A stretch of 64,000 nt of DNA from Polyangium jinanense (lineage in GTDB: Bacteria > Myxococcota > Polyangia > Polyangiales > Polyangiaceae), in the NCBI RefSeq assembly GCF_028435365.1, contig NZ_JAGTJJ010000009.1, positions 1-64,000 on the forward strand. Reading direction: 5' to 3'. Positions 1 to 64,000 of this stretch are shown here, piece after piece. The notes beneath the pieces are model-generated. The model was not told the DNA's origin. It ran no database searches and saw nothing but the letters and a program-made list of their open reading frames with translations. The position numbers and the translations under genes were made by a program. How positions within the stretch are numbered: position 1 is the stretch's first letter; every line of letters begins with the position of its first letter.

Positions 1-11
1 GGACTCGGGGT

Positions 12-233
12 GGAAGACCTGCGCGATGCGCAGTTCTTCCAACGGGCCCGTTGGACCGCGTCGCCAGTCGAAAGGGCAGCGCCGCTGTCTTGATTGGCAG
101 GGTCGCTCCCGCTCTTGCCTCGGCCTGTTCGATGAACTGCGCATCGCGCAGTTCATCGACCCCGGGTCCAGCGCTTGCGCTGGTCCAGGTCCAGGGGCGG
201 ATAGCCCCGGTGGGGTCTGGGGCAAAGCCCCAG
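12..233. repeat. Chain of short-loop palindromes
   Basis: No gene is seen here, but the stretch is packed with inverted repeats. Bases 12-24 pair with 28-40 (13-bp arms, one mismatch, GAT loop). Bases 38-55 are a perfect 18-bp palindrome. Bases 131-142 pair with 146-157 (12-bp perfect arms, ATC loop). Bases 165-174 pair with 177-186 (one mismatch), and 217-223 pair with 227-233 around AAA. It lies just downstream of the leftward SprT-like gene, so the hairpins may end its transcript, but there is no T-tract. A similar chain lies at 24682-24788. Confidence 0.7.
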
Positions 234-265
234 CGCAGCGCCTCCCGGATGAGACCCAGGGAGTC

Positions 266-1363
266 TTACGACTTCCCCGGCAAAAGCCGGATCCCTCCGC
301 TCGACCCCTGCCCCACCGGCTTGTGCAGCACGATGCGCCGACCTGCCGCGCGTCCCTCGGCGTGCGCCTCGCTGCGCGGCCCGCCCGCGTACTTCACGTG
401 CTGGATGCGCGGATGCCGCTGCCGGTAGTACCGCCCGAGATCCGCGTCCTTCACCCACACGAGCCCCTCGCTCGTGTTGACCTCGCGTTGCGCTCCGAGC
501 TTCTCGTCGAAGCCCGCCATCACGCCCGCCACGAACGTGCGCCGATCGCGGTTCCCGCCGAGCCCCTTCGTCTTCTTGTGCGCTGTCCAGAGCTGCTCGG
601 CCGTGCGCGTCAGGAACGCGTACACGTAGCTCGCCATCTCCAGGTTCGCGTGCGAGCCGCAGATCTCCAGCACGCTCCCGCGCTTGCCTTCGAGCGGCCG
701 GTACACCGGCACCCAGATGACCTCCACGAAGAAGTGCTTGCCGAGGATCGACGCGAGCCGCCGCTCGGCCTCGGTCACGCGGCCCGTGGGCTTGCCGAGG
801 TGGCGGAAGCCGTAGCCCTGCGCCGACCGCTCCGCGACGCTGTCGATGTTGTACTTCAGCATCAAGCGCTGGGCGGCGTTCATCGCGGCTTGCGCCTCGT
901 TCACGTTCGCGCTCTCCGCGAGCGCGAGCAGCTTCGCGATCCGCTCGAGCACGCGCGCTTCGCCCGGCTCCGCGTCTTGCGCCTCCGGCAGCCCCGAGGC
1001 GTGCGCGTCGATCCCGAGCCGCTGGCAGACCCCGCGAAAGGCCGGGCCATGCGCGTGCTCGCTCGTCTGACCGAGCACCTCGTGCACGTACTGATGCGCC
1101 ATCTCGTGCTTCAGCACCTCGACCACGATCCCCCAGGGCCGCTCGATCACGAGGCGCCGGCCGATCTCGATGCAACGAGTCTCCCGGTGCCAGCGGCCGA
1201 GGTAACGCTCCGCGTCGCCGAGCTCGATCGTCGGGATCTTCAGCGCGCGCCGGAAATACGTGGCGTTCAGGTCCTGGTAGGTCGAGCGCAGCTCACGCAG
1301 GAGCGCGGTCTCGAGCTCCAGCGTGAGGCGCGCGTGTTCCGTCGGCTCGGTGTTCGTCGACAT
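266..1363 (-). CDS. SprT-like / DUF2786 metallopeptidase-like protein
   Basis: 365 aa. The N-terminal third is SprT-like, with the zinc motif HEMAH at residues 86-90 and a further His in EHAHGPAF near 105. This is the fold of zinc-dependent SprT/Spartan proteins. The middle (about 137-170, RIAKLLALAESAN) matches DUF2786. No signal peptide is seen, so it is probably cytoplasmic. The start was placed at the ATG of MSTNTEPTEH because GGAG lies a short distance upstream; the frame stays open 24 codons further up but reads as leader sequence. It diverges from the sulfatase-like gene on the other strand. The family assignment is good; whether it cleaves protein or protects DNA-protein crosslinks cannot be told from sequence. 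Confidence 0.8.
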   Translation of the reverse strand: MSTNTEPTEHARLTLELETALLRELRSTYQDLNATYFRRALKIPTIELGDAERYLGRWHRETRCIEIGRRLVIERPWGIVVEVLKHEMAHQYVHEVLGQTSEHAHGPAFRGVCQRLGIDAHASGLPEAQDAEPGEARVLERIAKLLALAESANVNEAQAAMNAAQRLMLKYNIDSVAERSAQGYGFRHLGKPTGRVTEAERRLASILGKHFFVEVIWVPVYRPLEGKRGSVLEICGSHANLEMASYVYAFLTRTAEQLWTAHKKTKGLGGNRDRRTFVAGVMAGFDEKLGAQREVNTSEGLVWVKDADLGRYYRQRHPRIQHVKYAGGPRSEAHAEGRAAGRRIVLHKPVGQGSSGGIRLLPGKS

Positions 1364-1557
1364 GGGCTGACTCCGGACGGCCTTTTGGTCGGGGCGGAGC
1401 ATAAATCGAACCGTCCGGAGGAGCATGCTCCCCACGTCTCAACGGTCCCCCGCGGTCGCCTGGTTCAGGTGACTCGGGCAACGCCGGACCCCGGTCCTCC
1501 AGCGCCGTCGTTACAAACACGTCACCCATTCGTTGCCGGGACGTGAATTGGGCTAGG

Positions 1558-3534
1558 ATGAGGCGCGAGAGCGTGTCCGCGACGAACTATCCCCTCGATC
1601 CCAGCGCGGAAGGCGCCCGGACGAGCGAGCCCGCGTCCCTCGGGCCGAAGAGCCAGAAGCTTCGGCGCCTGGCCCGCGCACGGCGCCGCATCGCCTGGCT
1701 CGTGCTCCTCGCCCCGGTCGTGCTCGTGCTCGCCGTCGACATCTGGATCCGCGGCGGAAGGCTCCTCGATCTGCGCGGCAAGCACGTGGCGAGTTACGCG
1801 GGCGCGATCGTCGAGAGCGCGGTGCTCTGGGGCCTCTTGCTCTACTCCGCGTCGTCGCGTCGCGGCGCCGTTCGCTGGATCTCGGCCTCGCTCTTCGTGC
1901 TGCTCGCGACGGTCACGCTCGGCATCCAGATCTACTTTCAGCGCTGCTACTCGACGTACGTGAACCTCGACGCGTTGCTCTTCGCGACGTCGTTCTCGGA
2001 GAGCGTCGTCGGGCACCTGCGCGCCGACGGCGGCAACCTCGTGTCCGCGATCGCGCCGCCGCTCGTCTGCGCCGCCGCGCTGGTCGTCGCTGCGCGCAGG
2101 TTCGTGCGTCCGCGCCAGACCCGGAGCAGCCGCGTCGCGCGGATCCTCGCGCCGCTCGCGATCGTGTTCGGCTTCCTGATCCCCTGCTCGTACCGCACCG
2201 TGCAGGCCTCGACGCCGGACGTGATCTATCTCCACGCGATGGGCGGCGTGATCAAGCAGATCACCGGCCTCCGGCCGCCCGAGCACGTCCGCCCTGGACT
2301 GCGCACGCCGCCCCAACTCCCCGGCGCCACCGCGATCCCGAGCGGCGCGCGTGTCACACGGCCGAATGTGCTCTTCGTCATCACCGAGAGCGTGCGCGCC
2401 GACGCACACTGCACGGCGCCCACGGACGATTGCCCCTTCTCGCCGGCGACGAACGCCGCGGCGCGCAAGCGCTTCCCGCTGCTCCAGATGCGCTCGAACG
2501 CCTCGACCACCGCGATCTCGCTCGCGGTTCTCTGGTCGGGCCTGCCGCCGACGGCCTCGCGCGAGGACCTGCACGGCTATCCGCTGCTCTTCGATTACGC
2601 GAACGCAGCCGGGTACGACACGGCGTACTGGACCAGCCACCACATGATGTTCGCGAACTCGCGCCTCTACGTGCAGGACCTGCCGACCTCGCACCAGACC
2701 GGCGCGACCGATCTCGATCCACTCGCCGACATGGATCTCGGCGCGCGTGACGAGCTGCTCACCGAGCGCATCCGCAAAGACATCCGCGAGATGCGCGAAC
2801 CGTTTTTCGCCGTCGCCCACTACGGCAACACGCACATCCCCTACCGCATCGATCCCGAGCACGCCCCGTTCCAGCCCGCGCAGGACAGCAAGGCGCCCGA
2901 GGACAACGAGGCCTACCGCAACTACTACCTCGACGCGGTGCACCTGCAGGATCGGACGATCGGCGAGATGCTGCGGTTCGTCCGGGAACAGCCGTTCGGC
3001 GAACGCACGATCGTGGTGTTCACCTCGGATCACGGCGAGTCGTTCCGCGAGCACGGGCAGCTCGGGCACACGGGCGCGGTGCTCGACGAGGAGATCCACG
3101 TGCCGGCCTGGATCGACGCGCCCGAGGGCACGCTCACCGAGGCCGAGGTGGCCGCGCTCGCGTCGCACCGCGAATCGATCCTGTTCCACACGGACCTCGC
3201 GCCGACGATCCTCGACATGCTCGGCCTCGAGCGCGAGGCGGGCTTCTCGCGCTGGTATGGCGCGATGATCGGCAAGAGCCTGCTCGGGCCGATCGAGCGG
3301 ACGGAGCCGGTGCCGCTCACGAACTGCTCGGGCGTGTGGGGCTGCGCGTTCCGCAACTGGGGCATGATGCGAGGGAATTTGAAGCTCGAAGCGCGCGAGT
3401 GGGACACGGCGTGGCATTGCTACGACGTGCTCGCCGATCCGAAGGAGCTTCGTGATCTCGGCGCGGCGGCGTGCGGAGACATGGCCGCGCGCGCGGAGGC
3501 CCTGCACGGAGGGCTGCCGGGCCTCGTGAAGTGA
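1558..3534 (+). CDS. Membrane sulfatase-fold transferase, copy 1
   Basis: About 658 aa. Five hydrophobic helices in the first 215 residues are followed by a large alkaline-phosphatase/sulfatase-fold domain, the layout of lipoteichoic acid synthases and phosphoethanolamine transferases. The domain opens with NVLFVITESVRAD. The Thr-rich stretch NASTTAISLAVLWSG holds the likely nucleophile, and VVFTSDHGES is a metal-binding motif. The role is probably transfer of a phospho- or alkyl-phosphate group to an envelope glycan or lipid at the outer face of the inner membrane; the substrate is unknown. The start is ATG at 1558; an in-frame GTG five codons earlier is possible, and neither has a clear ribosome site. 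It is followed 13 bp later by a close paralogue in the same orientation. Confidence 0.8.
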   Translation: MRRESVSATNYPLDPSAEGARTSEPASLGPKSQKLRRLARARRRIAWLVLLAPVVLVLAVDIWIRGGRLLDLRGKHVASYAGAIVESAVLWGLLLYSASSRRGAVRWISASLFVLLATVTLGIQIYFQRCYSTYVNLDALLFATSFSESVVGHLRADGGNLVSAIAPPLVCAAALVVAARRFVRPRQTRSSRVARILAPLAIVFGFLIPCSYRTVQASTPDVIYLHAMGGVIKQITGLRPPEHVRPGLRTPPQLPGATAIPSGARVTRPNVLFVITESVRADAHCTAPTDDCPFSPATNAAARKRFPLLQMRSNASTTAISLAVLWSGLPPTASREDLHGYPLLFDYANAAGYDTAYWTSHHMMFANSRLYVQDLPTSHQTGATDLDPLADMDLGARDELLTERIRKDIREMREPFFAVAHYGNTHIPYRIDPEHAPFQPAQDSKAPEDNEAYRNYYLDAVHLQDRTIGEMLRFVREQPFGERTIVVFTSDHGESFREHGQLGHTGAVLDEEIHVPAWIDAPEGTLTEAEVAALASHRESILFHTDLAPTILDMLGLEREAGFSRWYGAMIGKSLLGPIERTEPVPLTNCSGVWGCAFRNWGMMRGNLKLEAREWDTAWHCYDVLADPKELRDLGAAACGDMAARAEALHGGLPGLVK

Positions 3535-3547
3535 ACGAATCAAAGAC

Positions 3548-5548
3548 GTGAGTGAAGTGAGCGAAGGAAGCCCTGGGCCCGCCGCGACCGCGGCGACGAC
3601 GAACCCCGGCAAGCGCAAGACGAAACGAGTGCTCGGGCCTGCGGGGCAGCGGCGCAAGCGGCTCCGCCGGCGGCGCAGGTGGATCGGGTTTCTGGCGCTC
3701 GTCACGCCGATGCTCTGGGTGCTCGTCACGGATCTCTTGCGCCGGCACGATCACCTCCTGCGGCTCGATCGATGGCATAGGCTCGGCTACCTCGCGGGGC
3801 TCTGCGAGAGTTTTGTGTTCTGGGGCGTCCTGCTCTACGTGGCCGCGCGCTCGCGCGGGATCTTCCGCGGCGCCGTGGGCGGGCTCTTCGTCCTGCTCTT
3901 CTCGGTCGCGCTCGGCGTCGAGGGCGCCTTCCACAGGCAGTGGAACACGTATCTCACGCTCGACGGCCAGATCCATTCGAAGTCCGTCGCGGACTCGCTC
4001 TACGGCTACCTCCCGCTCACGCGCCCCACCCTGCTCTTCGAGGTCGTGCTCGCGATCGCGGCCTCGATCGGAATGCTCGTCTTCGCGCGCAGGTTCGTAC
4101 GACCTCGTAGGATCCCGCGCCTCGTCGCGCCGCTCCTCGTCCCGGCCGTGCTCGTCCTCGCGGTGAAGACGCCCGTCAGCTACCGGGTCGTCATGTCGTC
4201 GCCGCCGGATCTCCTCTACTTCCACGGCGTCACCGCGGTGGTGAAGGAGAACCTCGACATCACGAACGACTCGCCCGATCTGCGCGTCGAGCGCAGGCGC
4301 CCCGAGCCCGTGCCCAAGCTCTCCTCACGCCCGAAGCGGCCGCGCAACGTGCTGCTCGTGCTCCAGGAGAGCCAGCGCGCCGACGTGACGTGCGTCGCCT
4401 ACGACCCCGCGAGCGATTGCGCCACGCCCTTCTCGAACGAGGCCATGCCGAACCGCATGCCCCTCTACGAGATGCACGCGCACGACTCGACCACGGCGAT
4501 CTCCATCTCGAACATCTGGTCCGGCGTGCGCCCGACCGAGCCACGCGCCGTCTTGCATTCGGTGCCGCTGCTCTGGGAGTACGCGGCCGCGGCGGGCTGG
4601 GACACCGCGTACTGGACGAGCCAGAACCTCATCTTCGGCAACGCGCGGCTCTACGTGCAGGATATCCCCGCGAGCCACTTCGCCGTCGCGACGCACCTCG
4701 ACACGATGGCCGACCTCGACGCGGGCGCGTATGACTCGCTGCTTACCGAGCGCGTGATCCAGGAGTTCGGCGAGCTCGAAGAGCCCTTCTTCGCCGTCGT
4801 GCACTACTCGAACGTGCACTACCCCTACGTCTACGACGAGAAACACGCGCCGTTCCAGCCGGCGGCCTTCAAGAACGCGCCCGAGCTCAACGACCAGTTC
4901 CTGAACTACTACAAGAACGTCGTGTACCTGTCGGACAAGGCCGTGGGCAAGCTGCTCCGGCACGTGCGCGAGAGCGACAAGGGCGCTCGCACGGTCGTCG
5001 TGTACACCTCGGATCACGGCGAGTCGTTCCGCGAGCACTGGCAAATGGGGCACACGAGCTCGCTCTATGAGGAGGAGATCCGCGTGCCGACGTGGATCGA
5101 CGCGCCCGAGGGCACGCTCGCGCCGGAAGAAGAGGCGAGCATCCGCGCCGCCGAGCACGCGTACGTCTATCACCTCGATCTCGCACCCACGTTCCTCGAT
5201 CTCCTCGGCGTGTGGGACGATCCTGCGCTCGTGCCCTTCCGGCGCCGCATGATCGGCCACCCGCTCACGCGGCCCGAGCGCACGATCGAGCCCGTGCCGC
5301 TCACGAATTGCACGGGCGTGTGGGAGTGCGCGTTCCGCAACTGGGGCGCGATGCAGGGGCCGCTCAAGGTGCAGGCGCGCGAGTGGGACGGCGAGTACCA
5401 CTGCTTCGATCTGCGCACCGATCCCGACGAAGAGAAAAACCTCGGCGAGGCCGCGTGTGGATCGCTGCCGCTCTTCGCCCGCGCGCTCTACCATGTGATG
5501 CCGAACGTCACCCCGCCGGGGCGCCCCAAGGTCAACTGGGGCAAGTGA
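3548..5548 (+). CDS. Membrane sulfatase-fold transferase, copy 2
   Basis: 666 aa, GTG start (a second GTG lies three codons in). Same plan as the gene before it: five N-terminal membrane helices, then a sulfatase-fold domain with NVLLVLQESQRAD, a Thr-rich DSTTAISISNIWSG segment and VVYTSDHGESFREH. Long stretches match copy 1 (for example the shared GVW.CAFRNWG near the C-terminus), so the pair arose by tandem duplication, though divergence is substantial. The short gap to copy 1 and 34-bp gap to the hutF-like gene suggest one transcript. The two copies may act on different acceptors or form a heteromer; this is inference. Confidence 0.8.
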   Translation: MSEVSEGSPGPAATAATTNPGKRKTKRVLGPAGQRRKRLRRRRRWIGFLALVTPMLWVLVTDLLRRHDHLLRLDRWHRLGYLAGLCESFVFWGVLLYVAARSRGIFRGAVGGLFVLLFSVALGVEGAFHRQWNTYLTLDGQIHSKSVADSLYGYLPLTRPTLLFEVVLAIAASIGMLVFARRFVRPRRIPRLVAPLLVPAVLVLAVKTPVSYRVVMSSPPDLLYFHGVTAVVKENLDITNDSPDLRVERRRPEPVPKLSSRPKRPRNVLLVLQESQRADVTCVAYDPASDCATPFSNEAMPNRMPLYEMHAHDSTTAISISNIWSGVRPTEPRAVLHSVPLLWEYAAAAGWDTAYWTSQNLIFGNARLYVQDIPASHFAVATHLDTMADLDAGAYDSLLTERVIQEFGELEEPFFAVVHYSNVHYPYVYDEKHAPFQPAAFKNAPELNDQFLNYYKNVVYLSDKAVGKLLRHVRESDKGARTVVVYTSDHGESFREHWQMGHTSSLYEEEIRVPTWIDAPEGTLAPEEEASIRAAEHAYVYHLDLAPTFLDLLGVWDDPALVPFRRRMIGHPLTRPERTIEPVPLTNCTGVWECAFRNWGAMQGPLKVQAREWDGEYHCFDLRTDPDEEKNLGEAACGSLPLFARALYHVMPNVTPPGRPKVNWGK

Positions 5549-5582
5549 ACCGGCCGCGCGTGACGATCACGACGAGGCGCTC

Positions 5583-6716
5583 ATGAACGAGAGGTTTTTC
5601 CTGCCCGCCCTTGCGACCGCGCATTCCCACGCCTTTCAGCGCGCGATGCGGGGCGACGCGCAGCGGCCCGGTCCTACGGGCACGGACGATTTCTGGTCCT
5701 GGCGGACCTCGATGTACGCACTCGCGGACACGCTCACGCCGGAGAGCATCCACGCGATCGCGCGCGTCGCGTACCGCGAGCTCTACCGCGCCGGCGTGCG
5801 CACCGTGGGCGAGTTCCACTACGTGCATCACCAGCCGGACGGCACGCCGTACGAGGACCGCACGGTCCTCGCCGATCAGGTGATCCGCGCGGCGAAGGCC
5901 GAGGGGCTCCGCATTGCGCTCCTCCGCGTGATCTACACGCGCGCGGGCGCGGGCCGGCCGCCCGAGGGCGCGCAACGTAGGTTTTCCGATGCGGATCTCG
6001 ATCGCTCGCTCGCCGACGTCGAGACGCTCGCCGCGCGATGGGCGCAGGACCCGGATGTGCGGATCGGCGTCGCGCCGCACAGTGTGCGCGCGGTCCCGCC
6101 CGATTGGCTCGGCCCGATCGCGGCGTTCGCCGAGGCGCGCGGCATGATGCTGCATGCGCACGTGGCCGAGCAGCCTGCGGAGATCGCGGCGTGCCTCGCG
6201 GAGACGGGGAAACGGCCCGTGGAGCTCCTCGCCGAGCGTTCCGTGCTCTCGCCGCGCTTCGTGGCGGTGCACGCGACGCACCTTTTGCCGCACGAGGCGC
6301 GGCTCCTCGGCGAGGCGGGCGCGTTCGTTTGTTTGTGCCCGACGACGGAGCGGGATCTCGGCGACGGGCTGCCGGACGTCACGGCGCTCGTGGGCGCGGG
6401 CGCCCTGCTTTGCACGGGGATCGACAGTCACGTCATGACGGCGCCGCTCGAGGATCTGCGCTGTGTCGATCTCGGCGAGCGGCTCCGCACGGGGAAACGC
6501 ATCACGCTGCGCGTCAAGGAGGGGGACCGGCGCACGCCGGCGGAGGAGCTTTGGCGAATCGGCTCCGAGCTCGGGGCGCGGGCGTGTGGCTTCTCGGATG
6601 TGGGGGGCGAGATCGAGGTCGACCTCGAGGCCCCGGAGCTCTTGCTCGTGCGTCGGGAACATCGGCTCGACGCGGTCGTATACAGCGCCAACGCTGGAAT
6701 ATTCCGCCAGCATTGA
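5583..6716 (+). CDS. hutF: HutF-like formimidoylglutamate deiminase
   Basis: 377 aa amidohydrolase. Metal and substrate motifs of the HutF branch are present: HSHAFQRAMRG at the N-terminus, VGEFHYVHH, HAHVAEQ, HATHL, CPTTERDLGDG and a GIDSHV segment with the metal-binding Asp. HutF converts N-formimidoyl-L-glutamate to N-formylglutamate and ammonia in histidine degradation. It is shorter than typical HutF (about 450 aa): the protein begins almost directly at the HSH motif, so the usual N-terminal beta-sandwich strand region is missing. GAGG precedes the ATG. No other hut gene is in the window; its neighbours are envelope transferases. An alternative is a related amidohydrolase with a different amidine substrate. 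Confidence 0.75.
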   Translation: MNERFFLPALATAHSHAFQRAMRGDAQRPGPTGTDDFWSWRTSMYALADTLTPESIHAIARVAYRELYRAGVRTVGEFHYVHHQPDGTPYEDRTVLADQVIRAAKAEGLRIALLRVIYTRAGAGRPPEGAQRRFSDADLDRSLADVETLAARWAQDPDVRIGVAPHSVRAVPPDWLGPIAAFAEARGMMLHAHVAEQPAEIAACLAETGKRPVELLAERSVLSPRFVAVHATHLLPHEARLLGEAGAFVCLCPTTERDLGDGLPDVTALVGAGALLCTGIDSHVMTAPLEDLRCVDLGERLRTGKRITLRVKEGDRRTPAEELWRIGSELGARACGFSDVGGEIEVDLEAPELLLVRREHRLDAVVYSANAGIFRQH

Positions 6717-6725
6717 TTGCATGCC

Positions 6726-6745
6726 GTGGTCATAGGAATGACCAC
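6726..6745 (+). terminator. Hairpin after hutF-like gene
   Basis: Perfect 8-bp inverted repeat GTGGTCAT / ATGACCAC with a 4-base loop, 10 bases after the stop codon. There is no T-run behind it, so it may only stabilise the mRNA 3' end. Confidence 0.4.
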
Positions 6746-7019
6746 AGGCGGATGACGATCGCGTCGCCGACGCGCAATCCATCGCAATTTGATTGCATTT
6801 GCATCGCCGAGCCTGTGGCTTGTACCACGACGGCGGTGTGACGATTGTCAAAACGGGACCAAATTGTCCGCTGCTTCGGATATTTACACGTCCCGCCCCA
6901 GGCGGACGTGTGCTCCACCGCGCGAACGCGCCGCTTCATATTCATGCAACTTGATTGCTATTGATATCGGTCGGGTCATTACGCGTCCCGACGCGGAGAC
7001 GATTTCGAATCGATTTCAC

Positions 7020-7049
7020 TTGAATAAAACGGTGCGCGCCCTGTACATT
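7020..7049 (+). promoter_or_regulatory. Candidate housekeeping promoter of metalloprotease gene
   Basis: TTGAAT and TACATT are separated by 18 bases, each matching four of six positions of the sigma-70 consensus, in an A+T-rich patch about 40 bases before the ATG. This is a pattern match only. Confidence 0.3.
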
Positions 7050-7089
7050 GCGTCGGTCCTTTTTTTTCCGACAACCAAAGGAGAGCCGC

Positions 7090-8007
7090 ATGCGCAAGCT
7101 TCACAACACGGTCGTTCTCGGGGGTATCTTCTCCGCCTTCGCGCTGCTCGGCGCGGGCTGCAGCGCCGATTCGACCGAGATCGGCGACGTCGGCGGCGAC
7201 GTCGGTGGCGAGACGGAAGCCGCTGGCGTGCCCGTCGTGCGCACCTGCGGCACGAAGGAGCTGACGATGGAGGAGGCGGCCAAGCTCGAGGCCGAGTTCG
7301 AGCAGCTCGCCCCCTGGAAGGATAACCTCAACGTCAGCGTCGGCGCGGTCATCCCCGTCTACTGGCACGTCATCAACAAGGGCACGGGCATCGCGAACGG
7401 CGACATCCCGCAGACGCAGATCGACGACCAGATCAAGGTCCTCAATGACGCGTACGCAGCCTGGGGCGTGACGTTCAACCTCGTCAGCGTCGACCGCACG
7501 ACGAACAGCACGTGGTACACGGCGGGCCCGGGCACGACGGCGGAGAAGAACATGAAGACGGCCCTCCGCCAGGGCTCGGCCGACGACCTCAACGTCTACA
7601 GCTCGAACCCAGGCGGCGGCCTGCTCGGCTGGGCGACGTTCCCCTCGAGCTACACCTCGAACCCGAAGGATGACGGCGTCGTCCTGCTCTTCTCGTCGGT
7701 CCCCGGCGGCAGCGCGGCGCCGTACAACCTCGGCGACACGGGCACGCACGAGGTCGGCCACTGGATGGGCCTCTATCACACGTTCCAGGGCGGCTGCCAG
7801 AAGACGAACGATTACGTCTCCGACACGCCGGCCGAGAAGTCGGCGGCCTACGGCTGCCCGACGGGCCGCGACACCTGCTCCACGGCGGGCGTCGACCCGA
7901 TCAAGAACTTCATGGACTACACCGACGACGCCTGCATGGACCACTTCACCGAGGGTCAGAGCGCGCGCATGCAGTCGATGTGGAACACGTACCGCAAGGG
8001 CAAGTGA
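7090..8007 (+). CDS. Secreted M43-family zinc metalloprotease (lipoprotein)
   Basis: 305 aa. It starts with a lipoprotein-type signal ([12 protein letters not shown]...LLGAGC), so it is exported and probably lipid-anchored at Cys24. The catalytic motif [11 protein letters not shown] begins near residue 220 and matches the extended zinc site HExxHxxGxxH of the pappalysin/M43 family. A downstream [18 protein letters not shown] segment carries the Met-turn typical of the group. The family is made of extracellular endopeptidases. The start is well supported by AAAGGAGAG eight bases upstream. It is a single-gene unit: its own A+T-rich promoter region lies before it and a strong bidirectional terminator follows. 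A role in predatory protein digestion fits a myxobacterium but is inference. Confidence 0.88.
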
Positions 8008-8034
8008 TCTCGGCCTGAACACCGGGTGAACGAA

Positions 8035-8066
8035 AAACCCCGCCTCGGCAAACCGAGGCGGGGTTT
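8035..8066. terminator. Bidirectional intrinsic terminator
   Basis: Perfect 14-bp arms (AAACCCCGCCTCGG and its complement) around CAAA, with A-rich and T-rich flanks on the two sides. It sits between the converging metalloprotease and GT-C/TPR genes and can serve both strands. Confidence 0.9.
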
Positions 8067-8088
8067 CTCGTTTCGAAGGTCCCGCAGG

Positions 8089-10326
8089 TTATTCCGCGTT
8101 TTCCTTCGGACCTTCATTGTAAGAGCGCGGGCGGTGCTTCGGATCGACGCCGCCGTGCTTCTCGCCGTTGTCGAGCGTATCGATCGCGAGGTACGCGAGC
8201 CACGTCCCGGGGTGCTCCTCCGCGAGCGTGCGCAACGCGTCCTCGTGCTCCTTCAGCTTCTTCTCGTCGTACAGGCACTGGAGCCCGAGCGCGAGAAGCC
8301 CGATCTCGTTCGGGCCCCGGCCGAAGCCGATCTCGTAATGGGGCCACGCCTCGTCCGGGCGGTGCATGCGGCAAAGCGTGTCGCCGGTGTAGACGTGCGC
8401 CATGGCCCATTCCGGCGCGAGCTCGAGGGCCTTCCGGCTCTCCGCGAGGCGCGTCTCCATGTCCCCACGCGCCCCCTTCATCACCGAGAAATTGAGGTGC
8501 GCCTTCGCCGACATCGGCACCGCATCCTTCGTCGCCTCCCAGAACGTGAGGTCGGAGCGGTAATCCATCGCGTGCGCATAGGCCTTGACGCACTGGAACA
8601 GGAAGAAGGCGAGGAAGACGGCGGGGACCACGAAACGGAAGCGCGGGCGCTTCGAAAGGCGCTCGTGCGCGGCCGCGAACGCGACGGCGAGAAGGAGCGA
8701 GGTGCCGATGACCGGGAAATACCAGAATCGCTCGGCCCGCACGGTCGGCAGGACAACCGGGATGTTCGAGTGCGGGAAATAACTCACGACGAGCCAAACC
8801 AGGCCCACCGCCACGAGCGCGAGCCCCGCGCGCCCGAGCGGACGTGGTGCCTCGGGCGCGTCGGGCGGGACCACGCCGCGTGTGCAATCGGCAAAGAGGC
8901 CGAGCGAGATCGCGAAGACGGGCACGGCGAGGATGGCCCAGGAAAACCCACGCAAGGTGAGCGAAATCCCGCGCGGACGAAGGACAAAGACCTCGACGGC
9001 GACGAGCGCGGGCGCGAGCGCGAAGAGGAAGGCCGCGAGGATCGCAAGCCGAGGGCGACCGGGCGCGGGTTTTCCAGCGAGCCCGAGACGAACGATTTCC
9101 TTGCGCGCCGCGCGTTCCCGGACGACGCCGACGATCCACATCCCAATGCCCGCGAGGGGCGGGCCGATCAGGGCCACCGCGCCGAGCACGCTCTCGGCAA
9201 AGACGAGACGATCCGGCGCGGGCTCCTGCGGGAACGAATAATCGCCGCTCAGGGTGCGCGGAAAAACGACCTGCACGAGGCCACGCCAGTAGACGCGGAG
9301 CGCGCCGGCGATGCGATGCGGGAAATCGACCTCGGCGAGGGGATTGTTCAGCGGATCCTTGGGGAGCGGCGCCTGGTGGAACCAGAGGAGGAAGGAGCGC
9401 GCGGCTCGCGAAAGGGCCGAGGCGCCTTCGGGCAAGGGTTCGAGGAGCTCGGCCGGCGTCGGCGAGGGGAACCAGCGTTTGCGCAGCTCGACGTACAGGA
9501 CGAACGCGAAGACGGAGGCGACGAGCGCGGCGAGGGTACGCAGGATACGCGCGGGGCGCTCGGGATGCAGGTGCGGCGAGAAGACGAGCGCGGCGAACGG
9601 GACGAGCGGGACGCAGACGACGGCGCTCTCCTTGCTGAAGAGGCCGAACACGAGCGCGACAAAGACGCCCGCGGGCATGAGCCAGCCCGGTAGCGCGAGC
9701 GCGAGCACGGCGAGCAGGGCGCCCATGCCGCCGAAGACGTCGGCGATGCCGACGATGCCGCTCACGGCCTCGGTGAGAATGGCGGCGGAGACGAAGATCG
9801 CGCCGGCGAGATACGCCGTGCCCCGTCTGCGCGTGATCCGGAAGGTCACGAGCGAGAGGAGCGCGCCATTCACGGCGTGGAAGAGGACGTTGTAAAAATG
9901 GTGGAAGAAGGGCTGCTTGGAGATGGCCCAGAGCGCGCGCCAGAGGAAATTGGGGACGGGGCGGTAGGAGCCCACGCTGCGATCGGGCGGCAGGCCCCAG
10001 AAATCGCGGAAGATGGCGTCGATGTAGCGCAGGCCCCCGGTCGCATTGACGTACGGGTTCGCGAGGAGCGCTTCCTGCTCGTCGAAGATGTAGTTCGTCG
10101 TGGGTGCCCGGGTATAGAGCACCATGCAGAGCAGGATGAACGGCGCGAGGACCCAGAAAAACCCGGGATCGTACCCCAGGACGTATTCGCGGCACCAGGC
10201 GTAGGCGGCGCGGAATGCGTTTGTCCGGGGCGCCGGGGCGGGCGCGGGGGCGGGCGCGGGCGCCGAGGCAGGCGCCTGCGCGGACACGTCTCCTTCCGGA
10301 GTGGTATGCGGATCGCCGGCGCTCAC
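8089..10326 (-). CDS. TMTC-like membrane glycosyltransferase with TPR tail
   Basis: 745 aa. The N-terminus is an Ala-Pro run (PAPAPAPAPAP), followed by about ten membrane helices and then a soluble C-terminal third with TPR-like repeats (AKAHLNFSV, WAMAHVYTGDTLCRMHRPDEAW). The luminal loop after helix 1 holds YIFDEQEALLANPYVN and YRPV, resembling the acidic catalytic loop of GT-C enzymes such as TMTC O-mannosyltransferases. It probably moves sugar from a lipid-linked donor to a protein or glycan on the outer face of the inner membrane. The GTG start lies one base after the stop of the SDR gene, so translation is probably coupled. Acceptor and sugar are unknown. Confidence 0.7.
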   Translation of the reverse strand: MSAGDPHTTPEGDVSAQAPASAPAPAPAPAPAPRTNAFRAAYAWCREYVLGYDPGFFWVLAPFILLCMVLYTRAPTTNYIFDEQEALLANPYVNATGGLRYIDAIFRDFWGLPPDRSVGSYRPVPNFLWRALWAISKQPFFHHFYNVLFHAVNGALLSLVTFRITRRRGTAYLAGAIFVSAAILTEAVSGIVGIADVFGGMGALLAVLALALPGWLMPAGVFVALVFGLFSKESAVVCVPLVPFAALVFSPHLHPERPARILRTLAALVASVFAFVLYVELRKRWFPSPTPAELLEPLPEGASALSRAARSFLLWFHQAPLPKDPLNNPLAEVDFPHRIAGALRVYWRGLVQVVFPRTLSGDYSFPQEPAPDRLVFAESVLGAVALIGPPLAGIGMWIVGVVRERAARKEIVRLGLAGKPAPGRPRLAILAAFLFALAPALVAVEVFVLRPRGISLTLRGFSWAILAVPVFAISLGLFADCTRGVVPPDAPEAPRPLGRAGLALVAVGLVWLVVSYFPHSNIPVVLPTVRAERFWYFPVIGTSLLLAVAFAAAHERLSKRPRFRFVVPAVFLAFFLFQCVKAYAHAMDYRSDLTFWEATKDAVPMSAKAHLNFSVMKGARGDMETRLAESRKALELAPEWAMAHVYTGDTLCRMHRPDEAWPHYEIGFGRGPNEIGLLALGLQCLYDEKKLKEHEDALRTLAEEHPGTWLAYLAIDTLDNGEKHGGVDPKHRPRSYNEGPKENAE

Positions 10327-10327
10327 G

Positions 10328-11146
10328 CTACGGATCGGAGATCTGCCAGATGTCGCCCCAGAGCGAGGCGCCCCCGTCGATCGGGATCACCGCGCCCGTG
10401 ATGAAATCGTTGCGCTCGCTCGCGAGGAACACGACCACACGCGCGACCTCGTCCACGCCGCCGAGGCGCTTGAGCGGCGTCGCCTTGCGCGCGAACTCGA
10501 GCATCCCGTCGCCATATTGCGCCGTGCCGCTCGAACGAATCGTGCCCGGCGCGACCGCATTGACCCGGATTCCATGCGTCGCCCACTCGACCGCGAGCGT
10601 GCGCGTGAGGTTCTCGACGCCCGCGCGCGCCGCGCCCGTGTGCGCCATGCCCGGGAAGCCGCGGACGACCATCGCCGTGACGTTGACGATGCGGCCGCGC
10701 TTCTGCGGGATCATGGCCACGTTCGCGACCTCGCGGGTCATGTTGAACGTGCCGTTCAGGTTGTTGCGGACGACGGCCTCGAAGCCCCGCGGCGAGATCT
10801 GCTCGGCCGGGCTCGGGAACTGGCCGCCCGCGTTGTTGACGAGGATGTCGACGCGGCCGAAGCGATCCATCGCGGCGCGGACGAACGCCTCGATCTGCGC
10901 GGGCTCGCGGATGTCGCAAGGCACGCCGAGGACGCGGCTCTCGGCGAGGCCGGCCTCGCGCAAGGTGCCGATCGCGGCTTCGATTTTCTCGGGCTTGCGC
11001 CCGCAGATGGCGATGCTGGCGCCGAGCCGGCCGAGCTCCCGCGCCACGGAGAGCCCGATGCCACTGCCGCCGCCGGTGACGATGGCCACCTGTCCCTCGA
11101 AGAGGCCAGGCGCAAAGAAGGGTCGCGCGTCTTCGTTCTCGTTCAC
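10328..11146 (-). CDS. SDR oxidoreductase, PECR-like, lacking YxxxK
   Basis: 272 aa Rossmann-fold short-chain dehydrogenase. The cofactor motif TGGGSGIG is at 24-31 and NNAG at 104-107. The region GGQFPSPAEQISPRGF resembles trans-2-enoyl-CoA/dienoyl-CoA reductases of the PECR branch. Where classical SDRs have YxxxK this protein reads HTGAARAGV, and the nearby ENLTR holds Glu and Arg where I recall YNLTK in human PECR. So no catalytic Tyr-Lys pair is visible. It is likely an NADP-dependent enoyl-CoA reductase of unusual chemistry, or a non-catalytic homologue. It is the first gene of a two-gene leftward unit with the GT-C/TPR gene. GTG start with weak ribosome site. Confidence 0.75.
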   Translation of the reverse strand: MNENEDARPFFAPGLFEGQVAIVTGGGSGIGLSVARELGRLGASIAICGRKPEKIEAAIGTLREAGLAESRVLGVPCDIREPAQIEAFVRAAMDRFGRVDILVNNAGGQFPSPAEQISPRGFEAVVRNNLNGTFNMTREVANVAMIPQKRGRIVNVTAMVVRGFPGMAHTGAARAGVENLTRTLAVEWATHGIRVNAVAPGTIRSSGTAQYGDGMLEFARKATPLKRLGGVDEVARVVVFLASERNDFITGAVIPIDGGASLWGDIWQISDP

Positions 11147-11260
11147 GAAGGGGGCGTGTACAACGGGCAGGGCCGGCTGTCACGGGGGCGACGCTGTCAC
11201 GGTCACGGAACACATGACGATTGCTTTCGCCGGGGCGGGGGTCTGTGCCAAGGTGCGCGC

Positions 11261-12022
11261 GTGCCGTGGGTACGAGCGCTCCTGCGTGGGCAAAAGGTGT
11301 ACGCAAAGGCCGACGAGGCGGGCCGCCTGGTCTCGGACGGTGGTCGTGTGGAAGTTCGGTACAAGCCGAACGATGGGCGGAAGTACGGAGCGCGCGAGGA
11401 CAACCTGAAGGTGGTCCCCGGCGAGCTCTTGCCGGATGACGCGTGTGGCCCGGCCGAGGCCGTCGAGAAGAAAAAAGACGGCGAGGCCCAGGTCGCGACG
11501 AAGTCCGCAGGGACGAGCCGCGCCAAGGCGACGACGTCCGAGGAGCGCAAGGCCGCCGCGAAGGCCGCGCATGACGCGGCGCCGCCGCTCGCAGAGGGGC
11601 AGCTGGTCGCGTACGCGGACGGCGCTTGCACGGGGAATCCGGGGCCGGCGGGGCTCGGGGTCGTGGTCGTCGACGGGGATCGGCGGATCGAGATCAGCGA
11701 GTACCTCGGGAACGGCACGAACAACATCGCGGAGCTGACGGCGATCCTGCGGGCCGTGGGGGCCGTCGAGGACACAGGCAAGCCGCTGCTCGTCCGCACG
11801 GACAGCCAGTACGCGATCGGCGTGCTGCAGAAGGGCTGGAAGGCGAAGGCCAACACGGACCTCGTCGCCGAGGTGAAGGATGTGCTGAAGCGCAACAAAA
11901 CGCGGCTCGAGTACGTCCCCGGACATTCGGGTGTGGCGCTGAACGAACGTGCGGATGAGCTGGCCCGGGAAGCCGTGCGATCACGGCGCTCGAGCCGGCG
12001 AGCCATCACGAAGAGCGAGTAG
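11261..12022 (+). CDS. rnhA: Ribonuclease HI with N-terminal extension
   Basis: 253 aa. The C-terminal 140 residues are RNase HI, which cleaves the RNA strand of RNA-DNA hybrids. All four acidic ligands are visible: Asp120 in YADGACTGNPG, Glu158 in NNIAELTAI, Asp181 in TDSQYAIGVL and Asp232 in NERADELA; the assisting His222 is in GHSG. The first 110 residues are an extension: a small basic-acidic module (RALLRGQKVYAKADEAGR...EDNLKVV), then a Lys/Ala-rich linker. Canonical RNase HI is about 155 aa. The GTG start was chosen because AAGG lies about 9 bases upstream and the conserved module starts there. The next gene begins 9 bp after its stop. Confidence 0.88.
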   Translation: MPWVRALLRGQKVYAKADEAGRLVSDGGRVEVRYKPNDGRKYGAREDNLKVVPGELLPDDACGPAEAVEKKKDGEAQVATKSAGTSRAKATTSEERKAAAKAAHDAAPPLAEGQLVAYADGACTGNPGPAGLGVVVVDGDRRIEISEYLGNGTNNIAELTAILRAVGAVEDTGKPLLVRTDSQYAIGVLQKGWKAKANTDLVAEVKDVLKRNKTRLEYVPGHSGVALNERADELAREAVRSRRSSRRAITKSE

Positions 12023-12031
12023 AGTACACGC

Positions 12032-13591
12032 ATGGTGGTGGAGCCGAGGCAGAAGCCCGTGGTGTTGTGCTTGCTCGACGGGCTCGGGGAGCGCGACGCG
12101 CGCGAAGGAAACGCGGTCCGGCTGGCGAAGGCCGAGGCGCTCGGGCGGCTCGCGGAGCAGTTCGGAAAGACGCGCCTTCTGGCGAGCGGCGAGGCCGTGG
12201 GGCTCGGCGCGGGCAAGGTCGGCTCGGGCGCGCTCGGCTACGAGGCGATCGGGACGGGCCGAACGCCGCGGCCCCACCGCGCGCGGATCGATGAAGCGAT
12301 CGCCGCGAAGAAGCTCTGGCAGAACAAGGTCATCGAGCGGACGATGTGGATCGCGAACGATCGGAACTGCCGGCTGCATCTGTTCGCGCCGATCTCCGCG
12401 GACGGCGCGCACGGGACGCTCGATCACCTGCGCACGATGGTGCGCGTGTGCGAGGCGCACGACGTGAAGGTCGTGGTGCACGCGTTCCTGGAGGAGAAGG
12501 CCGCGGCGCCGCGGAGCGCGTGGAAGCTGCTCGAGCCGCTCGCCTTCGAGCTCGAGGACAAGGGCGTGATCGGGACCATCTCGGGGCAGTCGTACGCGAT
12601 GGATCGGAGCGGGCGCTGGGACCGCGTGCAGAAGGCGTACGCGGCGATCGTGCGCGGCGAGGCGAAGACGAAGGACACGCCGTACGAGGCGCTGCAAGCG
12701 GCGTATCAGGCGAAACTCACGGACGGGAACGTCGAGCCCACGCGGATCGGCGAGTACGAGGGGATGGTCGGGTCGTTCATGGCCGACTTCGCCTCGGGGC
12801 AGAGCGCGGGTTGGTCGTGGTTCGGCGAGGAAGCCGGGCTCTTCCTGACGCACCGCGCGGACCGTGTGGAGCAGCTCGCGGCGATGATGGTTCGTCGTGG
12901 CGTGCCGCGCGAGATCGAGGAGGAGTACCTGACCGATCGGAAGAAGCCCGTGTACGCGTTCGACGAGTTCGGGTTGCTCTCGCTCGTAGGGCTCGATCCG
13001 GCGTGCGAGGTGCTCGCCGCGTTCCCGGACGAACCCCCGGAGGGCACGCTCGGCGACGCGATCGCGGCGGCGGGTTTGACGCAGCTCCGGATCGCGGAGC
13101 CGGACCGCGCGAGGCACGTGGCGCACGTGTTCGACGGCGGGCGCCGGACACGCAAGGACGGCGAGGAGATCCGCGTGGTCGAGCAAGCGGAGATCGCGGA
13201 GACGGCGGCGCGCGCGATCCGTGAAGGGAGCCACGACGTGGTGATCGTGAGCCTCGCGGCGGCGGATCACGCGGCGCACCGCGGTGACCTCGCGGCGGCG
13301 ATCGAGGCGGTGGACGCGGTGGACGCGGCCGTCGCGCAGATCGCGGCGGCGACGGAAGCGAAGGGCGGCGCGCTGTTCGTCGTGGGGACCCACGGCGGCT
13401 GCGAGGAGATGCTCGACGCGGAGGGCAAGCCGCGCGGCGGTCACACGACGAACCCGGTGCCGTTCGTCTCGACGCACCCGCGCGGAAAACTCGCGGACGA
13501 TCGAAGCCTCGCGGACGTGGCGAAGGTGGTGCTCGATGTGCTGGGGATCGAGGCGCCGAGCGGGATGACGGGTGGCCGCTCTCCGAGGTAG
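12032..13591 (+). CDS. iPGM-like phosphoglycerate mutase homologue, altered active site
   Basis: 519 aa, the length and order of cofactor-independent phosphoglycerate mutase (2-phosphoglycerate to 3-phosphoglycerate). Recognisable blocks are LLDGLGERD (Asp16), VGSGALGYEAIGTGR (Ser65 at the nucleophile), DRSGRWDRVQKAY (191-203), HRADRVEQLA, a D412..H416 pair and GGHTTNPVPFV (His471). Two changes stand out: the Asn-Ser-Glu-Val-Gly-His core around the nucleophile is Gly-Ser-Gly-Ala-Leu-Gly-Tyr, and the Asp of the DHG metal motif is Thr453 (GTHGGCEEM). It may be inactive, use one metal, or act on another phosphoester. It is in line with rnhA and the divergent kinase. Confidence 0.75.
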   Translation: MVVEPRQKPVVLCLLDGLGERDAREGNAVRLAKAEALGRLAEQFGKTRLLASGEAVGLGAGKVGSGALGYEAIGTGRTPRPHRARIDEAIAAKKLWQNKVIERTMWIANDRNCRLHLFAPISADGAHGTLDHLRTMVRVCEAHDVKVVVHAFLEEKAAAPRSAWKLLEPLAFELEDKGVIGTISGQSYAMDRSGRWDRVQKAYAAIVRGEAKTKDTPYEALQAAYQAKLTDGNVEPTRIGEYEGMVGSFMADFASGQSAGWSWFGEEAGLFLTHRADRVEQLAAMMVRRGVPREIEEEYLTDRKKPVYAFDEFGLLSLVGLDPACEVLAAFPDEPPEGTLGDAIAAAGLTQLRIAEPDRARHVAHVFDGGRRTRKDGEEIRVVEQAEIAETAARAIREGSHDVVIVSLAAADHAAHRGDLAAAIEAVDAVDAAVAQIAAATEAKGGALFVVGTHGGCEEMLDAEGKPRGGHTTNPVPFVSTHPRGKLADDRSLADVAKVVLDVLGIEAPSGMTGGRSPR

Positions 13592-13640
13592 GGGGTTTGG
13601 GGGCGCAGCTCGCCTTGTCCGAGCGGAGCCCCCAAGCGCT
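13592..13640 (+). repeat. Palindromic element TTTGGGGGC...GCCCCCAA
   Basis: Inverted repeat (GTTTGGGGGC against GCCCCCAAGC, one mismatch) filling the gap between the iPGM-like and kinase genes. A shortened relative with the same ends lies in frame inside the DUF5682 gene at 22510-22540. Confidence 0.6.
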
Positions 13641-13642
13641 GA

Positions 13643-14995
13643 ATGGGACTCGATTTGCAAACGCAGATAGGACCGTACCGGGTCCGGGAGAAGCTGTCCG
13701 AAGGGGCGATCGCCACGCTCTACCGCACCGAGCACGAGCGGCTCGGGCGCGTGGCGATCGTCAAGGCGCTGAAGGGGACGCTCGCGGAAGGGTCGCCGCT
13801 CGGGTCGGCGCTCGAGCGCGAGGCGCGCATCCTGGCGAAGATGGGGCACGCGTCGGTGGTGCGTTGCCTCGACATGTCGCCGGGAAAAGGCGCGACGTGG
13901 GTGGCGCTCGAAGATGTGCCGGGGCCGCGGCTCTCGGCGGTGCTCGCGCGGACGAAGAAGCTGCCGCACGAGGTGGCGACGGCGATCGCGCTCGGGGTCG
14001 CGTCGGGGCTCGGGCACGCGCACGCGCGCGGGGTCGTGCACCGGGACGTGCGGCCGGAGGGGATCGTGCTCGCGCCCGATGGGCGGAGCGTGCTCGTGGA
14101 TTTCGGGGCAGCGATGGATCTGTCGGCGCCCGCCGTGCCGTCGCCGTTCGACGGGAGCGAACGTTTGTCCGGGCCGGAGTACGCCGCGCCGGAGCAGATC
14201 GTGGGGGAGCCGGCGGGCCCGCGATCGGACGTGTTTTCGCTCGGGGTCGTGCTCTACGAGATGCTCACCGGGGCGCGGCCGTGGGACGAGGGCGCGGAGG
14301 GACGGGAGGAGCTCGCGCGGCGGGTACGAAGCCAGGAGCCTTCGCCGCTCGAGCGGCACGGGGTGGTGCTGCCGCGGGGGCTCTCGCGCATCGTGATGCG
14401 GTGCCTCGCGAAGCGGTCGGAGGATCGGTACGAGGACGGCGACGTGCTCGCGGAGGCGCTGGCCGAGGCGCTCGACGAGGCGACGCGGGAGCCGTCGCGG
14501 AAGCTCGTGACGCGGGCGCTCGCGCTTTCGTTTTTGGGTGAGGAGATCGGCGAGGAGAAGGGGCGGAGGCAGCCGAAGAAGGGGCCGCCGCCCTTGCCGC
14601 TCGGGCCACTCGTGCAGAAGCTCGCCGTGCTGTTCGGGCTCGTGGTTTTGGGCGCGGTGGTCGTGGAGGGGTTCGTCCGCGAGGAGGACGTGACGGCCGA
14701 GCCGGCGAGCGAGGCGGACGCGCCGGAACGGGGTTACGTGAAGGTCCTGGCGCGGCCGTGGGCCGAGGTGCTCGTCGACGGGAAATACGTGGACGTGACG
14801 CCGATCGGGCGTCCGATCCCGGTCGTGGCAGGCCGGCATTACGTGACGTTCAAGCACCCGAACGCGCCGGACGAGAAGCGGGAGATCCGGGTCAATGCGG
14901 GACAAACCGTCTTGCTCGACGTGACGATGCGGATCGAGCGGCGCGCCGCGCCCGCGGCGGCGGACGCGGGGCCGGACGCGGCGGATTCACCCTGA
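13643..14995 (+). CDS. Divergent Ser/Thr protein kinase with PEGA tail
   Basis: 450 aa. The kinase domain (residues 10-280) is followed by one membrane helix (about 326-342) and an extracytoplasmic PEGA domain (365-430, VKVLARPWAEVLVDGKYVD). The catalytic Asp135 (HRD) and DFG (153-155) are present, as is Lys41. However, the glycine loop reads LSEGAIATLYR without the usual glycines, and the catalytic-loop Asn is Gly140 (HRDVRPEGI). It may be a weak or pseudo-kinase acting as a scaffold. The membrane topology puts the kinase inside and PEGA outside. The ATG lacks a close ribosome site. Its 3' end overlaps the converging YkgJ-like gene by 9 bp. Confidence 0.8.
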   Translation: MGLDLQTQIGPYRVREKLSEGAIATLYRTEHERLGRVAIVKALKGTLAEGSPLGSALEREARILAKMGHASVVRCLDMSPGKGATWVALEDVPGPRLSAVLARTKKLPHEVATAIALGVASGLGHAHARGVVHRDVRPEGIVLAPDGRSVLVDFGAAMDLSAPAVPSPFDGSERLSGPEYAAPEQIVGEPAGPRSDVFSLGVVLYEMLTGARPWDEGAEGREELARRVRSQEPSPLERHGVVLPRGLSRIVMRCLAKRSEDRYEDGDVLAEALAEALDEATREPSRKLVTRALALSFLGEEIGEEKGRRQPKKGPPPLPLGPLVQKLAVLFGLVVLGAVVVEGFVREEDVTAEPASEADAPERGYVKVLARPWAEVLVDGKYVDVTPIGRPIPVVAGRHYVTFKHPNAPDEKREIRVNAGQTVLLDVTMRIERRAAPAAADAGPDAADSP

Positions 14996-15352
14996 GCGAT
15001 TTTTCCGGACGAGCGCTTCGAGCGCGAGCGGGGGGCGGTCCTGCTTCAAGGTGAGCTCGCCGAGGCACGCGGAGGTGCCGCGATCGAGGGAGCGGCAGGC
15101 GTCCGGGCGCATCGGATAGATGGAGCAGACGAAGCGGCGCGTCTCCGGGTCGGGGACGAGCGCGGCGCAATGGCCGTCCTCGATGCGCATGTAGCAACGA
15201 TTGCCGATGAACTCCGTGAGCGCGCGGGCGTCGTCATCCATGCGGTCGTGATCGACGCCGAAGACGCGGATGTACTCGGGAAGGTCGGAGAAACAGCAGG
15301 TGCCGCAGAGCAGGCAATCGGAGGGGACGACGGGGAGGGGGGCGGATGGCAT
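14987..15352 (-). CDS. YkgJ-type Cys-cluster protein
   Basis: 121 aa. The N-terminal CLLCGTCCFS and later Cys residues (RCYM, FVCSIYPMRPDAC, SACLG) match the YkgJ/UPF0153 group, thought to hold a zinc or iron-sulfur cluster. The start was set at MPSAPLPVV because everything upstream in frame is Arg/Leu/His-rich leader that overlaps the Cys-rich lipoprotein downstream on the map. Function of the family is not established. It overlaps the end of the kinase gene tail-to-tail and follows the four lipoprotein genes on the same strand by 11 bp, so it may be the last gene of that unit. Confidence 0.8.
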   Translation of the reverse strand: MPSAPLPVVPSDCLLCGTCCFSDLPEYIRVFGVDHDRMDDDARALTEFIGNRCYMRIEDGHCAALVPDPETRRFVCSIYPMRPDACRSLDRGTSACLGELTLKQDRPPLALEALVRKNRSG

Positions 15353-15363
15353 GGGGAAATGCG

Positions 15364-16227
15364 TCAGAGCTGGCAGGTGCCGGAGATGCAGGAGAGGCCG
15401 GCTTGGCAGTCGTTGGCGACGAGGCAGCCCTGGCCCTGGGGGCACTTCTTCGGGCTTGCCATGTCCTGCGCGCAAGCGCCACCGCAATCGGTGCTGGTCT
15501 CGTCACCGTTGTGGAAACCGTCGTTGCAGGCAGGAGCCTGGCAGGTCTTCGGCGAGCCGACGCACGCCCCCCTGCCTTCACAATCGGACTGCGAATTGCA
15601 TTTCAGGCCGACGGCGCAGGGCGCGCAGGAGCCGCCGCAGTCGATGTCGGTCTCGCCGTTGCCCGCTTCGTAGCTCCCGTTCCCGCAAAGAAAAGGGACG
15701 CACATCCCGATCGACGGATCGCACAGCAAACCGGCGCAGTCCTCATTCTTTGTGCACTCGATGCAGTTGAAGGAGTCGTCGCAGATGCCTGGCCTGTCCC
15801 ACTTCGTCATGCACGCGCCCGAGGCGGGCTGCGGGTTCAGCCACGCTTCGCAGTCGTCCTTGCGGCAGGAATCCGCTGCCCACTTGTACACGTCGGCAGG
15901 GGTGTCGACCTGCGTGACGGCGCCCGACGCGTCGCACTCCCGCTGCTTGCAATCGCCATACACCTGCGCGCCGACGGGCGTGCCAGGCATGATCGCGGTC
16001 GTATAATCGCACGTCCCGGCGTTGCACGAGCCGCCGATCCGGCATTCCGTGTCTGGGCAGTCGGCCTGGGTCGAACACTCTGGCATCCCGCCCGTGCCTC
16101 CCGGCCCACTTATGCCCCCCGCGCCGCCGGCCCCGCCGTTGCCGCCCGGCGCCACCAGCTTTGGCGCGCACGCCGCCGCGAGGATCGAAATCGAAAGCCC
16201 AAAAAGAACAAAGACATGCCGATGCAT
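15364..16227 (-). CDS. Cys-rich lipoprotein, paralogue 1
   Basis: 287 aa. Signal peptide MHRHVFVLFGLSISILAAAC with lipobox LAAAC, then a Gly-rich linker (GGNGGAGGAGG) and a Cys-rich body. The body carries the family motif NGxETDxDCGGxCxPC twice (about 195 and 245) plus small CxxxxDC knots such as CSTQADCPDTEC. It is probably a surface-exposed disulfide-rich protein anchored to the outer membrane. It is most like paralogue 4 (18655-19563), sharing VGAQVYGDCKQRECDASG. No enzyme motif is seen; ligand or adhesion binding is a guess. Confidence 0.8.
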   Translation of the reverse strand: MHRHVFVLFGLSISILAAACAPKLVAPGGNGGAGGAGGISGPGGTGGMPECSTQADCPDTECRIGGSCNAGTCDYTTAIMPGTPVGAQVYGDCKQRECDASGAVTQVDTPADVYKWAADSCRKDDCEAWLNPQPASGACMTKWDRPGICDDSFNCIECTKNEDCAGLLCDPSIGMCVPFLCGNGSYEAGNGETDIDCGGSCAPCAVGLKCNSQSDCEGRGACVGSPKTCQAPACNDGFHNGDETSTDCGGACAQDMASPKKCPQGQGCLVANDCQAGLSCISGTCQL

Positions 16228-16283
16228 CGCCGCCTCCGGGCGGGAATCCTAGGCGATGTCTTTCGAGGTCGGAAGGAAAACGC

Positions 16284-16310
16284 CGGCGCGTGAGGAAAAA
16301 TCACGCGCCG
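16284..16310 (-). terminator. Hairpin downstream of Cys-rich paralogue 2
   Basis: Perfect 10-bp arms (CGGCGCGTGA and complement), 7-base loop. Read leftward it is followed by GCGTTTTCC, a short T-run, which suits an intrinsic terminator for the leftward gene ending at 16328. Confidence 0.6.
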
Positions 16311-16327
16311 ACGCGCGGAGAGACCGC

Positions 16328-17293
16328 TCAGGGGCAGGGGTTCGGGCAGGAGCCGCCGCAATCGGTGCCAGCCTCGTCACCATTTTGCAGCGCGTCCGTG
16401 CAGCTCGGCTCGGCGCAGAAGACGTCGACGCAGACGCCGCTCTGGCAGTCCGTCGGGAGCTGGCAGCCCTCGTCCTTGCCGCAGAGCGGGCATTCACCGC
16501 CGCCGCAATCGAAGCCGGTCTCCTTGCCGTTCTTCACGCCGTCCATGCAGCTCGGCGCCGCGCACGTGCCGGCCGTGCAGACGCCGCTCTTGCATTGCGA
16601 GCCGTTCGTGCAGGTCTTGCCGTCGTCGCAGGGCAGACAGTTGCCGCCGCAATCGATGTCGCCCTCGCCCGGGTTCTTGATCCCGTTCGCGCAGTTGATG
16701 CCGACGCAAACGCCCTGCATGCACATCTGGTTGCCGCTGAAGCAGCCCTGCACGCCCTCGATGCATTGCACGCACTGGCCCATGTCGTTGCAGATGCCCG
16801 CCGCGGAGCAGAGGAAGCCCTGCGCCTGGACGTTGTGCATCGCGACGCCGTCCATGCAGACGTCGTCGGTGCACTCGTTGCCGTCGTTGTAGACGTCGTC
16901 GTCCTTGTTGACGGGCGCGGGCTGGGCATTCGCGTCGCATTGCATCTCGAGGCAATCGCCGTAGACCTGCGAGGGCAGCGGCGTGCCCGCCGGCCGCAAG
17001 GCCTTGCGCACGCATTTGCCCGACTCGCACGCAGGCTCGCCGCAGAAGTTCGCGGCGCCCTGGTTCGTGCAGTCCGCCGGCGTCGTGCACTCGGGGGACA
17101 CGCCGCCGCCGCTGCCGCCCGGGCCGCCGCCCGCGCCGCCGTCGCCGCCCGTACCGCCGCTGCCGCCCGTGCCGCCGCTCGACGAGCTCGACGTCGGGTT
17201 GTTGGAACTGGAGCCATCCCCACAGCCGACCGCGGACGCCGCAATCGTCGCGCCGAGGATACAAGCGATCATCCAAGCTCGTTCGATTCTCAT
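16328..17293 (-). CDS. Cys-rich lipoprotein, paralogue 2
   Basis: 321 aa. Lipoprotein signal MRIERAWMIACILGATIAASAVGC, then Ser/Gly-rich linker (SSSSSGGTGGSGGTGG) and a Cys-rich body with three DCGG modules: GEGDIDCGGNCLPC, NGKETGFDCGGGECPLC and NGDEAGTDCGGSCPNPC. Between them are CxxGxQ/CxSGxC knots (CTNGSQCKSGVCTAGTC). GAGGAGAG precedes the ATG. It shares the N-terminal MRI-RAW start with paralogue 3, so these two are closest to each other. Predicted extracellular, lipid-anchored; function unknown. Confidence 0.8.
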   Translation of the reverse strand: MRIERAWMIACILGATIAASAVGCGDGSSSNNPTSSSSSGGTGGSGGTGGDGGAGGGPGGSGGGVSPECTTPADCTNQGAANFCGEPACESGKCVRKALRPAGTPLPSQVYGDCLEMQCDANAQPAPVNKDDDVYNDGNECTDDVCMDGVAMHNVQAQGFLCSAAGICNDMGQCVQCIEGVQGCFSGNQMCMQGVCVGINCANGIKNPGEGDIDCGGNCLPCDDGKTCTNGSQCKSGVCTAGTCAAPSCMDGVKNGKETGFDCGGGECPLCGKDEGCQLPTDCQSGVCVDVFCAEPSCTDALQNGDEAGTDCGGSCPNPCP

Positions 17294-17508
17294 GGCAAAG
17301 CTCTCCTCCCGGGCCGCATCGCCCGCGGCTCTCTCGACGCCGAGGCCCGAGCCCCCGCGCGCGCGCCTTCCGGAAAAGAACGCGCGCCCTCGCTGGCGGG
17401 GGGCCGCCTGCGAGGGCGTGAGGACTCGGGCCTTTTACGTCCGTGACAGGTGAACAGCTACACGATAGCGCAAGAGGCCGGCGCGCGGGGTGGAGATTCG
17501 CGCGCGGC

Positions 17509-18546
17509 TCAGGGCTCGATGCATTTCGCCGCGCAGCTTCCGCCGCAGTCGACGCCGCCCTCGCCGCCGTTCTGGGTGGCGTCGGTGCAGGAGGGCGCCG
17601 CGCACTTCGCGCCCTGGCATACGCCCGACGAGCAGTCCTCGGGGACGTGGCACGCGGACCCGACGACGAAGCTCGGCGGGCACTCCGGGCCGCCGTAGTC
17701 GGGGTAGGTCTCGCCGCCGTTCAAGGAGCCGTCGGTGCACGCGGGCGGGGCGCACATCTTCGTGGCGGCATCGCAGGCGGCCTCGATGCAGTCGAGCGGC
17801 CCGTTGCAGGCCTTGCCGACGTCACAGGGAGCGCAGGTGCCGCCCCCGCAGTCGACGTCGGTCTCGCTACCGTTCTTCGACCCGTCCTTGCACGACGTCG
17901 GCACGCACTTGTTGAGGGTGCCGTCGAGCGTCTCGACGTCCTTGTAGTTCTTCGACGCGACGCAGACGTTGCCGTTCTGGCATTCGTTGGCGGGGCCGCC
18001 GACGTTGCAGCGCACGCACTGGCCGGCGTCGTTGCACTTGACGTTCATGCCGCAGGAGAAGCCGGCCTCCTGGTTGATGTGCAGCGTGTCCCCGTTCATG
18101 CACGTGTCGAGCGTGCAGGGGTTGCCGTCATCGAACCGGTCGTTCGTGTCCTCGACCTGCATGATGCCGCCGTTCGCGTCACACACGGCGCGCTTGCAGT
18201 CGCCGTAGGTCTGGCTCTCGAGGACCGTACCCTCCTGCAGAAGGACGATCATTCCGCAGGCGCCCCCATCGCAGGTGCGGACGCCACACGGGGAGTCGAC
18301 GCCGGGACACTCGCTGCGCTTGCAGGTGTCCGTGCTGCTGCCGCCCGAGCCTCCCCCGACGCCGCCCATGCCGCCCGTGCCGCCGCCCGTGCCGCCCTCG
18401 CCGCCGCCGCCCGTGCCACCCGCGCCGCCCGTGCCCGTGCCCGTGCCCGTCGGGTCCGCGGGGTTCGCGCCGGTCCCGCAAGCCACCGCGAAAGAAGAGA
18501 GCCCCGCGATCACGAGGGGCCAAATCCAAGCTCGTCCGATTCGCAT
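17509..18546 (-). CDS. Cys-rich lipoprotein, paralogue 3
   Basis: 345 aa. Starts MRIGRAWIWPLVIAGLSSFAVAC, chosen over an ATG 12 codons upstream because GGAG lies just before it and the signal peptide begins here. A long Gly/Thr linker (TGTGTGTGGAGGTGGGG) is followed by a Cys-rich body with NGSETDVDCGGGTCAPC, a degenerate NGGETYPDYGGPEC module in which Cys is replaced by Tyr, and NGGEGGVDCGGSCAAKC at the end. It shares the CxLDTCMNGDTLH-type segment with paralogue 2. Predicted outer-membrane lipoprotein of unknown role. Confidence 0.8.
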   Translation of the reverse strand: MRIGRAWIWPLVIAGLSSFAVACGTGANPADPTGTGTGTGGAGGTGGGGEGGTGGGTGGMGGVGGGSGGSSTDTCKRSECPGVDSPCGVRTCDGGACGMIVLLQEGTVLESQTYGDCKRAVCDANGGIMQVEDTNDRFDDGNPCTLDTCMNGDTLHINQEAGFSCGMNVKCNDAGQCVRCNVGGPANECQNGNVCVASKNYKDVETLDGTLNKCVPTSCKDGSKNGSETDVDCGGGTCAPCDVGKACNGPLDCIEAACDAATKMCAPPACTDGSLNGGETYPDYGGPECPPSFVVGSACHVPEDCSSGVCQGAKCAAPSCTDATQNGGEGGVDCGGSCAAKCIEP

Positions 18547-18594
18547 TCTCGAAGCTCCTCCACGCCTACGCGGCGTCTTCAATCATTTCCTCGG

Positions 18595-18644
18595 TCGCGA
18601 GAGGCCCCGCCCCCATCCTCGCAGACGCCGGGGCCTTCCCGCGA
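18595..18644 (-). terminator. Imperfect hairpin between paralogues 4 and 3
   Basis: GGCCCCG / CGGGGCC arms, extended by imperfect pairing of TCGCG with CGCGA, lie just after the leftward paralogue 4 gene. No T-run is present. Weak candidate. Confidence 0.35.
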
Positions 18645-18654
18645 GACGATGTCA

Positions 18655-19563
18655 TCATGGCTCACATGTGCCGGAGTTGCACGACAAACCCGCTACGCAA
18701 TCGTCTGGAAAGAGGCACCCCTGACCCTGGCCGCATTTCTTCGGATTCGCCATGTCCTGCGCGCAGGACCCGCCGCAATCCGACCCGGTCTCGTCGCCGT
18801 TCTTGAAGCCATCACTGCACGTGGGCACCTGGCAGGTCTTCGGATTCCCGAGGCACGGCCCCTCGCCCATACAATCGGGACGCACGCTGCATTTCATGCC
18901 GATCTCGCAAGGCACGCAGGGGCCGCCGCAATCGACGTCCGTCTCGCTCTTGGCGGGATCGGGATCGGCATCCAGCACATCATTCAGGCAATGCGCGGGA
19001 ACGCACTTCCCGATCGACGTATCGCACTGCAAACCACTGCAATCCTCGTTTTTCGCACATTGGATGCAGTTGAAGCTGTCGTCGCAGATGCCGAACGCGC
19101 CCCACGTCGTCGTGCACTGACCCGAGGCGGGCTGCGGGCTCTTCCACGCTTCGCAGCCGTTCGTGCGGCAGGAATCAGCTGCCCACACGTACACGTCGGC
19201 AGAGCTGTCGACCTGCGTGATGGCGCCCGACGCGTCGCACTCCCGCTGCTTGCAATCGCCATACACCTGCGCGCCAACGGGCATGCCGGGCATGATCTCG
19301 GTCATGTAATCGCACGTCCCGGCGTTGCACGATCCGGTGATCCGGCATTCCGTGGTCGGGCAGTCGGCCTGCGTCGTGCACGCCTGCGTCCCGCCCGTGC
19401 CCCCCCCGCCCGTGCCGCCGCCCGTGCCGCCGTTGCCCCCGGCGCCGCCAACGTAGGACGATTCGTCGAAGAAATAAGTGTCGAACTCGACGCACCCCGC
19501 AGGTACGGAGAGAGCGGATGCGAGAGCGAGCGGAACGACCAAGAGCCAAGACATTCGGTTCAT
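18655..19563 (-). CDS. Cys-rich lipoprotein, paralogue 4
   Basis: 302 aa. Signal peptide MNRMSWLLVVPLALASALSVPAGC with an SVPAGC lipobox; GGAGAAG precedes the ATG, fixing the start against a longer open frame. A short Gly/Thr linker (GGNGGTGGGTGGGGTGG) is followed by a body nearly collinear with paralogue 1: CTTQADCPTTECRI, VGAQVYGDCKQREC, ICDDSFNCIQCAKNEDC, then KSETDVDCGGPCVPC and NGDETGSDCGGSCAQDM. It is the first gene of the leftward lipoprotein set and diverges from the MoxR operon. Confidence 0.8.
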   Translation of the reverse strand: MNRMSWLLVVPLALASALSVPAGCVEFDTYFFDESSYVGGAGGNGGTGGGTGGGGTGGTQACTTQADCPTTECRITGSCNAGTCDYMTEIMPGMPVGAQVYGDCKQRECDASGAITQVDSSADVYVWAADSCRTNGCEAWKSPQPASGQCTTTWGAFGICDDSFNCIQCAKNEDCSGLQCDTSIGKCVPAHCLNDVLDADPDPAKSETDVDCGGPCVPCEIGMKCSVRPDCMGEGPCLGNPKTCQVPTCSDGFKNGDETGSDCGGSCAQDMANPKKCGQGQGCLFPDDCVAGLSCNSGTCEP

Positions 19564-19922
19564 CGATGGCTTCTCCCTGCCCCGCCCGGCGCCCGCAGGC
19601 GCACGGCAGGCCGGCCCGGGCAGTTCGTTAGGAAGGTGCCCCGCCGAAGGCGCGAGGGCCGAAGGTCGGCCGCCACGCAGTAGGCTTGCCCGGGCAGTTC
19701 GTCGGGACACGTCGGGGACGATGGTAGCGAATCGGCTCCAGAAGAGCGAGCCTCCGGCGAACTTCCAGCCGGGATCCGGCGCGGAGGCGGCGAGGGCCAC
19801 GCGAGCACCGGGTTTCACCACGTCACGACGAGGACACACAGACGGGCCGGATTGACGCGGAGAATGCGCGCAGGTAGCGCTTGCCAAGGCCGCACCGCGC
19901 CGGGCGGCGAGAAGCGATCCGC
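19564..19922. other. Divergent intergenic region with 20-bp direct repeat
   Basis: No gene is seen between the lipoprotein and MoxR genes. GCCCGGGCAGTTCGT(T/C)(A/G)GGA occurs at 19614-19633 and 19688-19707 (two mismatches, 74 bp apart). It could be an operator pair or a duplicated piece. Promoters of both genes should lie here. Confidence 0.4.
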
Positions 19923-21056
19923 GTGCCCGAATCCGTCCTCCGTCCCGCCGCAGAGGTGCTCTTTCGCGAGGAGCTCGACGCCCTCGCCGCCGCCGACACG
20001 CACCCGAAGCCGCGCGGCTTCCGGCTGTCGCCGCGGATGATCCGCACGTTCATCCTGGGCTCGGGCGAGGCGAAGCTGCCCCGGGAAGGCGGCGAAGGCG
20101 AGATCGCCGTGACCCAAAAATTCTTCGGCGACGACGCGCTCGTCGAGCGCGCGATCGTGACCCTGGCCTCGCCCCGCGCGCTCCTGCTCGTCGGTGAGCC
20201 GGGGACCGCGAAGTCGATGCTGTCGGAGCTGCTCGCCGCGGCCGCGACCGGGACGAGTCTGCTCACGGTGCAAGGCAGCGCGGCCACGACCGAGGATCAG
20301 ATCAAGTACACCTGGAACTACGCGCTGCTCCTGGCGAAGGGCCCGGTGCGGGAGGCGCTCGTGCCGTCGCCGCTGTTCGCCGCGATGCGCGAGGGCCGGA
20401 TCGCGCGCTTCGAGGAGCTGACGCGTTGCCCCGTGGAGGTGCAGGACAGCCTCGTGGGCATCCTGTCCGACAAGGTGCTCCGGGTGCCGGAGCTCGAAGG
20501 CGAGGACGGGATCCTGTTCGCGCGGGAGGGTTTCAACTTGATCGCCACGGCGAACGCACGGGATCGCGGGGTGAACGAGATGAGCGCGGCGCTCCGGCGG
20601 AGGTTCAACTTCGAGTCGGTGCGGCCGATCCGGGATCCGTTCGTGGAGATGGCGCTCGTCGAGCGCGAGGTGCAAAAGCAGCTCGCGGCAGCGGGGGCGA
20701 GCGTGCCCGTGCCGCGGGACGCGGTGGAGCTCGTGGTGACGACGTTCCAGGAGCTGCGCTCGGGCCGGAGCCGCGAGGGCGTGCACCTCGACCGGCCCGA
20801 GGCGCCGCTCTCGACGGCCGAGGCGATCGCGACGCTGCACGCGGCCGCGCTGCACGCGCATTACTACGGCACGGGCAGGCTCGGCGCCGAGGAGGTGGCC
20901 TCGCACCTCGCAGGCGCGGCGACCCTCGACGCGGCCGAGGACACGGCGAAGCTCGAACGGTACGTGGAGACGGTGGTGCGGGATCGGGCGGCGCGGCATG
21001 GCGGCCCGTGGGGCGCGCTGCTCGAGGCGTGGCGCAAGATCGGCCGCGAGCGATGA
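19923..21056 (+). CDS. MoxR-type AAA ATPase
   Basis: 377 aa. P-loop GEPGTAKS at 91-98, Walker B-like RIARFEELTR (159-168), sensor IATANARDRGVNE and arginine-rich ALRRRFNFE. This is the MoxR branch, chaperone-like ATPases that act with VWA proteins. The GTG start was chosen because GAGAAG lies upstream and the family N-terminus (RPAAEVLFREELDALAA) begins here; the frame stays open 14 codons further up. Its stop overlaps the start of the DUF5682 gene (ATGA), so the two are coupled. The VWA partner lies 7 kb away at 27978, not adjacent. Confidence 0.85.
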   Translation: MPESVLRPAAEVLFREELDALAAADTHPKPRGFRLSPRMIRTFILGSGEAKLPREGGEGEIAVTQKFFGDDALVERAIVTLASPRALLLVGEPGTAKSMLSELLAAAATGTSLLTVQGSAATTEDQIKYTWNYALLLAKGPVREALVPSPLFAAMREGRIARFEELTRCPVEVQDSLVGILSDKVLRVPELEGEDGILFAREGFNLIATANARDRGVNEMSAALRRRFNFESVRPIRDPFVEMALVEREVQKQLAAAGASVPVPRDAVELVVTTFQELRSGRSREGVHLDRPEAPLSTAEAIATLHAAALHAHYYGTGRLGAEEVASHLAGAATLDAAEDTAKLERYVETVVRDRAARHGGPWGALLEAWRKIGRER

Positions 21057-23536
21057 AGCTCGGAGACCTCGGAGCGCCGGAGGAAACGCGCGCCGAGGTC
21101 GCGAAGCGGCTCGGGCTGTCGAGCGCGCTCGCCTTCTTCCCTGTGCGGCACCAGAGCCCGACGTGCGCGGCGAAACTCGAAGCGTTCCTGCCGGCCTTCG
21201 CGCCGGACGTGATCCTCGTCGAGCTGCCCGCGCGGTTCGAGGAGCACCTCGAAGCGCTGCTCGATCCGGAGAGCCACGCGCCGTTCGCGATCTGCGCGAT
21301 CACCGAAGACAAACGCCCGCGCTTCGTCGGGCGGCGGGACGGAAGCCACGCCGCGGAGGCGCCCCGATCCCGGGCGTATTACCCGTTCTGCGACTACTCG
21401 CCCGAGCTCGTGGCGCTGCGGTACGCGAAGGCGAGCGGCGCCGAGGTGCGCTTCATCGACCGGTTTTCGCCGCTGCCCGAGGACACGTCGGATCTCGGCG
21501 AGGACGACCTCCCCTCGGCGGAACGCGCGCTCGGCGAGCGGCTCGGGCAGGACGCGGGCGGGCTGCTCGGGCGGAGCCGGTTCACGGCGGCGCTCTGCGC
21601 GCGGGCGGGCGCGCGGGATTTCGACGAGCTGTGGGAGGCGCTGTTCGAGCAAGGAGGCTGGGACGAGAGCCCCGAGGGCTGGGCGCTCGCGGTGGGCGTG
21701 TACGCGCTCGCGACGCGGTGGACGTTTGGTCAGGAGGAGCTCGAAGCGGACGGGACGCTCTCACGCGAGCGGTTCATGGCGGCGAAGATCGCGGAGGCCG
21801 CGGCGCAGAAGGGCAAACGCGCGCTCGTCGTGGCCGGGGCGCTGCACGTGATCGCGCTCGGCGGCGCGCGGGAGACGCTGCCCGCGCTCGAGCGCGCGCC
21901 GAAGGACGACGCGGAAGCGGAGGTGCGGCTCGTGCCGTACACGTTCCCGCGGCTCGACGCGCTGCTCGGGTACGCGCCGGGGATGAGCGGGCCGGCGTTC
22001 TACCAGCACGTGTGGGAGGCGCGCGCGAAGGCGGATCCGTTCGCGCAGGCGGCGGAGCGGGTGCTGCTCGAGACGATCCGGCGGGCGCGGGTCGAAGGCG
22101 ACACGCTCGGGCCGGCGGACGCGATCGCGGCGCTCGCGTTCGCGCGGGAGCTCGCGTCGCTGCGGGGGCGGCCGAAGATCGGGCGGGCCGAGGTGATCGA
22201 GGCGGCGACGAGCTGCTTCGTGAAAGGCGAGCTGCGCGTCTCGGGGCGGCGGGTCGTCGCGGCGCTCGGCGAGGCGCTTCGAGGCAGCCGGATGGGCAAA
22301 CTCGGGCCGACGGCGGGCCCGAGCCCGATCCTGCGGGATTTTCGGGCGACGGCCGAGGCGCTCGGGCTTTTGCCTTCCGGAGGGCCGCCGCGCGGGATCG
22401 AGCTCTCACTCGCGGCGTCGAAGAAGGCGCGGCGGTGCTCGTGGTTCTTGCATCGCACGACGTGGCTCGGGCTCGGGTTCGCGACGCAGGTCGGGGCGGG
22501 CGACGCGGAGGGGTTTGGGGCGAAGGGCGCCCCCCAAGCGTCTACCGAGTTCGAGGCGGCGACGGAGCGCTGGACCGTGGCGTACGCGCCGGAGGTGGAC
22601 GCGCGGCTCCTGGAGCTCGCGGCGGAGGGGGCGAGCGTCGAGGAGGCGGCGGCGCGGCTGCTCGTGCGCGCGGCGCGGGAAGGTGAAGGCCGCGCGGGGG
22701 CGATCGCGGTGTGCGTCGGGCGAGGCGTGCGGATGGGGCTCGACGGCGTGTGCCTGCGGCTCGCGCCGGCGCTCGAGGCGGCGATCCGCGCGGACGACGA
22801 TCCACGATCGCTCCTCGAAGCGGCGCGAAAGTTACGGCGGGTGCGGGCGCTCCGCGCGCGGCTTGGCCTTCCGAAGGCGGCGTGGCTCGACGCGCTCGGC
22901 CGCGCGGCGTACGAGGAGGGAACGCACAGGCTCCCGCGGCTCGCGCAGACCTCGGGGGCGCGGGCCGCGGACGTTCCGGCGCTGCTCGCGGATCTCGGCG
23001 GAGCGGCGCTCGCGGCTGACGGAATGGGCCCCGTGCGGGAGCTCTTGCTGGCGAAGGCGCGGGCGGCGCGGGAGATCGCGCGGGCTGCCTCGCCGCTCGT
23101 GCTGGGTGCGCTCGACGGCCTGCTCGTGAGCCTCGGCGAGGGACGGGGCTCGGAGCTCGGCGCGCATTTCGAGGCGGCGCGGGGGCGTCCCGAGGCGAAG
23201 GGAGCGTACCTCGAAGGCCTGCTCGCGCTCTCGCCGCGCGCGTTGCTCGACGAGCCGTCGCTGCTCGAAGCGCTCGTCGCGCACGTCACCTCGGGCAGCT
23301 TCGAGGGCTTCCTCGCCTCGCTCCCGTCCTTGCGCCGCGCCCTCGCGCGGCTTGGTCCTCGCGAGCTGGAAGAGATTTCTTCACGCGCCGCGGAACGGCT
23401 CGGCCTCGGCGCCTCCGAGGCGCTGCTCGTCTCGCCCTTGCCTCCGGAGGAGGTCGCGCGTCTCTCTGCGTGGGAGCTTCGATGGCTCGAAGCCGAGGCT
23501 GCGTGGGCGGGCCCGTCTTCGGACGCGGATGGCTGA
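21053..23536 (+). CDS. DUF5682 family protein
   Basis: 827 aa. The N-terminal motif PVRHQSPTCAAKLEAFL, PDVILVELPARF, YYPFCDYSPELVALRYA and a central ALVVAGALHVIAL match DUF5682, a family I recall as distantly related to the TraB/TIKI/ChaN fold and normally found with MoxR and VWA genes. The His of the first motif and the GALH motif are candidate catalytic or metal residues. The C-terminal 350 residues are Ala/Arg/Leu-rich helices, perhaps a solenoid. A palindromic element (22510-22540) is read in frame as GFGAKGAPQA. The start overlaps the stop of the MoxR gene. Confidence 0.75.
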   Translation: MKLGDLGAPEETRAEVAKRLGLSSALAFFPVRHQSPTCAAKLEAFLPAFAPDVILVELPARFEEHLEALLDPESHAPFAICAITEDKRPRFVGRRDGSHAAEAPRSRAYYPFCDYSPELVALRYAKASGAEVRFIDRFSPLPEDTSDLGEDDLPSAERALGERLGQDAGGLLGRSRFTAALCARAGARDFDELWEALFEQGGWDESPEGWALAVGVYALATRWTFGQEELEADGTLSRERFMAAKIAEAAAQKGKRALVVAGALHVIALGGARETLPALERAPKDDAEAEVRLVPYTFPRLDALLGYAPGMSGPAFYQHVWEARAKADPFAQAAERVLLETIRRARVEGDTLGPADAIAALAFARELASLRGRPKIGRAEVIEAATSCFVKGELRVSGRRVVAALGEALRGSRMGKLGPTAGPSPILRDFRATAEALGLLPSGGPPRGIELSLAASKKARRCSWFLHRTTWLGLGFATQVGAGDAEGFGAKGAPQASTEFEAATERWTVAYAPEVDARLLELAAEGASVEEAAARLLVRAAREGEGRAGAIAVCVGRGVRMGLDGVCLRLAPALEAAIRADDDPRSLLEAARKLRRVRALRARLGLPKAAWLDALGRAAYEEGTHRLPRLAQTSGARAADVPALLADLGGAALAADGMGPVRELLLAKARAAREIARAASPLVLGALDGLLVSLGEGRGSELGAHFEAARGRPEAKGAYLEGLLALSPRALLDEPSLLEALVAHVTSGSFEGFLASLPSLRRALARLGPRELEEISSRAAERLGLGASEALLVSPLPPEEVARLSAWELRWLEAEAAWAGPSSDADG
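22510..22540 (+). repeat. Palindromic element inside DUF5682 gene
   Basis: GGGTTTGGGGCG followed closely by GCGCCCCCCAAGCG, the same ends as the intergenic element at 13592-13640. It sits in frame in the coding sequence and adds about ten residues in a likely loop. Confidence 0.5.
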
Positions 23537-23586
23537 CGTTCTGCGCCTCTCGACGCGCCGCGTTCGCTTTGCTACCCCTGTTTCCG

Positions 23587-24066
23587 ATGAGCTCGCTCAA
23601 GGTCGGGGATCGTGCGCCGGAGATCGACGCGCAGACGAGCGCGGGCGACCGGTTCGTCCTCTCCAAGCAAGAGGGGCTTTGCACCGTCGTGTACTTCTAC
23701 CCGAAGGCGTTCACGCCGGTGTGCACGGGCGAGACACGCCTGTTCCGGGACAACTACAACGAGCTCTTGCTGGCCGGCGCGAGCCTCGTCGGCGTGAGCA
23801 CGGACGACAGCGGCACGCAGTGCAAGTTCGCCGGCGATCTCCACCTGCCGTTCCCGCTCATCGCGGACGCGGACAAGCGGATCGCGCGGGCCTACGACGT
23901 CCTCTGGCCGGTCGTGGGCGTGGCGCAGCGGTACACGTTCGTGGTGAGCCCCGAGATGCGCATCGAGGCGATCTTCCACCACGAGCTCAGCGCGGAGAAG
24001 CACCGCGACGACGTCCTGCGCTTCGTGCACGCGAAGTTCGAGGCGCAGCGGCCACGAGTTAGCTAG
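23587..24066 (+). CDS. Peroxiredoxin (AhpC/TSA, Bcp-like)
   Basis: 159 aa thioredoxin-fold peroxidase. FTPVCTGET around Cys46 is the peroxidatic site (PxxxT/SxxC type), preceded by VVYFYPKA. It reduces hydroperoxides in the cytoplasm. Bcp enzymes often have a resolving Cys five residues after the peroxidatic Cys; here that position is not Cys, so it may be one-Cys or use another Cys (SGTQCKF). Start at MSSLKVGD; the upstream frame is leader-like and no ribosome site is obvious. It lies 50 bp after DUF5682, same strand, and just before the minisatellite. Confidence 0.85.
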   Translation: MSSLKVGDRAPEIDAQTSAGDRFVLSKQEGLCTVVYFYPKAFTPVCTGETRLFRDNYNELLLAGASLVGVSTDDSGTQCKFAGDLHLPFPLIADADKRIARAYDVLWPVVGVAQRYTFVVSPEMRIEAIFHHELSAEKHRDDVLRFVHAKFEAQRPRVS

Positions 24067-24099
24067 CGACCTCACATCGACTGCGCCGAAGAGAGGTCC

Positions 24100-24658
24100 G
24101 GACGCGCCGACCTTCTCTTGGTGGGGCACCAAAGCCACCTCCGGACGCGCCGACCTTCTCTTGGTGGGGCACCAAAGCCACCTCCGGACGCGCCGACCTT
24201 CTCTTGGTGGGGCACCAAAGCCACCTCCGGACGCGCCGACCTTCTCTTGGTGGGGCACCAAAGCCACCTCCGGACGCGCCGACCTTCTCTTGGTGGGGCA
24301 CCAAAGCCACCTCCGGACGCGCCGACCTTCTCTTGGTGGGGCACCAAAGCCACCTCCGGACGCGCCGACCTTCTCTTGGTGGGGCACCAAAGCCACCTCC
24401 GGACGCGCCGACCTTCTCTTGGTGGGGCACCAAAGCCACCTCCGGACGCGCCGACCTTCTCTTGGTGGGGCACCAAAGCCACCTCCGGACGCGCCGACCT
24501 TCTCTTGGTGGGGCACCAAAGCCACCTCCGGACGCGCCGACCTTCTCTTGGAGGGGCGCCAAAGCCATCTCCGGGCGCGCCGACCTTCTCTTGGCGCAGC
24601 ACCAAAGCCACCTCCGGGCGCGCCGACCTTCTCTTGGCGGGGCACCAAGGGCATCTCC
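24100..24658. repeat. 43-bp minisatellite, 13 units
   Basis: Thirteen head-to-tail units of 43 bp. The first ten (24100-24529) are identical as read; the last three carry a few substitutions. The unit begins GGACGCGCCGACCTTCTC and contains the small inverted repeat TGGTG-GGG-CACCA. There are no spacers. The unit has no stop codon in any of the six frames, and 43 is not a multiple of three, so long open frames cross it in every frame. It fills the gap between the peroxiredoxin and the converging phosphoesterase gene. Confidence 0.95.
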
Positions 24659-24681
24659 GGGCGTCCGGAGCTCTTTGTCCC

Positions 24682-24788
24682 GAGGGGGACGCCTCGCGTC
24701 CCCCTCTCGTCCGGGCAAAGCCCGGTCGATTCACCCCCCGAGGGAAGATCGCTTCGCGATCTTCCGAGCATCGAACCGGTCGATGCTC
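24682..24788. repeat. Chain of four short-loop hairpins
   Basis: Four perfect hairpins stand in a row. GAGGGGGACGC pairs around CTC (24682-24706). CCGGGC pairs around AAA (24711-24725). GGAAGATCGC pairs around TTC (24743-24765). GAGCATCGA pairs around ACCGG (24766-24788). The chain lies at the 3' end of the leftward phosphoesterase gene and shares its 3-base-loop style with the chain at the start of the window. It could terminate transcription from both sides. Confidence 0.8.
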
Positions 24789-25777
24789 TAGCTCTTCTTG
24801 CGCTCGCGCTTCTCGCGCTTGGCGACCACGGCGGCGGCGCGCTTGGCCATCATCTCGGGCGTGGGCGGGCGGCCGGGCAGCGGGTCCTGCTCGTCGTGGT
24901 GCTCTTCGATCGCGCCGGGCTCGTAGCCGAGCTCGAAGATCGCGACCTCGCGCTGGCCTCGTTCGCCGAGGCGGATCGGCATGACGGACGCGCCGATGCC
25001 CGCGCCGACGTAGACCGCGCCGGGGTGCGCGCCGCCGCTCCTGCGGCTGCCGTAGAGCCCGTGCACGTAGCGATGCCCCGCGAGCTTGCCGATCGCGAGC
25101 TCGTGCAGGCGGGCGAGCGTGACCTGGCCGGCGTGGGTGTGGCCGGACAAAACGAGCGGGACGTCGTACGCCCAGAGCCCGTCGGCCTCCTCGGCGATGT
25201 GGGACATGGCGATCGTCGGCAGATCGCGGCGCAGGCCCTTCAAGGCCTCGTCCCTGCGGGCGTGGCCGGTGTACGCGTCGTCCAGGCCGACGACCTGGAG
25301 CATCTGGTGGCGCAGGCCGATGATGGTGTGGCGATTGTCGAGGACCTCGACGCCACCGCGGCGCAGAGCCTGGCGGACCTCATCCGCACCCGACCAGTAA
25401 TCGTGGTTGCCGAGCACCGCCATCACGGGCGCCTCGAAGCGCTGCACGAGGGCCTCCAGGCGGTCGAGGTACTGCTGGCTGTGGCAGACGAAATCGCCCG
25501 TGAGCAGGACGAGATCGGGCTTCTCTGCGTTGGTCAGCTCGACCGCCGCGAGCTGCACGGCCCACGGGGTCACGCGGCCGACGTGGAGATCGGTCAGGTG
25601 CGCGATACGCAGGTGGGAGAGGTGCTCGGTGTAATGCGCGGGGCCGGCGAAACGCCGGACCTGGATGCGCGTCTTCGCGCGGGCGATGGCCGCGGGCGAA
25701 GTGACGGTCTCGTCGCCGGGGAGGCGACCGCGGTACTGCTCGAGGAGCAAGCCTTCAGGAGGAGGGGTGCTCGGCAC
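24788..25777 (-). CDS. YaeI-type metallophosphoesterase
   Basis: 329 aa. Calcineurin-like phosphoesterase motifs occur in order: DLHVGR, GDFV, GNHDYW, then MSHIAEEAD and SGHTHAGQ. These bind two metals and hydrolyse phosphoesters. The AHLTDLHVG / GHTHAGQ pattern is the YaeI-like group, which acts on membrane phospholipid or nucleotide substrates. No signal peptide or membrane helix is seen. The C-terminus is a Lys/Arg-rich tail (AKREKRERKKS). GTG start without a clear ribosome site. It diverges from the GT-C gene across 149 bp. Confidence 0.85.
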   Translation of the reverse strand: MPSTPPPEGLLLEQYRGRLPGDETVTSPAAIARAKTRIQVRRFAGPAHYTEHLSHLRIAHLTDLHVGRVTPWAVQLAAVELTNAEKPDLVLLTGDFVCHSQQYLDRLEALVQRFEAPVMAVLGNHDYWSGADEVRQALRRGGVEVLDNRHTIIGLRHQMLQVVGLDDAYTGHARRDEALKGLRRDLPTIAMSHIAEEADGLWAYDVPLVLSGHTHAGQVTLARLHELAIGKLAGHRYVHGLYGSRRSGGAHPGAVYVGAGIGASVMPIRLGERGQREVAIFELGYEPGAIEEHHDEQDPLPGRPPTPEMMAKRAAAVVAKREKRERKKS

Positions 25778-25926
25778 GAGGGATCAGTATAAGGCGCGGG
25801 GGCACACAAGCTATGGCTTTTGCCCGGGATTCGCCGCTCGCTCGCGCGAGGATCCCGAGGGCTCCAGGCCTTTCGTGCTGTCCACTTTACCCGGGTGAAC
25901 CCGTCGTCTAGCGTCCGAGCCCGCGG

Positions 25927-27981
25927 ATGGCAGAGCGAGGATTGCGCGGTGCCCTCCGGAGGGCGAGGGCGATCGCCGAGAGCCCCTGGATCCGCGTGCT
26001 CCTCGCCGTGACATCACTCCTCGCGGCCTCGCTCTTGCTTTGGCCTGAAACGAAGGCGCAGAGGTTGGTGACGTGGGAGGATCTCGTCCACCCGCTCGCC
26101 CCGGGAGCGGTCGTCGCGCGTGGGTATCACCTGTCTCCGCCGCGGCGGGGCGAGGAGCAGGACGTGGTCTTCACGGCGCGGCGCGAGGCCGGGCCGGACG
26201 GGCCTGGGGGACGGATCGAATTGCACGTCGTGGATCGGGGGCGATGGCCCGGCGTGCGCGAAACGAAGAGTTTTGGTGTCGCCTACGAGACGCCGCGATC
26301 GCAGGCACCCATCGAGGATCTGGAAGCGGTGACGCAGGCGCTCCGCGACGCGATCGACCGGAACGACACGGGGCTCGGCTCGCCCTCGTCGATCCCGCTC
26401 GCGGCCGAGCCGGAGCCGCCGCTCGTGGCGCGCGTGCTCGCGCGGCTCGTCGGGGTGCGCGCGCTCGTGGTGCCGGCGTTGCTCGCGGTCGCGATGGGGC
26501 TTTTGGGCTCGCTTCCGAGAGGCGACGCGATCGTCGCGGCCGCGCTCTTCGGGCTCGGGCTCGTGCTGCGGATCGTGCACCTCGATCTGCCGTTCGTGCA
26601 CGACCAGGACGTGCAGCGACTCTTCACGGGGGCGCTGCCGATGGGCGAGATCCTGACGGGCAAAGGGCTCGAGGATCGGCACCCGCCGTTATGGTTCGTC
26701 GTGCTGCACGCGGCGGGGACGTTCGGCGGCTCGGAGGCGGTGATGCGTGCGCCCGCGGCGATCGCGGGTGCGCTCCTTTCGCCGGCGATCGTGTGGGGCG
26801 CGCGGCTCGTGCGAGGGCGCGCAGGTGCGCTCGGGGCGATCGCGGCGCTCGTGGTGACCGTGAGCCCGGAGCTCGTGGCGCGCTCCCGCGAGGTGAGCGA
26901 AATCCCGCTGTTCGGGCTCCTCGTGGTGGTGACGTGCGCGCTGGCCGCGCGGCTCGCGAAGGGCCCTTCGCGCGCGGCGCGGCTCGGGCTCGCCGTGTCG
27001 ACGGCGCTGCTCGCGTGGACGTACTACCTCGCGCCGCTCGTGATCGCGGGCGTGCTTCTCGGGTTCGTCGCGGCGCGCAAACCGCTCTGGCGCGTGGCGC
27101 ATCCGATCGGCGTCGGGGCGGCGCTGGGCGCGCCCGCGTTCATCCTTTTGGGGATGACGATCGTGCGGGATCACGGGGCGCGCGAGGTCGCGGCGCGGTT
27201 CCCAGAGCTCGCTTGGGGGGACAGCGCGCCGGGCGGGATGCTCGGGTATGTCATCGAGGAAGTTGTCAAGTGCGTCGGTCCCGGGGTGATCTACCTCGGC
27301 ATCGGGACGACGCTGTTCGGGTTCCTGGTTCCGCGATGTGCAGGGGCGCTCGTGCCTGCCGGCGCTCTGCTGGTCGCGATGATCGGCGTGTCGTATGCGT
27401 CGGGCTTTGCGCGCGTGCAGCCCTATTACATCGCCGCGGTGGCGCCGGTGCTCGCGCTCGCGGTCGCGCTGGCGCCCGAGGAGCGCGTACCGGCGTGGCT
27501 CTGGTCGATCCTCGGCGTCGTCGCGGTGTCGACGTTCTTCATCCTGCCCCGGCCTCGGCCGCACCGCGCCTACTTGCCCGACGTGGACGCGTGCATGCCG
27601 CGCTTCGCCGCGATCGCCGCGGGCCGCTCGGAAAAACGTATCGTCACGGTGGCGCATTACGACGCGACGCTGCTCGCGTATTACCTCCAGCGCTCCGCGA
27701 ACGCGCCTGCCGAATGGCCACGGACCGAGGTCTCGGGCGAGTTCGTCCTGGGAGACGCGGGACGCCGTATCCTGCCGCTCGTGCAGGTGCACCGGATGGA
27801 CGAGACGTCGGACGAAGCGGCCCGGGACACTCTGCTCGCGGCGTTCGCCGAAGGACCGACGCTCGTGATCGAGCGGGACGCGTTCGTCCTCGCGCCGGTG
27901 CACGACGTGCTCGCGCGGTGCGAGGTGCTGATCGAAGCGCCCACGGCGCGGCTCGTCGCGTGCGGCGGAGAGGCGCGATGA
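25927..27981 (+). CDS. GT-C family membrane glycosyltransferase-like protein
   Basis: 684 aa. One N-terminal membrane helix is followed by a soluble stretch of about 120 residues, then ten or so helices and a soluble C-terminal domain. The first extracytoplasmic loop of the main helix bundle has HDQDVQRLF and DRHPPLWFVVLH, which match the acidic and HPP motifs of ArnT/PMT-type GT-C enzymes that take sugars from polyprenyl phosphates. The substrate is unknown. Its last codons overlap the VWA gene start by 4 bp, so it is translated with the VWA-SWIM-DUF4132 set even though it looks unrelated. Start ATG; no strong ribosome site. Confidence 0.7.
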   Translation: MAERGLRGALRRARAIAESPWIRVLLAVTSLLAASLLLWPETKAQRLVTWEDLVHPLAPGAVVARGYHLSPPRRGEEQDVVFTARREAGPDGPGGRIELHVVDRGRWPGVRETKSFGVAYETPRSQAPIEDLEAVTQALRDAIDRNDTGLGSPSSIPLAAEPEPPLVARVLARLVGVRALVVPALLAVAMGLLGSLPRGDAIVAAALFGLGLVLRIVHLDLPFVHDQDVQRLFTGALPMGEILTGKGLEDRHPPLWFVVLHAAGTFGGSEAVMRAPAAIAGALLSPAIVWGARLVRGRAGALGAIAALVVTVSPELVARSREVSEIPLFGLLVVVTCALAARLAKGPSRAARLGLAVSTALLAWTYYLAPLVIAGVLLGFVAARKPLWRVAHPIGVGAALGAPAFILLGMTIVRDHGAREVAARFPELAWGDSAPGGMLGYVIEEVVKCVGPGVIYLGIGTTLFGFLVPRCAGALVPAGALLVAMIGVSYASGFARVQPYYIAAVAPVLALAVALAPEERVPAWLWSILGVVAVSTFFILPRPRPHRAYLPDVDACMPRFAAIAAGRSEKRIVTVAHYDATLLAYYLQRSANAPAEWPRTEVSGEFVLGDAGRRILPLVQVHRMDETSDEAARDTLLAAFAEGPTLVIERDAFVLAPVHDVLARCEVLIEAPTARLVACGGEAR

Positions 27982-29135
27982 CGGCGGGCGCGGACGACAA
28001 GAAGCGCGAGGCAGCGCGGCGGCTGCGTCTCCTCTTCGGGCGCTTCGCGGACAGCTCGCTCGGCAGCCCTCTCGAAGGGGACGAGGTGCTCCTGCGGATC
28101 GACGAGGATCTCTCGTTCCTCTACGACCGCGCGTTCCGGCGCGGCCCGTCGCACGAAGGCGCGCGCGGAGCCGGGCTCGGGCCGAGCGTGCTCCGGCCTT
28201 CGACGTGGCTCGCAAGCGTGGAAGAGCTCTTCCCACCCGAGGCGCGTGTGGTGATGGAGGAGGATGCGGCGGCGCGGCACGGGCTCGCGGCGCTGCTCGA
28301 AGATCCGGCGGCGCTCGCCTCGGTGACGCCTTCGCCCGCGATCCTCGCGCTCCTCGTGCGGCTGCGCGGGCAGATCCCCGAAGCCTCGCTCCCCGCGGCC
28401 AGGCGGCTCATCGAGGAGGCCGTGCGCGACCTATCGCGCGCGCTCGCCAAGGAGCTCGCTCCTTCGCTCACGGGTTCGTCCGGACCACGCGGCCGGACGA
28501 ACCTGCGCGTGCTCGCGAACCTCGACGCGCGGCGCACCGTACGGGAAAACCTCCGGCACTACGACCGCGCGCGCGGCGTGCTCGGCGTCGAACGGCTCGT
28601 GTTCCGGCGACGGCTCACGAGGCAGACACGCCACAGGCTCATCGTCCTGCTCGATCAGAGCGGCTCGATGGTGGACAGCGTCGTGCAGGCAGCGATCCTC
28701 GCGGCGATCTTCGCGTCGGTCCCGTCGATCGATCTGCGCCTCGTCGCGTTCGACACGCACGTGGTGGACATGACGGAGATCGCCGGGGATCCGGTGGAAG
28801 TCTTGTTCTCGCTGCAGCTCGGCGGCGGGACGTTGCTCTCGCGGGCCGTGGGGTATGCCGCGAGCTTGGTCTCGGAGCCACGGCGCACGCTCGTCGTGCT
28901 GATCTCGGATTTCCGCGAGGGAGGCGCGCTCGGCGCGCTCGTCACGCGGGTGAAGGATCTGCTCGACGCCGGGGTGACGGTGCTCGGGCTCGTGGCCCTC
29001 GGCGACAAGGGCGCGGGCGGCTTCGATCGCCGCGTCACCGGGGCGCTCGCGGCGCTCGGCATGCCGATCGCCGCCATGACACCGCGGGAGCTCGCGGCCT
29101 GGGTCGGGCGTCACGTGCGCGGGGGCGAGACGTGA
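27978..29135 (+). CDS. VWA (CoxE-like) protein, partner of MoxR
   Basis: 385 aa. The C-terminal half is a von Willebrand A domain with an intact MIDAS: DQSGS, a Thr in GGGT and the Asp of LISDFREGG. The N-terminal half (about 200 residues) is helical. CoxE-like VWA proteins work with MoxR ATPases in metal-dependent assembly or disassembly of complexes; the MoxR gene is at 19923-21056. ATGA overlap with the GT-C gene before it and GTGA overlap with the SWIM gene after it show tight coupling. Confidence 0.82.
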   Translation: MTAGADDKKREAARRLRLLFGRFADSSLGSPLEGDEVLLRIDEDLSFLYDRAFRRGPSHEGARGAGLGPSVLRPSTWLASVEELFPPEARVVMEEDAAARHGLAALLEDPAALASVTPSPAILALLVRLRGQIPEASLPAARRLIEEAVRDLSRALAKELAPSLTGSSGPRGRTNLRVLANLDARRTVRENLRHYDRARGVLGVERLVFRRRLTRQTRHRLIVLLDQSGSMVDSVVQAAILAAIFASVPSIDLRLVAFDTHVVDMTEIAGDPVEVLFSLQLGGGTLLSRAVGYAASLVSEPRRTLVVLISDFREGGALGALVTRVKDLLDAGVTVLGLVALGDKGAGGFDRRVTGALAALGMPIAAMTPRELAAWVGRHVRGGET

Positions 29136-30544
29136 CGAGCCGCCGGGAAGCGCCGGCCGGAATGCGTCGCGCCGCGGCGCGGACCGAGCTCGTGGCCGTA
29201 CCGATGGGCGAAGGCACAGCGCGTGTCGGAGGAGCGACGGTCACGTGGCGCGACGGCCGCGTCGGATGTGATTGCCCGATGGGGGATGCGCCGACGTGTT
29301 TGCATCGGCTGGTCGCGCGCGGCGACGAACGGGCGCGGGATCTCGGCGGACGCGCGGGCCCCACGGAGCCGCCGCCGGCCATGGTATTCCCCGAGCCCTC
29401 GAAGGCGGAGCCGCTCTCCGCGGAAGACGTCGCGCGGTTCGCGCCGCTCCTCTCCGAGGTCGACACGCTCGTGGCGGAGCTCGTGACGCTCGGCCTGCGG
29501 CGGGCGGCGCGTGTCTCGGGGGATCGGGTGCGCGAGCTTTCTGCGCGTGCGGCAGCGATGCGTCCGCGAGCGCGCGGACCACGCGACGCGGGCCTCGGCA
29601 GGCTCGCGCGGTCCCTCGATCGGCTCGCGGCACTCTTGCCGGGGCTCGACGGCCCCGACGCGGGCGCGGCCGAGGCGGACGCGCTCCGGGAGCTCGCCGT
29701 CACGCGCAACCTCGGGCGCGCGCTCCGCGCGAACATGGGCGCGCTGCCGCTCGAGGACATCGCGGGCGCGTCGCAACGCGCGTACGTCGAGGTCCCGCCG
29801 ATCGAGGTGCAGGGGCTCGGGCTCGAAGCGTGGGTCGCGGCGGGAGGCGTCGCGGGCGTGACGGCGTACGTGGCCGTGCTCGGCGAGGATCGTGTCCTCA
29901 CGCGGACGCTGCTCACGAAGGGAAAACCCGCGCGGCCCGCGGATCCACGGACGTGGGCGGAGGGGCTCGCGGCCGGGCCCGCGTTCGCGCGGAGCGGCCT
30001 CACGATGCGAGATTTCGCGCGGGGTCGGTTCACGCTCTCGGGCGCGCGGATCGCGCTCTCGCACGGGCGCCTCTCGGGCAGCCGCGCGACGAGCGTGGCC
30101 CTGCGGCCGGCGCTCCCCTGGGGCGACGCCCGCCTCGCGCTCCACGTCCTCGCGGGCCCCGAGGACGCGGCGCGGCTCGGCCGGAGCCTCGACTTCGACG
30201 CGCTCGGCCGCCCCCCTCGCTCGTCGCCGATCGTGCTCCTGCCGGTGCAGGGGTTGTCCCCGAGCGACTTCGATCACGCGACGCAGCAGCTCTCGATACG
30301 CATGCGCATCGGCGCAGGCGTGGAGCTCCGGACCTCGCTCTCGTTCCGGGAGGAGCGCGCGCTCCTGTTCGACAACCTCGAAGTGCTGAGCCGCGCCGCG
30401 AGGCCGCCGCGGTTTCTCTGCGTCCGCCTCGCCCGCGAAGGAGGCTCGCTCGTGATCGAGCCGATCACGGCGATGCTCGCGGACGGCTCCACGATCGATC
30501 TCACGCTCGACGTCGTGGATCCCGCGCTCGAGGTGACGCGATGA
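29132..30544 (+). CDS. SWIM zinc-finger protein
   Basis: 470 aa. The SWIM motif CxCx(n)CxH is seen as CDCPMGDAPTCLH near residue 50, after a small beta domain (VPMGEGTARVGGATV). The remaining 400 residues are Ala/Arg/Leu-rich with a beta-rich second half and no known catalytic motif. SWIM fingers bind nucleic acid or protein. GTG start overlapping the VWA stop, and its own stop overlaps the ATG of the next small gene. The association MoxR-DUF5682-VWA-SWIM is one I recall from many actinobacteria and myxobacteria. Confidence 0.8.
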   Translation: MTSRREAPAGMRRAAARTELVAVPMGEGTARVGGATVTWRDGRVGCDCPMGDAPTCLHRLVARGDERARDLGGRAGPTEPPPAMVFPEPSKAEPLSAEDVARFAPLLSEVDTLVAELVTLGLRRAARVSGDRVRELSARAAAMRPRARGPRDAGLGRLARSLDRLAALLPGLDGPDAGAAEADALRELAVTRNLGRALRANMGALPLEDIAGASQRAYVEVPPIEVQGLGLEAWVAAGGVAGVTAYVAVLGEDRVLTRTLLTKGKPARPADPRTWAEGLAAGPAFARSGLTMRDFARGRFTLSGARIALSHGRLSGSRATSVALRPALPWGDARLALHVLAGPEDAARLGRSLDFDALGRPPRSSPIVLLPVQGLSPSDFDHATQQLSIRMRIGAGVELRTSLSFREERALLFDNLEVLSRAARPPRFLCVRLAREGGSLVIEPITAMLADGSTIDLTLDVVDPALEVTR

Positions 30545-30873
30545 TCCCCGAGCGCCTCGCGAGGCAAGCACGCGCGGCGATCGAGGAGCTCGCCGCGGCC
30601 GGCGCGCTCGAACGCACGGAGCACCGCGCGATCTCGTTCCGACGGCTCTCGGCGGACGCGCGATCGATCGGCCTGTTCGACCTCGCGACGCGCCTCGAAG
30701 CCGTGGCCGCGGCGCTCGAAGCACAAGCGGGGCGCGGGCCGCGGCCGAGCGTGGCGCTCGCCGAGGCGCTGCTCGCGTCCTACGACCGCATCGAGGCGCT
30801 CTCCGCCCGGCTCGCGCGCGGTGCGCTGCTCTCCTCGTTCGGGGCCGAAGATGACGACCCGGAGGCGCCGTGA
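30541..30873 (+). CDS. Small helical protein in VWA-SWIM operon
   Basis: 110 aa. No family recognised. Sequence is Ala/Leu/Arg/Glu-rich and predicted helical (ARQARAAIEELAAAGAL, DLATRLEAVAAALEAQ), with an acidic tail (AEDDDPEAP). ATG overlaps the SWIM stop and its stop overlaps the GTG of the DUF4132 gene, so it is a real link in the chain of overlapping genes. It may be an adaptor within the complex; this is inference from position only. Confidence 0.65.
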   Translation: MIPERLARQARAAIEELAAAGALERTEHRAISFRRLSADARSIGLFDLATRLEAVAAALEAQAGRGPRPSVALAEALLASYDRIEALSARLARGALLSSFGAEDDDPEAP

Positions 30874-33800
30874 ACGCTCCTGCGCCCGCCCCCGATCACG
30901 AGGCCGTTTTCCTCGTGCGCCTCCGCTCCCTCGTCTCGGCCGTGCGTGTCCTCGAGGTCCGCGCGGACGCCTGGCCCGCGCGCCGCGTCGTCGAGGAGCA
31001 CGAAGGATACTTCGCCGAAGGCGCCCTTTTCCTGCGGTTCGAACCACGAAAGGAAGTCCCCTTCCCGCTTCGCCTGCATGGCGAGCGCCCCGAGGACCTT
31101 GCCCATCACGAACGCGTGCGCCGCGCGAGCCGCGTGTTCCTGCGCGCAACCGCGCTCGCGGAGGCGCGCCCTCGCCGCGCGGAGCAGGCCTTCCAATCGC
31201 TCGAAGCTCTCTTCGAGGAGATAGGCCCCGACGCGGCGGCCTCGATGTGGCTCGAAGCCGCGCGCACCTTCCTCGCGCTCGGCGACGAAGAGCACGCGAC
31301 GCGCTTGCTCCGCCGACTCGCCCGGCTCGCGCGACGGGCGCCCGTCTCCGCGGCGCTCCTCGTCGCAGTGGTGTCCTCGCCCTGCCACGGAAAGACCCTG
31401 CCCGGAGAGCTCGTGGACGTCGCGGCCGAGCATGCAGGGCCCGACGCGGGGTTGTCGCTGCGCCTCGGCGTGTTGCGACGTCTCCTCGAAGCCGGTAGCG
31501 ACGTGCCTCCGGGGACGATGGCGGCCCTGACGAACGCGGCGCAGGCCTCGGCGGATCGCGCCGCGGCCGCGTCCCGCATCGACGCAGCCCTCCTCGGTTG
31601 TTTCGACCTTCCAGGTACGTGGGCGCCTGCGGGGGAAGCCTCGCTCGTGCGCGCGCGGCTCCAGGCGCTCTGGGCGCTCTCGCACGCATCGGGCGATCAT
31701 GGCTCTTCCGTGCGCGGCTGCCTCGCTTCTGCGCTCCGTGCCACCCTCGACGGCCTCGACACGGCGCGCCTCGCCGCCGTGCTCGACACGCTCCTTCCTG
31801 CGAGCCCGAGCGATGACACCTCGCTTCTGCTCGACGTCACGGTTCGCCTGCTCGGCACGCTCGCGCGTGAGGCGAACCCACTTGCCGAGGACACCTGCAT
31901 CCGGGTCCTCCTGCGCCTCGCCGAGATCGCTTCGACAAACTTCTTGGAGCAGGTGGACGATATCTGCCGTGCCCTCGCGGACGCCTTCGACAAACCCACC
32001 TCGCGCCCACTGCTCGCCGCGCTCCTCGCCGATCTCGACGCCTCGGCACGCCGCGTGCTCTCCGAGGAGCTCGATCGAGCCGCAGACTCCCGCCTCGGTC
32101 CGGCCGAGACAACCCCACCGCCACGCTCCGGAACACGCACGAACCGCGTCCGTTCCCTCGCGCGATGGCTGCCCGCACCCCTCGTCACCGCGACGCTCGC
32201 CGCGCTTGCCGCCTCGTCCGCGGATGCCGCATCCGCAGCCGTCGCCGCCTCCCCCGCGCTCGCCTTCATTTGGGCCTTCCGCCTCATCGGCCTCGCGCAA
32301 GACGAACGCACCTCCCTCGATCTCGCCGAAGACGCGCTCTCCCTCGCCGAGGTCCTCGCGCAGCACATCGACCCTCACCTCGTCACGGCAAGCACCATCG
32401 CCGCCGCCGATCCGACCCTCCACCTCGCGCACCCCGATCCCGCCGCGCTCCTCCGCGGCGTCGCGCTCTCGCGCGCTTCCCTCGCCGATCGCGGCGTCCT
32501 TCGCCCCGAGCGCTGGCCCGCGCCCGCCCTCCCTGGCCTCTCCGATCCACGCGACGCACGGTTCGTCCTCCTCGCGTGGGCGCTCTCCTCGCTCGACGCA
32601 CACGAGGCCGGAACACACCACCTCGCCTTCGCGCGCATCGCCGACGCGACGCCCCTCGTGCGCGCCGGCGCCGGCCGCCTCTTGCCCTCGCCCCTCGCCT
32701 TGCGTGGTGTTTCTCCCTCGCTCACGCGCCTCGCCGCGACGAACCTCCTCCGCATCCCCACCGCGGACGAACCCTCCCTCCGCGACGTCGTCCTCCTCTG
32801 CTCCCCGCGCGACCTCGCCGAAGCCTTCGCCCGCGACGTCGGCGTCTCCCCACGCCTCCTCGCCGAAGCGCCGCCGCTCGTCCCGACGAACCTCGATCCA
32901 TCTCCGCCCCTCGTCCCACGGGATCTCCCCCTCCCCGACGCCGATCCCGCGCGCCTCCTCGCCGCCCTCTTCCCGCGACGAACCTCGCTCGATCCCGCGC
33001 CCATCCCCACGCGTGATCCCGCCCTGCCGCTCTCACCCGTCATCGCCGGCCACGTCGTCTCGCTCGGACCTCGCGGCGAGCTCATCGTCACCGCCGAGGG
33101 CGCCTCCTCCCCGCTCCGCCGCGTCCCTTCGGCCGTACGCAAAGACGAACGTTACCGCGCGCTCGTCCGCGGCCGTCGCGCCGAACGCGCGCGCAGGCAC
33201 GAGGCCGCCCGGCTCCTCGAAGACCGCATGATCCGCGCCGCGCCCGTCACGGCCGACGAGATCGCGTGGCTCCTCGACGATCCCCTCCACGCCTCGCTCC
33301 TCCGGCACCTCGTCCTCGCGACGCGCCCCCGAGATCCCGGACCTCCCCGCGATCTCGCGCTCCTCTGGACCTGGGACCACGCGCGTGGCCTCGGCGTCGT
33401 CCCGCTCGACTACGACGCCCGCTGGATCGGCTGGACCGACGTGGAGCTCGTGCACCCGGCCCGGTTGCCCGACGTCGGCGCGTGGCGCGCGCTCACGAAC
33501 GACCTCGGCGTCAAGCAGGACCTCCCCCAGCTCTTCCGAGATCTCCGCGGCGTCCCCGACGATGAGCTCGACCGCACCGAAAGCCACGCCCTCGCGCGTC
33601 GCCTCGTTGACGCCGCGGCCCTCCGGCGCGCGCTCGTAGACGAGGGATTTTCCACAGGATCCGGGCTCGCCACGCGAAACTTCGTCCACCAACCATCGAG
33701 CTCGACCGTCACGGCCTGGTTCGATCCGGGCCGTCCGCCCTGGCCGCGCGACGCCGCGTTCTCCGGCCCGTTCGGGTTTTGCGATCCGAAGGGCGATCCT

Positions 33801-33893
33801 CTGCCTTTTACCGCGATCCCCAGGCCGCTCGTTTGTGAAGCGCGCGCCAGCATCGACCGCGCCCTTGCGCGCGCCGCGCCACGCGCGAGGTAG
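30870..33893 (+). CDS. DUF4132-like large protein
   Basis: 1007 aa, GTG start overlapping the stop of the small gene. The first 650 residues are Ala/Leu-rich helical repeats; the last 250 (IAWLLDDPLHASLLRHLV, LGVKQDLPQLFRDLRGV, DELDRTESHALARRLVDAA) resemble DUF4132. The family is often linked to MoxR/VWA or WGR proteins; function is not established. The last 53 codons lie in the left copy of the 193-bp repeat that borders the island, and a loose second copy of these codons is found at 56583-56744. Codon use shifts to strong C-ending, Pro/Arg-rich in the middle. It ends the operon. Confidence 0.7.
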   Translation: MNAPAPAPDHEAVFLVRLRSLVSAVRVLEVRADAWPARRVVEEHEGYFAEGALFLRFEPRKEVPFPLRLHGERPEDLAHHERVRRASRVFLRATALAEARPRRAEQAFQSLEALFEEIGPDAAASMWLEAARTFLALGDEEHATRLLRRLARLARRAPVSAALLVAVVSSPCHGKTLPGELVDVAAEHAGPDAGLSLRLGVLRRLLEAGSDVPPGTMAALTNAAQASADRAAAASRIDAALLGCFDLPGTWAPAGEASLVRARLQALWALSHASGDHGSSVRGCLASALRATLDGLDTARLAAVLDTLLPASPSDDTSLLLDVTVRLLGTLAREANPLAEDTCIRVLLRLAEIASTNFLEQVDDICRALADAFDKPTSRPLLAALLADLDASARRVLSEELDRAADSRLGPAETTPPPRSGTRTNRVRSLARWLPAPLVTATLAALAASSADAASAAVAASPALAFIWAFRLIGLAQDERTSLDLAEDALSLAEVLAQHIDPHLVTASTIAAADPTLHLAHPDPAALLRGVALSRASLADRGVLRPERWPAPALPGLSDPRDARFVLLAWALSSLDAHEAGTHHLAFARIADATPLVRAGAGRLLPSPLALRGVSPSLTRLAATNLLRIPTADEPSLRDVVLLCSPRDLAEAFARDVGVSPRLLAEAPPLVPTNLDPSPPLVPRDLPLPDADPARLLAALFPRRTSLDPAPIPTRDPALPLSPVIAGHVVSLGPRGELIVTAEGASSPLRRVPSAVRKDERYRALVRGRRAERARRHEAARLLEDRMIRAAPVTADEIAWLLDDPLHASLLRHLVLATRPRDPGPPRDLALLWTWDHARGLGVVPLDYDARWIGWTDVELVHPARLPDVGAWRALTNDLGVKQDLPQLFRDLRGVPDDELDRTESHALARRLVDAAALRRALVDEGFSTGSGLATRNFVHQPSSSTVTAWFDPGRPPWPRDAAFSGPFGFCDPKGDPLPFTAIPRPLVCEARASIDRALARAAPRAR

Positions 33894-33925
33894 GTTCGGT
33901 CTTGCCGGGCTTTCTCCCCGCCTCG
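33733..33925 (+). repeat. Left copy of 193-bp island-flanking direct repeat
   Basis: Matches 56584-56776 with five mismatches. It covers the last codons of the DUF4132 gene, its stop, the 8-base spacer and the first eight codons (TTG start) of a truncated copy of the PAS kinase gene. The match stops where the GGGAGC hexamers begin. Confidence 0.93.
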
Positions 33926-34205
33926 GAAGCGGGAGCGGGAGCGGGAGCGGGAGCGGGAGCGCACGTGCGGGCCAAAGTCAAGCGCGCGTGCAAGCGGGAC
34001 AGGGACGTAGGGGATCCCGCTCGGGGACGGCGAGCTTACCGTCGTGCTCGGTCTCTGCAAGACCAGGCCGTGCTCGCCATCCTCGCCACGCTTCGCGTGG
34101 CTGCGGGGTGGCTCCGCGCGGTGCTTCGCAGTCTTGCAGAGACCTGCGCGCGACGGTGCGGGACCAGGGTCCCGGCGAACGGGTCGTCGGGAAGGAGGTT
34201 TCGTC
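33894..34205. other. Island left edge: hexamers and structured DNA
   Basis: After eight codons of the kinase gene, the sequence turns into GGAAGC plus five perfect GGGAGC hexamers (33931-33960). Then comes a structured segment: GGTCTCTGCAAGAC (34050-34063) pairs perfectly with 34131-34144. The loop between them holds a further hairpin, GCCACGC-TTC-GCGTGGC (34085-34101). No gene is seen. Confidence 0.7.
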
Positions 34206-34415
34206 GTGTTGCGAATTTACGAGGTCGTCTTGGCCATGGCCCGGGACGCGGCTGGTATTGCAGAGCAGATCGAACGGAGGGACTCGGACCTGGCTCGGCA
34301 ACTACGCAGGGCCATGCATAGCGTGGCATTGAATCTCGCCGAAGCGGTGGGAAGCTTTCGCCTAAAGAACGCTAATGCTATGAGACGGCTCAGGTTCTCG
34401 TCTGCGTGGACATGA
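34206..34415 (+). pseudogene. Four-helix-bundle (23S IVS-like) protein, N-terminal part
   Basis: 69 codons from a GTG with a strong AAGGAGG site. MLRIYEVVLAMARDAAGIA and RAMHSVALNLAEAVGS match the first half of the small four-helix-bundle family often found in 23S rRNA intervening sequences. The usual second half (ALGSARETL...) is missing: after LRFSSAWT there is a stop. A C-terminal half of a related but different gene lies at 49182-49385. It is truncated, probably by the rearrangement that also placed the 19-bp repeat 14 bases later. Confidence 0.7.
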
Positions 34416-34672
34416 GGCACAGCCGCATCGTTGACCTTTCGCCAAACGCCCTCCCTCCAGTTTGCGCGTCGCGTGGCCAAGGGACCCGGCCCCAGCGAGG
34501 GTGGTAGCCACCTCGTCTGTCGCCAGAAACACTATGGATGACGCCGAGCGCGCGCATGCGATGGAGATATACCCAGATCACGGGCGGCGACCTTCGCCTG
34601 AGGTCCACAGTCGGGAGCTATTCGAAGGCGGGCGCGTGGGTTGATCTTCCCCCGCTCCCGTGGACAAACCTA
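34416..34672. other. Gene-less debris with 19-bp repeat half
   Basis: No gene is seen. Bases 34430-34448 (GTTGACCTTTCGCCAAACG) are the exact reverse complement of 49166-49184. Confidence 0.55.
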
Positions 34673-34784
34673 CTATGCCGCAAACGCGGCCACTTGTGCT
34701 CTCAATTCGAACTCGACCGGGCTCAAGTACCCGAGGTACGAGTGCCGCCGGGCGTGGTTGTAGAACCGCTCGAGGTAGCACCGA
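34673..34784 (-). pseudogene. IS3-family transposase, C-terminal remnant
   Basis: The leftward frame reads RCYLERFYNHARRHSYLGY and then SPVEFELRAQVAAFAA before its stop, the typical end of an IS3 OrfB integrase (YN..R.H..L.Y.SP..F). Only about 36 residues remain; the catalytic DDE core and terminal repeats are absent. The sequence beyond it belongs to a hydrolase fragment on the other strand, so this is a decayed insertion. Confidence 0.8.
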
Positions 34785-34799
34785 TGGACGCCATCGCGG

Positions 34800-35089
34800 C
34801 ATCCCGGGTCGGGAAGCGCGTCGCGTCGACCAGCTCGGCCTTGAGGGTCGCGAACCTCGTCGCCGTCCGGGCCCCCATGCTGTTCCTCCAGGGCACGCGC
34901 GACCCCCTCTGCGACCTCGCCCTGCTCCGCCTCGTGCTGGCGCGGCTCGGCGACCGGGCGAGCCTGCACGTCGTCGAGGGCGGCGACCACTCGTTCGAGG
35001 TGCCGAAGGCGCTGCAGAGGACACCGGAGAGCGTCCACGCCGAGTTCGTGAACGCGATCGACGGCTGGCTGCGGGCGAAGTGGCGTTGA
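34800..35089 (+). pseudogene. Alpha/beta hydrolase, C-terminal remnant
   Basis: About 95 codons ending in a stop. RVANLVAVRAPMLFLQGTRD, PLCDLALLRLVLARLGD and LHVVEGGDHSFEVPK match the last third of KANL3/Tex30-type dienelactone hydrolases, with the catalytic Asp (GTRD) and His (GDHSF). The nucleophile elbow and N-terminal two thirds are missing; upstream is IS3 debris. No start or ribosome site fits, so it is a broken gene. Confidence 0.75.
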
Positions 35090-35505
35090 GCGGCGTCTAG
35101 AGACTTGCCTACGGCGACAAAGCCAACGCAAGAATTCCGAGCCGTGGAAGCCGGGGAAGAGCACTCCGCGACCTCACCGCCCCGTGAATTACGTCGTAAA
35201 CGTCACCTACAGGATCCCCCGTAAGCGAAATCGAGGGTTTCTCCTGGCCCGAACCAGGTGGCCACCCCAATGAAACGGAGACCTGCGTGTGCTAGTGGAC
35301 GATTGGTGTCCATTCGACACGCACGGCCGCGAGGACCGCTGCGTTCGGTGGCCACGAGGAGAGGCGCGTCGCGTTTTCTTTGGCGATTCACACGGAGTGG
35401 ATTCGCGCTTGGATGGCCGGGATCGTAGAGAGTCCTCGGTAGACTTGGGGCGCGCCGTCGCCTGGTAGCGGGCTCGCGGCGGTGCTGCTCCACGAAAGGC
35501 AACCC
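35090..35505. other. Intergenic region before vgrG
   Basis: No gene or clear regulatory motif is seen. The promoter of the VgrG-radical SAM operon should lie here. The sequence is less GC-rich than the surrounding genes. Confidence 0.4.
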
Positions 35506-37812
35506 ATGGTACCGATCGCTCACGCATCGCAGACCAACCATCTCCGGATCACCACCGGCTCGAGCGAGCTCTGCGACGTTCGCCAGTATTCGGTCACCGA
35601 GCAGATCTCGTCGCTGTTCGTCGTCGACCTGGTCGTCGTCAGCGAAAATCTCGCGATCGAATTCGACGCCGTCGTCGGCAAGCCGGCACGCTTCACCATC
35701 GTCGGTGACCGCTACGAACGCTCGTGGTCAGGGTTGTGCAACCGCTTCCAGCTCGCGACGGTCGAGGAGAAGGGACTGTCCACGTACGAGCTCACGATCG
35801 TCCCCGACCTCTGGCTCGCCACCCAGCGGCGCAATCACAGGAGGTTCCAACACGTATCGGAGCCGGACATCGTCCTCCGTATCCTGGACGAGTGGGGCAT
35901 CCAGCCGGAGATGAAGCTCTCGGCAACGTACAAGAAGCGGGAGTACCGCGTCCAATACGGCGAGTCCGACTATGCCTTCATGTGCCGTATGCTCGAGGAC
36001 GCTGGGATCTCGTTCTACTTCGTCCAGGCGGGCACCGAGACCAGGCTCGTCCTTTCCGATGCGCCGCACAGGAGTGAGCAACGCGGGAGCGCGATCGCCT
36101 TCAAGGACGACATCTCGATGGTCACGGGGGAGTATGCGACGCAAGTGCACGTCGGCCAGCAGGTGCGCCCGGGGCGCTACACGTTGCGGGACAACGACTA
36201 CCGCCTGCGCGCCGATTATCAACTCGTCTTGAGCGCAGAAGAGGCGGACCTGGAGATCGAAAGGAAGCTCGAGCGGTACCATTACGTGCCGGGGGCGTTC
36301 CTTTTCGGAACGGACACGGGCGAGGGCACGCCGTTCGCGGACGCCAAGGGGAAGAGCAGGACCGATGAGGCGGAGGGCGCGATCCTCTTGCAAAAGCGGC
36401 TCGACGCGAAGCGCGAGGACGCGAGGATCTGCACCTTCGAGACGAACGCGCTCGACCTCGCGCCGGGCACGGTCTTGACCATGCTGGATCACCCGCGGCC
36501 GGAGCTCGGCCCGGACAGGCGCCTGCTCGTCGTGAAGGCGACCCACGCCGGCACGCCGTTCGACGCCTTCTCCCAGCGGTGCGAGGCACGGAGCGCGGAT
36601 ATCCCCTACCGGCCACCTCTTGCCACGCCGAAGCCGAAGGCGATCGGCATCGAGAGCGCAACCGTGGTGGGTCCGCCCGGCGAGGAAATCCATACGGACG
36701 AATTCGGCCGGGTGCGGGTGCACTTCCATTGGGACCGCGAGAGCAAGATGGACGAGGACAGCTCTTGCTGGATCCACGTGAGCCAGCCGCTCGCCGGACC
36801 GGGGTTTGGCGTTATCAACTTGCCGCGCGTGGGGCAGGAGGTGCTGGTGGATTTCCTGGGCGGAGATCCCGACCGGCCCGTCATCGTCGGCCGGGTTTAC
36901 ACGAATGTACAGAAGGTGCCCTACACGTTGCCCGAGAACAAGACCCAGAGCGGGTGGAAGAGCCAGTCGACGCCGGGCGGAGGCGGATCCAATGAGCTCC
37001 GCTTCGAGGACGCGAAAGGCAGGGAGCTCGTCTTCTTGCAGGCCGAGAGGGATCAGAAGAGCGTCGTGAAGAACGACGAGGCAATCACGGTCGGCAACGA
37101 CCGAACGAAGCGCGTGCAGAACGACGAGACGGTCTCGATTGGCAACAACCGCACGAAGCTCGTGACGAAAAACGAGGCGCTCACGATCGGAAACGACCGC
37201 ACGAAGCTCGTACAAAACGACGAGATGGTCTCGATCGGCAACAACCGCACGAAACTCGTGCAAAACGACGAAGAGGTCACGATCGGCAACGACCGCACGA
37301 AGCTCGTACAAAACGACGAGGAGGTCACGATCGGCAATGACCAGACGAAGCTCGTCGGGAACAACGAGCGCGAAGTCACCGGGGTGAACCGGAGCATCGT
37401 CGTCGGCGTGAACCGCTCTGCGCAGATCGGCGCCGTCGACGCAGTCACCGTGGGGGAAATGCACACGGTGTCCGTCGCGTCCTCGTCCAGCACGATGACG
37501 GACCAAAAGATCGTGTTCGACACAGGGGCCGGGGCGACGATCACCATGGAGGGCGCGCACGTCCGGATCGACGCCGCGGAGTCGGTCACGATCAGCAAGA
37601 AGAAAATCGTGCTCGACACGGGGGCTGGAGCAACGATTACCTTGGACGGATCCAGCGTTGAAATCAACGCCCTCAACATCAGCATCATCGGCGGCAATGC
37701 TGTCAACGTCGCTGGCGTCACACAGACCAATGTCGGGGGAATCTCCGGGCTTACCCTTGGCGCCCCGTCCGGCGACATCATCATCAGGGGAGTCATGGTC
37801 AAGCTCAACTGA
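35506..37812 (+). CDS. vgrG: VgrG / TssI spike protein
   Basis: 768 aa. The gp27-like base (IVPDLWLATQRRNHRRFQ, PDIVLRILDEWGIQPEMKL, YGESDYAFMCRMLEDAGIS) is followed by the gp5-like OB region (DEFGRVRVHFHWDRES, SCWIHVSQPLAGPGFG, PRVGQEVLVDFLGGDPDRP) and a beta-helical spike. VgrG trimers form the needle of type VI secretion systems and carry effectors or PAAR tips. The spike has seven near-perfect 16-residue units (TKLVQNDEEVTIGNDR type, about residues 515-625). Start at MVPIAHAS, with AAGG just upstream. It leads the operon with two radical SAM genes and a PAAR-like gene. No sheath or baseplate genes are in the window. Confidence 0.93.
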   Translation: MVPIAHASQTNHLRITTGSSELCDVRQYSVTEQISSLFVVDLVVVSENLAIEFDAVVGKPARFTIVGDRYERSWSGLCNRFQLATVEEKGLSTYELTIVPDLWLATQRRNHRRFQHVSEPDIVLRILDEWGIQPEMKLSATYKKREYRVQYGESDYAFMCRMLEDAGISFYFVQAGTETRLVLSDAPHRSEQRGSAIAFKDDISMVTGEYATQVHVGQQVRPGRYTLRDNDYRLRADYQLVLSAEEADLEIERKLERYHYVPGAFLFGTDTGEGTPFADAKGKSRTDEAEGAILLQKRLDAKREDARICTFETNALDLAPGTVLTMLDHPRPELGPDRRLLVVKATHAGTPFDAFSQRCEARSADIPYRPPLATPKPKAIGIESATVVGPPGEEIHTDEFGRVRVHFHWDRESKMDEDSSCWIHVSQPLAGPGFGVINLPRVGQEVLVDFLGGDPDRPVIVGRVYTNVQKVPYTLPENKTQSGWKSQSTPGGGGSNELRFEDAKGRELVFLQAERDQKSVVKNDEAITVGNDRTKRVQNDETVSIGNNRTKLVTKNEALTIGNDRTKLVQNDEMVSIGNNRTKLVQNDEEVTIGNDRTKLVQNDEEVTIGNDQTKLVGNNEREVTGVNRSIVVGVNRSAQIGAVDAVTVGEMHTVSVASSSSTMTDQKIVFDTGAGATITMEGAHVRIDAAESVTISKKKIVLDTGAGATITLDGSSVEINALNISIIGGNAVNVAGVTQTNVGGISGLTLGAPSGDIIIRGVMVKLN

Positions 37813-37886
37813 GCGAGGTCGAGATCGCTCCGAAGAACTCCGCAACGATGGGCCTGGCGCTACGGCGCTGGGCGGGGACCACCGCC

Positions 37887-39359
37887 ATGTTCAAACCGTC
37901 GCGATACAACATCTTCGTCCACCTCCGGAATGGTCGGTGCCTCGCGTACAACTCCTTGAGCGGTGGCCTCGGGCTCTGGGAAGCCGACGAGTGGGCGCTC
38001 TACCAGCGGATCGAGGCCGGGGAGGCTCCTGATCCACTGGATTCATCGGTGGGCGAAATGGTGCAGGCCGGATACCTGGTGAGCACCGCCATGGATGAGC
38101 TTCGGACCATGGAACAGGCCTACCGCGCCCACCGCTTCGACCCCGGTTCGATGATCCTCACCATCGCTCCGACCATGGCCTGCAATTTCGGGTGCGATTA
38201 TTGTTTTCAGGGGCAGGACAAACCGGCGGGCAGCATGACCCCGGAGGTGCAGGACGCCATCCTCGCTCATGTCGAGCAGCAGGCGGCGGGAGCTCGCTCC
38301 CTCCACGTCGCCTGGTACGGCGGGGAGCCGCTCGTCCGGCGCGAGATCATCGAGCGACTCTCGGATCGTCTGATCGAATGCGCGGCTCGACGCCACATCG
38401 CCTACAGCGCGATGATGGTGACCAATGGCTATCTGCTCACGGCCGACGTGGCTCGGTCTCTTTGGGCGCGGCGTGTGAAGACCATCCAGGTCACGCTGGA
38501 CGGCGCCCCCGAGGACCACGACCAGCGCCGCGCGCTTCTCTCGGGCAAGCCTACGTTCGATCGCATTGCCGAGAACCTCCTCGCGGCGGTGGAGGCCACC
38601 CCGATCACCTTCTCGATCCGCGTGAACATCGATCGCCGGAATGCCGATCGGGTCGTCGATCTCCTCGATCTCCTCTGGCGCCGTGGCCTCGGGGGCCGCC
38701 GGAACTTCCAGGTGTACTTCGCGCCGGTCGAGGCTATTACCACGGGTTGCCATGGTGTCACCGACGCTTGCCTGAGCAAGCGCGAATACGGAGATCTGGA
38801 GGCGCGGCTCGCCCGGCACGCATTCGACAGAGGGCTCTCCTCGCTGCCATACCCGCCCCGTTTCCGGGGCACCTGCGCGGCCGTGCGTCCGCAGGGGTTC
38901 GTCATCCTCCCGACGGGAGAAATCCATAAATGCTGGGACACCGTGAACACGCCCGGGCGGGCGGTGGGTACCATCTTCGACATGGCCGCCATCCAAAGAA
39001 GCGCCGAGGCGCTACGTTTCACGGACTGGAGTCCGCTCGATAACGAGAGCTGCCGCTCGTGCCGGATCCTGCCGAGCTGCGCGGGCGCGTGCGCCTACAA
39101 GTTCCTCTACGCCGAGGACACGCGGGGCGAGCAGGCCGTTCTGCCCTGCCCGAGCTGGAAATACAACATCAAGGAGCGACTGGTTCTGCGAGCAGAAAAA
39201 TCAGGGGCCATCGGTCCGCACGATTACGACCGCAAGGCCATTCGCACGGATCCAGCCGAGCTCTGCACGGAAGCACATGCCCCGGACGCGGCGCTGCATG
39301 AAACAACACGGACCTCCCGCGCCACACGCCGCGTGTCCCTCCCCGTCGTGCCTTTTTGA
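37887..39359 (+). CDS. Radical SAM/SPASM peptide maturase
   Basis: 490 aa from MFKPSRYNIF (an ATG 13 codons upstream is also possible). The radical SAM cluster motif CNFGCDYC (CxxxCxxC) follows MILTIAPTMA. AWYGGEPL and VTLDGAPEDHD are typical of peptide-modifying SPASM enzymes. The C-terminal SPASM region has GEIHKCWDTV, CRSCRILPSCAGACAY and CPSW, enough Cys for auxiliary iron-sulfur clusters. Such enzymes form thioether or carbon-carbon links in Cys-rich peptides. It lies directly before the gene for a PAAR-like protein with 29 regularly spaced Cys, its likely substrate. The N-terminal 100 residues may hold a peptide-recognition element. Confidence 0.88.
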   Translation: MFKPSRYNIFVHLRNGRCLAYNSLSGGLGLWEADEWALYQRIEAGEAPDPLDSSVGEMVQAGYLVSTAMDELRTMEQAYRAHRFDPGSMILTIAPTMACNFGCDYCFQGQDKPAGSMTPEVQDAILAHVEQQAAGARSLHVAWYGGEPLVRREIIERLSDRLIECAARRHIAYSAMMVTNGYLLTADVARSLWARRVKTIQVTLDGAPEDHDQRRALLSGKPTFDRIAENLLAAVEATPITFSIRVNIDRRNADRVVDLLDLLWRRGLGGRRNFQVYFAPVEAITTGCHGVTDACLSKREYGDLEARLARHAFDRGLSSLPYPPRFRGTCAAVRPQGFVILPTGEIHKCWDTVNTPGRAVGTIFDMAAIQRSAEALRFTDWSPLDNESCRSCRILPSCAGACAYKFLYAEDTRGEQAVLPCPSWKYNIKERLVLRAEKSGAIGPHDYDRKAIRTDPAELCTEAHAPDAALHETTRTSRATRRVSLPVVPF

Positions 39360-39398
39360 TGGCCCACGTTTCCGTCACCCCCACGAGGAGAACAGCCC

Positions 39399-40385
39399 GT
39401 GCCCAATCTGGTCGTGGTGAACAACGCAAGCCTCGTGTGCAATACCGGAGCGCTGCCCGGCAGGCTTCAGGTCGGATCGAACACGGTTCAGATCGGCGGG
39501 GTGGACGCGGCGCAGATCGATCACACCGTCCCCATTGCCAACATCCCCTCGTTCGGGATGTGCATGCTCTTCGGGATGCCCTGCATTCCCATGACGGGGG
39601 GCACCTGGTCGATCATGGTCCCCGGGGTGGGGCTCACCCAGGCGTCGAACATCCTGACGGAGGGCGCGATTCTGCCGTGTAAACTGGGCGGGCTCATTTC
39701 GATCCTCGACCCCGGTCAAAATACGGTCGTGGTCAACAACGTCCCTGCGCTCGCTGTCGAGACCAGCCCGAACGGCGAAGCCCCGATCGAGGAACAGCCT
39801 GCCGACGAGGATGGAGGGCTCTGCGGCGCCGCCGTCTGCTCGGGTGAAGAAGCCGCGCTGGATGCGTGCGGCGCCGCCGTCTGCGGTGGCGCAACGTGCG
39901 GCGGCGCTGCCTGCGCCGCGGATGCGTGTGGAGGGGATGCCTGCGGCGGGGATGCATGCGGCGCCGCCGCGTGCACCGGCGCGGTCGGCGGTGGCGGGGC
40001 GTGCGGCGCGGCGTTTTGCGCTGGAGACATCTGCGGCGTCGCATTCGGCGGGGCTGGGGGCGGCGCCGGCGGGGTTTGCGGCGCGGACGCGTGCGGCGCT
40101 GCGGTCTGCGCGGGGGCTGCGTGCGGCGCCGCCGCCTGCGCGGCGGACGCCTGCGCAGCAGACGCATGCGGCGCCGATGCCGGAGGCGCCGATGCGTGCG
40201 GGGGGCAGGCCTGCGGCGGGGATGCCTGCGGAGGGCAGGCCTGCGGCGGCGATGCCCATGGCGTGAACGCCTGCGCCGCGCAGGCCTGCGGCGCGAATGC
40301 CTGTGGGCTGGACCTCACGCCGGCGGACGCTTGCGTCATGGATGCGTGCGGCCTCGACATCATCCCTGTCATACCGTTGATTTGA
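39399..40385 (+). CDS. PAAR-like DUF4280 protein with Cys-pentapeptide tail
   Basis: 328 aa, GTG start with AGGAG eight bases before. Residues 1-115 are a DUF4280/PAAR-like tip domain (VVNNASLVCNTGALPGRLQV, PIANIPSFGMCM, GGLISILDPGQ). After an acidic linker (IEEQPADEDGG), residues 145-320 are about 36 pentapeptides in unbroken register, consensus C-G-x-x-A (CGGDA, CGADA, CAADA, CGGQA), with 29 Cys, ending in a hydrophobic IIPVIPLI. Gly, Ala, Cys and Asp make up almost all of it. Flanked by two radical SAM maturase genes (39 and 6 bp), it looks like a RiPP-type precursor fused to a spike tip: the tail is the probable substrate, VgrG the probable carrier. Metal binding without modification is an alternative. 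Confidence 0.85.
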   Translation: MPNLVVVNNASLVCNTGALPGRLQVGSNTVQIGGVDAAQIDHTVPIANIPSFGMCMLFGMPCIPMTGGTWSIMVPGVGLTQASNILTEGAILPCKLGGLISILDPGQNTVVVNNVPALAVETSPNGEAPIEEQPADEDGGLCGAAVCSGEEAALDACGAAVCGGATCGGAACAADACGGDACGGDACGAAACTGAVGGGGACGAAFCAGDICGVAFGGAGGGAGGVCGADACGAAVCAGAACGAAACAADACAADACGADAGGADACGGQACGGDACGGQACGGDAHGVNACAAQACGANACGLDLTPADACVMDACGLDIIPVIPLI

Positions 40386-40391
40386 GGTCCC

Positions 40392-42335
40392 ATGATTCAC
40401 TTGGTCCACATGCCATTCGGCTCGATCCTACGGCCTCCGCTCGCGCTGGGTTTGATCAAGGCGCAGCTTCGGCAGGCGGGGCTCGACGCCCGGGTCTTCA
40501 ACCTAAATCTGGCGTTTGCCCATCAGATCGGACCCGGACGTTATGAAATGCTGGCCAGATGGAAAGGGGTGGAGCCCCAGGTCGGCGAATGGCTGTTCGC
40601 GGAATCCGTGTGGGGGCGGTTCGGTCCATCCGAGGACGTGTTTCTCGCCCAGTGCGGCGACGAGCTCGAGTCCTTGGCGGTCAAACAGCCACGAGCGTGG
40701 CTTCGGAAGATACGAGCCAAGGCGGTCCCGGTCTTCCTCGACGCCTGCGTCCAGTGGCTCCGGGAAGCCGCAGAGACGCGCGTCGTTGCCTTCGGATGCA
40801 CGTTCTTCCAGACCCTGCCGGCGCTGGCCCTCGGGCGCCGCCTGAAGCAGGCGGCGCCGCACGTGAAGCTGGTCTATGGCGGCGCGTGCTTCCACGGCGA
40901 GCAGGGTGATGAGCTCATCCATAAAGCGCCCTGGATCGACGCCGTCTCGACGGGGGAGGCCGACGACATCATCGTGCCGCTGTTCCGCGCCCTCTCGAAG
41001 GGCCGTCCACCAGAGGGACTTCAGGGAATCCTCTGGCGCGACGACCAGGGGAAGATCCGATCGGGGCCGCCGGCCCGCCCGGTCGGCACGGAGGTCCTGA
41101 ATACCCTGCCCGCGCCCGATTTCGACGACTTCTTCGAGGAGGCCTCGAAGGTGGGCCTCGCGCGCTCCCCAGGCTGGAAGGAGCGTGTCTTTCTGCCGTT
41201 CGAGAGCGCTCGCGGCTGCTGGTGGGGCGCCAAGAGCCATTGCACGTTCTGTGGGCTGAACGCCGAGGGGATGGTGTCTCGCCCCTTCGATCCCGGCCAC
41301 GTGCGGTCGGCGCTCCAGACCCTTTCTGCGCGTTATCCGATACGGCGCATGCACGCCACCGACAACATCCTCACCATGGATGCATTCAAGGACCTCTTGC
41401 CCTGGCTCGCCGGGAGGCCGCTGGGCCCCGACGCGCGCTTCTATTATTGCGTGAAGTCCAACTTGAACCGGGCTCACGTGACGGCCCTGAAGAGCGCGGG
41501 GATCGCCTACATTCAACCCGGCATCGAGAGTCTGTCCACGGGGATCCTCCGCGCCATGCGCAAGGGGGTCACGGGTCTTCAGAATGTCTTCCTCCTCAAG
41601 ATGTGCCGGGAGATGGGTATCGTGCCGTTCTGGAACCTGCTGATCCGGGTGCCGGGCGAGCGGCCCGAAGACTATGCGCAGATGGCTGAATGGATGCCCA
41701 AGCTCGTGCACCTCTGGCCGCCGCTCGGCGGAGCGCCGGCGGTGGAATGCCACCGGTATAGCCCCTATTTCCATGACACAGGGCGATGGACGGCTCAAAT
41801 CCGTCCCATGGCCTGGTACCGCTTCCTGTACCCCCCGGAGCACGTGAATCTTTCCCGGGTAGCCTATTACTTCGAGGCTGATTGGAAGGAAGTCCTCCCG
41901 GAGGAGGCTCACAGGCCGGTCATCGAGGCGACCCTGGAATGGCTGCGCGCCTGGACCGAGTCCTCCGAACTGCCCGCCCTCACGAGCATGCCGGGAGCGT
42001 CAGGGGGGCTTTTCCTCGTCGATACCCGTTGCGGGCAGGCCGAGTCCCAGGTCTTGAGCTCCCTGGAGGCAAAGGTCTACCAGGCCATTGCCGAGCCGGC
42101 CTCGCCATCGAAGGTCCTCGCCCAGCTTCGATCTACGCCGGGAATGGACCTGTCCGAGGCCAGCCTGCGCGAGCTTCTCGCGCGCTTCGTACGAACGGGC
42201 GTTGCGCTCGAAGAGGATGGCTCTTTCCTCGCGCTCGCGCTTGCCCCGAACGCCGCGGCGATCCCGCTCGCCGTCCGGCAGCGCCTCGTCCGCCCAGCCG
42301 TGACGACGCGCTCCGGCGGCCGGAAAGCATCATGA
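40392..42335 (+). CDS. RiPP-maturation radical SAM enzyme, cobalamin-type
   Basis: 647 aa. The N-terminal B12-binding-like domain (PPLALGLIKAQLRQAGLDA, VVAFGCTFFQTLPALALG, VYGGACFHGEQGDELI) precedes a radical SAM core with SARGCWWGAKSHCTFCG (Cx7CxxC), the hallmark of the RiPP maturation radical SAM C-methyltransferase family. The C-terminal 130 residues may bind peptide. Family members methylate unactivated carbons in RiPP precursors. GAGG precedes the ATG; only 6 bp separate it from the PAAR-like Cys protein. Its stop and the stop of the converging helical-repeat gene are one base apart. Confidence 0.88.
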   Translation: MIHLVHMPFGSILRPPLALGLIKAQLRQAGLDARVFNLNLAFAHQIGPGRYEMLARWKGVEPQVGEWLFAESVWGRFGPSEDVFLAQCGDELESLAVKQPRAWLRKIRAKAVPVFLDACVQWLREAAETRVVAFGCTFFQTLPALALGRRLKQAAPHVKLVYGGACFHGEQGDELIHKAPWIDAVSTGEADDIIVPLFRALSKGRPPEGLQGILWRDDQGKIRSGPPARPVGTEVLNTLPAPDFDDFFEEASKVGLARSPGWKERVFLPFESARGCWWGAKSHCTFCGLNAEGMVSRPFDPGHVRSALQTLSARYPIRRMHATDNILTMDAFKDLLPWLAGRPLGPDARFYYCVKSNLNRAHVTALKSAGIAYIQPGIESLSTGILRAMRKGVTGLQNVFLLKMCREMGIVPFWNLLIRVPGERPEDYAQMAEWMPKLVHLWPPLGGAPAVECHRYSPYFHDTGRWTAQIRPMAWYRFLYPPEHVNLSRVAYYFEADWKEVLPEEAHRPVIEATLEWLRAWTESSELPALTSMPGASGGLFLVDTRCGQAESQVLSSLEAKVYQAIAEPASPSKVLAQLRSTPGMDLSEASLRELLARFVRTGVALEEDGSFLALALAPNAAAIPLAVRQRLVRPAVTTRSGGRKAS

Positions 42336-42336
42336 T

Positions 42337-43230
42337 TCAGACGTCGATCCCTCGTCGCCGCCACGCCTCCCTGATCCTGGGATACTCCGCCTCGTAAATG
42401 TCGAGCTGGCGCTGCACGCCAGCGAGGATCCGAGCACTCTCGGCGGAATGGTCCTGTCGAAATAGGGCGGCTATCTGTTGTTCGATCTCTGCGAGGCGAT
42501 CGCACATTTGGGCGAGCTGGATCAGGTTCGTCCGTTCGCGAGGTTTGCCCTCGAAGAAGACCTGAAACTCGGTGGATATCAACGCCGCCTCGTGCTCCAG
42601 GCTGCGGAGGCGTTCGCCTAGCGGAGCCGCCGCCTGGACGCGCTCGATCTCCCGCGCCTCGTTCTGCAGCGTGCGGAGCTGAGCCCGTCCCCGCTCTCGG
42701 CAGAGAGCCACGCGAGCATCCGAGAGCGCATCGAGCTCCGGATCCTCCAATGTCGAGAGGATATCGGCCAAGCTCGCGGCAGAGCGCCGGAGCAGCCCGG
42801 CCCGGCCCGTGAGCCGCGGGCGCCCCGCGAAATGGATGCGGTAAAGGAGGAGCTGATCGTTCAACCGCGTGACCTGGGAAGCGAGCCGCGCTGCCGTGGG
42901 CTGCGCGTGGATTGCCTTGCGGATCTGCGCAAGCTCCACGGCGAACAGGGCGAGGTGGCCGCCAATGGCCGCGGCCATGCCTTCGATCCCCGCGCCACTC
43001 GCTCGCGTGGCCATGATTTCGACCTGCAAGCTGCGAAGGCGCTCCGCCATCTCCTGGAGCAGTGCCGTATCGCGAGTCACGCGGGGTTTGCCCGCGAACT
43101 TGCGCGCATAGGCGGCCAGGAGGTGGCGGGCCTCTCCCACGGGAAAACGCAGCGCCTCGGGCACGGCCCCCGGCGCCGGCATCGCGACCGGAGCCGAGAG
43201 ATTGAGCGTCGGCGGCACCAGCATTCTCAT
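42337..43230 (-). CDS. Three-repeat helical protein of the spike locus
   Basis: 297 aa. No known family recognised. Three repeats of about 85 residues each open with a (F/Y)xxxF(A/E)G(K/R)PR motif: YARKFAGKPRVTR, YRIHFAGRPRLTG and FQVFFEGKPRERT. Each is followed by Leu/Ala/Glu-rich helices, probably coiled coils. No signal peptide or membrane segment. It is the last gene of the five-gene leftward operon and its ATG overlaps the stop of the DUF2169 gene. It could be a chaperone or adaptor for the spike tip; this is inferred from position. Confidence 0.65.
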   Translation of the reverse strand: MRMLVPPTLNLSAPVAMPAPGAVPEALRFPVGEARHLLAAYARKFAGKPRVTRDTALLQEMAERLRSLQVEIMATRASGAGIEGMAAAIGGHLALFAVELAQIRKAIHAQPTAARLASQVTRLNDQLLLYRIHFAGRPRLTGRAGLLRRSAASLADILSTLEDPELDALSDARVALCRERGRAQLRTLQNEAREIERVQAAAPLGERLRSLEHEAALISTEFQVFFEGKPRERTNLIQLAQMCDRLAEIEQQIAALFRQDHSAESARILAGVQRQLDIYEAEYPRIREAWRRRGIDV

Positions 43231-45197
43231 GAGGCGTCAGTTCCTTCCCTCTGCAACCCTTTGAGCGCGTCTCGCACGTGTTTCCGGAGCGCCCTGTCTT
43301 GCGCCAACCTCTCGACCCAGACGCGCTCGATTCGCATGGCAGCGCCCTGCGGCAGCGAAAGCGCCGAAAGCGCCTCGGCGATCGCCCCCTGTTCCGATGC
43401 GAGCGTCAGGCGCGCATACTCGCTCGCCTGGATGGGCCCGCGCTCCTTCTCGATCTGATCGACGTACGCCGCGTCAAACCTCCTGAGCAGCCCGGGCTTT
43501 CCCTTGCTCGTCTCGGTCCGGATCGCGTCCATCCAGCGTCGCTCGAGCGCTGCCCACTCCATGGGCCCGAGGCCGTTCTCGCGGAGGATCTCCGTCGTCT
43601 CGGCGCGGTGGCATGCTATCGCTGCCGCGATTGCCGCGCACTTCTCAAGCGGGAGATCCTTGGATTCCGTGGATGACTGCGGCGGCTCAGGTAAAACCGC
43701 CGTACGCGCGACCATTTCGGACCCAGCGAGCGGCCCGATCATGGGTGGAGGCGCCGGCGCAGCGGCGGTCTGTCCTTGCTCAATCGGCGGCTCGACCGGC
43801 GTCGGTGCAGGCGGAGGGGGTGACGAGACGTGCTCGATGATCGGCGGAGACGGCGCGGCGGCTCGGAAAGGCATTACGCTACGCGTAGCCGCTGCCTCAT
43901 TCTCTTCCGGGACCAGAGCAAGCGTTCCTGTGGAAGGCGCCTGCTCGCGGGGCACGGAGTTTTGCCCCAGAGCTGCACCGGTACCCGACGTCGGGGCTCC
44001 CGAGGGGACGGGTGGCGGAACAAATGGAAGGAGTGGCAGGTGCTTCGCCGCAGCGGCTGCGTCGGAGGAGAGCGCAAGCGTGGTCGTGGGCTGTGTCGCT
44101 CCCACGCAGCCAGCCCGATTCCGGCTCGGCGTGGGTTCGATTCGCGAGATACTTTCTTCGCCGGTCATCTGGACGGCTGCCACGATCCGCAACGCCGAAA
44201 GTGCCGCCTCGCTGGCAATGGGGAAGCTGCGCCGGCACACCACGGTGCAGCGCTGTTCGTCCCCGTCGATCCGCACCGTGTCCAGGTGGAGATCGAGCGG
44301 TTGGCCGTCGGGTACGCCGAATGCGGAAAGGCCGAAGACCCGCGCCGCGCCGCGCAAACCCGGGAGGCGCGTCCGGAAGCGAGGCAGCGCCGGGTGCAGA
44401 CCTTCGAGTACGAGCCACTCGTCCCCGCGCAGCCAATCGATTCGCTGATCGAGCGGCGCAGCCTGGAAGTACGACCAGTTGAAGCCCTCGGGGATCTCGG
44501 CGATGGGTCCATCGAGCACGTGGCGGGGCACCGAGCCGAGCAGTCGTTTGCGGATGGGCCAGGCGCGCCCGATCGGCCCGAAGCCGGCGGGACGGTGCGG
44601 TTCGGTGGGATCGAGGATATATGGCTCCTGTTCGTCCGTGGGCGGCTCCAGGCCAAATGGGTTCTCTTGGCCGTCCATACCGCGAGTCGACCGTTCGTAG
44701 ACCATGGGCATGCGCTGCAAGCCACGAGGGGCGCGGATCAGCAGCCTCTTGTCGAGTAGGAGCCGATCGTCATCGAAAATCGCGACCCGCACAGGCAAGG
44801 CTTGTACGGGGTTGCCCTCGGGCGCATACGCGTGTCCGGTGAAGAGCACATCGGCACGCGCCAGGTAGGGGGCGAGATCACTCGTGAACCGGACGCTGCG
44901 CGCCGGGTTGTTGCCGTGGTGAACGTCCGAACGCAGTATCTCCTGCGGCTCCGTTCGAGACATCGGCGCGTCCGGCGCGAAGGTGAACGTGGCTTTGGCA
45001 ATGACGGTGACGTGGAGCTGGCCTTCGAAGCGCCAGGCGACGGCGGTCGACGCCGTCGTCGATTCGTGTTGTGGCTCCGGGACGGCCGGAAGATGAGCGC
45101 TGCGGAGCATGAGCGGCGGTTTCCCATCCATAAGCGTTCCAATATCCTGTCCAGCACACGTTCGGGACGGCTTTGCAGTCGACTGGCTGGCGCTCAT
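43227..45197 (-). CDS. DUF2169 protein (type VI-associated)
   Basis: 656 aa. The N-terminal 330 residues match DUF2169 (VAWRFEGQLHVTVIAKATF, SDLAPYLARADVLFTGHAY, GFGPIGRAWPIR), a family that accompanies VgrG, PAAR-like and effector genes and is thought to help load effectors. A Pro/Ala-rich linker (PPPPAPTPVEPPIEQ) leads to a helical C-terminal domain (about 540-656) with ENGLGPMEWAALERRWMD. Starts and stops overlap both neighbours by 4 bp. With the DUF4280 tip and VgrG opposite, it most likely works in assembling the modified spike. Confidence 0.82.
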   Translation of the reverse strand: MSASQSTAKPSRTCAGQDIGTLMDGKPPLMLRSAHLPAVPEPQHESTTASTAVAWRFEGQLHVTVIAKATFTFAPDAPMSRTEPQEILRSDVHHGNNPARSVRFTSDLAPYLARADVLFTGHAYAPEGNPVQALPVRVAIFDDDRLLLDKRLLIRAPRGLQRMPMVYERSTRGMDGQENPFGLEPPTDEQEPYILDPTEPHRPAGFGPIGRAWPIRKRLLGSVPRHVLDGPIAEIPEGFNWSYFQAAPLDQRIDWLRGDEWLVLEGLHPALPRFRTRLPGLRGAARVFGLSAFGVPDGQPLDLHLDTVRIDGDEQRCTVVCRRSFPIASEAALSALRIVAAVQMTGEESISRIEPTPSRNRAGCVGATQPTTTLALSSDAAAAAKHLPLLPFVPPPVPSGAPTSGTGAALGQNSVPREQAPSTGTLALVPEENEAAATRSVMPFRAAAPSPPIIEHVSSPPPPAPTPVEPPIEQGQTAAAPAPPPMIGPLAGSEMVARTAVLPEPPQSSTESKDLPLEKCAAIAAAIACHRAETTEILRENGLGPMEWAALERRWMDAIRTETSKGKPGLLRRFDAAYVDQIEKERGPIQASEYARLTLASEQGAIAEALSALSLPQGAAMRIERVWVERLAQDRALRKHVRDALKGLQREGTDAS

Positions 45198-46147
45198 TTT
45201 TCGCGCGCGCAGCGGAACCCGAGGAAGGCCTCGCGGCTCTCGGGTGTGAACCCGAGCTCGAAGGTGGTCGCCAGTCCCTCCGTGGAATGTGCGAAATCTC
45301 CGCCGCGGGCCTCCCGGCCATTGTCCTCGTCTTTATCGCTGAGGTTCGCGCAATCGTTGCAGGGCGTCGGATGTGTGCCGTGGTAATCCAGAAGCCACTC
45401 CGACATGCTTCCCGCCAGATCAGCGTGCCCCGATTCTCCATCGCCGGCGGGCGATCTCGATCCGACGCGCGGGATCAGGCACCCCATGTTGGTGGTATCG
45501 CAGCCATACGCGGCGAGGTCCGGGGTCGGCGTGGCCTCGCCCCACGGATAGGTCCGTTGCTCGTTGCCGTGGGCGGCCGCGTAGTTCCACTCGGCTTTCG
45601 TCGGGAGACGGGCTTCGTCCCAGGCGCAGAAGGCGAAGGCGACGTACCAGGAGACGCAATTGATGGGGAGCTCCTCGTTCGGGCCTGGTCCGTCGGTCCA
45701 CGTCCGAAAATTCGGATCACAGCCCAGCGAAGCTTCGAGCTCCGCCCGATCTCTGGGCAAATGGTCGTCCCAGCCAGGATCCCACCCGCTGCCCGCGAGC
45801 CGCGGGTGGCTCCCGTGGTCCTTTTGGGGCTTGTTCTGTGGATATCCCGCGACGAACTGCCGAAATCGACCCACCGTCACCTCGAAACGATCGAGCCGAA
45901 AATCAGCGACCGTGGCGGGGAACTGAGGATCGTTGACGCGGTTGAACGTGCCGCCCAGCACGACCGCGTCCGCGCAACAGCTCTCGTCGCCGTCCGGCCC
46001 GCAGCGGGGCTCGACCCGATCACACCGCGGCAGCGAGAACACGTTTGGTTCCACGTCCGGAAAACACGCGGTCGAGGCGACCGAGAACAGGGCCGTCGCA
46101 GCAGAGAGCTCGACGACAGGAAGCCGCATTCGATCACGTCCGTGCAT
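45194..46147 (-). CDS. FGE/SUMF1-fold lipoprotein
   Basis: 317 aa. The signal sequence MRLPVVELSAATALFSVASTAC follows a short start; the ATG at 46147 overlaps the TAA of the gene before it (TAATG), so I kept it, though ATG at 46129 is possible. The mature part is a formylglycine-generating-enzyme-type domain: FRLDRFEVTVGRFRQFVAG, PINCVSWYVAFAFCAWDEA, RLPTKAEWNYAA and a closing FLGFRCAREK. Catalytic Cys pairs of true FGE are not evident. In Pseudomonas T6SS, a periplasmic FGE-fold protein (TagR) promotes the kinase PpkA; this gene sits in an operon with a Ser/Thr kinase, so a similar sensing role is plausible. Confidence 0.82.
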   Translation of the reverse strand: MHGRDRMRLPVVELSAATALFSVASTACFPDVEPNVFSLPRCDRVEPRCGPDGDESCCADAVVLGGTFNRVNDPQFPATVADFRLDRFEVTVGRFRQFVAGYPQNKPQKDHGSHPRLAGSGWDPGWDDHLPRDRAELEASLGCDPNFRTWTDGPGPNEELPINCVSWYVAFAFCAWDEARLPTKAEWNYAAAHGNEQRTYPWGEATPTPDLAAYGCDTTNMGCLIPRVGSRSPAGDGESGHADLAGSMSEWLLDYHGTHPTPCNDCANLSDKDEDNGREARGGDFAHSTEGLATTFELGFTPESREAFLGFRCAREK

Positions 46148-47160
46148 TAGAAGCTCCCCACGATCGTCGCGCCCGCGCCGTCGGGTGCAATCCACGGGAG
46201 CGTAATGGCCGTCCGCGTCGGCTCCTTCGCAAACCGCGATCCGGCGATCCCCACGATCGCAGCCCCGATCACGATCATCCCCGCGCTGCCCAGCCCGACG
46301 AAGAGTCCGAGATCGCGGTTTTTGCGCGCATTGTCGGCTGCGTAGTCGTACCCAGGGTTGCAATAGGTACCGCCCCGGACGTCGCGACAGTTTTCTTGCA
46401 ATGCGCCGATCGCAGCCCGGTTGTCGACGAGGAATCCGATCGCCGCCCCGGAGAGCCCAATTCCGACGGCCCCGGCGACCCACGCCCAGGCGGGGACGCC
46501 ACCTCCGGTCTTCCCGTCTGCTCTGGCCTCTGGTTCGGGCTCGAGCGCCAGCTCGACTGTGACGCTTTTGCCCTCCTCGAGCGTGACCGTGCGGGTCTCC
46601 GTCTTGTGGCCGGGCGCGCTCGCGCGGATCTCGTGGGGGCCCGGATCGGCGGGCAGCGGTTCGCCGAGCGCTGCAGGAAGGAGTGCCTTGCCATCGCGCT
46701 GCACTTCGAGACCCGCCGGCGCGTGCGCGACCACGACACGGAGCTTCGGCACCCGCGGCGAAAGCGCCGTGATCCCGTTGTTCGCGATTTCCTCGAGGCC
46801 TCTCCGCCGCTGCTCCCCATGGGTCTCGTGGTTCAGACCGAGGGCGCGGTGGTAGTCCTCCCAGGCCGAGGCGAGCTTGCCCTCCTGCTCGTGACACCGG
46901 GCGAGATTGAGCGCGGTGCTCGCCGAAGGGTGCAGCGCGAGGCTGGCCTCGAACTTTGGACAACCTGCGGCATAGTCGCCATTCTCGACGAGCGATCGCC
47001 CGGCCTTGAAAAGCGCCTCCGCGGCCGCCGCATCATGCGCCTTGGGTTCCTGCGCGCCCGCCCCGGAGGCGCAAACTCCGAGCCCCACAGCACACGCAAG
47101 CCCCGCGATCCGCGCTGGAACGCCGCAAACGCGGATGTCACATATGCTGGAGTAGGTCAT
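46147..47160 (-). CDS. TPR-PEGA membrane protein
   Basis: 337 aa. Signal peptide (MTYSSICDIRVCGVPARIAG...GAGAQ), then a TPR region (AEALFKAGRSLVENGDYAAG, CPKFEASLALHPSASTALN, LARCHEQEGKLASAW), a PEGA-like beta domain (LEVQRDGKALLPAAL, GPHEIRASAPGHK) and two membrane helices near the C-terminus (VAGAVGIGLSGAAIGFLV, GLGSAGMIVIGAAIVGIA). This layout is common beside myxobacterial Ser/Thr kinases. Start at MTYSS, 23 bp inside the kinase gene end. It probably relays or anchors an envelope signal to the kinase. Confidence 0.8.
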   Translation of the reverse strand: MTYSSICDIRVCGVPARIAGLACAVGLGVCASGAGAQEPKAHDAAAAEALFKAGRSLVENGDYAAGCPKFEASLALHPSASTALNLARCHEQEGKLASAWEDYHRALGLNHETHGEQRRRGLEEIANNGITALSPRVPKLRVVVAHAPAGLEVQRDGKALLPAALGEPLPADPGPHEIRASAPGHKTETRTVTLEEGKSVTVELALEPEPEARADGKTGGGVPAWAWVAGAVGIGLSGAAIGFLVDNRAAIGALQENCRDVRGGTYCNPGYDYAADNARKNRDLGLFVGLGSAGMIVIGAAIVGIAGSRFAKEPTRTAITLPWIAPDGAGATIVGSF

Positions 47161-48451
47161 CGGTCTTCCTCGAAGGGGCAGGAGGGGGGCGGCGGCCGGC
47201 CTTCCCTGAATGCGTCGACGTGGACGGCGGGGCCGCTGAGGCGCTCGGCGATGCGGACACAAGAGGCGTCGTGTCGAGCAGCAGCGCCGCCTCGGGCGCC
47301 GCGAGAGCGGCGCTGGGCGGCGAGGGCTCCGCTGGCGCTTTCGCCTGGGGCCCTGCGAGCACATCGGGCGGCGAAGGCGCGCGCAGCCATGCGAAGAGGC
47401 CGAGGCCAAGCACCGCTGCGGCGATGGCCGCGCCGATCGTGATCGCGGTGCGTCGGCCACGGCTCGGCAGCGGGGTGTGAGGCCGCGTCTGGGCCGACGG
47501 CGACAGCGTACCCATTTCGGGTTGGGACATGGGGATCGGGGCCGCAATCTCGATGCCGGAGCCGATGTCAGGCCCGGAGCTCCTCGATGCATGCACCCCG
47601 ACGTTCCTGGCCAGGCTCGCAAACGCCTCGACGAGCTCGGCCGCGCTCTGGAAACGCTGTTTTGGATCTCGCGCAAGTGCGCGCTGGAAGAACCCATCGA
47701 TCTCGGGGCCGAGGTCGGGCGCCACCTCCGAGGCGAGCGGAATGGGCGCCGTGCAGACATCCACGAGCACCTCGCCGATCTCATCGCCCGGGAAGGGGAG
47801 CCGGCCAGTGAGGCACTGGAATGCAATCACGCCGAGGGACCAGAGATCGGTGCGGTGATCGACGTGGTTGCTCCTGCGTACCTGCTCCGGGCTCATGTAA
47901 CTCGGGGAGCCGAGCAGCGCGCCGGTGCGCGTCGCCTGTGCGCCTGCGATGAGCCCGGTGGACTTTGCGATCCCGAAATCGACGACCTTGACGATCTGCT
48001 CGTCGCCGAGGCGAGCGAGGAAGATGTTTCCGGGCTTGAGATCGCGGTGAATGAGGCCGAGTTCGTGCGCGCGGCGCAGAGCCTTGCCGACCTGCTCGAG
48101 GATGTCCAGGGTGGCCCGGAGCGACAGCCGGCGCTCGCGTGCGAGGCAGGCCGCGAGATCCTCCCCCTCGAGGAGCTCCATCACGATGTAGGGCGATCCG
48201 TCCTCGACACCATAATCGTGAACCTGCGCCGCATTTGGGCTCTTGAGGATGGCCGCGACCTTGGCCTCGCGCTCGAAGCGCGCGCGCAGGTCGGCGGAGG
48301 AGGCGACCTGCGGCGCCATGAACTTGATCGCGATATCCACGTCGAGTTGCAGGTGTCGAGCTACCCACACGCTGCCCATTGCGCCCCGTGCCAGCGCACG
48401 TTCGAGACGATAACGACCTGCGATGATGCTGCCTGTCGTGTGCTCGGGCAC
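47138..48451 (-). CDS. Ser/Thr protein kinase (PpkA/Pkn-like)
   Basis: 437 aa. Complete Hanks-type kinase domain (residues 12-275): glycine loop ARGAMGSVW, IAIK, HRDLKPGNIF, VDFG and SPSYMSPEQV. A Pro/Ser-rich linker leads to one membrane helix (TIGAAIAAAVLGLGLFAWL) and an Ala/Pro/Ser-rich periplasmic tail without a sensor domain. All catalytic residues are present, unlike the kinase at 13643. It starts the five-gene overlapping operon opposite the VgrG operon. In type VI systems a similar kinase controls firing by phosphorylating a FHA protein; none is seen here. Confidence 0.9.
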   Translation of the reverse strand: MPEHTTGSIIAGRYRLERALARGAMGSVWVARHLQLDVDIAIKFMAPQVASSADLRARFEREAKVAAILKSPNAAQVHDYGVEDGSPYIVMELLEGEDLAACLARERRLSLRATLDILEQVGKALRRAHELGLIHRDLKPGNIFLARLGDEQIVKVVDFGIAKSTGLIAGAQATRTGALLGSPSYMSPEQVRRSNHVDHRTDLWSLGVIAFQCLTGRLPFPGDEIGEVLVDVCTAPIPLASEVAPDLGPEIDGFFQRALARDPKQRFQSAAELVEAFASLARNVGVHASRSSGPDIGSGIEIAAPIPMSQPEMGTLSPSAQTRPHTPLPSRGRRTAITIGAAIAAAVLGLGLFAWLRAPSPPDVLAGPQAKAPAEPSPPSAALAAPEAALLLDTTPLVSASPSASAAPPSTSTHSGKAGRRPPPAPSRKTDDLLQHM

Positions 48452-48808
48452 GAACCGGAAGATACTGGAGTTTTTGCGCTCCGTCCACCCGTGCAGAGCG
48501 AATCACGTCACGAAAACTTCGCAGGCGAAGGCGTTGAGAATGCAGCATTCACACGTCCAGGGCGTCGTGCCCAATCCCGATCGCGCTCGACGGTGCACGT
48601 TTGTTCTGGACATATATGTCCTCCAGCAGTGCGATCGTTGCCCGAAATGCCTGGACGACCCGCAAACCGCGAGACGATTCCATTTTCGTGGAGCGCCCGC
48701 TCGGCGATGGCCACGAGCGGCTCGAGTCCAAACGGCTTGGCAAAGGACGAGCCTCGCTCGCCAATTGCGGCAGGCAAGAGACCCTCCGTAATGGCGAATG
48801 ACGCTTGA
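48452..48808. other. Intergenic region upstream of kinase operon
   Basis: No gene is seen. The promoter of the leftward five-gene operon should lie here. Bases around 48595-48640 are locally A+T-rich (GTTTGTTCTGGACATATATG on the + strand). Confidence 0.4.
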
Positions 48809-49186
48809 TCAATCCTTTCTGCGGCGACGCGTATCATAATGCCCCCGCAAATACCGCGGGATCCCGGTGGTGTGGTGCCGCGGTAGCACCCGAATCCGCT
48901 TCCCGCACCCGCAGGCGCAGACGTGCAGCCCCTTCGCGTTCTCAACCTCCGCCCACGCTGAACACACCTCCGGCTGATGCCACCGGATGAACCGCGGGAT
49001 CCCCACGCAGTGGTGCCACGGCTTCACCACGACCCGCCCCCCGCACCCGCAGGCGCACCTGTACCCCTTCGCATTTTCAGCCTTCGCCCAGGCCTCCGCC
49101 GCACCCGCGGGCGTGGGCCGCGTGGACAACTTCACCGTTCCATCTAACACGAGAGGCCGTGTCGCCGTTTGGCGAAAGGTCAACAT
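48809..49186 (-). CDS. Small protein with two CxCGCG zinc-binding repeats
   Basis: 125 aa, not assigned to a named family. Two repeats of about 45 residues each contain AENAKG or VENAKG, then CxCGCGxxxxVxPxHHxxGIPRxxRxH: YRCACGCGGRVVVKPWHH and HVCACGCGKRIRVLPRHH. Cys and His spacing suggests a zinc knuckle related to HNH-like DNA-binding modules. The C-terminus is basic (DTRRRRKD). Codons 1-7 (MLTFRQT) are the 19-bp sequence also found inverted at 34430. Its 5' end overlaps a four-helix-bundle remnant on the other strand by a few bases, so the start may be artificial. Confidence 0.5.
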   Translation of the reverse strand: MLTFRQTATRPLVLDGTVKLSTRPTPAGAAEAWAKAENAKGYRCACGCGGRVVVKPWHHCVGIPRFIRWHQPEVCSAWAEVENAKGLHVCACGCGKRIRVLPRHHTTGIPRYLRGHYDTRRRRKD

Positions 49187-49385
49187 TGCAGAGGGAATGG
49201 GCAACCACGCCGGTACGAAGCGGCAGCGCTACGCCTCCGCCCTCGGCTCGGCACGGGAGGTGCTGGCATGCGTCCAGGTCGCCCAGGCCATGCGTTATAT
49301 CGGTAGCGTCGATGGGCGCGCGCTCGACCGAATGGACCGCGTCATCGCCACCCTCGGACGCCTCGTCTACCGCCGCGCATCCTGA
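49182..49385 (+). pseudogene. Four-helix-bundle protein, C-terminal part
   Basis: About 67 codons: NIAEGMGNHAGTKRQRYASA, LGSAREVLACVQVAQAM and a final RVIATLGRLVYRRAS, the second half of the same family as the fragment at 34206. The first half is missing; the frame upstream belongs to the opposite-strand zinc-repeat gene. The break falls exactly at the end of the 19-bp sequence 49166-49184. The two fragments overlap in the NxAEG region but differ, so they come from two different genes. Confidence 0.7.
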
Positions 49386-49393
49386 ACCAGCAG

Positions 49394-49429
49394 GGTGGGC
49401 CGCCCTCTGCACGGGCGGCCCACCCTTTC
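49394..49429 (+). terminator. Strong intrinsic terminator
   Basis: Perfect 13-bp arms (GGGTGGGCCGCCC and complement) with a 7-base loop, followed by TTT. It stands 9 bases after the stop of the four-helix-bundle remnant and was probably that gene's terminator. Confidence 0.85.
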
Positions 49430-49631
49430 CGCCTGGATCACGGCCCCCATTGCGGTGCTCCTCGTCCCATTCCCTATGGATCGCAGGTTCTCCCCCGACG
49501 AACCAATCTTCACCTTTCGTGATTGCCTTCCCCCACGATTCATGAGACAAAAGCAAGCGACGCCAGCCGGTGCTTCCAACACCGACCGGCGTCTGACCTG
49601 CAAACCCCGAGCTAACCGGAGTTCACAAGCT

Positions 49632-50168
49632 GTGACCAATCTAGACGTCTGCCCTGAATCCGCCAAAAAACCGGTAACCTTTCCCTCCCCGGAGGCATCC
49701 TTCGAGCGGTTTTACCGCGAATCCTGGGGCTTCGTTCGTTCTGTCCTCCTCAAGCGTGGCGTCCCGGAGCGGGAAGCGGACGACCTCACGCAGGAGGTCT
49801 TCGTGGTCGCGTGGCGACAGCGTGACTCCATGGTTTGGGACAGGCAGGCGCGAGCGTGGCTCTACACGGTCGCCGGTTATATCGCCGCGAACCATTGCAA
49901 GCTTGCGCGGCACCGGACGGAGGCGTTCGTCGCCGAGCTGCCCGAGCCCGCGGTCCATCCGCAGGTGACGCAGGCCATGGACGCGACCCGCCTCCTCTGG
50001 AGGGCCCTCCCAAAGCTCGGCGAAAAGCTCGCCCCCGTGCTGATCGCCTACGAAATCGAAGGCCGCTCGATGCCGGAGATTGCCCGCGCGCTCGGGATCC
50101 GCCTGAAGACCGCCTACGCCCGCCTGCAACTGGCCCGCAACCGCCTCGCGCACTGCGCCCCCGTCTGA
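49632..50168 (+). CDS. ECF-type RNA polymerase sigma factor
   Basis: 178 aa. Region 2 (FYRESWGFVRSVLLKRGVPE, DDLTQEVFVVAWRQ) and region 4 (GRSMPEIARALGIRLKTAYA, RLQLARNRL helix-turn-helix) are clear. It directs RNA polymerase to a stress or envelope regulon. The GTG start is preceded by CGGAG at a good distance; the frame remains open upstream but reads as leader and spans the terminator hairpin. No anti-sigma gene is adjacent: next comes the hexamer repeat, then a converging gene of unknown function. It may control the island's secreted proteins; that is a guess. Confidence 0.85.
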   Translation: MTNLDVCPESAKKPVTFPSPEASFERFYRESWGFVRSVLLKRGVPEREADDLTQEVFVVAWRQRDSMVWDRQARAWLYTVAGYIAANHCKLARHRTEAFVAELPEPAVHPQVTQAMDATRLLWRALPKLGEKLAPVLIAYEIEGRSMPEIARALGIRLKTAYARLQLARNRLAHCAPV

Positions 50169-50169
50169 C

Positions 50170-50205
50170 GCTCCCGCTCCCGCTCCCGCTCCCGCTCCCG
50201 CTCCC
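50170..50205. repeat. GCTCCC hexamer microsatellite
   Basis: Six perfect GCTCCC copies directly after the sigma factor stop, followed by variant GCTACC units to about 50229. It is the same hexamer as at 33931-33960 read on the other strand. Confidence 0.95.
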
Positions 50206-50267
50206 AAACCCGCTACCGCTACCGCTCCCGTGCGTCGAGGCTTGTTGAGCCGCGGACGCTTGCGCCT

Positions 50268-51131
50268 TCACTTGGCCTGTACAATGGGCTTTCGCTTGAA
50301 GGGGTCGATACCACTTGGCTTCGGCTCCTCGGGAAGCTCGGGCGAGCCGGGCCAGGTAATGCCGGCTTTCTGAAGGCGCCGTTGAGCGAAAAGCAGGTCC
50401 TCTGGACCGAGCGGCTTGGGAAACAGCGTCGCGAGCTCGTCGGCCGTGAATTCCGTGGGACCCTGCATCCGCCGATCGACCACCGTGTCGATGAGCGCGT
50501 GAATGGGTGCGTCCCTCGTGCGGGCGCGCTCTGCTGCGTGCGCGGCAAGTTCTCCGAGTACCCAGAATGGTAGCCGACCGTTTTGGAGCATGCCCCATGG
50601 GACAAGTCGCATGACGCCAAGCAAGGTAGGGGCGTCGAACATGGAGCCCCCGACGCGATCGCCGTGCAGCCAGAAGCCAACCCCGGCCAACCTTTCCGAA
50701 TACATTTTCTTATTGGGTAACTTTCCATTGTACAAATCGCTGAACGTGTCGAGCATGCTGGCGGCCATCTGAAATGCTGGCTCCAGCTCAGCGGGAAGCC
50801 CTGGCACAGCCCCGCGCACATCCTCTGGGCCACCCGTCACCGTGTCAGGCGTCAGGCCGAAGTGAGCAATCGGGCCAAACCCAAGCTCGTACGCGAGACC
50901 AACGACGCCTGCTTCGGTCCACGCCACGACGTCGTACGCTCCGCATCCGTCGCGGGTCATGAAGGCGCCACGCTGGACGTCGCCTGTCCACTCCGAGATG
51001 TCGCAAACCGGGTACGCCGGGCCATTCGGGAGCGTGGCGAGGATGGCTTCCACGTAAGCGCGCAACGCGGCGCGCACGATGGCATCTCGGTCGAACACGA
51101 GGCGTCCGCGGGGATGGTTGCGCGTGACCAT
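50268..51131 (-). CDS. Protein of unknown function, possible immunity partner
   Basis: 287 aa from MVTRNHPRGRLVF. No family recognised. It is soluble-looking with no signal peptide; segments include YPVCDISEWTGDVQRGAF, VAWTEAGVVGLAYELGFG and RLAGVGFWLHGDRVGG. It follows the HNH lipoprotein gene on the same strand by 66 bp, a layout typical of toxin-immunity or effector-partner pairs. Mixed alpha/beta with many Trp and Gly. I cannot assign a function from motifs. Confidence 0.65.
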   Translation of the reverse strand: MVTRNHPRGRLVFDRDAIVRAALRAYVEAILATLPNGPAYPVCDISEWTGDVQRGAFMTRDGCGAYDVVAWTEAGVVGLAYELGFGPIAHFGLTPDTVTGGPEDVRGAVPGLPAELEPAFQMAASMLDTFSDLYNGKLPNKKMYSERLAGVGFWLHGDRVGGSMFDAPTLLGVMRLVPWGMLQNGRLPFWVLGELAAHAAERARTRDAPIHALIDTVVDRRMQGPTEFTADELATLFPKPLGPEDLLFAQRRLQKAGITWPGSPELPEEPKPSGIDPFKRKPIVQAK

Positions 51132-51197
51132 GAGGCCTCGACTAGGCCACGTGGGTCTCGGCGTCAACGTGCTCGTCGCACGCGTCCGGCTGCCGCG

Positions 51198-52187
51198 TCA
51201 GGGCGTGTACGCCGGCGCGGCGTTGAGCCGTTTCACCTCCTCGGCCGGCGGGTTTTTATTTAAAAGCCAGTTGTTCAGCGCCCGCGATATGACCGCAGCG
51301 TTCTTCGTCGAGTTCGTGCCCCACGGGCAACTGCGCTTGTCCTTCATCGGCACGACGTGGTGCACCTCCGGGTACGTCGCGACGGGATCCTCTGGATCCG
51401 GGAGGACAAGCGGCTCCTCGCATATCACCGACTCGCACTTCTCATTCGTGCAAGGCCACTTGAAGCCCGCGAGATCGGAGTGGATCTCGCCCACGCCCGC
51501 GTCGCCCTTGTGCGCGTTACGGTTGACCTGGAGAATATAGTTCCTCTGGCTGAGGGCATCCCCGCTCTCGTCAACCATGCCGCTGAAGCATTTGTTGAAC
51601 GGCTGCGCGAGTCCGAGGGTTGGCGGCTCGGACAAATTGCGGTACGGACCATTGACCTCCACCAGCACGCCGTCGACCTCGACGAGCGGCGTCTGCCTCG
51701 GCGCGGGTTCATGGCTGATGACGATGTGGATCGCGGGGTCCGGCCCGACCTGGCGAAAGTAGTTCTCCGTGCCGGCGATGGGCTCGCACGCCGGGTAGTT
51801 CTTGTCGTAGGGCGCCGCTCCGAAGACCTCTGCGACCCGCACGCCCTCGTCGCACGCTTCCTGCGGGGTCTTGTAGAAACAGTTGAACGTGGGGGTGGGG
51901 CCCTCGGACATGTAACAAGCGTCGCCGAACGCGGCGATGTACTTCGCGCGCAGCGCGAGGTCCATGCTCGGATTGCCGAGGAGCGGGATGCGATAACGCA
52001 TGCACGGCTCGGGCATCGTTGCCGCACATCCGGTCGACGTGTCGGTCGGGATGTCGGGTGGAGCCGGGCACGCCTTGAGAGGCCCCGGATCGGGAGGTGA
52101 TCCGCACGCACCCATCATCCCTACCGCACCAAAACCCAACCCCAGCACGCCCAGCATGACCGAGCGGAGTCTCGTCATTGCTTGCAT
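51198..52187 (-). CDS. Secreted lipoprotein with HNH-like C-terminal domain
   Basis: 329 aa (ATG three codons in is an alternative start). Signal peptide TRLRSVMLGVLGLGFGAVGM ending MGAC, a lipobox. The middle part has paired Cys (CYMSEG, NCFYKTPQEAC, KCFSGM, CTNEKCESVIC). The C-terminal 60 residues, YPEVHHVVPMKDKR followed by CPWGTNSTKNAAVISRALNN, resemble HNH/AHH-type nuclease toxins: HH for metal and catalysis and a conserved Asn. It may be an exported nuclease effector or a degenerate relative. It sits beside a gene of unknown function that could protect against it. Confidence 0.65.
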   Translation of the reverse strand: MQAMTRLRSVMLGVLGLGFGAVGMMGACGSPPDPGPLKACPAPPDIPTDTSTGCAATMPEPCMRYRIPLLGNPSMDLALRAKYIAAFGDACYMSEGPTPTFNCFYKTPQEACDEGVRVAEVFGAAPYDKNYPACEPIAGTENYFRQVGPDPAIHIVISHEPAPRQTPLVEVDGVLVEVNGPYRNLSEPPTLGLAQPFNKCFSGMVDESGDALSQRNYILQVNRNAHKGDAGVGEIHSDLAGFKWPCTNEKCESVICEEPLVLPDPEDPVATYPEVHHVVPMKDKRSCPWGTNSTKNAAVISRALNNWLLNKNPPAEEVKRLNAAPAYTP

Positions 52188-52269
52188 GGTGTACTGAGTC
52201 GCACGTGCATCGGCTCGGCGGCAACGGAAAACCAGCCAGGGGGCTCACGATGCGCCCGGGAACCGAGCG

Positions 52270-53496
52270 TCACATGATGGTGACCGGGTCGGCGGGAGCC
52301 GGCGGGAGCCGCCGGAGCGGTACACAATCAGATTCCACTTGCCGCTCCCGCTCCCGCTTCCGCTCCCGCTTCCTCTCCCGGTCCCTCCCGAATCCGAAGC
52401 CCACCGCCGAGCCGACTCGCTCCTCTGTGGTGTGGTCAGATCCTTCCCCCCCGGGCAAACACAGGAGCTTCCCCGTCACCGCCTCGCAGAGGTCGAGCGC
52501 CGGCCCCGCATACGGCAGGAACCCGATCGCAATGCGCGATGATGCATGCACCAGCGTCTGCATCACCTCCGCATAGTCCCCAAAGTGGTCTCCGACGTCG
52601 GGCACCTCGACCCACGGCACCTCCGACGACGTCAGCGAATACTCCCACGGATCATCCGGCGAAAACCCGGCCGCCCGCGCCTCGCCCGTCACCAGATCCG
52701 CCACCGCGTCCGCCTGCGCGCCGAAATGTTCGAGCAGGCTCGCGAGCTCGTCCTTCAAATCCTGAACGCTCTTCTTCAGGTCGGAAAGAAGCTGCACCAG
52801 CGCTTCCCGCGTGGCCTCGTCGACCACGTCTCCGTACCGCTCCAAAATCGCGTCGAGGTCCACCTCGCTGATCTCGTCGAGCGGCCGGGACACGAGATCA
52901 TGCAGCTCCGTATCGAGCTGCTGGAGCAGGTCGAGCCTCTCCGCGAGGTTCGCGGCCTTCGCCGCGTTCTCGATGAGCCATTTCCGCTCGGCCGCGATCT
53001 CGACCTCCAGGTTCGCGATGTCCCGCGCGAGGGGCGGATTGATCTCCGAAAGCGAGAGACCGACCTGCGTACTGCCGCTGAAGGCCGTCCCGTCACGCCG
53101 GACGTTGAACAGCGGCTTTTGGATACCGAGCGGGATCGAGACGAGGGTCACGAAGTTCTGCTGGTGAACGCAGGTATCGTTGCCCATGGCGTTCTGGGTG
53201 CCGAAGGTGAATTCGTTCGTGCCCATGCGGAGGAGCACGGAGTTGGACGGGGCCTCCGCCACGTTGCTCTTCGGGCCGTTCGGGATCGAAACGTAGGCCC
53301 CCGGAACCTCGAAGGTCGCGAGCGGCATCCGGTTCGCGTGGAAATAGTCGCCCCCGGGGATACCGAGGCGGGCGTCCTCGCAAGAGTTGCTCTCCTGGAG
53401 CATCTCCCAGTGAACGCTGTACGGCGTCCCCGCCCGCGCATGCGCGGGCGTCATCAGCACGAGCACGACGATCCAGAAAACAAGCAAGCGATTCAT
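52270..53496 (-). CDS. Pre-toxin-like secreted protein with degenerate C-terminus
   Basis: 408 aa. Signal peptide MNRLLVFWIVVLVLMTPAHA, a beta-rich N-terminal domain, then a long coiled coil (about 155-270, DIANLEVEIAAERKWLIENA and onwards). Next comes IAIGFLPYAGPALDLCEAVT followed by GKLLCLPGGE, which resembles the pre-toxin TG motif of polymorphic toxins. Where a toxin domain should follow, the protein turns into GRDRERKRERKRERERQVES, encoded by GGGAGC-type hexamers, and a Pro-rich end. The toxin end seems lost or replaced. The ATG overlaps the stop of the upstream gene. Confidence 0.7.
   Translation of the reverse strand: MNRLLVFWIVVLVLMTPAHARAGTPYSVHWEMLQESNSCEDARLGIPGGDYFHANRMPLATFEVPGAYVSIPNGPKSNVAEAPSNSVLLRMGTNEFTFGTQNAMGNDTCVHQQNFVTLVSIPLGIQKPLFNVRRDGTAFSGSTQVGLSLSEINPPLARDIANLEVEIAAERKWLIENAAKAANLAERLDLLQQLDTELHDLVSRPLDEISEVDLDAILERYGDVVDEATREALVQLLSDLKKSVQDLKDELASLLEHFGAQADAVADLVTGEARAAGFSPDDPWEYSLTSSEVPWVEVPDVGDHFGDYAEVMQTLVHASSRIAIGFLPYAGPALDLCEAVTGKLLCLPGGEGSDHTTEERVGSAVGFGFGRDRERKRERKRERERQVESDCVPLRRLPPAPADPVTIM
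52344..52379. repeat. GCTCCC/GCTTCC hexamer repeat
   Basis: Six imperfect units (GCTCCC, GCTCCC, GCTTCC, GCTCCC, GCTTCC, TCTCCC) inside the 3' end of the pre-toxin gene, encoding its charged Arg/Glu/Lys tail. Confidence 0.85.
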
Positions 53497-54269
53497 GTCC
53501 CCTCCGCGCCGCGCAAAGCGGCGTCGTGCAAAACGGCAGCCCCCTTCACATCGCCCGCCGCGAGCTTCGCTGCCGCCACATCGAGCAACGCGCCGCCCAC
53601 GCCTTGCGCCTTCATCGTCGAGAGCCCGGTCTGGATGAGCTCCGGCAGGGTGGTCGCGCGGTACGTCGCCGCCGTCTTGAAATGCGGACGCATCTCCGCG
53701 CAGCCGGCCTCACGCCACGACGACGAGGGCAACTCGCAGAGCGGGCGCATCTGCAAGAAGGCCGTGACCTCGTCGTATCGCTTCGCGAGGTACGGGAGCG
53801 ATAGCTTCACGCCTTGGGGCGGCGCCTGCTCGAACGCGAGCACATGCGCCTCCGCGCTCTCGTGAAACGTCGCCTCCGCCTTCGCAATCTTCGCCTCCGC
53901 GACCGTGTCCCGCACGGCTTGGCTCTCGTCGAGCAATTGCAGCGCTTGCCTCCGCATCGTGATCCCGAAGAGGAGCGACATCGCCGCCCGGTCGCTCCTG
54001 GCAATACGTCGATCGACATACCCGAGCATCGCGTGGATCGAGCGCTGCGCCCCGGAGGTCATGTCCGGGCTCTGCACGCCATGCGTGACCATGAAATCCG
54101 CGTGCGGCGTGAGCGCCTCTTGCGATGTGACCTCGAATTGGGTGATCTCCGCGGAGAGCGTCATCGCCCGCAGCACCATCTCTTGCGGCCCTGCGCTCGC
54201 GCCATGCGCCGCTTCGAAGCTCGCTTGCTCGCCCCCTGTCGACGCCGGAGAGGGCGGCCTTCGATGCAT
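53493..54269 (-). CDS. Protein of unknown function upstream of pre-toxin gene
   Basis: 258 aa. Start fixed by a strong AAGGAGG just before ATG. No family recognised. It is mainly helical (MVLRAMTLSAEITQFEVTSQ, RRQALQLLDESQAVRDTVAE), has no clear signal peptide, and ends in a helical MKAQGVGGALLDVAAAKLA segment. The ATGA overlap with the pre-toxin gene means they are made together; it could be a chaperone or export partner for that protein. Inference from position only. Confidence 0.65.
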   Translation of the reverse strand: MHRRPPSPASTGGEQASFEAAHGASAGPQEMVLRAMTLSAEITQFEVTSQEALTPHADFMVTHGVQSPDMTSGAQRSIHAMLGYVDRRIARSDRAAMSLLFGITMRRQALQLLDESQAVRDTVAEAKIAKAEATFHESAEAHVLAFEQAPPQGVKLSLPYLAKRYDEVTAFLQMRPLCELPSSSWREAGCAEMRPHFKTAATYRATTLPELIQTGLSTMKAQGVGGALLDVAAAKLAAGDVKGAAVLHDAALRGAEGT

Positions 54270-54339
54270 CCACCTCCTTGGTCGCGCGGCGAGTACACGA
54301 ACCTTGACTCGGCTTGCTCACATGGCGAACATGACCACC

Positions 54340-54576
54340 ATGAGATTCATTCGTGCCACCATACTCGTCACGGCCTTCGCCTCGATGGTCCCTGCTTGCA
54401 CGACTGACCCCACCGAAGCGGATCGCGACCCATGCGCTAGGAAGGCCGGAGCTTGTCACAACGCTTGCTACAAGGCCGACATGGGAGAGAAGTGCCACGC
54501 TTGCTGTGACGACAACGGCTCGTCGTGCGCCAACGATGGTGGTTATCGTTTTTACTCGTGTCCCGACAAAGAATAG
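54340..54576 (+). CDS. Small 8-Cys lipoprotein, copy 1
   Basis: 78 aa. Signal MRFIRATILVTAFASMVPAC with a lipobox-like end; two earlier in-frame ATGs (54322, 54331) are possible starts. The mature part is about 58 residues with the pattern CARKAGACHNAC then CHACC and a final YSC, so a disulfide-rich knot. The next gene encodes the same pattern. No ribosome site is obvious. Too short for family assignment; secreted Cys-knot of unknown role. Confidence 0.6.
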   Translation: MRFIRATILVTAFASMVPACTTDPTEADRDPCARKAGACHNACYKADMGEKCHACCDDNGSSCANDGGYRFYSCPDKE

Positions 54577-54611
54577 CCGCAATGAGAGACCCGGCCATCG
54601 GGGCGCTGTCC

Positions 54612-54881
54612 ATGATGATTCGACGTTCAGTGGTATTTGCGGGGCTCGTCCTCGTGCTCGGCGCGGGCTGCAGCACGCGCGAAAAGCCCAAGGGCCGTTT
54701 CGACGGGATCGATGGTGGATTCACGCCGCGTAAAGAGTGCAACGTGCCGTCGATGAACTGCTACAATGGTTGCTTCCGACGAAATGAAGGCCCCATTTGC
54801 ACGGGCTGCTGTTACGACCAGCGGTTCCTCTGCGACACGCAGCAGCCCCACTCCTTCGAGTCCTGCGGCGGTACGCAATAG
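54612..54881 (+). CDS. Small 8-Cys lipoprotein, copy 2
   Basis: 89 aa. Signal MMIRRSVVFAGLVLVLGAGC with lipobox LGAGC. The Cys pattern repeats that of copy 1: CNVPSMNCYNGC, then CTGCC, a further Cys and FESC near the end. Identity is otherwise low, so this is an old duplication or a broad family. The gap to copy 1 is 35 bp, suggesting one transcript. Predicted surface lipoprotein held by four disulfides. Confidence 0.65.
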   Translation: MMIRRSVVFAGLVLVLGAGCSTREKPKGRFDGIDGGFTPRKECNVPSMNCYNGCFRRNEGPICTGCCYDQRFLCDTQQPHSFESCGGTQ

Positions 54882-55786
54882 CCATACGCTCACATGACGA
54901 ACGCCGCGACGAGGTAATCCCCTCGTCCCATCTGGAATCCCCTCCTGCGATGAGCTGTGGCCCATCTATCAGGAGGACGAACGGGTCCGGCAAGACAAAT
55001 CACGGTGTGCGCGGACGTTGTCAGTCCGGGGTCGAGCCCCGTGCCGCGTGGCCTTGCCCCTGCCCCCTCCCGGGTCGAACCCCCTCTGCCGACCCTCGCC
55101 CCCACCCCATTCCTCGCGGGGCCCCCAGCCGCGACGCCCGCGCCCCTCGTCGTGCCTCGCCCGGGCCTCGACTCGCCTGGCTACCACCCACCCCATTTCC
55201 TTCTCGATCGCGGACAAAGGTGGACCTGCCCCACCCATCTTCCGACACGCACCTGGCATCGGGTGCTCGCCCCCCGAAAAAGCGCCATCTCGAACCCGAA
55301 AACGGCGGACCTTCGCCCTCGAAAGACGCCATCCGAACCTCGATCGCGGCGGCATGGGCCCCCTTCGTTCGGGCCTCGAACCCCGACAGCGACGGGGTGC
55401 TGCCTCCTCGGCCCAAAGTCGCCACAGAAAATGGGCGGAGGGCACCCTGCCCGCACCCGGTCGGTGTCGCCAAACGGGAGGGTGTAACCCGCCTTGGCCC
55501 GGGGTCCGGCGACGCGAGGCGTGACCCTCACCCACTTTTGCCCGCGCTCGTGTTCCAAATGCGGACCCTCGAGGCCACCCGGGCCCACGTCCGAGGCCCG
55601 CGAGGCGAGACCTCCACCCACCACGCCCCCGGTGCGACCTCCACGCTTCGAGCTCCCAGCCCTCCCGCGCTCGGGATGGTGTCGGGACCACGAATCTCCC
55701 TTGCCTTCCGGGTCGACGTCGATGCAACCTGCCGTCCACACCACGTCCAACCCGCAGGGGGGCCGACGTGTCCGAGGACTGCCTGC
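54882..55786. other. C-rich gene-less stretch
   Basis: About 900 bp without a gene I can support. The + strand is strongly enriched in C (many CCCC and CCACCC runs), and long frames are open on both strands only because stops are rare. The frame that leads into the next gene reads Pro/Arg-rich without domain-like order. It may be decayed DNA or hold the promoter of the gene at 55787. Confidence 0.5.
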
Positions 55787-56581
55787 ATGGAACCTTTTCT
55801 CGACGCCCTGTTCCGCCTCTACACGTTCTCGACCGGTCGGCGGCTCTTCGCCCTGCACCAGGTGCGAAAGCTCGCCCTGGCTTCTGGACTCACGGACCTC
55901 GTGGTGCACACGGGCAACGCGATCGCCTATGACACGGACACACGCGCGCTGGAGGCGCGATGGGCTGGTCGAAAGCAATCGACGTTTTCGCCCGAAGCCA
56001 AGCAGCTCGATATCTACGTCGACGCCGCCCTCGGCGCCCTCCGCGACGGCGCCGATGCGCAGATTCGCGCCTGCGCGCCGGGCGATCCGATAGCCGACGC
56101 GGCGCTGAAGATGCTCGACGTCCTGTTCCCGAAGGGCGTGGGCGCCATCACGACGCTCGGCTTCGTGGACGAGCTGGCCGAGGTGAACCGCATTCTGGAG
56201 CGGGTGAACGAGCCCGATTACAAGGCTCTCGTGACGGAGCTCGGTCTCACGCGGCAGGTGGCGCGGCTCATGACCCTCGAAGGGCAATACCGCGCCGCCA
56301 TCGAGGGCCCCGGCGGGACCTTGACCTACGCCACGGTGAAGGACGCGCGCACGAAGGGGCAATCCCTCATGCTTCAGGCCGTGGCCATGATCCTCGGCAA
56401 GTATCCCTCGGACAGCGAGGCGGATCGGAAGGCGCGCGGCGCGCTCCTTTCGCCCATTCTCGTTCAGAACGAGGCGATCCGGCGCTACCTGCGCGACCGC
56501 AAGCCCATCGAGGACGTGAACCCGGAGACGGGCGAGATCGAGCAGACGCCACCGGCGCAGGACGCGACGCAAACCCCCTGA
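55787..56581 (+). CDS. Protein of unknown function at island right edge
   Basis: 264 aa from MEPFLDALFRLYTF. No family recognised. Helical, soluble; segments FALHQVRKLALASGLTDLVV, GFVDELAEVNRILERVNEP and KARGALLSPILVQNEAIRRY. Low Arg and normal codon-position pattern suggest a true gene, unlike the open frame in front of it. No signal peptide. The right copy of the 193-bp repeat begins two bases after its stop, so this is the last complete gene of the island. Confidence 0.65.
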   Translation: MEPFLDALFRLYTFSTGRRLFALHQVRKLALASGLTDLVVHTGNAIAYDTDTRALEARWAGRKQSTFSPEAKQLDIYVDAALGALRDGADAQIRACAPGDPIADAALKMLDVLFPKGVGAITTLGFVDELAEVNRILERVNEPDYKALVTELGLTRQVARLMTLEGQYRAAIEGPGGTLTYATVKDARTKGQSLMLQAVAMILGKYPSDSEADRKARGALLSPILVQNEAIRRYLRDRKPIEDVNPETGEIEQTPPAQDATQTP

Positions 56582-56582
56582 C

Positions 56583-56744
56583 AGTCCGCCCTGGCCGCAC
56601 GACGCCGCGTTCTCCGGCCCGTTCGGGTTTTGCGATCCGAAGGGCGATCCTCTGCCTTTTACCGCGATCCCCAGGCCGCTCGTTTGTGAAGCGCGCGCCA
56701 GCATCGACCGCGCCCTTGCGCGCGCCGCGCCACGCGCGAGATAG
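56583..56744 (+). pseudogene. Loose 3' end of DUF4132 gene (repeat copy)
   Basis: 53 codons that match the last 53 of the 30870-33893 gene (PPWPHDAAFSGPFGFCDPKG and onward) down to the TAG stop, with only one amino-acid change in the part shown. No start or upstream coding part exists here. It is the piece of the gene duplicated in the island-flanking repeat. Confidence 0.85.
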
Positions 56745-56776
56745 TTTCGGTCTTGCCGAGCCTTCTCCCCGCCTCG
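56584..56776 (+). repeat. Right copy of 193-bp island-flanking direct repeat
   Basis: Partner of 33733-33925. It runs into the intact PAS kinase gene, whose TTG start is 8 bases after the duplicated DUF4132 stop. Confidence 0.93.
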
Positions 56777-59700
56777 ATCCTCGGACGCACCTCGCCCGTG
56801 CGCGCTTTGCTCGAAGCCGAGCTCCGCGCCGCCGGCTTCGACGTGCTCCCGAACGAGGATCCGGGCACGCTCGGCGACCCGTCCCTCGTCGTCGTCCTCG
56901 ACCTCGAAGGCGACGCCCCCCGAACCGCCCTCGACGCTTGCCGCACGACCCGCGCGCGCCTCGACGCCGCTGCCCTCGCGGTCGCAACCGATCGCGACGA
57001 TGACGCCCACCTCCGCACGCTCGTCGACGCCGGCGCCGACGAGCTCTTCGTCCTCCCGCACGACGCGCCACGCCTCGGTCCGCGCCTCGCCGCGATCCGC
57101 CGCCGCGTCGAGACGACCCGACGCATCCTCGACGACAAGCGCGACATCGAGCGCCGCCACGAGTACCTCTACGAGCACGCGCCGATCATCCTGCACTCGA
57201 TCGACGCCGAAGGCCGCCTCGTGAGCGTCAGCGACGGATGGCTCGACGCGCTCGGTTACGAGCGCGCCGAGGTCCTCGGCCGCCGCTCCGTCGACTTCAT
57301 GACCGAGGCCTCCCGAGAGCTCGCCCTCGCGCGGATCCCCGAGCTCTTCCAGCGCGGCGTCGGCCAAGGCAGCCGATACGAGTTCGTGCGCAAGGACGGC
57401 AGTCTCCTCGAGGTGGTGATGACCGCGCTCGTCGAGCGCGACGCCGCGGGCAAGAGCCTCCGCACCTTCGCCGTCTCGACCGACCTCCGCGAGGTCCGCG
57501 AGGTCGAGCGGGCCCTCGCGCGGGCCAACGACGAGCTCCACACCCTGCTCGCCGCGTTCCCCGACAACATCTTCCGCGTCGCCGAAGACGGCACCGTGCT
57601 CGAAGCGCACTTCGGCCGGCGACAGCGGCGCCGCAGCGTCGAATCGCTCCCCGCGCTCGTCGGCAAGAACCTCACCGAGATCCTGCAGCCGCTGCGGGCG
57701 CCGGAGGTCCTCGACGCCATCAAGAAGGTCCGCGGGACGACCGACGTCGTCTCGCTCGAATACGAGACGCTGGGCACCGACGGAGCCCCCATGTTCCGTG
57801 AAGTCCGCGTCGCCGCCCTGCCCCGCGGCGAGGCGCTGATCCTGAGCCGCGACGTGACGGAGCTCCGCCACTCGGAGGCCCTCCTCCGCGAGAACGAGAC
57901 GCGCCTGCGCGCGCTGCTCGACAACGCCCCCGTGGTCCTCTGGGCCGTCGATCGCGAGGGCATCATCACCTTCGCCGAAGGCAAGGGTCTCGCGCACCTC
58001 GGCTTCCGGCCAGGCGAGCTCATCGGCACCTCGGCCTTCAACCTCCCGACGGTTCCCGGCAGTAGTTTGCCGCAGGTGCGCGAGCCCCTCGCGGGACGGG
58101 CCTACATGGGCGAGGTCGCGATCGGCCGTGTCTGGTTCGAGCACGTCTCCTGGCCCCTCCGCGACGCCTCGGGCGAAGTGACGGGCGCGCTCGGCGTCTC
58201 CACCGACATCACCGAGCGTCGCCGCGTCGAGCTCGCGCTGCGCGAGAGCGAGCGGCTCGCGCAGGCCGTCTTCGAGAACGCCCCCGTCGGCATCCAGATC
58301 TTCGGCCCCGACGGCACCTCCGTGCAGATGAACGAGGCGCACCGCAACCAGCTCGGCCTGCCCAGCAAGACCTACGGCGTCGGCGTCTTCAACGCCCTCA
58401 CCGATCCTCTCCACGTGAGCACCGGCATGGACCAATGCTTCGCGCGCGCCTACGCGGGCGAGGTCGTCGAGATCCACGGCCAGGACGTGAACCTCGACAT
58501 CTACGGCAACACCTGGAGCAGCTCGCGCGCGCGCCTCGTCTTCGACACCATCCTCTTCCCCATCCGCGACGGCGCCGAGACGCGCGCCGTCGTCGCCTTC
58601 TGCCGCGACGTCACCGAGCGCAGGCACGCCGAGGCGCGCCTGCTCCTCGCCGATCGGCTCACCTCCCTCGGCACCATGGCCGCCGGCGTCGCCCACGAGA
58701 TCAACAACCCCCTCTCGTTCGTCCTCGCGAACCTGGAGTTCGTCGCGGAGGCCCTGCGCGCCGCGCCTCCCGACGCCGACACGTACGAGGCCGCGACCCA
58801 AGCCCTCGACGAGGCCCTCGAAGGCGCCAAGCGCATGCGCGCCATCGTGCGCGACATGGGCACGTTTTCCCGCGCCGACGGCGATGCCGCCGAGCGCGGC
58901 CCCATCGACGTGCATGCCGTCCTCGACAAGTCCATCCGCATGACCCACCACGCCCTGCGCCACCGCACCCGCGTCACGCGCGCGTTCGGCGACGTGCCCC
59001 AGGTCATCGGCAACGAGGCGCGGCTCGGCCAGGTCTTCGTCAACCTCCTCGCCAACGCCGCGCAGGCCATGCCCGATCGCCCCGAGTCGGAGAACGAGAT
59101 CCGCCTCGTCACCCGATCGATCGACGGCCGCGTCCTCGTCGAGGTCGTCGACAACGGCGTCGGCATCCCGCCCGACCGCCTCACGCGCATCTTCGATCCG
59201 TTCTTCACGACGAAGCCCGTCGGCGAGGGCATGGGCCTCGGCCTCTCGGTTTGTCACAGCATCGTCACGTCCTTCGGCGGCGAGCTCCTCGTCGAGAGCA
59301 CGCCTGGCACGGGCTCGATCTTCCGCGTGATCCTCCGGCCCGCCGAGCTCACACCTCGCTCGCGCAGGGGCCTCCGCCCCTCGGGGCGCGGCGACAGGCC
59401 TCGTGTCCTCTTCGTCGACGACGAGCCCTACGTCTGCACCGCCGTACGCCGCATCCTCGGCCGCGACATGGATCTCGTCTGCGCCTGCGGCTCCGAGGAG
59501 GCGCTCGGGCTCGTCCGCGCGGGCGAACGTTTCGACGTCGTCCTCTGTGATCTCATGATGCCCGGCACGAGCGGCGTCGCGCTCTACGCCTCCCTGCTCG
59601 AGCTCGATCCCGCGCTCGAGTGCCGCGTGGGTTTCTTGACGGGCGGCGCGTGCACCGACGAAGTCCGGTCGTTCGTGGGCGACGTCGGCGATCGGCTCCT

Positions 59701-59785
59701 CTTCAAACCGTTCGAGGCTGAAAGCTTTCGCGCGCTGGTCTCCGCGCTCGCCTCGGGCAGCATGCCTCCGAGGAGGGTGGGCTAG
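56753..59785 (+). CDS. Hybrid PAS sensor histidine kinase
   Basis: 1010 aa, TTG start. Order: a degenerate receiver-like domain (1-120), about four PAS domains (135-640; HAPIILHSIDAEGRLVSVSD, NAPVVLWAVDREGIITFAEG, NAPVGIQIFGPDGTSVQMNE), HisKA with the phospho-acceptor His in GVAHEINNPL, an ATPase domain (NLLANAAQAM, VVDNGVGIPPDRL, GMGLGLSVC), and a C-terminal receiver with VVLCDLMMPGTSG. No membrane helix is seen, so it is a cytoplasmic sensor with a phosphorelay tail. Without the island, the DUF4132 gene would lie 8 bp upstream. Confidence 0.9.
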   Translation: MPSLLPASILGRTSPVRALLEAELRAAGFDVLPNEDPGTLGDPSLVVVLDLEGDAPRTALDACRTTRARLDAAALAVATDRDDDAHLRTLVDAGADELFVLPHDAPRLGPRLAAIRRRVETTRRILDDKRDIERRHEYLYEHAPIILHSIDAEGRLVSVSDGWLDALGYERAEVLGRRSVDFMTEASRELALARIPELFQRGVGQGSRYEFVRKDGSLLEVVMTALVERDAAGKSLRTFAVSTDLREVREVERALARANDELHTLLAAFPDNIFRVAEDGTVLEAHFGRRQRRRSVESLPALVGKNLTEILQPLRAPEVLDAIKKVRGTTDVVSLEYETLGTDGAPMFREVRVAALPRGEALILSRDVTELRHSEALLRENETRLRALLDNAPVVLWAVDREGIITFAEGKGLAHLGFRPGELIGTSAFNLPTVPGSSLPQVREPLAGRAYMGEVAIGRVWFEHVSWPLRDASGEVTGALGVSTDITERRRVELALRESERLAQAVFENAPVGIQIFGPDGTSVQMNEAHRNQLGLPSKTYGVGVFNALTDPLHVSTGMDQCFARAYAGEVVEIHGQDVNLDIYGNTWSSSRARLVFDTILFPIRDGAETRAVVAFCRDVTERRHAEARLLLADRLTSLGTMAAGVAHEINNPLSFVLANLEFVAEALRAAPPDADTYEAATQALDEALEGAKRMRAIVRDMGTFSRADGDAAERGPIDVHAVLDKSIRMTHHALRHRTRVTRAFGDVPQVIGNEARLGQVFVNLLANAAQAMPDRPESENEIRLVTRSIDGRVLVEVVDNGVGIPPDRLTRIFDPFFTTKPVGEGMGLGLSVCHSIVTSFGGELLVESTPGTGSIFRVILRPAELTPRSRRGLRPSGRGDRPRVLFVDDEPYVCTAVRRILGRDMDLVCACGSEEALGLVRAGERFDVVLCDLMMPGTSGVALYASLLELDPALECRVGFLTGGACTDEVRSFVGDVGDRLLFKPFEAESFRALVSALASGSMPPRRVG

Positions 59786-59869
59786 GCGCCAAGGACGACG
59801 CTCGCTTTTGCGTCGCCCCTCATCCGCAGGCTCCCGCTACGACGACCGAGGTTTTATGGAGCGGCACGG

Positions 59870-61840
59870 ATGCCGTCTCGTGTCGACTTCCTCCCGGGAA
59901 CGTGGAAAGGCCCGCGGCACGGGACGAACTCACCCGCCGGCCTCTTCCTGGTGCTCGGCACGGTCGGTGGGACGGTCGTGCTGCGCGAGAGCCTCGCACC
60001 GCTGCTCGGCGCGTCCTCGCCCATGCTCGCGTTCGTCCTGCCGGTGACGATCTGCGCCGCGCTGGGCGGCTTCTGGCTCGGCATCCTCGCCACGATCTGC
60101 GCACTCGGCGCGGGTTACTTCTTTTTCATCGAGCCCGTCCACGCGCCCACGCTGACGAGCCCCGCCGACCTCGCCCGGATCGGACTCTTCACCTGCATCG
60201 GCGTCGCCATCAGCGCCGTGAGCGGCCGCATGCATCGCGAGGTCGCGCGCAGCCGCGAGGCCGAGCGCATCATCGCCGAGCGTGCCCAGGCAAGCGCGAC
60301 GAACGCCCAGCATTTCCGCACCCTCGTCGCCTCCCGCACCCTCGGCGTCGCCACCTTCCGCGGCGACGCGATCGTCGATGCGAATCCCGCCTTCCTCGAC
60401 CTTCTTGGTTGGAGCTCCCACGAATTCGCCGAGCTCGACGGCAAGCTCACGTGGAGCGAGCTCACGCCCTCCGAGCACCGCGGCGCCGACGACCTCGCCG
60501 CCCGGCAGCTCCGGACGGTGGGCTATTGCGCGCCTTACGAGAAGGAGTTCTTCCGGAAAGACGGCAGCCGCGTCCCGGCCTTGATCGGCGGCGCCGTCGT
60601 CCTCGGCCGCGACGGGCGCGACCTCACCGGCATGTTTTACGTCGTCGATCTCTCGCGCCTCCGCCGCGCCGAGCAGGCCCTACGCGAGAGCGAGGCCCGC
60701 CTCCGCCTCGCGCTCGACGCCGCGCGCGCGGGCTCGTGGGCCTGGGACGTGGCGACGAACCACCTCGTCTGGTCCGAGCGCAACTACGAGCTCTACGGCG
60801 TCGATCCGAGGTGCGTCGCGACCGTCGAACGATGGATCGAAGCCATCCACCCGGACGATCGCGCCCGCATCGTGGACGAGTCCGAGCGCATGCTCGCGAG
60901 CGGCGCCGAGCACTTCCGCCTCGAGCTCCGCGTCGCCCGCGGCGCGCACGGGATCCGCTGGATCGCCGCCCTCGGACAGGTCCACCGCGACGAACGAGGA
61001 AACGTCGTGCGCGCCGCGGGTTTGACCCTCGACATCACCGAACGCCGCAACATCGAGGAGAGCGAGCGCGCCGCGCGCGCCGAGGCCGAGCGCGTGAGCC
61101 ACCTCAAGGACGAGTTCGTCGCGACGCTCTCGCACGAGCTCCGCACGCCGCTCACCTCCATCCTCGGCTGGGCCCAGGTCCTCTCGCGCTCGCCCCACGG
61201 CGGCGACAAACCCCATCGGGGCCTCGAGGTCATCGAGCGCAACGCCCGCGTCCTCTCGCAGATCGTCTCCGATCTCCTCGACGTCAGCCGCATCGTCACG
61301 GGCAAGATCCACCTCGACGTCGCGCCCTTTGATCTCGGCGCCGTCGTCGCCTCCGCGACCGAGACCGTGCGCCCCTCCGCCGAGCAGAAGGGCGTCGCGC
61401 TCGACGTCAGCGTCACGCCGATCGGCGAGCCCCTCCTCGGCGACGACGCTCGCATCGAGCAGCTCCTCTGGAACCTCCTCTCGAACGCGATCAAGTTCTC
61501 GCCGACGGGCGGCCGCGTCGAGGTCGTCGTGCGCCCGCAGCGGGGCCGCGCCGTCATCGTCGTCCGTGACTCCGGCCAGGGCATCGCGCCCGAGTTCTTG
61601 CCGCACCTCTTCGAGCGCTTCCGGCAGGAGGACGCCTCCTCGTCCCGGCGTTACGGCGGCCTCGGCCTCGGCCTCTCCATCGTCAAGCACATCACCGACC
61701 TTCATGGCGGCCGCGTGGTTGCCGAGAGCGCGGGCCCGGGCCGCGGCGCGACCTTCACCGTCGAGCTCCCGCTCGCCTCCGAGGGCCGCGTGATGGCCGC
61801 TCGCCTCGCCTCCCCCGAAGCCGTGCGGCGGGCCGGCTGA
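59870..61840 (+). CDS. DUF4118/PAS membrane histidine kinase
   Basis: 656 aa. Three to four N-terminal membrane helices (AGLFLVLGTVGGTVVL, SPMLAFVLPVTICAALGGFW, TICALGAGYFFFI) form a DUF4118-like sensor, as in KdpD. Two PAS domains follow (about 145-270 and 280-400), then HisKA with the acceptor His in ATLSHELRTPLTSI and an ATPase domain (NLLSNAIKFSPTG, VRDSGQGIAPEFL, GGLGLGLSIVKHI). No receiver domain. GGAG lies before the ATG. It follows the hybrid kinase by 84 bp; the two may share a relay. Confidence 0.9.
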   Translation: MPSRVDFLPGTWKGPRHGTNSPAGLFLVLGTVGGTVVLRESLAPLLGASSPMLAFVLPVTICAALGGFWLGILATICALGAGYFFFIEPVHAPTLTSPADLARIGLFTCIGVAISAVSGRMHREVARSREAERIIAERAQASATNAQHFRTLVASRTLGVATFRGDAIVDANPAFLDLLGWSSHEFAELDGKLTWSELTPSEHRGADDLAARQLRTVGYCAPYEKEFFRKDGSRVPALIGGAVVLGRDGRDLTGMFYVVDLSRLRRAEQALRESEARLRLALDAARAGSWAWDVATNHLVWSERNYELYGVDPRCVATVERWIEAIHPDDRARIVDESERMLASGAEHFRLELRVARGAHGIRWIAALGQVHRDERGNVVRAAGLTLDITERRNIEESERAARAEAERVSHLKDEFVATLSHELRTPLTSILGWAQVLSRSPHGGDKPHRGLEVIERNARVLSQIVSDLLDVSRIVTGKIHLDVAPFDLGAVVASATETVRPSAEQKGVALDVSVTPIGEPLLGDDARIEQLLWNLLSNAIKFSPTGGRVEVVVRPQRGRAVIVVRDSGQGIAPEFLPHLFERFRQEDASSSRRYGGLGLGLSIVKHITDLHGGRVVAESAGPGRGATFTVELPLASEGRVMAARLASPEAVRRAG

Positions 61841-61880
61841 TCGACCTGCTCCTCTGCCGAGATCTGGTAACGTCGCGCCG

Positions 61881-62906
61881 ATGGCCGAAGCGCCTCCCCG
61901 CCCCGAAGGCGAGCACCCTCGATCCCTCGTACGCGCCGTCCTGCCGTTCGTCGTCTCGATCGCCCTCGTCGCGTTCGTCCTCGCGCGCCTCGATCTCAAG
62001 GCTTTCCAGGAGCAACTCGCGCGCGTCTCGGCGCCCTCGTTCCTCGCGTTCGCGGCCGTCTTCGTGGTCTCGCTTTGCGCCGCCGACAGCTTGGCGACCG
62101 TGCTCGTCTATCGCCGGTCCGTCGCGCCCATTCGATTTCGTGATTTTTTCATCCTCCGCGGCGCCTCTTACCTGCCTTCGCTCCTGAACCACCACGTCGG
62201 CCAGGCCTTCCTCACCGTCGCCCTTTCCCGCATCCACGGTGTCCCCCTCGCCCGCGTCGCCGGCGCCACGCTGCTCGTGTACGCCTCCTGGATGGGCTCG
62301 ATCCTGGGCCTCTCGTGTGTCGCCATCGTCCTCGGCGACAAGCCCCTTCTTTGGCTCGCCGTGCCCCTCGGCGCGGGCTCTCTTTACCTCGCGCTCCTCG
62401 CGATTCGCCCGGCGCGCCTTTCCTCTCTTCGGGTCCTCGCGCCCCTCTTCGAGGCTGGCGTGCGAGGCCACCTCTGGGCCCTCTTCGCGCGCCTCCCGCA
62501 CCTCGTCGTCCTTTTCGTCGGCACGTGGGTTCCGTTCTGGTTCTTCGACGTCCGCATTCCCCCGGCGCCCGCGTTTGCATTCATTCCCGTCCTGATGGTC
62601 GCGGTCACCTTGCCCATCACGCCGCAGGGGTTTGGCACGCGCGACGTCCTCGCGGCCACGCTGCTCGAACCCTTTGCCCCGTTCCCCACGCATGAAGAGC
62701 GCCTCGCGGCCATCGCGGCCTCGACCACCGCGTGGGGCGTGGCCATCACGCTGATCGAGATCGTCTTCGCGCTTTTGCTGCTCCGCTTCGTGACGCCGAT
62801 TCCGACGACGACGAGCGCTCCGTTATCCGAGGCTGGGCCAGCTCCGGGGCGGCCGGAATTTCTTCCCGAAGGGCAGCCCGTCGCGCCGGACGATCCTCGC
62901 GGCTAG
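61881..62906 (+). CDS. Flippase-like membrane protein (LPG synthase TM / UPF0104)
   Basis: 341 aa. Seven to eight membrane helices; family motifs FFILRGASYLPSLLNHHVGQ, VTLPITPQGFGTRDVLAATL. This is the transmembrane part of lysyl-phosphatidylglycerol synthases and AglD-like lipid flippases, without the aminoacyl-transfer domain. It may move lipid-linked sugars or lipids across the inner membrane. The last 84 bp overlap the 3' end of the converging DUF362 gene, coding for its Pro-rich cytoplasmic tail. Confidence 0.8.
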   Translation: MAEAPPRPEGEHPRSLVRAVLPFVVSIALVAFVLARLDLKAFQEQLARVSAPSFLAFAAVFVVSLCAADSLATVLVYRRSVAPIRFRDFFILRGASYLPSLLNHHVGQAFLTVALSRIHGVPLARVAGATLLVYASWMGSILGLSCVAIVLGDKPLLWLAVPLGAGSLYLALLAIRPARLSSLRVLAPLFEAGVRGHLWALFARLPHLVVLFVGTWVPFWFFDVRIPPAPAFAFIPVLMVAVTLPITPQGFGTRDVLAATLLEPFAPFPTHEERLAAIAASTTAWGVAITLIEIVFALLLLRFVTPIPTTTSAPLSEAGPAPGRPEFLPEGQPVAPDDPRG

Positions 62907-64000
62907 ATCGGCCCGCGACACCATTCCCACAGCCTCCCGGATCATCGCCATCCGCGCCGGGTCGAACCCCATTTCCTCCGCGGCCGTCGCGTCCACGATC
63001 GCCGGATCGAACCCGCCCACGAGCGTCCCGGCAACCACCGGCGTCGCCCCGAGCGGCCCTTCCCCCTCCCCCGCCACGATCCCGTCCACGAGCGCGAGGT
63101 AACGACGCACGGGTTCGTCGTGCAAAACGCCGTCGCGATCCACGAAAAAGAGGATCCGGTTCAGATCCAGAATGGTTCGCCAGAGCGTATCGTTGCCCTC
63201 CCAGCTCCCGTCGATCACCTTCGACGGCGCCCCGAGGCGCGCGAGGCGCGCAACCAGCGAATGGTCGCCGGGCAGCGGGAAACGCGAGAGTTTGTCCTCG
63301 ATCCGCTCCGCCAAACCTCGCGGCCGGTCGAACTCGTCGCCGCCCACGGAAGGGTCCCCGGCCGTGAAATGCGGGAGCCAGTATTTCTCGTTCGTGAATC
63401 CGATGACGCTCTTCAAGGCCAGCGTGACGCCGGTCTTTTTGTGCGTCTTCATCTTCGGCAGGTTGATCACCACGTCCGCGTCGAGCACCGTGCGCGGCAG
63501 GCTGTACTCGTGTTTCCCGCCCGTGTGGTGCGGGACCGGCGTCTCGTAATGGCTGCGGTGAAACCGGAGCCGCTCGCCCGGCGGAGCTTCGCTTCGCGCA
63601 AACGCGCTCCGATCGCCGAGATCCACGACCCGATACCCGCGCGGATCTCCCGGAAGCTTCGTGCGGACGAGCAGGCCGAGGTTGTACGAGAGGCCCCCGC
63701 GCCGCACGTCGTCGAGCGCGAAATACGGCGCGACCCGGAAATACCGCAGGTCCACGAAATCGACGTCCGCGCCGCCCCGACGCAGGTGATCGATCACCGC
63801 GAAGATCCCGAGCGGCCCCGCGACCTTCTCGATCTCGCAGCCCTCCACGGGCGAATCCACGACCCGCACGCAGCCCGCCGGCCCCGCGGCCCGGAGCGCA
63901 TAATCGAGGACGGGCCGCAGAAGCGCGCCGTGCGTGCTCGAAGCCCACAGCTTTTCGCCCGTGATCTTCTCGTGGAGGTTTTTCGAGGAGACCAGGTTTG
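62823..64000 (-). CDS. DUF362 protein, N-terminus beyond window
   Basis: The frame is open to the window edge (first visible residues NLVSSKNLHEKITGEKLWAS), so the true start lies outside; at least 391 residues are visible. DUF362 features: DADVVINLPKMKTHKKTGVT, LALKSVIGFTNEKYWLPH and NDTLWRTILDLNRILFF. The family often has ferredoxin or iron-sulfur links, but no CxxC cluster is in the visible part. Function is not established. Its end overlaps the flippase-like gene by 84 bp on the other strand. Confidence 0.82.
   Translation of the reverse strand, partial: NLVSSKNLHEKITGEKLWASSTHGALLRPVLDYALRAAGPAGCVRVVDSPVEGCEIEKVAGPLGIFAVIDHLRRGGADVDFVDLRYFRVAPYFALDDVRRGGLSYNLGLLVRTKLPGDPRGYRVVDLGDRSAFARSEAPPGERLRFHRSHYETPVPHHTGGKHEYSLPRTVLDADVVINLPKMKTHKKTGVTLALKSVIGFTNEKYWLPHFTAGDPSVGGDEFDRPRGLAERIEDKLSRFPLPGDHSLVARLARLGAPSKVIDGSWEGNDTLWRTILDLNRILFFVDRDGVLHDEPVRRYLALVDGIVAGEGEGPLGATPVVAGTLVGGFDPAIVDATAAEEMGFDPARMAMIREAVGMVSRADLAARIVRRDGLPFGKKFRPPRSWPSLG

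Follow-up and report, generated by a model that had tools for sequence, protein, structure and literature searches.

A run of four genes on the forward strand of the DNA analysed here, a 64,000-nucleotide stretch from Polyangium jinanense (hereafter the window), encodes a VgrG spike protein, a DUF4280 PAAR-like tip protein bearing a long cysteine-repeat tail of the CefA type, and two radical SAM enzymes of RiPP-maturing families. From these sequences we lean, if only by a little, towards reading the tip protein as the tip of a type VI secretion system (T6SS) spike whose fused tail would be modified by both enzymes and delivered as a payload. The sequences establish the order and families of the genes, the pattern of the tail, the cassette's recurrence and the statistics on the third residue after cysteine. 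What is new is the DUF4280 head on the tail, the tail and both enzyme families being already known as a RiPP-type set. Our literature searches found neither a description of a spike tip with a radical-SAM-modified tail nor a junction of contractile injection with radical-SAM peptide modification, which the proposed reading, if true, would bring together.

Gene order and family membership

The genes of the run, the features of the tip protein and two neighbouring genes are given below.

35506..37812, + strand: VgrG spike protein, 768 aa from this ATG (TIGR03361, 461.4 bits, cut-off 186.35; PF05954, PF22178, PF04717)
37848..39359, + strand: radical SAM/SPASM RiPP maturase, TIGR04463 family, here rSAM1 (595.5 bits, cut-off 525)
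39399..40385, + strand: DUF4280 PAAR-like tip protein with CefA-type tail, 328 aa, GTG start (PF14107 and NF038108)
39414..39719, + strand: DUF4280 head, residues 6-107 (PF14107 match; four conserved Cys at 14, 55, 62 and 94)
39819..40382, + strand: Cys tail, 188 residues, residues 141-328 (29 Cys in one phase of 5, each with A/D/E/N/Q at +3)
40326..40382, + strand: C-terminal signature, residues 310-328, common to CefA-type tails on other heads
40392..42335, + strand: radical SAM C-methyltransferase, TIGR03975, here rSAM2 (616.7 bits, cut-off 281.85)
42337..43230, - strand: 297-aa protein without family (no NCBIfam match, no Pfam over cut-off); membership uncertain
43227..45197, - strand: DUF2169 protein, possible spike-tip chaperone (PF09937, 172.2 bits); presumed member

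The initial annotation had described four same-strand genes with short gaps, and both the coordinates and the scores against curated families bear this out: the four follow one another at gaps of 35, 39 and 6 bases, with vgrG two genes upstream of the DUF4280 gene in the same gene run. Alternative starts are possible for VgrG (an upstream GTG at 35482) and for rSAM1 (at 37890). The Cx7CxxC motif reported earlier for the RiPP-type radical SAM enzyme is likewise present in rSAM2 (residues 276-287), which passes TIGR03975, and rSAM1 carries a Cx3CxxC motif at residues 112-119. The B12-binding domain PF02310 scored 20.7 bits in rSAM2, below its cut-off of 32.1. Against the PapB model rSAM1 reached 99.2 bits (cut-off 340), and the CefB maturase model NF038107 gave 217.7 bits (cut-off 600); the enzyme here belongs to TIGR04463, like the one next to the annotated CefA of Methylomagnum. 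In the rSAM1 tree (15 rows) and the rSAM2 tree (10 rows) one fork each is well supported; the window is unplaced in both, and therefore no origin is claimed for the cassette.

TssC exceeded its cut-off in all six of the genomes searched for it, namely the nearest genome and five more of its genus, from which we infer a T6SS core in the window's own genome. Downstream, on the opposite strand, lies the DUF2169 gene. DUF2169 proteins are described in PMC11883445 as chaperones of VgrG-DUF4150 tips, whereas the tip in the window is DUF4280; a PIPY text search of six frames, a weak test for a DUF4150 partner, gave one match (+ strand, 49466), which is not in the reading frame of the ORF at that position. 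The 297-aa gene was considered as a marker of the cassette and rejected. Relatives of its product occur in 7 of the 39 genomes searched, and in Microseira a 36% relative lies near a relative of rSAM1; in stretches of 4.4 to 19.9 kb (L119-L124) from six of the seven genomes with such relatives, however, there was no match to VgrG, rSAM1, rSAM2 or DUF2169.

The tip protein and its cysteine tail

The tip protein passes PF14107 at 50.8 bits (cut-off 26.3). Four conserved Cys define the DUF4280 family (PMC5014421), and C14, C55, C62 and C94 of the head are invariant in all seven DUF4280-tail proteins. The best PDB sequence match of a profile of these proteins is 9jg8_B (E 2.9e-4), which, according to the entry title, belongs to a cargo complex whose structure was determined on a T6SS VgrG spike. 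AlphaFold models were of low confidence for the whole tip protein (mean pLDDT 38.7, most tail blocks near 30) and for the head alone (mean pLDDT 55.3, weak), and fold searches therefore count as weak support. A protein search with the head alone (residues 1-122) returned 115 candidates, none of them at E <= 0.001.

The tail had been described as about 36 C-G-x-x-A pentapeptides with 29 Cys. The 29 Cys and the 36 pentads in register (residues 141-320) stand, but only 12 pentads are strict CGxxA; 29 contain Cys, and 20 have a CG pair. All 29 Cys share one phase modulo 5, where 20,000 shuffles of the tail gave at most 15, and neighbouring Cys are 5, 10 or 15 residues apart with no CxxC pairs, in a tail composed mostly of small residues in strict register. 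Against the curated CefA model NF038108 the tail scores 57.9 bits (cut-off 30), and the pattern of its C-terminal signature is present in 74 of the 88 proteins examined. Two other identities were rejected. As a pentapeptide-repeat protein (PF00805) the tail is without a Pfam match, PF14107 alone being reported for the tip protein at E values up to 1, and the NCBIfam model penta_MxKDx gave 17.3 bits (cut-off 41); a chance or out-of-frame feature is opposed by the homologues, the register and the shuffles.

The third residue after each Cys (+3) was counted in a starting set of 88 proteins (87 from databases and the one in the window), all the relatives among them having been found by similarity to the window tail. 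Of these, 14 were removed for want of the C-terminal signature and 7 because they hold fewer than eight Cys in a multiples-of-five run, so that 67 remained; P0001, P0010, P0050 and P0051, four of those seven, were counted separately. In the 67 proteins, Ala, Asp, Glu, Asn or Gln stands at +3 in 1089 of 1109 Cys pentads versus 75 of 276 Cys-less pentads, and this direction is seen in 58 of 59 testable proteins, the exception being P0017, which runs the opposite way. Among 37 less similar representatives the figures are 646/658 versus 45/149, with 28 of 29 testable proteins in agreement. The same residue class makes up 0.963 of residues at +3 versus 0.603 at +4. In the window all 29 tail Cys and none of the four head Cys fit C-x-x-[ADENQ], but its Cys-less pentads are not distinct, 4 of 7 likewise ending in D or N, so the rule rests on the relatives; in the heads of the six other DUF4280-tail proteins, 7 of 32 Cys also fit. 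Tails with Cys mostly spaced 7 and 10 follow the rule as well (P0001 16/16, P0010 19/19, P0050 16/16, P0051 18/19). Across relatives, then, the spacing may be 5, 7 or 10 with the +3 class unchanged, and since this class survives the change of spacing, the unit first written as C-G-x-x-A is better given as C-x-x-[A/D/E/N/Q] (C-x-x-Z). Judged by this pattern, the unit is possibly a cross-link site.

Recurrence of the tail and its enzymes

Relatives of both enzymes occur together with a Cys tail in nine further loci (L002-L008, L010 and L155), spread over Cyanobacteriota, Pseudomonadota, Myxococcota, Verrucomicrobiota and Bacillota, those of rSAM1 being 38-57% identical. Loci retaining both enzymes but lacking the Cys tail had been proposed earlier as what would speak against the idea, and none of the nine is of this kind. 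Where checked, the heads are other than DUF4280: in L006, L010 and L155 ricin-type lectin and/or beta/gamma-crystallin domains are fused to a similar tail, and L007 holds a leader-type version near a C39-peptidase/ABC exporter, leader-type relatives carrying a GG motif.

The DUF4280-tail fusion itself is found in six more database proteins (P0001, P0002, P0010, P0025, P0050 and P0051), known here at the protein level, and among the matches listed in searches of 377 and 398 genomes no protein spanned both parts. TIGR04463 was over cut-off in none of the 183 genomes of the nearest genome's order, which leaves the operon without confirmation from a near relative. The expected co-occurrence of DUF4280-tail genes with radical SAM genes is thus seen for the tail and the enzymes, in the nine loci, whereas DUF4280 heads are rare, other heads occupy the loci examined and the 183 genomes of the nearest genome's order lack TIGR04463 matches over cut-off. 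A six-frame search with NF038108 matched 37 of 282 genomes of the phylum, 7 of them over cut-off, and the weak matches look like low-complexity noise; when four proteins were scanned against the CefA model, P0002 alone was above cut-off. In phage records rSAM1 had 18 matches, all below 60% identity, and none of the 43 pattern matches from an IMG/VR search with alignment A1 was a relative.

The closest known arrangement is on plasmid pRS11DPr1 of Methylomagnum ishizawai, where a CefA/TIGR04463/TIGR03975 set, annotated as CefA, TIGR04463 family maturase and RiPP maturation radical SAM C-methyltransferase, has the same tail model and the same two enzyme families in a row. Its head, however, is of the ricin/crystallin kind, whereas the window has a DUF4280 spike-tip head with VgrG in the operon; moreover, a small membrane-type protein follows the Methylomagnum set, as in five other loci, and was not found in the window.

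A proposed mechanism and its alternatives

The earlier view of the tail as a RiPP-like substrate on a type VI-like tip is upheld at the level of sequence, by the CefA model, both RiPP-maturase models and the nine loci, whereas its modification, the position of the bond, its retention, injection and antagonistic activity we infer. In the mechanism that we propose, the DUF4280 domain would adopt a PAAR-like fold with bound metal and cap the neighbouring VgrG, and the tail, as a CefA-type RiPP-like core, would be modified by both radical SAM enzymes ahead of spike loading. A bond between each Cys thiol and the residue at +3 is probably the work of rSAM1, and rSAM2 probably C-methylates some residues; the tail would stay attached, so that the tip could carry up to 29 small thioether rings into a target. 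Given that a similar core lies behind an exporter leader and behind lectin/crystallin domains, the head most likely sets the route of delivery and the tail would be the payload. Such a logic, with the head for delivery and the tail for payload, is that of polymorphic toxins. The full combination, in which the spike tip is itself the RiPP precursor, its stapled, C-methylated and uncleaved tail is injected as a warhead, the core is portable across three or more head types (spike tip, exporter leader, lectin/crystallin) and C-x-x-Z is a new cross-link accepting Ala, Asp, Asn, Glu and Gln, is put forward tentatively and as a whole is rather less probable than its central part.

Several other explanations have to be weighed against this mechanism, of which one bears on the cross-link alone and is compatible with the remainder. 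The +3 rule might reflect two types of repeat unit, Cys pentads ending in A or D and spacers ending in G, S or T, and be uninformative on cross-linking; spacer pentads are indeed distinct in many relatives, the counted proteins are related through their similarity to the window tail, and both the window, with its overlapping classes, and P0017, which runs the opposite way, favour it. That the rule holds in the tails spaced by 7 and 10, and protein by protein both before and after thinning, makes us doubt this account, which nevertheless retains real weight. Somewhat less likely still is a tail that is modified as proposed and serves as a structural or adhesive element, a stapled rod stiffening the tip or binding surfaces, and not as a toxin. 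Small residues in strict register and the like tails fused to lectin/crystallin binding modules would suit it, as would the fact that no immunity gene was recognised among the window ORFs scanned, but the leader-type version in L007 lies near a C39 peptidase-ABC exporter. That arrangement is the one of secreted bacteriocin-like peptides. Moreover, PMC8651086 counts more than 1,300 PAAR-linked toxin genes, of which 40.3% form C-terminal extensions of PAAR proteins.

We regard as improbable the release of the tail as a separate RiPP, with the DUF4280 domain as leader only. In four of the seven DUF4280-tail proteins, the window's included, a GG stands at most six residues ahead of the tail's first Cys, so that cleavage is conceivable; leader-type relatives carry a GG motif, and L007 has a C39 peptidase; against this, P0010, P0050 and P0051 have no such GG, no Peptidase_C39 was found among the 27 window ORFs scanned, and VgrG stands two genes upstream. 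Least probable of all, to our minds, is a tail whose 29 thiols are left free to bind metal, the spike then delivering or withdrawing metal ions while the enzymes act elsewhere. The abundance of Cys behind a head with its own conserved set invites the idea, and IglG, a DUF4280 protein, binds metal with a contribution of its four Cys (PMC5014421). It fits poorly with two radical SAM maturases that flank the gene and whose relatives accompany similar tails in the nine further loci, with a Cys-dependent +3 residue that simple metal ligation would not lead one to expect, and with a tail devoid of CxxC pairs.

If the proposed mechanism is true, a secretion spike could bear, as a payload fused to it, a ribosomal peptide with many cross-links, radical SAM enzymes would have a long repeat substrate whose predicted rule is simple (C-x-x-Z, with 2 Da lost per Cys), and further cases could be sought by looking for a single modified core attached to various delivery heads. 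In comparison with known systems, IglG shares with the window tip the DUF4280 domain and four conserved Cys, but has an N-terminal helical extension in place of a C-terminal Cys tail with two adjoining radical SAM genes (PMC5014421). PAAR effectors (PMC8651086) likewise join an N-terminal tip domain to a C-terminal extension, though theirs run into toxin domains and the one in the window is a RiPP-type repeat with no recognised toxin domain; in the text of that paper the words 'radical SAM', 'RiPP' and 'pentapeptide' do not occur. Thioethers made on Cys by radical SAM enzymes are described for freyrasin/PapB and the NxxcA ranthipeptides in PMC9413430 and PMC8326336, and rSAM1 does register on the PapB model; PapA-type ranthipeptides, however, have CX3D/E motifs and a PapB maturase, whereas the tails counted here favour +3 over +4 and rSAM1 falls well below the PapB cut-off. 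Finally, PoyC-type B12 radical SAM C-methyltransferases share the unconventional Cx7Cx2C motif with rSAM2, and whereas the methylation substrate of PoyC is a polytheonamide-pathway peptide (PMC5682303), rSAM2 is a predicted methyltransferase by family.

A four-gene run and its cysteine tail

The four same-strand genes proposed in the initial annotation (a VgrG, two radical SAM enzymes and a DUF4280 protein with a Cys tail) are each backed by a curated model, and the observation is real and beyond chance. They fill 35506-42335, with intergenic gaps of 35, 39 and 6 bases.

Genes of the run, with curated-model matches
within 35506-42335, + strand: VgrG (TIGR03361, 461.4 bits, cut-off 186.35)
within 35506-42335, + strand: rSAM1, radical SAM/SPASM enzyme (TIGR04463, 595.5 bits, cut-off 525)
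within 35506-42335, + strand: DUF4280 protein with long Cys tail (PF14107, 50.8 bits, cut-off 26.3)
within 35506-42335, + strand: rSAM2, second radical SAM enzyme (TIGR03975, 616.7 bits, cut-off 281.85)

The DUF4280 protein also matches NF038108, "Cys-every-fifth RiPP peptide CefA" (57.9 bits, cut-off 30). rSAM1 contains Cx3CxxC and rSAM2 Cx7CxxC; an excerpt of PMC5682303 reports Cx7Cx2C for RiPP C-methyltransferases such as PoyC. Tail residues 141-320 form 36 in-register pentads, 29 of them containing Cys, and all 29 tail Cys share one phase modulo 5 (maximum in 20,000 shuffles, 15). The tail had been described as about 36 C-G-x-x-A pentapeptides with 29 Cys; both counts stand, but strict CGxxA occurs only 12 times, and the repeat unit therefore needs correction. 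That the tail is RiPP-like is well supported, while its modification and its delivery by the spike are predictions.

The cassette and its heads in other loci

Scanning genome contigs with rSAM1 yielded ten loci (L001-L010), eight of which (L002-L008, L010) encode both a Cys-every-five tail protein and an rSAM2 relative, at 47-51% identity except in L007 (30%, opposite strand) and L008 (37%, upstream). On a plasmid of Methylomagnum ishizawai (locus L155) the set is found again, under the annotations CefA, TIGR04463 maturase and RiPP C-methyltransferase; the cassette is thus already known in parts, its tail and enzymes being modelled by NCBIfam. The exceptions are L009, at only 28% identity to rSAM1, and L001 (Microseira), where a short lectin-like start and then transposase-like genes come after an rSAM1 relative, and both the Cys tail and rSAM2 are absent from the sequenced stretch examined. 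This lectin-like start, downstream of the TIGR04463 gene, and the resolvase- and transposase-like genes behind it are at L001 11467-14076. Both enzymes without the tail, the arrangement named at the outset as contrary to the proposal, occurred in 0/9 loci.

The DUF4280 head of the window differs from those of the cassette loci checked by Pfam, which comprise ricin and crystallin domains (L006 and L155) or crystallin and fascin-like domains (L010), and in L007 a leader lacking a Pfam match, with a GG motif at its end; a Peptidase_C39 ABC transporter and an HlyD-like protein are encoded close to that leader. DUF4280 is fused to such a tail in six database proteins (P0001, P0002, P0010, P0025, P0050, P0051); of the four scanned with NF038108 at a cut-off of 30, only P0002 passes (45.2 bits), with P0001, P0010 and P0025 at 19.8, 29.2 and 24.7 bits. 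A tail subtype with Cys mostly alternating 7 and 10 apart (P0001, P0010, P0050, P0051, P0064) occurs behind DUF4280 heads and also behind another head.

Co-occurrence across many myxobacterial genomes had been named as support and was not observed: TIGR04463 exceeded its cut-off in 0/59 relatives and in 0/183 genomes of the nearest genome's order. In searches scoring at most six candidates per genome, no match listed from 377 genomes of the phylum that began in the DUF4280 head reached beyond position 194 of the 286 in the model (those extending past 155 contained stop codons), and for the phylum of the Thiothrix genome, with 398 genomes searched, none listed passed 165 of 293. The DUF4280 genes read in 26 + 8 loci all lacked a Cys tail, and all except one end within about 135 residues. 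DUF4280 plus tail is a rare combination, not general to myxobacteria.

Six CefA-type or related loci encode a small conserved protein that seems to have a membrane segment at its N-terminus and could have an accessory or self-protection role; the window, L005, L007-L010 and another locus, L130, gave no match to it.

Small membrane-type protein
L001 14143-14643
L002 7677-8126
L003 16217-16678
L004 15355-15822
L006 13395-13853
L155 11416-11883

A residue preference three positions after cysteine

From 88 proteins, 74 showed the C-terminal signature, and 67 of the 74 also had a run of eight or more Cys spaced by multiples of five. Across this set of 67, the residue three positions after Cys (+3) is A/D/E/N/Q, a pattern we write C-x-x-Z, in 1089/1109 Cys pentads vs 75/276 in-register Cys-less pentads. 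Position -2 tilts the opposite way (841/1042 before Cys vs 258/276 before Cys-less pentads), as expected if the A/D/E/N/Q residue belongs with the preceding Cys. Where a protein has two or more Cys-less pentads, it follows the +3 direction in 58/59 cases, P0017 being opposite; a set thinned to 37 tails of lower similarity gives 646/658 vs 45/149, with 28/29 proteins in the same direction. The rule is kept where Cys mostly alternate 7/10 (P0001 16/16, P0010 19/19, P0050 16/16, P0051 18/19), and it fits 29/29 tail Cys vs 0/4 head Cys in the window, and 7/32 head Cys of the six other DUF4280-tail proteins.

This preference reads as the possible mark of a Cys-to-(+3) cross-link. PapB links Cys to Asp in CX3D and tolerates CXnD with n of 0-6, according to an excerpt of PMC9413430, which would make a C-X2-Z reaction at residues of this kind plausible on chemical grounds. 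At +3 the disfavoured residues are Gly, Ser and Thr, which, as a conjecture, would fit an attack on a beta-carbon that is unbranched. The pattern may instead reflect spacer pentads as a separate repeat type: the proteins counted are related, having been collected by similarity to the window tail, and in the window alone 4/7 Cys-less pentads likewise end in D or N.

The proposed spike tip and the fate of the tail

Four Cys are described for DUF4280 PAAR-like proteins in an excerpt of PMC5014421; here they are Cys 14, 55, 62 and 94, invariant in 7/7 DUF4280-tail proteins. The VgrG gene lies two genes upstream, and a DUF2169 gene lies downstream of the run on the opposite strand. Because DUF2169 proteins are, in an excerpt of PMC11883445, proposed chaperones of VgrG-DUF4150 tips, we infer only tentatively that DUF2169 pairs with DUF4280 in the window. 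The best PDB match of the DUF4280-tail profile is 9jg8_B (E 2.9e-4), from a structure whose title describes a cargo complex on the VgrG spike of a T6SS; AlphaFold models of the protein are weak.

The nearest genome shares 22% of sampled 31-letter words with the window, and TssC is over its cut-off both there and in five other genomes of that genus (6/6). Loci L125-L128, from three of these six genomes, carry VgrG-like and DUF2169-like genes, separated by other ORFs in L128, and L126-L128 also a kinase resembling that at window 47138-48451. Only 1/10 genomes of the rSAM1-scan loci has TssC, and the cassette in itself is therefore no T6SS part.

The tail would most likely be modified on the tip protein, prior to spike loading, and most likely remain attached for delivery by the spike. 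Since the C-terminal signature is common to tails whose heads are unrelated, both enzymes probably dock at the tail's own C-terminus rather than on a leader. Retention is the weakest step, and the tail could be cut off instead: GG stands six or fewer residues before the tail in 4/7 DUF4280-tail proteins, the window's among them, although Peptidase_C39 was not found among 27 window ORFs scanned. Head-swapping is known from polymorphic toxins. By analogy, one core behind several heads would favour a payload over a structural role for the retained tail, but no immunity gene was recognised among the window ORFs scanned.

Among the open-access papers listed, T6SS, radical SAM, PAAR and RiPP were not found together in one paper, nor "Cys-every-fifth", TIGR04463 or DUF4280 in the listed papers on related terms. 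DUF4280 itself occurs in 12 papers, and "radical SAM" and "RiPP" are absent from the text of one of them, PMC8651086. No description of such a tail joined to a spike tip emerged from these papers or from the titles listed.

Beyond DUF2169 lie genes for a protein with an FGE-sulfatase domain (PF03781) and for a Ser/Thr kinase (45194-48451, -). Adjoining DUF2169 is a familyless 297-aa protein (42337-43230, -). It has a relative in Microseira (L001 16149-16916, 36% identity), at a distance of about 5 kb from the gene of the TIGR04463 family, and relatives in 7/39 genomes searched. Elsewhere in the window, three adjacent predicted genes have lipoprotein-like starts (15364-18582, -), and 20426-23536 (+) encodes a DUF5682 protein (PF18934, 311.2 bits).
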